DNA of 34,990 bases from Candidatus Tenebribacter burtonii (lineage in GTDB: Bacteria; Cloacimonadota; Cloacimonadia; Cloacimonadales; TCS61). Under the pieces are notes generated by a model that had not been told where the DNA came from, ran no database searches, and worked only from the letters and a program-made list of their open reading frames with translations. Every line of letters begins with the position of its first letter. Positions within the stretch are counted from its first letter, which is position 1. The position numbers were made by a program, and so were the translations under genes. The DNA is taken from NCBI GenBank assembly GCA_030765625.1, contig JAVCCF010000109.1, positions 1-34,990 on the forward strand, given 5' to 3'. Below are positions 1 to 34,990 of this stretch, one piece after another.

Positions 1-1
1 A

Positions 2-3000
2 TATGGTTCAGGTGCCTGGATTGGAGGAGTACATCCAGCTACAGCATTAAGCGTGTTACAGAATCACTTTAAATATGATCTCAACTCAAATTATGATCAA
101 AGAAATAACTATACATTATCAGTTTGGAATTCAATGCTGAAAACAGAATTGGATAACAACCGTCCGCTTGTGTATGAGGGATATAACAGTGGTTATAGTG
201 ATGGTCATGCTTTTGTAATAGATGGTTACACGGGTTCCTCTAATGATAGTTATCATGTCAACTTTGGTTGGAGCGGATCTTATAATGGAGATTACACTTT
301 AGACGCTATAGCACCTTCTCTACCCTCATATGATTATAGATTTTTTCAGGCAGCGCTTTTTGGAGTAGAGCCAAGAAAATGGAGACCATTGCCGGATGTA
401 TCAATTGATGTGTCTCAGTTAGCGTATACCGGAGTTGATCTTGATTCATATTGTGAAGTATCTGCACCATCCTATAGTGTAGCAACAGATCTTACAGGGC
501 AGGAATTTGCTCTAACGATCAATAGTAATAATGAACTTTATTTCACAGCTAGTCCTTCGGTAACAAGTAATGTGAATATTGACATCATAATTCGAGCAGC
601 CTATACAGGAGGAACAGCTGACGATACATTTAACTTTATAATAACTGGTGCATCCTCAAATTATGATTGGGGCGATGCACCAGATCCAACATATCCTACA
701 CTTTCAGCAAGTACAGGGGCATATCACCAGATTGTGGCAGGTGTGCAACTTGGAAACACTATTGATTCAGAACCTGATGGTCAACCTGATGCCACAGCAA
801 CCGGTGACGACAACGATGGTAATAATGATGATGATGGTGTCGTTTTTAATTCTGCCTTAATTCCTGGCTCAACAGCTACTGTAACAGTTACAGCATCTGT
901 TCCGGGTATATTAGAGGGATGGATCGATTTTGATGGAAACGGAAGCTGGGCCGATTCGGGTGAACAAATAATTACGAATGTTTCTGTACCTGCAGGTTCG
1001 ACTATCCATAATTTAACAGTTCCGGTTTCATCAATAATAAGGTCAACTTATGCCCGATTCAGATTTTGTACACAAGGCGCAACACTATTTTTTGGGCAAG
1101 CTCCTGATGGTGAAGTTGAAGATTATTTAGTAGATATTACTACTCAAGGAAGTTCACTCAAATGGGAACAACCCCCTGATCTTACTGTGAACGGCATGGA
1201 TGTTTCTTGTAGTAATAATCCTGAATCTAATCCTCCCGTTGTTTTGGCTGATGATTTTGAGTGTACAACTACCGGACCGATTACGGATATTCATGTTTGG
1301 GGTTCATGGTGGAACGATATGCAACCGGAAGATATGAACACGGTAGTTTTTCGTTTAAGCATTCATGCTGATATCCCTGCTGGAGGTCAGCCACCCTGGA
1401 GTATGCCGGGGGATGTTTTGTGGACGAGAGATTTTATGTTCGGGGAGTATGATTCAGAACTCTACAATGTTGGACAGGAATGGTGGTATGATCCCTTCCA
1501 AATGTATTTTATTCCAACAGGTGATAATGAGTGCTGGCTCTATAATTTTTATATAGATGAGGCAGAAGCATTTATACAGGAAGGATTTCCTGATTTTCCT
1601 ATAATTTACTGGTTAGAAGTACAAGCTATTTTTAATGATCCAAATGGCATAATGTTCGGCTGGAAAACCAGCGAAACTCATTGGAATGATGACGCTGTCT
1701 GGGCTCAGGCTGTAGCATCATTTACGGGTACTTGGAATGAATTGAGATATCCACCTACTCATCCATATGAGGATGTCTCTATTGATCTGGCATTCCGAAT
1801 AACCACTACGCCGGATGAACCCCCTGATGAATACGATTTCGGTGATGCACCTGAAGGTCAAAGTTCAATTGCTTATCCTTCAACTGGTGTAAACGGTTTA
1901 TTCCCAACTTGTATAACTGTAGGTTCAGCTAGTTCTTATATCCAACATGGAACAGGAGAAAATCTAGCTTGGTTCGGACCAATGGTAGATGTCGAAGCTG
2001 ATGGTAACGCCGGATTATGTTCTAACTGTTTCCCAACTTATGATGATGATGAATGCTTCCAGGATGGAGATGCTGGTCTTATGATACCGGATTCTTACAC
2101 AATTGATGCAACCGGTTCTGTGATTCCTTGTCCTAATTCTACAGCAGGTTCATCACTTGGTATCATTTGCAATACTGCAACCTGGGGTGTCGATATCGAT
2201 ATTTATGTACAAAATACATCGAATGCAGATCGTTTAGTGAATGTTCTATTTGATTGGAATCAAAATGGTTATTGGTTAGATGATTCAACAACTACATGTT
2301 CAGGCATGATGATTCCCGAACATGTCTTGATCAACTTCGTGGTTCCTGCTGGCTATATCGGTCCTTTATCCGGTTTAACTCCACCTTCGTTTGTTATCGG
2401 ACCAAATGCAGGATACTTCTGGTCTCGATTTACAATTTCAGATTTGCCTGTAACTGCAGGTCAGTGGGATGGAAGCGGTGTCTTTGAAGATGGTGAAACA
2501 GAAGATTATCTGCTTTATGTTGAAGATGAAGAACCGGATGAACTTGATTTCGGTGATGCACCTGACGATACAACCGGTACTTTGTATCCAACATTGGTAA
2601 TCAATGATGGTGCTCGTCATACAATTAATTATCAAATCTATATGGGTGCTAGTATTGATTCAGAAATTGACGGACAACCAGATGCAGCTGCAACCGGTGA
2701 TGATAATGATGGAAATGATGATGAAGATGGTGTCACTTTCTATACTCTAAATATAGGTCAAGGAGCTAATGTAGATGTTACAACTTCTGTTGCTGGATAT
2801 ATTAGTGCTTGGATAGACTTTGGTATCGATAATAGCTGGGGTGAAGCAAATGATTTAATAATTAATAACGTATATGTAGCTGCAGGAGGTACTCATACAT
2901 TTGCTTTTAATGTCCCGGCAAGTTTAACAGTTGGAACTACATTTGCCCGTTTCAGATTTAATACAGTTGGAGGTTTAACCTATACTGGTTTAGCTGATGA

Positions 3001-6000
3001 TGGTGAAGTAGAAGACTATCAGGTGGATATTTTAGAAGAAATTACTTATGAATACGATTTCGGTGATGCTCCTGAAGGAAACGGTGCACTTGCTTATCCT
3101 TCTTTAGGTGTAGTTGGTAATTTCCCAACTTGTATCACTATTGGTACACCAAATTCTTATATTAAACACGGATGCGCGAACAATGCTTGGTTTGGACCTA
3201 TGGTTGATTGGGAAACAGACGGTAATGCAGGACTCTGCCCGGGATGTTTCTCAACTTATGATGATGATGAATGCTATCAGGATGGAGATGCAGGACTCAT
3301 ATTTCCAGAATCTTACACAATTGATTCAACCAATACTGTAGTTCCTTGTCAAGGGTCTGGAGGAGATTCTCTGGGAATTGTCTGCAACCTTGCGATCTGG
3401 GGTATTGATATTGATATAGATGTAACGAATACTTTATATGACCCTGCGTATGTTAATGTACTATTCGATTGGAATCAAGATGGACAATGGTATAATGATT
3501 CTACTACCGTTTGTGGTAATAGCGTAGTTCAAGAACATGTCCTGGTTGATTTCGAAATACCGCTGAATCATATAGGGGCTTTATCTGTCTTGAATCCACC
3601 AAACTTCCGGATTGGACCTACTCATGGTAATGTCTGGGTAAGATTCTCTATTACTGACTTTGAAGTTGGAACTAATAATTGGGATGGAAGTGGTGTCTTT
3701 TTCGAAGATGGTGAAACTGAAGATTACCTGCTTTATGTTGAGGATGAAATAGTTGATGAACTTGATTTTGGTGACGCTCCCGATCCTGCTGGAGCAATGA
3801 TGTATCCAACTACTCTTGCAAATAACGGTGCACGGCATGTGATTGATTATGTTACTTATCTTGGTGCCCAAATAGATGCTGAACCGGATGGTATCCAGGA
3901 TCCTAATGCCTTAGGTGATGATAATAACAATCTTCCTGACGAAGATGGTATTGTCTTCAAACAGATCATGACTGGCAGTCCTGCACAAGTAGAGGTTACG
4001 ACAACTGCTATCGGATACTTACAGGGCTGGATGGATTTCAATGCTGATGGTGATTGGAACGATGCAGGTGAACAGATATTTACAGATGCATACATCAATT
4101 TTGCTGGAACTGTCTGCTTGAACTATTATGTTCCAGCATCTGCAACAACTGGTATAACTTTTGCCCGATTCCGTTTCAGTACTGTAGGTGGTATTGGAAT
4201 CATAGGCCAAGCACCTGATGGAGAAGTGGAAGATTATGAAGTGGATATTATTGAAGATCCTTATGTGAAATGGTCACAATTACCATGTGAAAAATTACCT
4301 GGATTGCATGCTCATGATTATAGTATAACTCAATATACTCAAATTATTCTTGCTGATGATTGGTTGTGTAATGGTGGTATTGTAACAGATATTCACTGGT
4401 GGGGGAATTATGAAATGAATGCCGGAGTAGAATTAAGAGGAAGTGGTATTGATCATTTTCACATTAGTATTCATGCTAACGATCCGACTGGCAGCTGCTT
4501 ACCTTTAGATCCTGAAATTGTAGGAGTTGATGTTCTTTTCAACAATATAACTGAAACTAATACTGGATTAGTCAACTTGGAAGGTTGCCCAATCTATTTA
4601 TACGAACTTATCTTAGATAACCCATACCCACAAATTGAAGGTAATCAATATTGGCTGGATATTAATGCGATTTGTTCAGATCCAACAGATCCCGCATATT
4701 GGAGATGGCAGGAATCCTCGCGAAGTAACAACCGGATTTTATGCGGGGCTGTTGATAAAATAAATCCAACTCCTGGAATCTGGAATACTATTTTATGGTC
4801 AGGGGCACCTGGTCCTAATAGATATTCTGATATGGCATTTGAGATCACATCGGTAGAATATGTTGATGAACTTGACTTCGGTGATGCACCCGATCCAACA
4901 TATCAAACTCTCTTGCCTAATGGAGCAAATCACATAATAGATGGAGTTACATTCTTAGGCTTCAGTGTTGATGCTGAACCTGACGGTCAGCCAAATGCTT
5001 CAGCTACTGGTGATGATATTATTGGAAATGATGAAGATGGAGTCTTGTTTGTTTCACCTCTAATCCCGGGAGAGCAAGGTGCAGTCTATGTTCTGGCAAA
5101 TGTACCTGGTTTCTTAAATGCTTGGCTCGACTTCGATGGTAACGTTTCCTGGGATGCAAGTGAGCAGATATTTACAGACGAACCTCTCATTATGGGTTGG
5201 AATCCTCTCAACTTCACGGTTCCTAATTCAGCAGCAATTGGAAATACGTTTGCTCGTTTCAGGTTCAGCACAGTAGCTGGTCTTGGAATCACAGGTCAAG
5301 CTGATGACGGTGAAGTTGAAGATTATCGTGTATTGATCGAAGAAGATCTGCATAATGGACTCAAAATGCATTATCATCAATGGCCGGATACAACACAATT
5401 TGGTGTTGATGTTTGTGTGGTTGAAGAAATTGATCTACCAAGAAGGATTGTTGCAGATGATTTCTTATGTGTCGAATCAGGACCGGTAAACAGCATTCAT
5501 ATCTGGGGTTCATGGAAGTATGATGAAGTAATATTTGATAATTTAATTTTTGATCTGGCTATCTGGTCTGATAATCCAGGACTACCTCCAGATATATGGA
5601 GTGAACCTGAAACACTGTTATGGGAAAGACAATTGATGCCGGGTGAATATAATGAATTCCCATATTATTATATTGCTAATGGAGAATGCTGGTATGATCC
5701 ATGTACAGGTGACTTCCTAAATCCTGGTGATTATACAATCTGGGAATATGACTTTATAATTCCAGATGCTGATGCTTTCTTCCAGGAAGAAGGTAATGTT
5801 TACTGGTTAAGTGTAAAAGTTTATGTACCTGATTCTAATTTCAAATTCGGCTGGAAGAGCTCAGTTAACCATTGGAATGATGATGCAGTCTATCAATGTA
5901 ACTTCCCGATTGATCCTTGGATAGAAATGATCTATCCAGCAGGACATCCCTTCAATCCAATTAATGAAGAACATGTTTCGATGGACATGGCATTCTATAT

Positions 6001-6244
6001 TGCTTGTCATCCTGCTAATCCTGTGAATTTCACAATAACAAAAGTTGGAACAAATATGACTCTTCAATGGGATCCCTCCTGGTGTGCTGCATATTATAAT
6101 GTTTACAGCTCGACTGATCCGTATGCAACATTCCCGGGAGGTTGGACACTGGAACCAACAGGTACACACATAACCACAACAACGTGGAATGATCCTCTTC
6201 CAGCGGGAAGTAAGAAATTCTATCGTGTAACTGCTGAAAATTAG
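2..6244 (+). CDS. Secreted C10 (streptopain-like) peptidase with GEVED repeats, 5' end cut by window
   Basis: The frame is open from base 2, so the N-terminus, signal peptide and catalytic Cys lie outside the window; the GTG at 53 is internal. Bases 2-340 encode the C-terminal half of a C10 cysteine peptidase, with the catalytic His in DGHAFVIDGY and the conserved NFGWSGSYNGDYTLDAI. After that the protein is modular. Short GEVED domains (DFGDAPD start, DGEVEDY end, acidic DDNDGNDDEDG loop) lie near 658-1137, 2539-3036, 3756-4260 and 4862-5344. Two longer Cys-containing variants ending DGETEDYLLYVED lie near 1829-2530 and 3050-3747. Three modules built around ADDF/ADDW and ITDIHxWG lie near 1150-1806, 4264-4850 and 5360-6010. 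The C-terminus (6017-6244) is fibronectin-III-like. No type IX-like tail is present. It probably acts outside the cell on proteins or as an adhesin; the substrate is unknown. Confidence 0.85.
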   Translation, partial: YGSGAWIGGVHPATALSVLQNHFKYDLNSNYDQRNNYTLSVWNSMLKTELDNNRPLVYEGYNSGYSDGHAFVIDGYTGSSNDSYHVNFGWSGSYNGDYTLDAIAPSLPSYDYRFFQAALFGVEPRKWRPLPDVSIDVSQLAYTGVDLDSYCEVSAPSYSVATDLTGQEFALTINSNNELYFTASPSVTSNVNIDIIIRAAYTGGTADDTFNFIITGASSNYDWGDAPDPTYPTLSASTGAYHQIVAGVQLGNTIDSEPDGQPDATATGDDNDGNNDDDGVVFNSALIPGSTATVTVTASVPGILEGWIDFDGNGSWADSGEQIITNVSVPAGSTIHNLTVPVSSIIRSTYARFRFCTQGATLFFGQAPDGEVEDYLVDITTQGSSLKWEQPPDLTVNGMDVSCSNNPESNPPVVLADDFECTTTGPITDIHVWGSWWNDMQPEDMNTVVFRLSIHADIPAGGQPPWSMPGDVLWTRDFMFGEYDSELYNVGQEWWYDPFQMYFIPTGDNECWLYNFYIDEAEAFIQEGFPDFPIIYWLEVQAIFNDPNGIMFGWKTSETHWNDDAVWAQAVASFTGTWNELRYPPTHPYEDVSIDLAFRITTTPDEPPDEYDFGDAPEGQSSIAYPSTGVNGLFPTCITVGSASSYIQHGTGENLAWFGPMVDVEADGNAGLCSNCFPTYDDDECFQDGDAGLMIPDSYTIDATGSVIPCPNSTAGSSLGIICNTATWGVDIDIYVQNTSNADRLVNVLFDWNQNGYWLDDSTTTCSGMMIPEHVLINFVVPAGYIGPLSGLTPPSFVIGPNAGYFWSRFTISDLPVTAGQWDGSGVFEDGETEDYLLYVEDEEPDELDFGDAPDDTTGTLYPTLVINDGARHTINYQIYMGASIDSEIDGQPDAAATGDDNDGNDDEDGVTFYTLNIGQGANVDVTTSVAGYISAWIDFGIDNSWGEANDLIINNVYVAAGGTHTFAFNVPASLTVGTTFARFRFNTVGGLTYTGLADDGEVEDYQVDILEEITYEYDFGDAPEGNGALAYPSLGVVGNFPTCITIGTPNSYIKHGCANNAWFGPMVDWETDGNAGLCPGCFSTYDDDECYQDGDAGLIFPESYTIDSTNTVVPCQGSGGDSLGIVCNLAIWGIDIDIDVTNTLYDPAYVNVLFDWNQDGQWYNDSTTVCGNSVVQEHVLVDFEIPLNHIGALSVLNPPNFRIGPTHGNVWVRFSITDFEVGTNNWDGSGVFFEDGETEDYLLYVEDEIVDELDFGDAPDPAGAMMYPTTLANNGARHVIDYVTYLGAQIDAEPDGIQDPNALGDDNNNLPDEDGIVFKQIMTGSPAQVEVTTTAIGYLQGWMDFNADGDWNDAGEQIFTDAYINFAGTVCLNYYVPASATTGITFARFRFSTVGGIGIIGQAPDGEVEDYEVDIIEDPYVKWSQLPCEKLPGLHAHDYSITQYTQIILADDWLCNGGIVTDIHWWGNYEMNAGVELRGSGIDHFHISIHANDPTGSCLPLDPEIVGVDVLFNNITETNTGLVNLEGCPIYLYELILDNPYPQIEGNQYWLDINAICSDPTDPAYWRWQESSRSNNRILCGAVDKINPTPGIWNTILWSGAPGPNRYSDMAFEITSVEYVDELDFGDAPDPTYQTLLPNGANHIIDGVTFLGFSVDAEPDGQPNASATGDDIIGNDEDGVLFVSPLIPGEQGAVYVLANVPGFLNAWLDFDGNVSWDASEQIFTDEPLIMGWNPLNFTVPNSAAIGNTFARFRFSTVAGLGITGQADDGEVEDYRVLIEEDLHNGLKMHYHQWPDTTQFGVDVCVVEEIDLPRRIVADDFLCVESGPVNSIHIWGSWKYDEVIFDNLIFDLAIWSDNPGLPPDIWSEPETLLWERQLMPGEYNEFPYYYIANGECWYDPCTGDFLNPGDYTIWEYDFIIPDADAFFQEEGNVYWLSVKVYVPDSNFKFGWKSSVNHWNDDAVYQCNFPIDPWIEMIYPAGHPFNPINEEHVSMDMAFYIACHPANPVNFTITKVGTNMTLQWDPSWCAAYYNVYSSTDPYATFPGGWTLEPTGTHITTTTWNDPLPAGSKKFYRVTAEN
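1829..4260 (+). repeat. Tandem duplication, 1221-bp unit, inside the GEVED protein gene
   Basis: Unit 1 (1829-3049) and unit 2 (3050 to about 4260) each encode one long Cys-containing GEVED variant followed by one short GEVED domain. The start points, both at Glu-Tyr-Asp-Phe-Gly-Asp-Ala-Pro, are exactly 1221 bp (407 codons) apart. The units are recognisably similar at DNA level (for example GATTTCGGTGATGC and TTCCCAACTTGTAT recur at matching places) but clearly diverged, so this is an old in-frame duplication. Confidence 0.75.
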
Positions 6245-6272
6245 CAGTTATTTATAAAGTTAGTTAAGAAGG

Positions 6273-6317
6273 CGAATCCAGTTTGTATATTATGCAAGCT
6301 GGATTCGTTACTTTTTA
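6273..6317 (+). terminator. Intrinsic terminator after the C10/GEVED gene
   Basis: A 13-bp stem, CGAATCCAGTTTG pairing with CAAGCTGGATTCG (one T-G wobble), has a 9-nt loop and is followed by a T-rich run (TTACTTTTTAT). It starts 28 nt after the stop codon. Confidence 0.85.
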
Positions 6318-6372
6318 TACTACACTTTGAGCGTTCAAGCTTGAACAGAATAACAACTTATATACAAAAAAA

Positions 6373-6401
6373 TTGACAAAAATTAAGAAAAACACAATTA
6401 A
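6373..6401 (+). promoter_or_regulatory. Possible promoter of the C39-like peptidase gene
   Basis: A consensus TTGACA at 6373-6378 lies between the upstream terminator and the next start. At 17-nt spacing the -10 is only AATTAA, a poor match, so the -10 assignment is weak. The preceding terminator makes a promoter here necessary. Confidence 0.3.
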
Positions 6402-6429
6402 TACATACTAAATCAAAGGAGGAAAAAAT

Positions 6430-9400
6430 ATGAGTAAGAAAATTGTTTTTATTTTAGTAGTTTTGTCGTTACTATTCATTACGAATCAAGTTGATGCTAA
6501 AAAGGTCGACAGTAAATATTTGATCCGTACAATCACTGATGAGAACGGTGTTCAGGTGGATGAGATCATCGTACCGGGAAGACCACCCAAAGATTTTAGG
6601 ATGCCAATAGCAGAACCAACAGATGCTGCTGTCACTCTCTCAAGTGTTCCTGCATTTGATTGGAGTTATGGTTGTTCAGCTACTTCAGGTGCTATGATGG
6701 CAGGTTATTATGATAATGTAAGTCATCCCAACATGTATGCCGGTATAACCAATGGTGGAGTTTGTCCTATGGATAACAGCGCCTGGGGAAATATGGCAGG
6801 AGAATGTCCGCTTAGTGCAACACACATGGGATTTGACGGACTTGGTGTAAAAGGACATGTAGATGATTACTGGTCTGCTTATGGTTCATCTGTAGATCCT
6901 TATTTTGGAAATTGGACGGAACATGGTTATGCTGACTGTACAGCGGATTATATGGGAACAAACCAATATAATAATTGGCTGAATACAGATGGCGGAACAT
7001 CTTTTTATTTTGGTACTGACGGATCCCCAATGTATGATTTTTCTGCATGCGAAACTTACATTCCAGCCAGAAAAGATGGTTGTCATGGGTTAAGACAATT
7101 CTTTGAATCTCGAGGATACACTGTAACTTCAAATTATTCCCAATATATTGTAGAACATGGTTTAACTTATGGATTTTCATTTGCCCAATATATGGCTGAA
7201 ATTGATGCCGGACGTCCTGTACTTATCCAGGTGGACGGTCATACTATGCTGGGTTATGGTTATGATGCAACCGGTACCGTGGTTTATCTACATGATACCT
7301 GGGATTACAGCAATCATACAATGACCTGGGGCGGTGTATACTACAACGGCGCAACACCAATGCAACATTATGGAGTTGGTGTATTTGTACTAGTTCCTAC
7401 CAGTGGACCTCCAGGTGTTCCGTCAAATCCAACTCCTTCACATGGAGCTATTGATATAGATGTTGATACAATGATCACCTGGACTAATGGTGCCTTAACA
7501 GATGATGTAGATGTCTATTTCAGTGATGATCCAACACTTGTTACAAGTAAAGATCCAATGGTTGTTATCTCTTCAGGAAATCTTATTACAGGCATAGATC
7601 CAAGCGGTGTGTGGTCTCTTTCTAATGACACAACATATTATTGGCGAGTTGTTTGTAATAATTCTTTCAGGGCATCGACCGATGGTCCTGTCTGGTCATT
7701 TACCACTGAAAGCTCACCTACTATTGAAGCCACACTAAGTTACTATCCGGATATTACTTATTATATAACTGTTCCTGATGGAAATGGTATAAGCAAATTT
7801 GGAGTATACTATACACCAGCAGGTGAATGTGATCTGACGAAAATAAAAGCCTATTTCTATGGTACAGCAGGGATACCAACTTCTTGTGATCTGAGAATCT
7901 ATGATGCTCTTGATGACGGAACAGGTGTAGAATATCCCAACAACTTATTACATACGGAAAATGTTCCTATTGCTTCAATTGTCGCTGGCTGGTCTGAACC
8001 GGAATTTACACTTGCAACACCAATTCATTTCAATGCTGGTGAAAATTTCTTCATAATTTATGAAATTGTTGGAACCGACCCAACAGATGTTGTTAACATA
8101 TTAAGAAGTGAAGGAGCTACCGGAGGAACGGAGGGTTCACATTCCATATGCGAATTCGCTGGAAATTGGAGATACCATTTAGATCTATGGGGTTCACCAT
8201 TCGAGATGGCTATGGATGCAACAGTTGAATATGCTGGTGTGATTCCACCTAATTTCACAATAGATCCGGCAGCAGTAAATTTCGGACAAACTGCAATTGG
8301 TGGTTGGAAAACTCAAACTGTAACTTTACAAAATGCAGGTGGAGGGCAGGTTGTGGTAAGTGGTGTTTCTATGGTTGGAAATACGCAAATACAACTTTAT
8401 GATTCCAATACCTACCCCGATACGCTTTTCAGTAATGAGTCAATTAATATAATAGTTGCCTATGGTCCTGATGCTTTAGTAGGGAATAGTGCTACAATAA
8501 CTGTTTCCGAGACAAGTAGTGCCAGAACAGATCATTTTATTGATATTACCGGGGAAGGTTACATTCACAATAGTTGGGCTTCCGATTCACCTGTTTTTGA
8601 TCAGTCACCAGCAGGTAACCAAGGTGATAATGGCTGGAGTATGAGTACTTCGGATGCTGCACCAGATTATTTGCATGCTGAGAATTTCTGGAGTCTCACG
8701 GAACCAATCGAAGCAGTAGAATTCTGGGGAATTAACTGGTATCATGACGGAACACAATGGGTACAGTCTGATGTAGAAGATCCAATGGATTTTGAGATTA
8801 AATTCTATACTGATCATGCTTCAGAGTATAGTCCTGATATAGAAGTAGCATCATTCCCATTAACATTAAGCAGAACTACTGTTGATACAGTTACTTTCAG
8901 TAGTGGTCCTGTTTATAGATACTGGGCAAATCTGCCAACTCCGGTTGTACTTACTGATGGATGGGTTTCTATCCAGGGAACAAGTGTCAGCACACCTGAT
9001 GATCCGTGGTTTATGTGGAGCACGTCTCCCATAGGTGATTTAGGAAATGTTTCATGGAATACTTCTTGGGGTTTTGACGATGTAGATTTAGCTTTTGCTT
9101 TATATGGAACTTTACTTCCTCCAGTAGATATCATGGTGGAAATTTCAGGTTCAAATGCAATTATCAGTTGGACATCAGAAGCCGGTAAAGCTTATAATGT
9201 TTATAGTGATACCGATCCATACGGAGCTTTTGCAACTCTGGAAGGAACAGTTGATGATGGTAGTGGTACATTCCCCGATGCTTTAGATATAGGTGATGTT
9301 AAGAAATTCTATCAGGTTAAGTCTAGCTTACCACTAACACGATCTCACGAGTTCATTCAAGCTGCACCTGTAATTCTTAAATCAAATACCATTCGTTCAA

Positions 9401-9450
9401 TAAAAAATTCTAAGTCAATGAGCGATGTAGAATTAAAGATAATGAAATAA
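6430..9450 (+). CDS. Secreted C39-like cysteine peptidase with adhesion-type domains
   Basis: The ATG has a strong AAAGGAGG at 6415-6422. Residues 1-23 form a signal peptide ending near VDA. Residues 75-325 form a papain-fold C39-like peptidase: Cys82 in SYGCSATSGAMMAGYYD, His271 in QVDGHTMLGYGYD and Asp289 in YLHDTW make a plausible intact catalytic triad. Then come a fibronectin-III-like domain (about 327-425), a beta-rich region of unknown type (426-610), an ASPM/SPD-2/Hydin-like domain (about 612-715), a module resembling the ADDF/WG modules of the upstream protein (about 720-900) and a final fibronectin-III-like domain (about 905-965). That last domain (AYNVYSDTDPY, KKFYQV) matches the C-terminus of the upstream protein. 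The last 40 residues are basic and polar and are not a recognised sorting tail. It is likely exported, but the substrate is unknown. Confidence 0.85.
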   Translation: MSKKIVFILVVLSLLFITNQVDAKKVDSKYLIRTITDENGVQVDEIIVPGRPPKDFRMPIAEPTDAAVTLSSVPAFDWSYGCSATSGAMMAGYYDNVSHPNMYAGITNGGVCPMDNSAWGNMAGECPLSATHMGFDGLGVKGHVDDYWSAYGSSVDPYFGNWTEHGYADCTADYMGTNQYNNWLNTDGGTSFYFGTDGSPMYDFSACETYIPARKDGCHGLRQFFESRGYTVTSNYSQYIVEHGLTYGFSFAQYMAEIDAGRPVLIQVDGHTMLGYGYDATGTVVYLHDTWDYSNHTMTWGGVYYNGATPMQHYGVGVFVLVPTSGPPGVPSNPTPSHGAIDIDVDTMITWTNGALTDDVDVYFSDDPTLVTSKDPMVVISSGNLITGIDPSGVWSLSNDTTYYWRVVCNNSFRASTDGPVWSFTTESSPTIEATLSYYPDITYYITVPDGNGISKFGVYYTPAGECDLTKIKAYFYGTAGIPTSCDLRIYDALDDGTGVEYPNNLLHTENVPIASIVAGWSEPEFTLATPIHFNAGENFFIIYEIVGTDPTDVVNILRSEGATGGTEGSHSICEFAGNWRYHLDLWGSPFEMAMDATVEYAGVIPPNFTIDPAAVNFGQTAIGGWKTQTVTLQNAGGGQVVVSGVSMVGNTQIQLYDSNTYPDTLFSNESINIIVAYGPDALVGNSATITVSETSSARTDHFIDITGEGYIHNSWASDSPVFDQSPAGNQGDNGWSMSTSDAAPDYLHAENFWSLTEPIEAVEFWGINWYHDGTQWVQSDVEDPMDFEIKFYTDHASEYSPDIEVASFPLTLSRTTVDTVTFSSGPVYRYWANLPTPVVLTDGWVSIQGTSVSTPDDPWFMWSTSPIGDLGNVSWNTSWGFDDVDLAFALYGTLLPPVDIMVEISGSNAIISWTSEAGKAYNVYSDTDPYGAFATLEGTVDDGSGTFPDALDIGDVKKFYQVKSSLPLTRSHEFIQAAPVILKSNTIRSIKNSKSMSDVELKIMK

Positions 9451-9474
9451 ATATCTTTTATTAGAGGTATATGA

Positions 9475-9504
9475 GGGCAGTCTGAAATAGGCTGCCCTTT
9501 TTTT
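9475..9504 (+). terminator. Intrinsic terminator after the C39-like peptidase gene
   Basis: GGGCAGTC pairs with GGCTGCCC (one T-G wobble) around a short AT-rich loop and is followed by seven T residues. It lies 24 nt past the stop codon. The remaining bases up to 9699 show no gene or clear signal. Confidence 0.9.
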
Positions 9505-9699
9505 ATTAAGGTAAAAAATAATACTAATTACTCGATAATTGATACTTGATTCGGTGACTAATTATATCAATCAAATTTGATTCCCGTTTTATGAGAATTA
9601 CAGTAAAATAAAAATTCTAATTTACAGTTAATCTTTCCGTCACGTAAGTCCTTAAAAATGGGTATCTTTTTTTTCTTCCCTTCAAAGAGGAGCTAAATG

Positions 9700-10038
9700 T
9701 CACACATCAATAATCTTAACTACTTTTCCTAGTTGCTTTGCATAATTAATTGTGTATTTTGTCCCTTCACATTTGCCATCCCAAAAAGCAATTAGCTCAT
9801 CACATTTTCCAATGATCAATTTATCGCGAATATGCTTTGCTTTATCACTAAATTTTTTAAAATCGGGTGGAAATTCCAAGAATTCTATTTTATTCTGAAT
9901 TGCAAATTGTTTAGCAAGAGTATCTGTTCCGAGCGCACCACCGCTGATGATCAACTTAATATTGGGAATCTTTTTCAGAGTTGTTGACAGAAAATTGAAA
10001 TCAGTAAATTTCTTAGTTCCAATTATTGCTAATTTCAT
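9700..10038 (-). CDS. SLOG-fold (DUF2493/YspA-like) nucleotide-binding protein
   Basis: This 112-residue Rossmann-like protein starts MKLAIIGTKKF and has the SLOG glycine motif SGGALGTDTLA (about residues 33-43). A second conserved patch, DELIAFWDGKCEGTKYTI, is typical of the DUF2493/cpYpsA-related group, which is thought to bind nucleotides or nucleotide-derived ligands. Apart from this fold there is no catalytic signature to name a reaction. The start codon overlaps the stop of the upstream HD gene by 4 nt (ATGA), so the two are translationally coupled and probably act on related nucleotides. That functional link is inference. Confidence 0.75.
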   Translation of the reverse strand: MKLAIIGTKKFTDFNFLSTTLKKIPNIKLIISGGALGTDTLAKQFAIQNKIEFLEFPPDFKKFSDKAKHIRDKLIIGKCDELIAFWDGKCEGTKYTINYAKQLGKVVKIIDV

Positions 10039-10586
10039 ATTTTTGCTAAAAACTTATTCAATTTCTCATCCGTAACTTTCTGATGTGCTGATTTGATTAA
10101 AGCTGAAGCATCGTTATTCCCAAGTTTAGTAAACACTTCTGCCTGTAATCCCATTTCCAGTTTATCCATTTGCCTTACAAATTTGCCTTCTTCGGAAGTT
10201 TCATATTCAAATTCTTTCCACAAACCTATCAATCGTTTTCCATCAGATAATTGTTCTAAAATCTTTACCACGGCTTTCAATTCCATCTGGCTTTTTTCTT
10301 CATCAGTGAAATTATCTACTGGTGTCAGATCACCGATTATACATTCTCCGGTTTCGTGCAATAAGGCAATTTCCAGAACTTTCAATTTATCCAGTTTCTG
10401 TGGACACAACAGTAGTGCCAGCATAGTAATTCCAAAAGAATGATCTGCCACCGATTCGGTTTTATCTTCGGGAACATTGTGTTGCAACCAACCCTGTCTA
10501 TATAGTGATTTGAGTCGCAGAAAAGATTGAAAAACATTGATCACGGTTTCATCATTATCTGGTTTAATATTATATTTCCATTTCAT
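10035..10586 (-). CDS. HD-domain phosphohydrolase, YfbR/HDDC2-like, with HE in place of HD
   Basis: This 183-residue protein resembles the HD-superfamily 5'-deoxynucleotidases (YfbR/HDDC2, HD_3), which dephosphorylate nucleoside monophosphates. The visible metal and active-site positions are His49 in ESVADHS, His77-Glu78 in LLHETGECIIGDLTP, and Asp141 in RQMDKLEM. The expected HD doublet is HE here (codon GAA read on the minus strand), a conservative change that may keep metal binding. The downstream Glu-(x)4-Gly-Asp pattern of the family is kept. It is the first gene of a two-gene unit with the SLOG protein. No good Shine-Dalgarno site precedes the ATG. A nucleotidase role is likely, but the substrate cannot be read from sequence. 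Confidence 0.75.
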   Translation of the reverse strand: MKWKYNIKPDNDETVINVFQSFLRLKSLYRQGWLQHNVPEDKTESVADHSFGITMLALLLCPQKLDKLKVLEIALLHETGECIIGDLTPVDNFTDEEKSQMELKAVVKILEQLSDGKRLIGLWKEFEYETSEEGKFVRQMDKLEMGLQAEVFTKLGNNDASALIKSAHQKVTDEKLNKFLAKI

Positions 10587-10765
10587 GATTTTGAATCAAA
10601 AAGATGTGTTTACAGAGTCAAGAAGAATCATCAAATTGGATTTATATTATTTGTAAATCATCTTTTAATAGCAAATAACTCAAAGCCGTAAAATTCACTA
10701 ATATTAACTAATCTGTGTTGTTCCTGATAATTTGTGAGTTATATTATTAACTTCAATTTTTGTTG

Positions 10766-12871
10766 CTAATTCTTCTTCCTCCAAACCGTAACTTGTGAAA
10801 TTCCATGTTTGAATATTCTAGCATTTTGACGTAATATAAAAGGAATATCAATTGGTTCACTATCCAGTTGGAAATTTTTTCCCAAAATTTCTTTCATTGC
10901 ATCTAAAGAAGTGAATGGTTCACCATCTCTACGAAAACCACCAAGTTTATTTTCCGGTTTGGTTGTATCGTCCTGCAAATTATAAGTAGATGCGATGATC
11001 AAAGTGGAATTAGCATTCATACGCTCATTTATCATCATTAAGAATTTCTTCGGATCGTAAGTTAATTCCAAAGCATTTTTTACTAGAACAAGATCATAGC
11101 CTGTATATTTAGGAATTAGGTTGGAAATATCTCCCTGAAAAAAATCTACCTTGTCGGCATACTTTTCCAAACCAAATTCGGATAATTTTTTTTCATGGAA
11201 ACTGATCAAATCACCTTCTTCTAATAATGTGTAGTTTAAAATTTCTTTATCTCGCATGGCAACACCTGCTTTTAAATGGTGGGCAGTAAAATCTAATCCG
11301 GTTACATTTTCAAATTCTCGTGCCAGTTCAAAAGTGGTTCTTCCTACTTTACAACCAATGCTAAGTGCATGTTTCTTGGGCTTTTTGATAACTGCGTTCA
11401 AGGCAAAATCAGTTAAAGCTTTCTGAAAATTTGAAATTCCAAAATGTTCTTCTCCCCAATGCATATCACAATAAGGCGTTACATCGGCTTCTTCTTCATA
11501 CATGTTATCAGGCAGATTTACAGTTTCATCTGTTTCGATATAGCGGAAGCCAACATGCTGATAAAAATGACGCCGGAATGCAAAACGAGCGTGTTTTGTT
11601 GCTTCATTTCCGGTTGATATCCAACTACCTCCTTTAAAAAGATTGTGTCGATTATCGAAAGTAGGTGTAGAAAAATCATCATAAAAAGGATGTACTTTAA
11701 AGCCAGGAAAGCTGTGTATTGGAATCTCAGTCCATTGCCATACATTACCGATCACGTCATAGAAATCACCAAATCTGAAATGATCTACTGGATAAGAAGA
11801 TGCTTTATACTCCAGATTAATGTTTCCTGGTGCTTTTCCCCATTGGTGTTGGTCAGGTAAATTGTGAAGATCATAGAATCTATACCATTCGGCTTCCGTA
11901 GACAATCGCAGTGTCTTACCAGTTTTGTCACTTAACCAATTACAGAATGCCTTAGCTTCCAAATAATTCACTTCCACCGGCCAGTTCCAGGGCATATTGA
12001 TAACACTTGCCATAGTTCTAAACTTCCAGTATTCTTCTTCTTTTATCCAAAATCGGGGGAATTCAGCTTGCTGAAATTCTTTCCAATTCCATCCCTCTTC
12101 CGTCCAATATTGTTTTAGATAATAACCATTATTTTTTATGAATTGCATAAATTCATGATTGGAAACAAGAAATTTTGAAGCTTTAAATTGTTTGATATTT
12201 TCTTCCATAAAACCATATTCACAATCCCAACCAAAAAGTGGATGATTTTCTGATTTTCCCATTTTCACTTTGCCACCTGGGACAGATAATAATTCATTTA
12301 TTGGAGCTTCTCCCCACACTCGATTGATTTCCCAAAAATCGGTTTGCACCACTTCTTCAATTGGAAGCTGACGGATGAGTACAGAAGAGGTTTCGACATG
12401 AATTCTAGAATGTTCAATTCCCATCATAATAATCCAGAAAGGGTTTTCCCAACTTATTGGCATTGTGAGCGGAAGCTGTTTTATCAGACGATCTATTGTA
12501 TTTCTAACTTTATTTCGGTATGATCTTACAGCTTTTACAGTTGGCCAGTCGTAATGGGCTTTATTTAAATCGTCCCAGCTCATTTCATCTACTCCCACAG
12601 CAAACATTGACTCGAATTTTGGATCAATTTTTTTATCCAGGATCCTGGCTAAAACTAACTTGTTGATATAAAATACCGCTGTGTGACCGAAGTAAAATAT
12701 GAGAGGATGGCGGAGAGGATCTGCTCGCAGAAAATAGCTATCATCTCCTCTTAAAGTTTCAAATAATTTTTCATCCAGATCAAATGAATCATGAAAATAT
12801 TTTAAGATCTCAGTTCGTTTTTTTTCAGGATCACCTTCACGCAAATTTATTGTTTTAGTTACTCTTTGCAC
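10766..12871 (-). CDS. ovoA: OvoA: 5-histidylcysteine sulfoxide synthase / mercaptohistidine methyltransferase
   Basis: The product belongs to the family that joins cysteine to histidine with O2 on a non-haem iron and then N-methylates the thiohistidine to ovothiol A. In order it has a DinB-like four-helix domain, an FGE-sulfatase-like domain (about residues 195-455, ending in GGSW and GFRYIET) and a SAM methyltransferase domain (about 480-701, motif SIGCKVGRTTFELA). Counting from the GTG start, the iron ligands appear to be His63 (FGHT), His154 and His158 (HSRIHVE, the HX3HXE motif). The full length near 700 residues fits OvoA. I chose the GTG at 12871: AGGAGG (12881-12886) lies 9 nt before it, and it sits where OvoA proteins normally start. 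The ATG at 12895 has no Shine-Dalgarno site. No OvoB-type sulfoxide lyase is in the window. Confidence 0.9.
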   Translation of the reverse strand: MQRVTKTINLREGDPEKKRTEILKYFHDSFDLDEKLFETLRGDDSYFLRADPLRHPLIFYFGHTAVFYINKLVLARILDKKIDPKFESMFAVGVDEMSWDDLNKAHYDWPTVKAVRSYRNKVRNTIDRLIKQLPLTMPISWENPFWIIMMGIEHSRIHVETSSVLIRQLPIEEVVQTDFWEINRVWGEAPINELLSVPGGKVKMGKSENHPLFGWDCEYGFMEENIKQFKASKFLVSNHEFMQFIKNNGYYLKQYWTEEGWNWKEFQQAEFPRFWIKEEEYWKFRTMASVINMPWNWPVEVNYLEAKAFCNWLSDKTGKTLRLSTEAEWYRFYDLHNLPDQHQWGKAPGNINLEYKASSYPVDHFRFGDFYDVIGNVWQWTEIPIHSFPGFKVHPFYDDFSTPTFDNRHNLFKGGSWISTGNEATKHARFAFRRHFYQHVGFRYIETDETVNLPDNMYEEEADVTPYCDMHWGEEHFGISNFQKALTDFALNAVIKKPKKHALSIGCKVGRTTFELAREFENVTGLDFTAHHLKAGVAMRDKEILNYTLLEEGDLISFHEKKLSEFGLEKYADKVDFFQGDISNLIPKYTGYDLVLVKNALELTYDPKKFLMMINERMNANSTLIIASTYNLQDDTTKPENKLGGFRRDGEPFTSLDAMKEILGKNFQLDSEPIDIPFILRQNARIFKHGISQVTVWRKKN

Positions 12872-12903
12872 GCTAAAATCCCTCCTAAAATTCATATACT
12901 GTT

Positions 12904-12932
12904 AAAATAAGAAAATTGTGGTTGGAGTTCAA
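12904..12932 (-). promoter_or_regulatory. Possible ovoA promoter
   Basis: On the minus strand TTGAAC, 17 nt of spacer, then TATTTT. The expected start of transcription falls close to 12896, which would leave a short leader containing the AGGAGG that serves the GTG start at 12871. Confidence 0.35.
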
Positions 12933-12971
12933 GAAATTTATTTTAAATAATTATTAAATGCAATATCAGAT

Positions 12972-15900
12972 CTATTTTATCAACATCATTTTCTTGGTTT
13001 TTATTGCTTTACCATCTACCTTTAATTGATAGAAATATATTCCGGTTCCTACCTTATTTCCATAATTATTTATCCCATACCAAATAGCAGTGTTTATACC
13101 CATTTCACAAGTTGCATCTACAATTGTTTTTACCTTTTGCCCTTTAATATTATATACCGTAAGTTCAACTTCACTTTCTTGTGGGATTGAAAACTGGATT
13201 GTTGTTGATGGGTTAAAAGGATTTGGAAAGTTCGTTAATTCGTAATTCCTAATTACTAATTCCTCATTATTTATTGGAGTTCCCTGCCATTCGTAGCAGC
13301 CCATATCGATAATGTCTTCATAGATTCTTTGGTTACCATCCAGATCATATTCGGGAAGATTTAATCCAGTTGTATCTGGAGTTCCTGCGTTGATACAAGG
13401 AGATTCTGCCAAGAAATGGAAATCATTGTTTTCGGGATCAACAAAAAGAGGATCATCTTCAATGTTACCCTCCAGCCAGTTGAATATGACCCAGTCAGGA
13501 TTACTAATTGTTATTCCGTTTAGACCATTTTCAATACAATTATATTCTAAATCCGCAGTTGTAATTCCATGTCCACTATAACCTCCAGATATTCTGATTT
13601 GATTAAAATAATTTCCTTGAAAAATACAATTTATAAAATACAGATTATCCCCACCACCAAAAAATCCATATCCGTAATTATTACATAACGATGTATTGAT
13701 TATTTCCACATAAGAATCACCACCACAAGCAATACCGTCTCCTTCATAGGGGTTTGGACTTATATTATCGAAAAATGAAGAATTCCTAATAAAGAGATTA
13801 CAATCATCTACATAAATTCCAGCACCGCAACTCATATCATTATCTCTGATTATTGTATTATTTATCTCTAACTGAGAATCATAAGCCATTAATCCGCCAC
13901 CTCTGCTTGGTCCACCATTAAAAACTGAATAATTACCATATATTTCACAGTCAGACATATCACACGATGAATTAATCATATACATCCCGGCTCCAGCTCC
14001 CCCTGACCATTCACCATCACCATAAACATAATTTCTTGAAATTATACAATGAGATAATTTGAGATAAGAATTTTCAAGATAAATTGCACCACCCCAAGTA
14101 GGATAATCATCATAGTTTATTGCCAAATTCCTAGTAATATTTGACTTTTTTATACTCAGCTCTGAATTCGTGCAAAAAATTGCTCCACCATGGTCGGTTC
14201 TTCTATTATTCCTGATATAACAATTAGATATCAATACTTTATCAAAAGAATCAATGTCTATTGCACCGCCAAATGCTTTGGTTATCTTGCAATATGAAAA
14301 TTTAGATGAATCATTGGAAGCAGGAGTCTGAATAAAATTTATTCCTCCCCATAAATTGTCTTCTCTATAAAAAAGAATTGTATCCTGCTCGGTTCCTTCA
14401 GCTAAGATTCTACCTTGAACATTAATAGAATATTTTCCTGTAACTATAACATTTACTCCTGGCAGAATGGTTAATGTAAAACCATTCACAATCGTAACAC
14501 TTCCTACAACATAAATATCATTTTCAATTATAATATCTTCACTGATGTTTCCCTGAATTGTTGTATCAATTATCGTTCCTTCTCCAGAGACAGCTATAGT
14601 CGAAATGTATTCATCAGGATCATTCGAATATACTTTTATACTGTCATTATATGCTATAACAAACTCAGGTAAAAAAATTGCTTGCAGCTGCTCATCATCG
14701 TCTATATCTATTGAGAATGATGGAATCGTACTAACAAAATCCGGATCATCTGGCCTCTTTATAAAGAAACCTTCGGGTGCAGTGATTGAATCTATTACTA
14801 ATTGTGCGAATCCAATATTATAAATATTGCTTTCGAATATTTCTGAATAATTATTAACTAACCATGAACCAAAATTCAATTCATCAGGAATTATTTCAAT
14901 TTCAGGAATCGGGTCTGGTTCACCCTGAAATTCATAGGCTCCTATATCTATTCTGGGATTATTTCCTTGGTATATCCTGAGATTTCCTGCAAGGTCATAT
15001 TCAGGGATATTCATTCCTGTTGTATCTGGAGTGCCATGATTAATGCATAGTGAATTAGAACTTAAAGACCAATCGGCATTTAGTGCATTATAGTTAATAC
15101 CTGAACCAGGAGTTGGATCAACAAACAACGGGCAATTATTAATACAATTATCACCAATAATGATACTGGATTGAAGTTCATCCTCTATACAGGAAAAATC
15201 TACATTGACTTGATACACAAAGTATAGAATTGTAGATATATCGTTACCGCCATTACTCCATAAAATTGTATTTAGAATATTACAGGCATTTCTGCTTGGT
15301 TCTCGAATAATTTCTCCCCAAAAAATGTAAATGCCGCAGTTAGAATTATTTACTATAGTACAATTCAGAATATTTGCATCTGGAGAATAAAAGTAACCAT
15401 AAGAATAAATACCGTGAGTATTATTTGCAATTAATGAATTAATCACATTTACTTCAATATCTGAAGTATATATTGCGTTAGTGTTATTTACTACTATACA
15501 ATTAACAACATCGGTGTGTTGAACTTCGGGGTTAGAATATATTCCATAGTAGTTATTAGAGATAGTACAATTATCAATATTTAAAGAATTCTGAATCCCA
15601 TAATTATTATTGGATACAATACAATTTCCAATAAAATTTGTATTTTTAACTCCAACATTATCATGTCCATCTACTATGCTTTCTTCAAGCTGGTAAAACT
15701 GGGAAACACCATATTCTGTATTATTTAAAATTTCAGAATTTGAAAGGGATGCAGAATTATCATTAGAAAAAATCCCTCCATTTTCATTATTTTGAATTTT
15801 TAGATGATGAATTAACGGTTCAGAATTTTCGAGGTAAATTGCACCTCCATTAGAGTGTTCAGTGTAGTTATTAGTTATATTGCAATATGCTAATTCAACT

Positions 15901-16331
15901 TCTGAAAATGAATTACAATATATTGCCCCGCCTTTAGTGTCATTTCCTGTTCCAGTGGCTTTCCCATATTCAATGTGACAGTACATAATCTTTGAGGAAT
16001 CCAGATATGAAAGTGCGGTTTCGAAACGAAGTCCACCCCAACCAATATCAGGGTCTACACAAGTAAACAAAATACTATCTTGTTCTGTACCAATCGCAAG
16101 TAATTGTCCATTAATACCAGAAAATCCTACATTAAGTTCATAATGATCTTGGAATATTATAGTTACTCCTGGTTCAATATTCAAAGTCTCAAGAATAGAA
16201 ATATCACCTTCAATTAAATAAGGTGAACCAGCCAAATCCCACATGCCGGAAACATCTCCAGCAGGAATTGTAGTTTGAGAGGATAAAATATTAAATAAGA
16301 AAAGTAAAATTACAATAACAATCCATTTCAT
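12972..16331 (-). CDS. Secreted double beta-helix surface protein with type IX-like sorting tail
   Basis: The ATG at 16331 (MKWIVIVILLFLFNILSS) has AAGGAG 6 nt upstream and begins a signal peptide; an in-frame TTG at 16352 lacks these. The mature protein has two right-handed parallel beta-helix halves, rich in short Asn/Ile strand repeats such as NCTISNNYYGIYS. Each half ends in the same cap, CIN(H/A)GTPDTTG, PEYDL and GAYEFQG or GCYEWQG, of the choice-of-anchor Q type. They are separated by an ASPM/SPD-2-like beta domain (about residues 475-580). The C-terminus, NFPNPFNPSTTIQFSIP then a GTGIYFYQLK strand and MMLIK, is the FlgD-like/Por_Secre_tail domain used for type IX-like export and surface anchoring. 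It is probably a carbohydrate-binding or adhesive surface protein. No catalytic residues can be assigned. Confidence 0.85.
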   Translation of the reverse strand: MKWIVIVILLFLFNILSSQTTIPAGDVSGMWDLAGSPYLIEGDISILETLNIEPGVTIIFQDHYELNVGFSGINGQLLAIGTEQDSILFTCVDPDIGWGGLRFETALSYLDSSKIMYCHIEYGKATGTGNDTKGGAIYCNSFSEVELAYCNITNNYTEHSNGGAIYLENSEPLIHHLKIQNNENGGIFSNDNSASLSNSEILNNTEYGVSQFYQLEESIVDGHDNVGVKNTNFIGNCIVSNNNYGIQNSLNIDNCTISNNYYGIYSNPEVQHTDVVNCIVVNNTNAIYTSDIEVNVINSLIANNTHGIYSYGYFYSPDANILNCTIVNNSNCGIYIFWGEIIREPSRNACNILNTILWSNGGNDISTILYFVYQVNVDFSCIEDELQSSIIIGDNCINNCPLFVDPTPGSGINYNALNADWSLSSNSLCINHGTPDTTGMNIPEYDLAGNLRIYQGNNPRIDIGAYEFQGEPDPIPEIEIIPDELNFGSWLVNNYSEIFESNIYNIGFAQLVIDSITAPEGFFIKRPDDPDFVSTIPSFSIDIDDDEQLQAIFLPEFVIAYNDSIKVYSNDPDEYISTIAVSGEGTIIDTTIQGNISEDIIIENDIYVVGSVTIVNGFTLTILPGVNVIVTGKYSINVQGRILAEGTEQDTILFYREDNLWGGINFIQTPASNDSSKFSYCKITKAFGGAIDIDSFDKVLISNCYIRNNRRTDHGGAIFCTNSELSIKKSNITRNLAINYDDYPTWGGAIYLENSYLKLSHCIISRNYVYGDGEWSGGAGAGMYMINSSCDMSDCEIYGNYSVFNGGPSRGGGLMAYDSQLEINNTIIRDNDMSCGAGIYVDDCNLFIRNSSFFDNISPNPYEGDGIACGGDSYVEIINTSLCNNYGYGFFGGGDNLYFINCIFQGNYFNQIRISGGYSGHGITTADLEYNCIENGLNGITISNPDWVIFNWLEGNIEDDPLFVDPENNDFHFLAESPCINAGTPDTTGLNLPEYDLDGNQRIYEDIIDMGCYEWQGTPINNEELVIRNYELTNFPNPFNPSTTIQFSIPQESEVELTVYNIKGQKVKTIVDATCEMGINTAIWYGINNYGNKVGTGIYFYQLKVDGKAIKTKKMMLIK

Positions 16332-16508
16332 AGTCAACTCCTTCGTTTCCAAGTTAGGATATCGTTAGTTTGTCATCTTCAACTCATCTGGTTTCAATTA
16401 ACCCAAATCCAATAATTAAAGTCAAGAATTTACCGTTTCACTTCTTTTATTTTAATAGAATTTGAGAAGATTTCTTGATTGGAATACTTAATGTGATTAA
16501 TGCTGTAT

Positions 16509-16524
16509 ACCACTTAAAAGTGGT
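16509..16524 (-). other. Small hairpin at the manC stop codon
   Basis: A perfect 7-bp inverted repeat, ACCACTT and AAGTGGT, sits right at the end of manC but is not followed by a T run. It may mark the transcript 3' end or be chance; no better terminator is seen before the next gene. Confidence 0.25.
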
Positions 16525-17579
16525 TATAGTAAATCTATTTTATTATCTTGTCCAAGTTTTTCAACTATCTTCTTAACATCTTCGCTATGGTCTTTATCAG
16601 TTATTAAAAGTGCATTCTCACTCTCAACTACGACCAGATTTTGCACTCCGATAAGAGAGACGAATTTTTTGGAATTCACATAATTATTTTGGCTGTTAAT
16701 AATTTCAAAGTCACAATTCAATACGTTGCCATTTTCATCTTTCTCGGATATATCATAAAGTGCTTTCCAGCTGCCAACATCACTCCAGCCATAATCTACA
16801 GGAATTACAACTCTCTTATCGGCTTGTTCCATAATGCCAATATCCACCGGAATTTTTGGCATTAATGCGTATTCTGATGAGATGTTTGCTGTCAGTCCAT
16901 CTACATCCCATCTACTATTGATATTTTCCAAGATCTCTGCAACTTTTGGAAGATATGATCTATACGCATTGAGAATTGTTTCAATTTTCCACATGAACAT
17001 ACCGCTATTCCAAAAGAAATTTCCGGAATTTAAAAATTGTTCAGCAGTTTCAAGGTCAGGTTTTTCTTTAAATTGTTTAACATTAAACCGTAAATCATCT
17101 ATCTTTGGACCAGCTTCAATATAGCCGTAACCGGTAGCAGGATAATTCGGTTTAATCCCGAAAGTAACCAGGTTATCCAATTCAGCAGATCCTTCCCCAA
17201 TTTCCAGTGAAGCCAGGAATTCATCTTTTGAAGCGATCAAATGGTCAGCTGGCAGGACTATCATTTTTTCAGATTTATCATATTTACGAGCCAGATATGA
17301 CGCACTGAGAGCAAGGCATGGTGCTGTATTCATACCAAATGGTTCGATGATAATATTTTCTTCCGGTAGATCGGGAAGATGTTGTTTAGTGAGTTCCACC
17401 TGGGAACTTGCTGTAACAATGTAAATATCTTCCATCTTAATTGACGGAGTGAGACGTTTTACAGTCATTTGAATCATGGAAACTTCCGAAATAATCTTGA
17501 GAAATTGTTTGGGATTTGATTTTCTACTTAAAGGCCAGAAACGAGTTCCAATACCACCAGCCATAATTAATGCTATCAT
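16524..17579 (-). CDS. manC: Mannose-1-phosphate guanylyltransferase
   Basis: This cytosolic enzyme makes GDP-mannose from mannose-1-phosphate and GTP for polysaccharide and glycan building. The nucleotidyltransferase signature GGIGTRFWPLSRKSNPKQFL starts at residue 9. Further family marks are VLPADHLI, GYGYIEAGP, FKEKPD and FFWNSGMFMWK, and DYGWSDVGSW near the sugar-binding end. At 351 residues it is the short form without the fused phosphomannose isomerase domain. It lies 43 nt behind the lolA-like gene and is the last gene of the ftsK cluster. AGAGGA precedes the ATG. The assignment to manC rather than another sugar nucleotidyltransferase is well supported by these motifs. Confidence 0.9.
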   Translation of the reverse strand: MIALIMAGGIGTRFWPLSRKSNPKQFLKIISEVSMIQMTVKRLTPSIKMEDIYIVTASSQVELTKQHLPDLPEENIIIEPFGMNTAPCLALSASYLARKYDKSEKMIVLPADHLIASKDEFLASLEIGEGSAELDNLVTFGIKPNYPATGYGYIEAGPKIDDLRFNVKQFKEKPDLETAEQFLNSGNFFWNSGMFMWKIETILNAYRSYLPKVAEILENINSRWDVDGLTANISSEYALMPKIPVDIGIMEQADKRVVIPVDYGWSDVGSWKALYDISEKDENGNVLNCDFEIINSQNNYVNSKKFVSLIGVQNLVVVESENALLITDKDHSEDVKKIVEKLGQDNKIDLL

Positions 17580-17622
17580 AATTTTCCTCTAAAAATACTA
17601 TTCTTTATAATTTTTTTCAGTT

Positions 17623-18240
17623 CTATTTATTAGTACGTGTGTCGATAATGCTTGTCTCTTTCGGTAAAATCAATTCAAAAATTTTATCAGGTAATATTTT
17701 ATTAATTTGAATATCCGAAAATTTATAAATAACATAATTTTTATTTTTATCCATAATATCAAATTCTACGATCATTTTATTTGAGATCGTGATAATAATT
17801 TTTTCTTCTTGAGGTGTTAGTAATTTGATCTTAATTGTGTTATCAAATTGCTCTACAAGCTCCTTTTCAGATATATCCCAATAATGAGAAATAAATTTGT
17901 CAGGTCTTAATTCCATTTCAAATTCATCTGAAATGATTGCTTGTTCTGCTACAGGATCGTACATTGTCATAGAATTTTTATTTATTAGAAGTTTCTGTCC
18001 GTCCGGTTGGGAATAATCCATTAGAAAGTTCTCTTTGTCATAATATAATTTTCCTACAGAACTTTTATAAATATCTATCTCTTCCCAGTAATTTATTTGT
18101 AAATAAGAAGCTTCATAAGTGTTTAAAGAAGAGAAGGTTAACAATACATCACTATATGCTTTTTCCAATGTTTGATCGTTTGCTAATAATAAGGTTGGAA
18201 GCATAAGAAAAAGCAATATTTTATTCAGGTAAGTAACCAT
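17623..18240 (-). CDS. lolA: LolA-like outer-membrane lipoprotein carrier
   Basis: This 205-residue periplasmic protein has an N-terminal signal peptide (MVTYLNKILLFLMLPTLLLA). The body fits the LolA fold: SSLNTYEASYLQ, GKLYYDKENFLMDYSQPDGQKLLINKNSMTMYDP and alternating beta strands. In that family the half-barrel shields the acyl chains of lipoproteins released from the inner membrane and hands them to the outer membrane. Its first 20 nt overlap the end of ftsK, an arrangement (ftsK-lolA) also seen in many other diderms. AGGAGG lies 12 nt upstream of the ATG, inside ftsK. The sequence is diverged, so I call it LolA-like by fold pattern and context. Confidence 0.8.
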   Translation of the reverse strand: MVTYLNKILLFLMLPTLLLANDQTLEKAYSDVLLTFSSLNTYEASYLQINYWEEIDIYKSSVGKLYYDKENFLMDYSQPDGQKLLINKNSMTMYDPVAEQAIISDEFEMELRPDKFISHYWDISEKELVEQFDNTIKIKLLTPQEEKIIITISNKMIVEFDIMDKNKNYVIYKFSDIQINKILPDKIFELILPKETSIIDTRTNK

Positions 18241-20464
18241 AAATCTTCATATCCTCCTCAGATGCCAGAACTTCTCTGGATTTACTTCCCACATGTGGAC
18301 CTACAATACCAGCTTGCTCCATCATATCTATAAGTCTTCCAGCACGAGCATAACCTATTTTGAAATGTCTCTGCAGCATTGAGACAGATGCAGATCCGGC
18401 TGAAACGATTGCTACTGCTGCTTCAGGGAAAAGTTCATCATCATAATCAAAGCTTCCCTGAAAAATATCTTCATCTTTAATTATCTTAATTTGTTGTTCA
18501 GGTTTAGGTTGAGTAAGAAGATATTTTATTATATCGAGAATTTCTGAAGGTTCAATGTATGCGCCATGTATTCTCTGCATTCCGCCAACACCTGTTGAGC
18601 TGTAAAGACTATCACCATTTCCTAATAATTTATCAGCACCATTAGCATCAAGAATTACTCTGGAATCAATTTTAGTTGGAACTTTAAACGCAATTCTAGA
18701 AGGAATATTAGCTTTTATGATTCCTGTAAGAACTTGAGTTGAAGGACGCTGTGTCGCAAGGATTAAGTGAATTCCAATTGCTCTTGCCATTTGAGCTAAT
18801 CTTGTTATTAATCTTTCTATATCTTTACCAATTGTCATGATAAGATCTGCAAGTTCGTCTACAACAATAACAATATATGGTATTGGTTCATCTAAAATTT
18901 CAGAGTTTTCTGTTTTTTTAGTCTTTTTCAGTAATTCTTTCACTTGTTTGTTATAGGAAGCAATATTTTTTACTTTATGCTTTTGTAAAAGCTCATAGCG
19001 TTTTTCCATCTCTGAGACACACCAATGTAACACTTTTAGAGCATCTTCATTATCTGTTACAACTTCCTGGATCAGATGTGGAATTCCCTCATAAACTGAT
19101 AGTTCAATTCTTTTAGGATCGATAAGAATAAAACGAATTTCTTCTGGCTTCATCCGGAAAATAATACTATTAATAATTGTGTTAATGCAGACACTTTTAC
19201 CTGTTCCTGTGGCTCCAGCAATAAGCAAATGCGGCATTGCAGCAAGGTCTGCTATTATAGGATTTCCGGCAATATCTTTTCCAAGACCTAATGCGATATG
19301 TCCCCTAAAAGATTTCATCTCATCAGATTGTAGAATATCTTTTAAGTAAATTGTATCTCGGTTTTTATTTGGAATTTCAATTCCAACTAATCCGCGACCA
19401 GGGATTGGAGCTTGAATACGAATACTTTTAGCTTTAATAGCTAACGCTAGATCATCCGCCAGAGCATGGAATTTACTTACCTTAACTCCCGGTGCAGGTT
19501 CAATTTCATATTGAGTTATGATAGGTCCGATATTTACATTTTTAACTTCTGCATTAACCCCAAATTCTGCAAGTTTATCAATAAGAATCCTGCTAATATT
19601 ATTGATGTTTCTTTGAATTTCCTCTCTATCTTCTTTTGATGGCTGTACACTTGAAAGAAAGCGAACAACATCTGGTACAGCATATTCCATAAGTATATCA
19701 TTAATATCATCTTTATTCTGAGTCATTTGTTGAGGATGGATAATAGGCTTTTTAAATTCTTCTTGTTTTTCTTTTCTAACTGCATGGTCAGTAATCTTAG
19801 GTGTTTTATTCTTTTTCTGTTTTAAAGGTTTCTTTTTTTTTTCTCTCTTTGGTTTCTTTGAGAATATCATTGAGAATAATGCTTTAATCCCACGACCTAC
19901 CGTAATTGCAATAAAAATAAGAAATTTCCGGATATTCTCAATATCAAAAATAAAGATCAATGAAATAAAGACTACAGTTGAAGAAATAATACCTGTTCCG
20001 GTACGATCAAATATATTTATTAGAAAACTGTATAATTTCCAGGGAATAATTCCTGCAGCATCCAGATATCTTGGAAAAATTACAAATGAACCAATATTAG
20101 CAAAGAATGCAAATATAATAAAACTTATTACACGTGTATAAGGATGTTTTTCTTTTATTAGAAAGATCATGAAAAATCCCAGAAACATACTGCCTATAAG
20201 CAATGAAATGCTAAAAAATTTGCCGAATATTAGAGAGAACCAATATCCAAAGAATGCTCCAAAGGGACCAATAGGATTAGAAACAGGAGGAAAATCTAAT
20301 TTAATGAATTTGAAAATATTTAGTTCTGCTTTTTGTAATAGTTGATAATCCTGCACTATTTCACTGAGAGGAACCAAGATTGATACCAGAAACAATAACG
20401 AAAACAGCAGTATGATAATTCCAAAAAATATTTGTAGAAATTTATTTTTACCTTCTTTTTCCAT
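18221..20464 (-). CDS. ftsK: DNA translocase FtsK/SpoIIIE
   Basis: This membrane-anchored DNA pump at the division septum clears and sorts the chromosome termini. The N-terminus has about four hydrophobic membrane segments (residues 10-32, 66-103, 112-130, 160-190), then a lysine-rich linker (203-235). The motor follows, with an alpha part (about 255-385), Walker A GATGTGKS (417-424), Walker B IVIVVDELAD (531-540) and the TQRPS motif (571-575). A winged-helix gamma domain (about 677-740, SVSMLQRHFKIGYARAGRLIDMMEQ) would read polar DNA motifs and contact XerD. The length of 747 residues and the domain order are typical, so it looks intact and active. A GAGG motif precedes the ATG. Confidence 0.95.
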   Translation of the reverse strand: MEKEGKNKFLQIFFGIIILLFSLLFLVSILVPLSEIVQDYQLLQKAELNIFKFIKLDFPPVSNPIGPFGAFFGYWFSLIFGKFFSISLLIGSMFLGFFMIFLIKEKHPYTRVISFIIFAFFANIGSFVIFPRYLDAAGIIPWKLYSFLINIFDRTGTGIISSTVVFISLIFIFDIENIRKFLIFIAITVGRGIKALFSMIFSKKPKREKKKKPLKQKKNKTPKITDHAVRKEKQEEFKKPIIHPQQMTQNKDDINDILMEYAVPDVVRFLSSVQPSKEDREEIQRNINNISRILIDKLAEFGVNAEVKNVNIGPIITQYEIEPAPGVKVSKFHALADDLALAIKAKSIRIQAPIPGRGLVGIEIPNKNRDTIYLKDILQSDEMKSFRGHIALGLGKDIAGNPIIADLAAMPHLLIAGATGTGKSVCINTIINSIIFRMKPEEIRFILIDPKRIELSVYEGIPHLIQEVVTDNEDALKVLHWCVSEMEKRYELLQKHKVKNIASYNKQVKELLKKTKKTENSEILDEPIPYIVIVVDELADLIMTIGKDIERLITRLAQMARAIGIHLILATQRPSTQVLTGIIKANIPSRIAFKVPTKIDSRVILDANGADKLLGNGDSLYSSTGVGGMQRIHGAYIEPSEILDIIKYLLTQPKPEQQIKIIKDEDIFQGSFDYDDELFPEAAVAIVSAGSASVSMLQRHFKIGYARAGRLIDMMEQAGIVGPHVGSKSREVLASEEDMKIYGYLPE

Positions 20465-20481
20465 TTTTACCTCATTGCGTT

Positions 20482-20510
20482 ATTATATATGAATTTCGCT
20501 GATAGATTAA
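20482..20510 (-). promoter_or_regulatory. Possible promoter for ftsK-lolA-manC
   Basis: On the minus strand TTAATC, 17 nt, then a consensus TATAAT (20482-20487), placed in the 61-nt gap between ychF and ftsK. The -35 match is weak. Confidence 0.35.
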
Positions 20511-20525
20511 TTTAAATATCTAAAT

Positions 20526-21596
20526 CTAAACGCTAAATCTTATATTTAATATGTCTCCATCTTGAACGATGTATTTTTTACCTTCAAGTCTGAATAAACC
20601 TTTTTCTTTCAAATTTTTTTCACTACCGTACTGTATTAGATCATTGTATGAGAAGCATTCCGCACGAATAAAACCTCTTGCAAGATCAGAATGGATCTTA
20701 CCGGCTGCTTCAACTGCATTATCACCTTTTGTGATTGTCCAGGCTCGAACTTCATCTTCTCCTACTGTAAAGAAACTGAGATAACCAAGAAGATCATAAG
20801 AAAACTTGGTGAGACGATTTCTGGCGGATTCGCTAATATTCATATCCTTCATGAATTCAATTGCCTCATCTGTATCTAAAGAGTTTAATTCCATTTCAAA
20901 GGTTCCTGCAAATTCTATAACATTATATTTTTTACTTAAACTGTTAATTAACAAATCATTATTGCCAAAATTATCTTCATCAGAATTAAGTATTACCAGC
21001 AAAGGTTTTTGTGTAATGAATTGAAATCCACGGACAGCTTTTTCTTCATCACTTGCAAGATCAAGAGTTCGAATCGGATTTGAATCTTCAAGATGTGCAA
21101 TTATTTTTAAAAGAGCCTTTTCTTCAAGTTGAAGAGCTGAATCCTTGATTCCTCTTTTTTTACTTAATTCAACTTTATCAAGTCTTTTTTCTGCAATTAT
21201 TAAATCTGAAATAATCATATCAGAATCAATTGAATCCACATCAGAAAATGGATCTGCTGCATTACCCGAAATAGGATCATCAAAATTGCGAACTACGAGG
21301 GCAAGAGCGTCTGCAGTTTTAACTAGTCCCATTCCAGAATTACTAAATGCATCATTATTGTTTTTATTTTCGGATAATCCAACAAAGTCAATATATTCAA
21401 TTGTTGCAAAAATAGTTTTCTTAGGATTGTACATTTCCGAAAGCTTTTCCACTCTTTCATCCTCAACCTGAACAATTCCCTGGTTAGGTTCTATTTTTTG
21501 AGATGAATAAGAAGTCACTTCAGCTTCTAATCCAGTAAGTGAATTAAATATTGTTGTTTTTCCTGAATTTTGTAAACCAATTAAACCTATTTTCAT
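20526..21596 (-). CDS. ychF: YchF/OLA1-family P-loop NTPase
   Basis: This 356-residue translation-associated OBG-type NTPase belongs to a family that prefers ATP and binds ribosomes. The G1 loop reads GLQNSGKTTIFNSLTG (residues 7-22), where the usual form is GLPNVGKST. The G3-equivalent region is IEYIDFVGL, and the G4 position, LNSDE, departs from NKxD as expected for YchF. The C-terminal TGS/DUF933 domain (about residues 275-356) has FFTVGEDEVRAWTITKG, KIHSDLARGFIRAE and QDGDILNIRF. It starts one base after the stop of the rluB-like gene, so the two are co-transcribed. The G1 variation is mild and leaves the P-loop Lys and Thr in place. Confidence 0.92.
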   Translation of the reverse strand: MKIGLIGLQNSGKTTIFNSLTGLEAEVTSYSSQKIEPNQGIVQVEDERVEKLSEMYNPKKTIFATIEYIDFVGLSENKNNNDAFSNSGMGLVKTADALALVVRNFDDPISGNAADPFSDVDSIDSDMIISDLIIAEKRLDKVELSKKRGIKDSALQLEEKALLKIIAHLEDSNPIRTLDLASDEEKAVRGFQFITQKPLLVILNSDEDNFGNNDLLINSLSKKYNVIEFAGTFEMELNSLDTDEAIEFMKDMNISESARNRLTKFSYDLLGYLSFFTVGEDEVRAWTITKGDNAVEAAGKIHSDLARGFIRAECFSYNDLIQYGSEKNLKEKGLFRLEGKKYIVQDGDILNIRFSV

Positions 21597-21597
21597 T

Positions 21598-22332
21598 TTA
21601 TTTCCTTTTTGTGTTTGTTTTGCTTGTATAAAGCAATGACGTTACTTCAGAGGGCTTGAGCATTCGCCACATCCCTAATGGAAGTTTATTTAATTTCACA
21701 TTTCCAATCTGTAATCTTTTTAACTCCAGAACCTCAGAACCTACGCTTTTCAGCATATAGCGAATTTGTCTTTTCCTTCCTTCGAAGATAGTTATTTTAA
21801 GTGTAGTTATATTATTTTTAACATTATTTACATAAACAATAGCAGGTTTTGTTTTTTTCCCATTTAAGATAATTCCTTTTCGAAGCTTATCAATACTATC
21901 GGAAGTTATATTTCCTTTGATTTTTACTTTGTATAATTTTTGAAGTTTATATTTAGGATGGATAATTTTTTCTGCGAAATCACCATCGTTTGTAAGTAAC
22001 AACAAACCTTCTGACATATAATCCAATCTGCCAATATAAAATAAATTAGTTCCAAAATCGGGTAAAAGATCATAAATAAGCCTTCTATCAAAATCATCTT
22101 TTTTCGATACCAGGTATTTTTTCGGTTTATTTAGCATCAAATAGATGTTTTCTGATTTAGGAATAATTAGTTTTCCTTCGTGTTTTATGATATCCACGTT
22201 TGGATTAATCTGTAAAGAAAGATTTGTTTCAACTTTACCATTAATTGAAATTTTACCATCTAAAACTAATTTTTCAACAGATCTACGGGATCCAAGATTG
22301 CATTGTGCTAAGTATTTATTTATTCTTACCAT
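21598..22332 (-). CDS. rluB: RsuA/RluB-family pseudouridine synthase
   Basis: This 244-residue rRNA pseudouridine synthase has an N-terminal S4 RNA-binding domain (about residues 2-48, RINKYLAQCNLGSRRSVEKL). The catalytic domain carries Asp104 in GRLDYMSEGLLLLTNDG. Later marks are KPAIVYV, EGRKRQIRYMLKSVG and LPLGMWRMLKPSEV, all typical of the RsuA/RluB/RluE/RluF group. The exact target uridine (16S or 23S rRNA) cannot be fixed from sequence, so the symbol is a best guess. It overlaps the lptE-like gene upstream by 7 nt and is followed by ychF after 1 nt. Confidence 0.88.
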   Translation of the reverse strand: MVRINKYLAQCNLGSRRSVEKLVLDGKISINGKVETNLSLQINPNVDIIKHEGKLIIPKSENIYLMLNKPKKYLVSKKDDFDRRLIYDLLPDFGTNLFYIGRLDYMSEGLLLLTNDGDFAEKIIHPKYKLQKLYKVKIKGNITSDSIDKLRKGIILNGKKTKPAIVYVNNVKNNITTLKITIFEGRKRQIRYMLKSVGSEVLELKRLQIGNVKLNKLPLGMWRMLKPSEVTSLLYTSKTNTKRK

Positions 22333-22814
22333 TCTTCTAAGGTATTTTTCATTATAATTTCGAAAAGCTTTACAAATATTTCTTCTTGAGATTCAACTTC
22401 ACTCTTAAATTGACTATTTTCATCAGAAATAGAATATCTTTCTGAAATAACTAAAGAACTATTTTGCCAGAGAACAGTATTTTTTAATAAATCAGTAAAG
22501 GTTATATCGAATAAAATACGAACCTCATATTCATCTATTGATGATCCAGAATATGAAAAAATTTTATTAGAATAATCATGAATGCTACATTCTAATTGAC
22601 AATCAGGGGATAATCCAACTAATTTAAGACGTCCATCCATTTCATAACTATCAATAAGAGAATTAAAGGCTAAATCTAAAAGATCATAATTACTAGTTTG
22701 ATTTTCAACAGGTAAAATAAGAACAGTTTTAAGATACGGATAACCTGTTGTATAGACTGAATAGCTACAGCCAATTATAAGTAGAGTAATCACTAAGATA
22801 ATTTCAAATTTCAT
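22326..22814 (-). CDS. lptE: LptE-like lipoprotein (LPS assembly)
   Basis: This 162-residue lipoprotein has a signal peptide ending in the lipobox IIGC (Cys16). After it, YLKTVLILPVENQTSNYDLLDLAFNSLIDSY and DGRLKLVG follow the LptE pattern of a short beta domain. In that family it forms the plug of the LptD outer-membrane translocon for lipopolysaccharide. The region DYEVRILFDITFTDLLKNTVLWQNSS matches the family's C-terminal strands. It is the first gene of the run ending in manC. LptE proteins are poorly conserved, so the name rests on pattern, size and lipobox, and LptD is not in the window. Confidence 0.75.
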   Translation of the reverse strand: MKFEIILVITLLIIGCSYSVYTTGYPYLKTVLILPVENQTSNYDLLDLAFNSLIDSYEMDGRLKLVGLSPDCQLECSIHDYSNKIFSYSGSSIDEYEVRILFDITFTDLLKNTVLWQNSSLVISERYSISDENSQFKSEVESQEEIFVKLFEIIMKNTLEEW

Positions 22815-22842
22815 AAATTTACCAATCTTTTAATAGTTTATC

Positions 22843-22872
22843 TGTCAAGAAAATTGTCTCTAATACTTGACA
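22843..22872. promoter_or_regulatory. Inverted repeat TGTCAAG-N16-CTTGACA in the divergent promoter region
   Basis: The 113-bp gap between the divergent lptE-like and HTH-EIIA genes contains TGTCAAG at 22843-22849 and CTTGACA at 22866-22872. The two arms are TTGACA elements facing opposite ways, so they may be back-to-back -35 boxes or an operator for the adjacent HTH protein. Confidence 0.4.
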
Positions 22873-22895
22873 AATATAAATATAAAGAAGATAAG
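22867..22895 (+). promoter_or_regulatory. Promoter of the HTH-EIIA gene
   Basis: TTGACA (22867-22872), a 17-nt spacer, then GATAAG (22890-22895), followed 33 nt later by the ATG with AAGGAAG at 22916-22922. Confidence 0.45.
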
Positions 22896-22927
22896 AGTTT
22901 TAAAAAAATATATTAAAGGAAGAATTT

Positions 22928-23593
22928 ATGGTAATTGAGTATTTAACATTGAGACAAGCTGCTGCATATTTAAAAGTTACTGATTCAGTAATTAAGGAGA
23001 TGACAAAAAGTAAAATATTTTCTGCAAAGAAAGTTGGGAACACTTATAAAATAGAAAAAGCAGAAGTTGATGAATGGCTTGCAAATTTGAACGAAAGAGA
23101 AATTGAACATTTAGCATTAAAAAGGTCAGTTTGCAAATTTTCTGATTATTTTAAACCGAAATATATCCATCTAGATTTTATAGCAGATAACAAATACGAA
23201 GCAATTGGAGAGATGTCAAAAAAAGCAAAGGATCTGAAAATTGTTCGTGACCATAGATGGTTGTATCAGGTCGTTGTAGCTAGAGAAGAACTGGTGTCAA
23301 CAGCAATAGGCAAAGGTGTAGCTTTACTACATCCGCGGCATTTGCATCCTTCAAAGATAAAGAAGCCGAGTATATTGTTTGGAAGATCAGCTGAAGATAT
23401 TGAGTTCGATGCTTTAGACAATAAACCTGTAAAGCTATTTTTCATGTTATTGTTACATGATGATATTCAACATCTATTTTCAATTTCTTACATATCAAAA
23501 TTATTAATGAATGAAGGGATATTAAACATTCTAAGAAGTGCGAAAACAAATGAAGAAATTGTTAAAGTTTTAACAAAAAGTTTATTGAAATAA
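22928..23593 (+). CDS. Excisionase-type helix-turn-helix fused to PTS EIIA-like domain
   Basis: Residues 1-55 form a MerR/excisionase-family DNA-binding domain (YLTLRQAAAYLKVTDSVIKEM, then VGNTYKIEKAEVDEWL). Residues about 70-220 match the PTS EIIA-2 (fructose/Ntr) fold. The likely phosphorylated His is His135 in AIGKGVALLHPRHLHP, which aligns with the usual GIAIPH. The doublet LH instead of PH is a variation. FMLLLHDDIQHLFSISYISKLL is the conserved EIIA tail. No PTS permease, HPr or EI gene is nearby, so a regulatory rather than transport role is likely, with DNA binding perhaps controlled by phosphorylation. It faces the lptE-like gene across a shared promoter region and ends 5 nt before parS. 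Confidence 0.8.
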   Translation: MVIEYLTLRQAAAYLKVTDSVIKEMTKSKIFSAKKVGNTYKIEKAEVDEWLANLNEREIEHLALKRSVCKFSDYFKPKYIHLDFIADNKYEAIGEMSKKAKDLKIVRDHRWLYQVVVAREELVSTAIGKGVALLHPRHLHPSKIKKPSILFGRSAEDIEFDALDNKPVKLFFMLLLHDDIQHLFSISYISKLLMNEGILNILRSAKTNEEIVKVLTKSLLK

Positions 23594-23598
23594 CTTCT

Positions 23599-23614
23599 TG
23601 TTTCACGTGAAACA
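23599..23614. other. parS centromere site
   Basis: TGTTTCACGTGAAACA is a perfect 16-bp palindrome identical to the canonical parS site bound by chromosomal ParB. It sits in the 21-nt space between two converging genes and touches the stop codon of the minus-strand gene. The parA and parB genes lie about 10 kb to the right, as expected of an origin-proximal parS cluster. Confidence 0.95.
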
Positions 23615-24832
23615 TTAATTCAGATTATCAAATTCTCTAATCCATCTTAGAGTCTGATAATATTTATTTGATGCGTTCCAAAGTATGTATCCATCAGAAT
23701 TTGAATCTTTAACCGCTTGTATTTGTGCAGTAATATAATCATATCCGTAATTGACCTTCCATGAATTTGATTGAATATATGGAATAACTCTACATTCACT
23801 ACCGGCATATCTTTTTGATAATATAATTCCCTTATAAACGATGAAATATGGCTCATTGTAAAGATTCTCTCTAAATCCAAAATTTTTAGCAAAATGAGAT
23901 GAATAGATCATTGGATGTATGGCATCGAGATATTTAGTCATCTTCTTGATATCTTGTCCTGTAGCATTTATATCAGCTTTTCTTTGCCACGATACTATAG
24001 CAAATAAATCGGCAGTTAATGTGACTTCATATTTGTCACATATCTGTTTTGCTTTTGAAACAAAGTCCATAATAATATCAGATTTTTGTCTGAAAATGTA
24101 TGTTGAATCATTTTCAGCTTTTGTATAATCTTCTTTTTGAAAGGCAAATATCGCTTCTGAAATTTTTCCCTGAGTTGGGAATCGAACATAATCCAGTTGA
24201 ATCTCATCTACACCTTTTTGTGCAATTACCTCAATAATATCCAATAAAGTATTTTGAACATACATATTTGATGAATCCAGCCAGGAAGCTTTTTTTCTTT
24301 TGCTTTCTTTCCATACTCCGCCATTTGTATTTTCAGGCATTAATGTCGAATCTCGTTGTGCGGTTAACTGATCATGGAACATTACCATTCTGGCAACGGC
24401 TCTCATATCTCGTTCATGAGCTGCATTAACTACTTTATTAATGTTAACGATCGGTTTAATATTTTCGCTTGTCAGAAAGCCTTTTTGCGGCATTCTAAAG
24501 AAAATGTGTCCATTCATATTCTTGAGATCAAAAATTAAGGTATTTATCCCAGCAGCATCAGCACTATCTAATATCGTATAAAATTTAGGTGTGTTAATAG
24601 TATATGCTGTCAAATATATACCTTTTGTAAAATTTTTATATTGTAATTTTATTTGAATGTCTTGTTTGGATTGTTCTTTTTTAATTCTTTGTTTTTCTGG
24701 TTGAGTTATTTTTTTTGATGTATCTGTTTTAACAATTACCAGTTCAATAATATTTTGAATTTTATTCTCTTTTTTTTCTGTGCAAGAAATTATTATTACT
24801 AGTAAAAAAAATAAGAAGTATCTGATTTTCAT
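23615..24832 (-). CDS. Lipoprotein of the DUF4015 (glycosidase-like TIM barrel) family
   Basis: This 405-residue lipoprotein has a signal peptide with Cys17 in VIIISC, then a charged Lys/Glu/Gln-rich linker (about 18-65). A TIM-barrel-like domain of the putative glycosyl hydrolase family DUF4015 follows: KGIYLTAYTINTPKFYTILD, NTLIFDLKNMNGHIFF, RAVARMVMFHD, GVDEIQLDYVRFPTQG and DAIHPMIYSSHF. The acidic IQLDYVRFP strand is the most conserved part and a candidate active-site edge. Activity on glycans is a family-level prediction only. The ATG is 21 nt beyond the atp terminator, leaving little room for its own promoter, so it may depend on read-through. The stop codon abuts parS. Confidence 0.8.
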   Translation of the reverse strand: MKIRYFLFFLLVIIISCTEKKENKIQNIIELVIVKTDTSKKITQPEKQRIKKEQSKQDIQIKLQYKNFTKGIYLTAYTINTPKFYTILDSADAAGINTLIFDLKNMNGHIFFRMPQKGFLTSENIKPIVNINKVVNAAHERDMRAVARMVMFHDQLTAQRDSTLMPENTNGGVWKESKRKKASWLDSSNMYVQNTLLDIIEVIAQKGVDEIQLDYVRFPTQGKISEAIFAFQKEDYTKAENDSTYIFRQKSDIIMDFVSKAKQICDKYEVTLTADLFAIVSWQRKADINATGQDIKKMTKYLDAIHPMIYSSHFAKNFGFRENLYNEPYFIVYKGIILSKRYAGSECRVIPYIQSNSWKVNYGYDYITAQIQAVKDSNSDGYILWNASNKYYQTLRWIREFDNLN

Positions 24833-24853
24833 TTTTTATCCTGACACCTTTAT

Positions 24854-24879
24854 TAAAAAAGGGTGACCTTAGCCACCCT
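24854..24879 (-). terminator. Intrinsic terminator at the end of the atp operon
   Basis: On the minus strand AGGGTG, an 8-nt loop, CACCCT, then a run of six T residues, beginning 9 nt after the atpC stop. Confidence 0.85.
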
Positions 24880-24887
24880 CTTATTAT

Positions 24888-25286
24888 TTATTCAGAATTC
24901 AATCCCAACCGAACAAGAGCTTTTTTCAAGGAAGACTCAGCGCGTCGGAAATTTATATTTTCCTCTGAACTTTTCAGTCGTTTTTCAGCACGTTTCCTTG
25001 ATGCATTAGCACGTGCAATATCTATCTCATTTTTCTTTTCAATCGTATCACATACAATTGTTACAACATTATTTTCCACTGTAACAAATCCATCATGGAT
25101 TGCATATTCTTCGCAATATTCATTTTGGAAAAGTTGAAGAACGCCTATCCTAATTTTTGTAATAAACGGTGTATGGTCAAAAGAAATCCCAAAATCACCA
25201 GCAACACCAGGAATAATTAAATGATCGCATTCTTTATCAATTCTGATCTGAGTTGGCTGAATAACTTTAATATGAATTTTACTCAT
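24888..25286 (-). CDS. atpC: ATP synthase F1 epsilon subunit
   Basis: This 132-residue central-stalk subunit couples rotation and can inhibit ATP hydrolysis. The N-terminal beta sandwich is recognised by IIPGVAGDFGISFDHTPFITKIRIGVLQL and YAIHDGFVTVENNVVTIVCD. The C-terminal helical hairpin, RANASRKRAEKRLKSSEENINFRRAESSLKKALVRL, is complete, so the regulatory arm is kept. It is the last gene of the operon, 8 nt after atpD, and is followed at once by a terminator. Confidence 0.95.
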   Translation of the reverse strand: MSKIHIKVIQPTQIRIDKECDHLIIPGVAGDFGISFDHTPFITKIRIGVLQLFQNEYCEEYAIHDGFVTVENNVVTIVCDTIEKKNEIDIARANASRKRAEKRLKSSEENINFRRAESSLKKALVRLGLNSE

Positions 25287-25294
25287 CAGGAATA

Positions 25295-26704
<1,410 letters not shown>

Positions 26705-26727
26705 TTATATTCTATAACTTTTTTCTA

Positions 26728-27582
26728 TTATTGCTGGATAGCTTCCGCTCCAGACGATATTTCAATTATCTCTGTTGTGATCGCTGCCTGTCTTGCTCTA
26801 TTATAATTAAGAGTAAGTCTATCAATTAGTTCAGCAGCATTCTCAGTTGCAGAATCCATTGCAGTCATTCTGGCACCTTGCTCCGCAGCGGAAGATTCTA
26901 ACATTATTCTCCAAATATCAACATGAATATATTTTATTCCAAGTTCAAATATTATTGTATCTTCATCCGGTTCATAAACGTAATCTAATTTGGAATTTTT
27001 TTCGGATTCAATAGGAACGATTGGTAAGAGTTGTTTTACCACAATATCATGCCGGATCGCAGATTTAAATTCATTATAAATAACATTGATTTTATCATAA
27101 TTTTCATCTAAAAACAAACTTAATATTTTTTCTGCTACATCCCCTGAAACACTGAAGTCCATCTCATTGAAAAGATTGATATAATTCTCTGTTACCTTTG
27201 TAGAATGTTTTTTGAAATAATCATAACCTTTTTTCCCAATACAGACCAGATCAGCATCAGGATTTTCCTTATGGTGAGCAATTGCCTCTTTTATTATGTG
27301 TGTATTAAAAGAACCGCAAAGACCTCTATCGGAAGTTACAACCACATAAGCTGTTTTACCTTTACCTGTAGCTTCAGCCAATAAGGGATGATCGGAAGAA
27401 ATATTTTTATTCTTCAGTGTTTGAAGCATTTGATTTATGTGATCTGAATACGGTCTGGCATTAATAATATTATCTTGAGCTTTTCGTAACTTGGATGCAG
27501 CTACCATTTTCATAGCATTTGTGATCTGCTTTGTACTCTTAACACTTTCAATCCGTGTTTTAATCTCTCTTAAATTAGCCAT
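26728..27582 (-). CDS. atpG: ATP synthase F1 gamma subunit
   Basis: This 284-residue rotor shaft has the N-terminal helix LREIKTRIESVKSTKQITNAMKMVAASKLRKAQ and the matching C-terminal helix GARMTAMDSATENAAELIDRLTLNYNRARQAAITTEIIEI, which form the coiled coil inside the alpha-beta hexamer. The central fold (VVTSDRGLCGSFNTHII) is intact. It starts 6 nt after the atpA stop. Confidence 0.97.
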   Translation of the reverse strand: MANLREIKTRIESVKSTKQITNAMKMVAASKLRKAQDNIINARPYSDHINQMLQTLKNKNISSDHPLLAEATGKGKTAYVVVTSDRGLCGSFNTHIIKEAIAHHKENPDADLVCIGKKGYDYFKKHSTKVTENYINLFNEMDFSVSGDVAEKILSLFLDENYDKINVIYNEFKSAIRHDIVVKQLLPIVPIESEKNSKLDYVYEPDEDTIIFELGIKYIHVDIWRIMLESSAAEQGARMTAMDSATENAAELIDRLTLNYNRARQAAITTEIIEISSGAEAIQQ

Positions 27583-27588
27583 AATTCC

Positions 27589-29088
27589 CTAAAATTTTGA
27601 TAATACTTTTTTGCAAATTTTATGCATAGCTTCTTTTGTTTTGTCGGTAAGTTTATCCTTGATCATGCTTTCCATGAATTCTTTATATTCGGAGTCTAAT
27701 GTAGAATAAAGTTCCTCTTCAAATTTTTGCACATTTTCCACTTCAATTTCATCAAGATAACCTTCATTTGCCATAAAGATAATGAATGTCTGTTTAGCTA
27801 CTGATAAAGGTGAATACTGTGCTTGTTTCAGTATTTCAACTATCCGTCTTCCTCTTGTAATCTGTGCTTGAGTTGCTTTATCGAGGTCTGATCCGAATTT
27901 AGCGAAAGCTTCAAGTTCCGTATATTGAGCCAAAGCAACACGAAGTTGCCCTGTTACGCTTTTCATAGATTTAAGCTGTGCATTTCCACCTACACGTGAT
28001 ACAGAAAGTCCGGCATTAATTGCAGGACGGATTCCTGAATGGAATAAACGACTATTCAAAAAAATCTGACCATCCGTGATCGAGATAACATTCGTTGGAA
28101 TATAAGCCGTCAGGTCGTCTGCTTGTGTCTCAATAATTGGAAGAGCAGTAAGTGAACCACCTCCCAGTTCATCATTAAGTTTAGAAGCTCGTTCCAAAAG
28201 ACGTGAATGAAGATAGAAAACATCTCCAGGATATGCTTCACGTCCGGGCGGTCTTCTTAGAAGTAAAGAGAGTTCTCTGTAAGATACAGCATGTTTAGAT
28301 AGATCATCATAAATAATGAGTGCGTGTTTTCCTTTATCACGGAAATATTCTCCCATTGTACATCCTGAATATGGTGAAAGATACTGCAAGGAAGCTGATT
28401 CTGCTGCTGAGGCAATAACCACAATAGTGTATTTCATAGCTCCACTTGCTTCAAGTGTATTTACTATTTTTGCAACAGACGATTTTTTTTGTCCGATAGC
28501 TACATAAACGCAAATAATATCAGTGTCTTTCTGATTTAAAATCGTATCGATCGCAATTGCTGTTTTACCTGTCTGGCGGTCACCAATGATCAATTCGCGT
28601 TGTCCTCTTCCAATTGGTATCATTGAGTCAATCGCCTTAAGTCCTGTTTGAAGCGGTTCTTTTACCGGCTGTCTTTGTATCACACCAAGAGCTTTTCTCT
28701 CAACAGGATGATATTCTTCAACTTTGATTTCACCTTTTCCATCCAGTGGTTCTCCAAGAGCATTCACAACACGACCCAACATCGCTTCACCTACAGGAAC
28801 CTGAAGGATCTTCTTAGTCCTTTTGGCAATATCACCTTCTTTGATCTTTTCCGCTTCACCAAATATGATACATCCGACATTGTCTTCTTCCAGGTTCAAT
28901 GCCATTCCCATAACATCACCGGGGAATTTTATCATTTCGCCTGCCATCACATTGTCCATTCCATAAATACGGGCAATACCGTCTCCTACCTGAACAACTT
29001 TTCCGGTTTCAGAAATATCAATATCAAATTTTAGTCCTTTGATCTTATCTCTCAGGATCGAACTTATTTCATCTGGTTGTATTTTCAT
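27589..29088 (-). CDS. atpA: ATP synthase F1 alpha subunit
   Basis: This 499-residue non-catalytic nucleotide-binding subunit has the P-loop GDRQTGKT, the strand [47 protein letters not shown], and the [22 protein letters not shown] segment with the arginine finger. All family hallmarks are present and the length is usual. It follows atpH after 7 nt. Confidence 0.98.
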
Positions 29089-29095
29089 ACTGGCC

Positions 29096-29641
29096 TCATT
29101 TCTTTTTTATTGACTTAACTTTTAACAGCTTTACTAAATTATTTTTGATTGATCCGTCAATTAACAAAGAATCCGTAGTAGCTACAAATCCTCCTAATAT
29201 ATCAGGATCGATTTTTGTTTCTAAAATTACATTTTTTTCTAGAATATTTTTTAATTTTAATGATATAGAATTAATCACATTCTCGGGTAATTCATGAGCA
29301 ATGGTTAATCCAACTTTGATTTTGTTATGCCTATCTAATATCTTGTTTTCCAAATCTTGCAGAATCTCTGTGATAATATTAAATCTGTGTTTTTTAATGA
29401 GAATACTGAATAAGTTTTTCCAAAGCTCTATGTTCTTTAATTTCTGCGTCATACTTAATGCTATTTCCAAACGCTTATTAGCTGGAAATAGATAAGAATT
29501 AACTGTCTTTATAAGCTCTGGCTCAGTTTTTATTGAACTGTTCATTATCTCGACATCAGCTAATATTGATTTAATTTCTTTATCATCAAGTCCACTAATA
29601 ATAGCATGAGAATATCGTTGAGCAACGAGTGTATTTTTCAT
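29096..29641 (-). CDS. atpH: ATP synthase F1 delta subunit
   Basis: This 181-residue peripheral-stalk subunit sits on top of F1. The N-terminal helical bundle begins [16 protein letters not shown]. The conserved C-terminal part, [44 protein letters not shown], is clear. Its ATG overlaps the atpF end by 4 nt, so the two stalk genes are translationally coupled. Confidence 0.95.
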
Positions 29642-30120
29642 TTGTTTCTTTTCTCAGAGATAATTTTTTTTATCAATTCTTTATCTCTCTTCTCATCAAG
29701 TTTTTCTGATAGAAATTTAGAAGAAAGTTCTGCAATCATTTCTGTCAGTTCATCTTCTATTTCTCCCATAACCTTTACTTTCTCGGTTTTAAGTTGTTTT
29801 TCCGTATCCTTTAATATTCGTTTTTCGTGTTCTTTTGCATTTTTCATGATGTCTTTGGCTTTACCTTCAGCATCACTGGTAGCAGCATTCTTCATCTTCC
29901 TAATCTCTTCAGCAGATTGCTTTAAATTATCATTTTTTTCTTCAACAAGTTTTTCAGCTTTCATACGGGAAGCCTTTGCTTCATCAATATTGGAAGCTAT
30001 TTTTTGCTGCCGCTCTTCCAAGATTTTTTTGATCGGTTTATACAGAATCTTATTCAGAACGATCAGTAAAAGTATGAAATTCAGAATCACAATAATGAGA
30101 GAATAATCTATACTAATCAT
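29638..30120 (-). CDS. atpF: ATP synthase F0 b subunit
   Basis: This 160-residue peripheral-stalk subunit has one N-terminal membrane helix (residues 7-26, SLIIVILNFILLLIVLNKIL), then KPIKKILEERQQKIASNIDEA and a long charged helical coiled coil rich in Lys, Glu and Ala to the end. Only one b-type gene is present, so the stalk is probably a homodimer. A 77-nt gap with a hairpin separates it from atpE. Confidence 0.95.
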   Translation of the reverse strand: MISIDYSLIIVILNFILLLIVLNKILYKPIKKILEERQQKIASNIDEAKASRMKAEKLVEEKNDNLKQSAEEIRKMKNAATSDAEGKAKDIMKNAKEHEKRILKDTEKQLKTEKVKVMGEIEDELTEMIAELSSKFLSEKLDEKRDKELIKKIISEKRNK

Positions 30121-30141
30121 AAAATCTCCAAATTAATATTT

Positions 30142-30172
30142 CGCTGTTGGAAATTATTTCTTCCAACTAGCG
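30142..30172 (-). other. Hairpin between atpE and atpF
   Basis: An 11-bp stem with one bulged base is formed by CGCT-GTTGGAA and TTCCAAC-T-AGCG around an 8-nt loop. No T run follows in the minus direction, so it is not a standard terminator. It lies 25 nt past the atpE stop and could block 3' decay or partly terminate to raise c-subunit mRNA. Confidence 0.5.
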
Positions 30173-30197
30173 TTTAATGTCAGGTTTTGGGTTACTC

Positions 30198-30452
30198 TTA
30201 AGTTGAGAATATCAACAAAAGTGCAATAACCAGTGAATAGATACCTGTTGACTCAGACACAGCCTGACCAACAAGCATAGTACGTGTAATAAGACTTGCA
30301 TTTTCCGGTGAACGAGCTATTCCTTCACAAGCTTTACCCGCTACAAATCCCTCACCAACCCCTGGTCCTAAAGCACCCATTCCCATACACATTCCTGCAC
30401 CCAGAAGTGCAGCAGCTTTTACGATTCCTTGTGCTAATGTAATGTTATCCAT
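30198..30452 (-). CDS. atpE: ATP synthase F0 c subunit, single hairpin
   Basis: This 84-residue rotor protein has two membrane helices joined by the polar loop ARSPENAS (Arg47). The ion-binding carboxylate is Glu67 in VSESTGIYSLV. The residues Glu67, Ser68, Thr69 and Tyr72 fit the sodium-type signature of Ilyobacter and Fusobacterium c subunits. Helix 1 has Glu34 (GVGEGFVAGK) where Ilyobacter has Gln32, which is the two-carboxylate arrangement known from Fusobacterium nucleatum. Na+ coupling is therefore plausible but not shown. A strong GGAGG precedes the ATG. It sits directly after a triple-hairpin c gene, so the ring may be mixed. Confidence 0.95.
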   Translation of the reverse strand: MDNITLAQGIVKAAALLGAGMCMGMGALGPGVGEGFVAGKACEGIARSPENASLITRTMLVGQAVSESTGIYSLVIALLLIFST

Positions 30453-30482
30453 TTTTCCTCCAATATCTTTATACTAAATTAT

Positions 30483-31235
30483 TTATACTGCAAAGATCAG
30501 CAGAAAAGCAACCACTAACGAATAGATCGCTGTTGATTCTGATACTGCTGCTCCGAGAAACATCGTTCTCATAATTTTTGATCTTTCTTTAGGGAATTTA
30601 CCCATCATATCATTTGCTTTACCGGCAACATAACCAATCCCTGCCCCGGGACCAATCGTTCCCAGTCCAATTGCCATTCCTGCCCCAATCAATGAAATTG
30701 ATTTTAATAAAATCTTACCTACTGAAAGTCCTATCGGTTGATTTGGAACAGAATACAAAAGCAATAATGCCACAACGAGGGCAAATATGGCAGAAGTTTG
30801 TGATAATGCCTGACCTATGAGCATATTTCCCATTATTGCATTACCATGTTTTGGCATTCTTGCTACAGATTTGCATGCTTCTCCACCGGAATATCCTGCA
30901 CCCAAAGAGGGACCAAATGCACCAATTCCCATAGCCAATCCGGCAGCAAGTAAAGCAGCAGCTCTATACCAACCGCCTTCAGTAATATCAAAACCACCAT
31001 ATATCAACAGCATGGAAATCACTAAGGCAAAGATTCCTGCAGTTTGTGCCGCTGCTTGACCAATAAGCATCGTTCTGAATAATTGGTCATTAGCTTTGGG
31101 TTGTCTCATTACTCCCAGAGCACCCTCACCAGCAATTATTCCTGATCCAATGCCCGTGGTAATTGCCCCCAAACCAACACTTATTCCCGCTCCGAGATAT
31201 GCTGCAATTCTAATATATTCAACAGATAATTCCAT
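30483..31235 (-). CDS. Triple-hairpin ATP synthase c subunit with a single ion-binding glutamate
   Basis: This 250-residue fusion contains three c-type hairpins (six membrane helices), about residues 1-81, 82-167 and 168-250. Each has the glycine-rich helix 1 and a cytoplasmic loop (MRQPKAND, ARMPKHGN, GKFPKERS). The carboxylate position reads Gln64 (AAAQTAGIFALV), Gln146 (ALSQTSAIFALVV) and Glu233 (VSESTAIYSLVV), so only the third hairpin can carry an ion. The codons are CAA, CAA and GAA. Fused c subunits with fewer sites are known in V-type ATPases, in Acetobacterium woodii (two hairpins, one Glu) and in Methanocaldococcus jannaschii (three hairpins, two carboxylates). The frame is unbroken and the start lies 2 nt after the atpB stop. 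I infer a working rotor subunit that lowers ions moved per turn. Confidence 0.9.
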   Translation of the reverse strand: MELSVEYIRIAAYLGAGISVGLGAITTGIGSGIIAGEGALGVMRQPKANDQLFRTMLIGQAAAQTAGIFALVISMLLIYGGFDITEGGWYRAAALLAAGLAMGIGAFGPSLGAGYSGGEACKSVARMPKHGNAIMGNMLIGQALSQTSAIFALVVALLLLYSVPNQPIGLSVGKILLKSISLIGAGMAIGLGTIGPGAGIGYVAGKANDMMGKFPKERSKIMRTMFLGAAVSESTAIYSLVVAFLLIFAV

Positions 31236-31237
31236 TA

Positions 31238-32149
31238 TTACTCCGAGATTTCAACACCGATATATGTAAGTGCCAGCATTGTGAAAACAAATGCCTGTAT
31301 TGTTCCAACAAACAGTCCAAAGAAAAGAATTAAACCAACTGGTAAAACCACGTAACTAACCAGAGATGAGACAACTGTAATAATGATTGCTCCTCCCAAA
31401 ATATTCCCAAATAATCGGAAAGAAATTGATACAACCTTAGAAATTTCTCCAATAATGTCGAGAAGGAAAAGGGGGTTTTTAACTGGGTTTACATAATTTT
31501 TGAGATGACCCCATACACCTTTTACTTTAATTGCTGTTATATGAACAATGGATACTGCAAGAATTCCAAGTCCAAGTGGAACATTAAGATTTCTGGTTGG
31601 TTCCATAAATCCCGGGATCGGGATCATTCCAATCATATTACTGACCCAGATGAATAAAAAAAGAGTTACAATATAGGGTGTAAAATTTACTTTTTCTTTG
31701 CCAAGTGTTTCTGTCACAAATTGTTCCAAAGCAGTGTATACCATTTCAAATAATATCTGAGGTTGGGAAGGTCTTTTCAATAATTTCTTTTTTATCAGGA
31801 GAGCAATAAACAGTAGCAGAATATCAACAATAAGCAGCATCCGCAAAAGTTGGAATGTTCCAATTGCTGTAGTTTTACCAAATATATTTTTAAAGAATTC
31901 ATAGGTTTTATTACTACCGTAAATTTTTGGCGTTTCACCGTTTTGACGATAATATTCATCTATCTGGAATTCTTCGGTTATTTTTTCTTGAAGGTCGTAA
32001 TGGCTCTGAATATTTCTAAAAACAAATTTTCCATCATCAAATCCAATTTGGAGTTGTTTATTGAAGCCACTTGAAACAAATACAAGGGCAGTTTCAATAA
32101 TGATAAAGAAAATAAAAATCTTTAAGATCGGGCTTTTCTTTTTAGTCAT
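31238..32149 (-). CDS. atpB: ATP synthase F0 a subunit
   Basis: This 303-residue stator channel subunit has the essential Arg245 in ISFRLFGNILGGAI. Other hallmarks are FTPYIVTLFLFIWVSNMIGMIP and the C-terminal GLFVGTIQAFVFTMLALTYIGVEI. The N-terminus has one membrane helix followed by a long hydrophilic segment (about residues 30-90) that would lie on the periplasmic side. It is the first core F0 gene, 1 nt after atpI and 2 nt before the triple-hairpin c gene. Confidence 0.96.
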   Translation of the reverse strand: MTKKKSPILKIFIFFIIIETALVFVSSGFNKQLQIGFDDGKFVFRNIQSHYDLQEKITEEFQIDEYYRQNGETPKIYGSNKTYEFFKNIFGKTTAIGTFQLLRMLLIVDILLLFIALLIKKKLLKRPSQPQILFEMVYTALEQFVTETLGKEKVNFTPYIVTLFLFIWVSNMIGMIPIPGFMEPTRNLNVPLGLGILAVSIVHITAIKVKGVWGHLKNYVNPVKNPLFLLDIIGEISKVVSISFRLFGNILGGAIIITVVSSLVSYVVLPVGLILFFGLFVGTIQAFVFTMLALTYIGVEISE

Positions 32150-32150
32150 T

Positions 32151-32531
32151 CTATCCTCTAAAATACTTATTGTTTTTCAAATTACTTACAATTTCAACTA
32201 TGTATATCACGATCTGTGCAGAAAGCAAACCAGCACCGAAAATAATGATATCCGGTTTTACCAGAAAGAATACTGCAAGTGCAAAGATTGTTAGTATGGC
32301 ATATCTCGTTAGCGAACCCTTAGCTGCATTAACACGTGATTTCGTTGGTAAAAGTCCTATTCTTTTCTTTAAATTATGAGCCAGCCAAAAAAAATTTCCA
32401 GCACTTCCTATTGTGCCCATAATCCAGCTTATAGATTGCTTAAAGAACCACGGTAAAAACAAAAATGCAAGAATGTTTGTCAAGAGAATAATCAGCAATA
32501 TTTTATTAATATATTTATTATTGTTTTCCAT
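32151..32531 (-). CDS. atpI: ATP synthase subunit I-like membrane protein
   Basis: This 126-residue protein has four predicted membrane helices (about residues 10-30, 34-52, 72-90, 95-113) and the basic loop HNLKKRIGLLPTKSRVNAAKGSLTRYA. Its size, topology and position just before atpB fit the subunit I family, which helps assemble the c-ring and is not part of the finished enzyme. Sequence similarity in this family is low, so the call leans on context. In this operon it would have to handle two unlike c proteins. Confidence 0.75.
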   Translation of the reverse strand: MENNNKYINKILLIILLTNILAFLFLPWFFKQSISWIMGTIGSAGNFFWLAHNLKKRIGLLPTKSRVNAAKGSLTRYAILTIFALAVFFLVKPDIIIFGAGLLSAQIVIYIVEIVSNLKNNKYFRG

Positions 32532-32540
32532 ATTTTTTAC

Positions 32541-32774
32541 TTATTCTTTTTTGAATGTTTTTTTTAATAATTTGTATGCTGCAAAAATTCCAACAGATAC
32601 ACCTAACACAACGCCAACTAAAATTAATACTCCATCTGTTTGGAATCTTTTTTCCAGATATATCGCTCCTGCTAAAAAAATAAGTATTGAGCTAACAACG
32701 GTAAGACCTAATTGTGTTATCAAGTTTATGTACTTTAATAATTCACTATTCAGCGAGCTCTTTTTTTTCCACAT
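32541..32774 (-). CDS. atpZ: AtpZ-like small membrane protein (AtpZ/AtpI family)
   Basis: This 77-residue protein has two membrane helices separated by the short segment YLEKRFQTDG, and a basic tail (AAYKLLKKTFKKE). This is the AtpZ (ATPase_gene1) pattern, found at the head of many bacterial atp operons and linked to assembly or divalent-cation supply. The ATG lies inside the bactofilin gene (29-nt overlap) and has only a weak Shine-Dalgarno site, suggesting coupling to bactofilin translation. Confidence 0.78.
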   Translation of the reverse strand: MWKKKSSLNSELLKYINLITQLGLTVVSSILIFLAGAIYLEKRFQTDGVLILVGVVLGVSVGIFAAYKLLKKTFKKE

Positions 32775-33144
32775 CTTCTGTTATTATTGGCTTTCTTATT
32801 GGTTTAGAACCTGAGGTCATAGAACTGCTCCCATTGAAAACTGCTCCTGTATGAATTTTTAAAATTTTTGCAATAATGTCACCATTCATTTTGGCACTTC
32901 TATCCAGCTCAATAGCATCTTTACAGGTTACATTTCCAATTACCTTACCGGAAATAAGACATTCATCCGCTTTAATATCTGCTTTGGCAACTCCTGATGC
33001 CCCAATGGTTACAAATCCGTCAGATTCAATAGTTCCTTCAATCTCGCCATCAATTCGTATACCACCCTGAACATATAGCGTACCCTTTATTTTACTTCCT
33101 TTTCCAATTATGGTTGAAAGTTCAACTTTTCTATTCTTATTCAT
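32746..33144 (-). CDS. Bactofilin
   Basis: This 132-residue polymer-forming cytoskeletal protein has a central beta-helix of short repeats (about residues 10-105): IIGKGSKIKGTLYVQGGIRIDGEIEGTIES, VTIGASGVAKADIKADECLISGKVIGNVT and MNGDIIAKILKIHTGAVFNG. Flexible charged ends flank it, as in the DUF583 family. Bactofilins form filaments at the membrane and often work with M23 peptidases in cell shape, and such a peptidase is the gene just upstream (13-nt gap). AGGAGG overlaps the peptidase stop. The neighbouring parAB genes recall Myxococcus, where bactofilins scaffold the ParABS machinery. Confidence 0.93.
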   Translation of the reverse strand: MNKNRKVELSTIIGKGSKIKGTLYVQGGIRIDGEIEGTIESDGFVTIGASGVAKADIKADECLISGKVIGNVTCKDAIELDRSAKMNGDIIAKILKIHTGAVFNGSSSMTSGSKPIRKPIITEDVEKKELAE

Positions 33145-33157
33145 ATTTTATTTCCTC

Positions 33158-33823
33158 CTACTTTTTAACATTAATATATTCTTCTGGATCGACATTTACC
33201 CCATTTAACATTATTTCATAATGCAGATGCGGAGCAGAACTATTTCCAGTATTTCCAACCAGTGCAATAGTCTCTCCCTTTTCCACAGTATTTTTGCCCT
33301 CAAAAAATGTTGTTGCAAGATGTGCATAAAGCGTAGCATATTCATTAAAATGATCTATCATTATTACATTACCATAATTTTTATCGTAATATACAGACAG
33401 TATTTCGCCTGCTGCGACAGCTACAACTTCAGTACCTGTAGCGGCTGCAAAATCCAATCCGGGATGCTTCTCAGAAAACCGCTGGCTTATAGCAAAATCA
33501 CCTTTTACGGGAATAATATCCGGCATAAATCTACGTTTCTCATTATAATGAATAACTTTTCCGTAATTTCCATTTACATCTCCATTTTGCTCTTCTAAAT
33601 AAGTATCCAATAATGCTTGTATTTTCTCTTCATTTGTTTTGGAAAATGAAACAAGATTAATGTCATCTGCAATTTTTCTATTTAATTGCTTTATATATTT
33701 TGCTGAAACTACAAGTTCTTCCTGTTGTTTTAATACCAGCTTTTTCAGCTTGATATTTTCTGCATAAAACCAGGCTGTGATTAGTAAAACGATGATCAAT
33801 AATATTGCAACAATAAATTTCAT
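33158..33823 (-). CDS. Membrane-anchored M23 (LytM) peptidoglycan endopeptidase
   Basis: This 221-residue protein has one N-terminal membrane helix (residues 3-20), a charged coiled-coil stretch (about 24-78), and an M23 domain (about 110-215). The zinc and catalytic residues are all present: His120 and Asp124 in HPGLDFAA, His168 in YAHL, and His199 and His201 in PHLHYEI. It is therefore probably an active cell-wall hydrolase facing the periplasm. Its ATG overlaps the parB stop by 4 nt, and bactofilin follows, so it likely acts with that scaffold in shaping the wall. Confidence 0.92.
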   Translation of the reverse strand: MKFIVAILLIIVLLITAWFYAENIKLKKLVLKQQEELVVSAKYIKQLNRKIADDINLVSFSKTNEEKIQALLDTYLEEQNGDVNGNYGKVIHYNEKRRFMPDIIPVKGDFAISQRFSEKHPGLDFAAATGTEVVAVAAGEILSVYYDKNYGNVIMIDHFNEYATLYAHLATTFFEGKNTVEKGETIALVGNTGNSSAPHLHYEIMLNGVNVDPEEYINVKK

Positions 33824-34671
33824 TTTCCTAATTTATCCAATAATTTTTTCAGTTCATCTTGAGAAGAGTAATAGAAGCTAACTTTTCCCTTATAATTATT
33901 ATCAGAAATTTTAACTTTAGATTTGAATTTATGTTTCAGGTTTTTTTCAAATTCTTTTAATTCGGGAATATCAATTACAACTTTTTTCTTTTTAGAATGA
34001 GAAACTAAACCTGTTTCTTTTATTCGCTTAGCTTCTTCCTCTGTTTTTCTAACAGAAAGCTTATTCTTTATAATAAGTTGCGAAAACTCATCTCTTAGTT
34101 CTTCATCAACCTGCAAAATAGCCCTTGCATGCCCGGATGATATCTGATCATTTAATATCATCAGCTGTATATCATTACTCAATTTTAATAACCTGATAAA
34201 ATTGGTTATAGTTACTCTGTCCTTACCAACGATTTCAGATATTTGTGCATGTGTAAGTTTGAATTCTTCATTCAATTGTTGATATGCTTTTGCTTCCTCA
34301 ATTGCTGTAAGGTTTTCTCTCTGTACATTTTCGATTATCGCGAATTGCAGTTGCTCTTTAGGTGAAACACTGCGAATAATAACAGGTATTTCGCTGAATC
34401 CCGCTAGCTTAGATGCTTCCAGTCTACGTTCACCGGCAATAAGCTCATAATCACCTTCATCTGTTGTAGTTACGATAATCGGTTGGATTATTCCATTCTC
34501 TTTCAGTGAATTTGCTAGTTCCTGTAATTTTTCAGAGTTAAATAGCTTTCTCGGTTGATATCTATTTGGTTTGATCTTATCAGTTTTTATTGTGGTTATC
34601 CCAGTTGAAACATCTGTAGATTCAGGAACTGCACTTATTAAGGCTTCTAATCCTTTTCCTAATTTTGTCAT
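33820..34671 (-). CDS. parB: Chromosome partitioning protein ParB
   Basis: This 283-residue protein is the parS-binding CTP switch of chromosome segregation. N-terminal marks are MTKLGKGLEALIS (the ParA-stimulating end) and IKPNRYQPRKLF (about residues 34-44). The CTP-binding boxes are GERRLEASKLAG (80-91) and ENVQREN (114-120). The helix-turn-helix is THAQISEIVGKDRVTITNFIRLL (about 140-162). The C-terminal dimer domain (about 230-283, SFYYSSQDELKKLLDKLGK) is complete. A perfect parS lies about 10 kb away in this window. It overlaps parA and the M23 gene by 4 nt on each side. Confidence 0.97.
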   Translation of the reverse strand: MTKLGKGLEALISAVPESTDVSTGITTIKTDKIKPNRYQPRKLFNSEKLQELANSLKENGIIQPIIVTTTDEGDYELIAGERRLEASKLAGFSEIPVIIRSVSPKEQLQFAIIENVQRENLTAIEEAKAYQQLNEEFKLTHAQISEIVGKDRVTITNFIRLLKLSNDIQLMILNDQISSGHARAILQVDEELRDEFSQLIIKNKLSVRKTEEEAKRIKETGLVSHSKKKKVVIDIPELKEFEKNLKHKFKSKVKISDNNYKGKVSFYYSSQDELKKLLDKLGK

Positions 34672-34990
34672 CTTGCCATCACTTCCTTTGCTAATTGTAA
34701 ATAGCTTTTAGCACCCGTAGATTTAATGTCGTAATGGAATATTGATTTTCCAAAACTGGGTGCTTCACTCAATTTGACACTTCGATGAATAATAGTATTG
34801 AATGCCTGTTCCTGGAAATAGCGTCTCACTTCTTTGGCAACTTGAAGAGAAAGGTTAAGTCTCCTATCGTACATAGTGAGCAAAATTCCCATAATATTCA
34901 AATCGGGGTTAAGTCCCTTTTTTATTAATCTAATTGTGTTAAGAAGCTGACTCACACCCTCAAGAGCATAATATTCACACTGAATTGGAA
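34668..34990 (-). CDS. parA: Chromosome partitioning ATPase ParA/Soj, N-terminal part outside window
   Basis: Only the C-terminal 107 codons are visible and the frame is open to the window edge. The GTG at 34955 is internal, because upstream codons read PIQCEYYALEG, the conserved ParA segment. The rest, LLNTIRLIKKGLNPDLNIMGILLTMYDRRLNLS, and IHRSVKLSEAPSFGKSIFHYD, is typical of Soj-type chromosomal ParA. The Walker motifs lie outside the window. It overlaps parB by 4 nt. Confidence 0.95.
   Translation of the reverse strand, partial: PIQCEYYALEGVSQLLNTIRLIKKGLNPDLNIMGILLTMYDRRLNLSLQVAKEVRRYFQEQAFNTIIHRSVKLSEAPSFGKSIFHYDIKSTGAKSYLQLAKEVMAR

Follow-up and report, generated by a model that had tools for sequence, protein, structure and literature searches.

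A conserved chromosomal parS site next to an HTH-EIIA gene in Candidatus Tenebribacter burtonii and other Cloacimonadota

A single parS sequence lies between two converging genes

The perfect 16-bp palindrome TGTTTCACGTGAAACA in the DNA of Candidatus Tenebribacter burtonii is very probably the main, and probably the only strong, chromosomal parS site of this bacterium. ParB from the nearby parAB genes would load on the 16-mer as a CTP-dependent clamp and slide into the flanking DNA, ParA-ATP would move the ParB-parS complex, and newly replicated origin regions would part first. This course of ParB binding, CTP-dependent spreading and ParA-driven movement is proposed by analogy with ParABS systems, in which ParB loads on parS and spreads and ParA moves the complex (PMC7333895). 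The parS identity given in the initial annotation was borne out: the sequence is unique in the genome, it is conserved in place within the genus and the phylum, and the ParB has parS-type specificity residues. The sequence is identical to a known site, and in relatives it lies close to dnaA. It is a site of a known kind, a well-placed chromosomal parS and not a new system.

The window, that is, the whole stretch of DNA that was analyzed, corresponds to positions 1 to 34,990 of a 115,821-bp (115.8-kb) contig from a 2.81-Mb Cloacimonadota assembly (181 contigs, 98% complete). The following features of the window are relevant.

18221..22814, minus strand: block of ftsK, ychF, rluB-like and lipoprotein genes, which travels with the EIIA gene and parS
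22928..23593, plus strand: gene for an HTH_17 and PTS EIIA_2 protein (PF12728, PF00359); parS is anchored to the EIIA gene across the phylum
23599..23614, no strand: parS, the only copy in the genome at up to one mismatch
23615..24832, minus strand: convergent gene for a DUF4015 putative glycosyl hydrolase (PF13200, 224.6 bits), whose stop codon abuts parS
24888..32149, minus strand: atp operon (atpC to atpB), 1.3 to 8.5 kb from parS, a candidate ParB spreading zone
25608..25621, minus strand: second parS-like site, GTTGCACGTGAAAC, in the V-A-R-E-T codons of atpD; it matches the published consensus in its GTTNCACGTGAAAC core and is a weak candidate
33820..34671, minus strand: parB, with ParB_N, HTH_ParB and C-terminal dimerization domains, a GERR motif and the R173/G201 equivalents
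34668..34990, minus strand: 3' part of parA (CbiA/ParA; 88.7% to congener G003), listed in the window as an open reading frame at 34668 to 34955

The 16-mer matches TGTTNCACGTGAAACA, the main chromosomal parS consensus (PMC7022226). When the 2.81-Mb genome was scanned with up to one mismatch allowed, this one match was returned, more than chance would give, as base composition predicts 0.001 copies in the genome (1.3e-5 in the window). A scatter of the 16-mer and its near matches at chance density, which would have spoken against the annotation, was thus not seen. Exact matches to GTTNCACGTGNAAC number two in the genome, both inside the window (23600 and 25608). The palindrome was found where it had been annotated, between converging genes, the first of which, with an excisionase-type HTH (HTH_17), has its stop codon at 23591 to 23593. 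The motif lies within the gap between the two stop codons and takes 16 of its 21 bp. As a small correction, the outermost base is not conserved: where T. burtonii has the first T, sister species have T, A or G. What is conserved of the motif is GTTTCACGTGAAACA.

The site is kept in place next to the EIIA gene in the genus and the phylum

Eight congeners carry parS in the same slot as T. burtonii. Alignment of the nine genus members showed 15 consecutive invariant columns, those of GTTTCACGTGAAACA, while 39% of the columns outside the motif were invariant and the 8 columns just before it averaged 58% identity; the site is therefore kept in relatives above its surroundings. For a survey of the phylum, 80 named loci were fetched by the EIIA protein, and the 68 with at least 1.5 kb of downstream sequence were testable. 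Of these 68 loci, 42 had a site with at most one mismatch in the 3 kb that follow the EIIA gene downstream (range, 7 bp to 2.5 kb), and the other 26 had none within 3 kb; upstream of the gene, a site was found in one locus. The survey gave 60 sites in total, whereas control palindromes matched in composition gave 0.15 on average. Anchoring of parS to the EIIA gene is thus common but not universal. Within the order, GTTNCACGTGNAAC or GTTTCACATGAAAC occurs in 98 of 107 genomes (counted from two tables). A literature search for parS in Cloacimonas returned matches that, judged by title and abstract, were only chance co-mentions.

Families with broken synteny separate the site from some of its neighbors. 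Linkage of parS to atp or to parAB as such was considered and rejected, because in these families the site mostly stays with the block of EIIA, lipoprotein, rluB, ychF, ftsK and lolA genes. One family (f10) retains parS even though no F-type AtpD match was found at the threshold used, and the atp neighborhood therefore does not define parS.

Another possibility is that the palindrome is a terminator hairpin common to both converging genes, with an incidental likeness to parS. The sequence stands where the two genes converge, stop codon facing stop codon, and could fold into a 6-bp stem closed by an ACGT loop. However, its folding is no better than that of shuffled sequences (z scores of -0.84 and -1.14), a terminator scan does not pick it, the ACGT loop bases are as invariant as the stem, and in other families the motif is found 0.5 to 2.5 kb from the EIIA gene. 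We regard a terminator as very improbable.

parS lies near dnaA in relatives

The initial annotation had assigned the site to the origin-proximal domain. This is strongly supported for relatives, whereas for T. burtonii itself it can only be deduced from them, as dnaA is on a separate 7-kb contig (C137). In 27 genomes with dnaA and the site on one contig, the nearest site was 6 to 67 kb from dnaA (median, 14.6 kb); such a sample favors short distances, but several of the contigs were 200 to 360 kb long. The complete relative G044, a single contig of 2.25 Mb, has its sole site with at most one mismatch 23.4 kb from dnaA, while parB is 328 kb away. The sampled GC skew of this genome is weak; its cumulative minimum near 2.18 Mb, close to which dnaA sits, and its maximum near 1.23 Mb fit an origin near dnaA.

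Congener G003 has dnaA, then parB after 56 kb and parS after another 10 kb. Because the T. burtonii contig is syntenic with G003 between parS and about 84 kb, insertions aside, dnaA would be expected beyond the right end of the contig and at least about 92 kb from parS, provided that the G003 order is kept. Taken alone, the contig has a GC skew that is mostly below zero past 10 kb. This would place the origin toward parA, but the skew is weak and confounded by gene strand.

ParB belongs to the parS-reading class, and Smc and ScpA were not found

The statement that parS lies about 10 kb from parA and parB in the same window proved correct, and the parA open reading frame runs on past the window to about position 35459 of the contig. 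The best matches of ParB among solved structures are ParB/Spo0J chains (best E value, 1.5e-46), and ParB was detected in 100 of the 107 order genomes. In Caulobacter ParB, R173 and G201 contact parS, and these residues are Q and R in Noc (PMC7383237). The T. burtonii protein keeps the equivalents of both R173 and G201 in an alignment for which we placed the Caulobacter numbering on the shared GK-x-R and GHAR motifs.

These residues also speak to the idea that the palindrome serves a Noc-like or other ParB-fold regulator instead of the partition ParB. Noc is indeed the best NCBIfam model for this ParB, though below its cutoff, and the position 184 equivalent is Lys; Lys or Arg occurs at this position in about 28% of ParBs (PMC7383237). 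Noc sites, however, are of the ATTTCCCGGGAAAT type, of which the window contains none within two mismatches, the Q173/R201 pair of Noc is not what this ParB carries, and no ParB homolog other than parB was found in the genome. We regard a Noc-like reading, too, as very improbable.

Smc was not found in the genome (best model match of 21 bits against a cutoff of 567), nor was ScpA, the assembly being 98% complete; of the condensin components, the search covered Smc and ScpA. Among the 107 order genomes, with five candidates scored per genome, no Smc match exceeded the cutoff, and ScpA was found in one. Since Smc and ScpA were not found, loading of Smc-ScpAB by ParB-parS is unlikely here, and ParA-driven partition appears the likelier task of the site.

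A CACATG variant occurs mostly where the canonical site is missing

GTTNCACGTGNAAC is present in 74 of the 107 order genomes. The variant GTTTCACATGAAAC was found in 24 of the 33 genomes without GTTNCACGTGNAAC compared to 11 of the 74 with it (counts from tables), giving 35 carriers among the 107 genomes, usually with one or two copies each (e.g., G044:C1:23671-23684). In this parS variant of other Cloacimonadota, TGTTTCACATGAAACA, the central CG is changed to CA, which breaks the palindrome. It resembles the canonical site in the range of its distances from dnaA, in usually occurring once or twice per genome and in sometimes occupying the same slot; in G016, it sits exactly between the EIIA and DUF4015 genes. 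No covariation of the ParB specificity residues with the CACATG variant was seen, the R173 and G201 equivalents being kept in both groups, and H202 differed in just a few genomes, all from a single genus.

Two further arrangements were observed in relatives. In one genome (G050:C39:9958-10000), two sites of the CACATG type lie only 27 bp apart and point in opposite directions. Several relatives (L075:18407, L100:743, L062:11852 and others) carry a degenerate site that reads TGTTTTACGTGAAACA or the complement of this sequence; it precedes the start of parB by about 1.24 kb and apparently lies just upstream of parA; in T. burtonii, no site of this type was present at that place within three mismatches.

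A possible reduced partition system with essentially one parS site

The site shares with the chromosomal parS sites of the ParABS systems of Bacillus subtilis, Caulobacter and Pseudomonas the 16-bp palindrome, the ParB class, the vicinity of parAB and, as far as the relatives go, the origin side. It differs from them in being one strong site instead of a cluster, in its slot downstream of an HTH-EIIA gene and in that no Smc-ScpAB was found. Chromosomes with a single parS, such as that of Xanthomonas campestris, likewise have one canonical site (PMC7333895); here, the phylum is another one, and conservation of the slot was shown for different genera and families. We tentatively suggest, while considering it rather less than an even chance, that Cloacimonadota employ a reduced partition system with essentially one parS by the HTH-EIIA gene and ParAB without Smc-ScpAB, and that in several genera the nonpalindromic CACATG site replaced the canonical one and is still read by an unchanged ParB class.

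The result fixes a likely centromere for a phylum whose genomes here are nearly all metagenome assemblies, and the EIIA gene together with parS provides an anchor from which the origin side can be found when a genome is fragmented. Should Smc-ScpAB prove to be truly missing, Cloacimonadota would allow one to ask what ParB-parS does without Smc loading. The CACATG variants offer a natural way to test how strict ParB is in recognizing its site.

A second parS-like site in atpD is mostly explained by codon choice

The site within atpD matches the published consensus (PMC7022226) in its core and may, as a candidate, be bound by ParB. Together with the intergenic parS 2 kb away, it could form a deliberate pair in which the atpD codons were selected for ParB binding, a proposal that would extend the main explanation and not exclude it. 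The two are the only GTTNCACGTGNAAC sites in the genome, and among the 28 genomes with the VARET peptide, the atpD copy recurs in 7, which come from five genera. On the other hand, this peptide is conserved with or without the parS-like site, and congeners G005 and G001 lack the site. Column-wise permutation of codons predicts 3.9 of the 7 sites (P = 0.03); when each genus is represented by a single genome, the mean P is 0.11. Selection on the atpD copy was set aside as weak by this test. Most of the recurrence is explained by codon choice, and a selected pair seems doubtful to us.

Spreading of ParB over the atp genes, the nearest of which start 1.3 kb from parS, is plausible in scale. Published distances are roughly 2 to 10 kb: in E. 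coli, spreading from a single Caulobacter site covered about 2 kb, and Spo0J reached about 10 kb (PMC5815017). It should not be taken from this that atp expression is affected, because loss of Spo0J had no effect on the genes beside the B. subtilis parS sites, according to a review (PMC7022226).

The atp operon itself encodes a 250-amino-acid c subunit with three fused hairpins and three ATP-synt_C stretches (30483 to 31235, minus strand), which adjoins a normal c subunit of 84 amino acids (30198 to 30452, minus strand). By eye, the ion site is Gln-Thr in hairpins 1 and 2 and Glu-Ser in hairpin 3 and in the single one. This arrangement recalls the mixed c-ring of Acetobacterium woodii, although here the fused subunit has three units.

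Other genes in the window

At the left end of the window, an open frame of 2,063 amino acids (53 to 6244, plus strand) comprises the end of a C10 peptidase domain, GEVED repeats and DUF7901; the start of this gene probably lies beyond the contig end. Farther in, the gene at 10766 to 12895 (minus strand) combines DinB_2, FGE-sulfatase and methyltransferase domains in a single protein, a layout that we take to be that of an OvoA-type ovothiol synthase.
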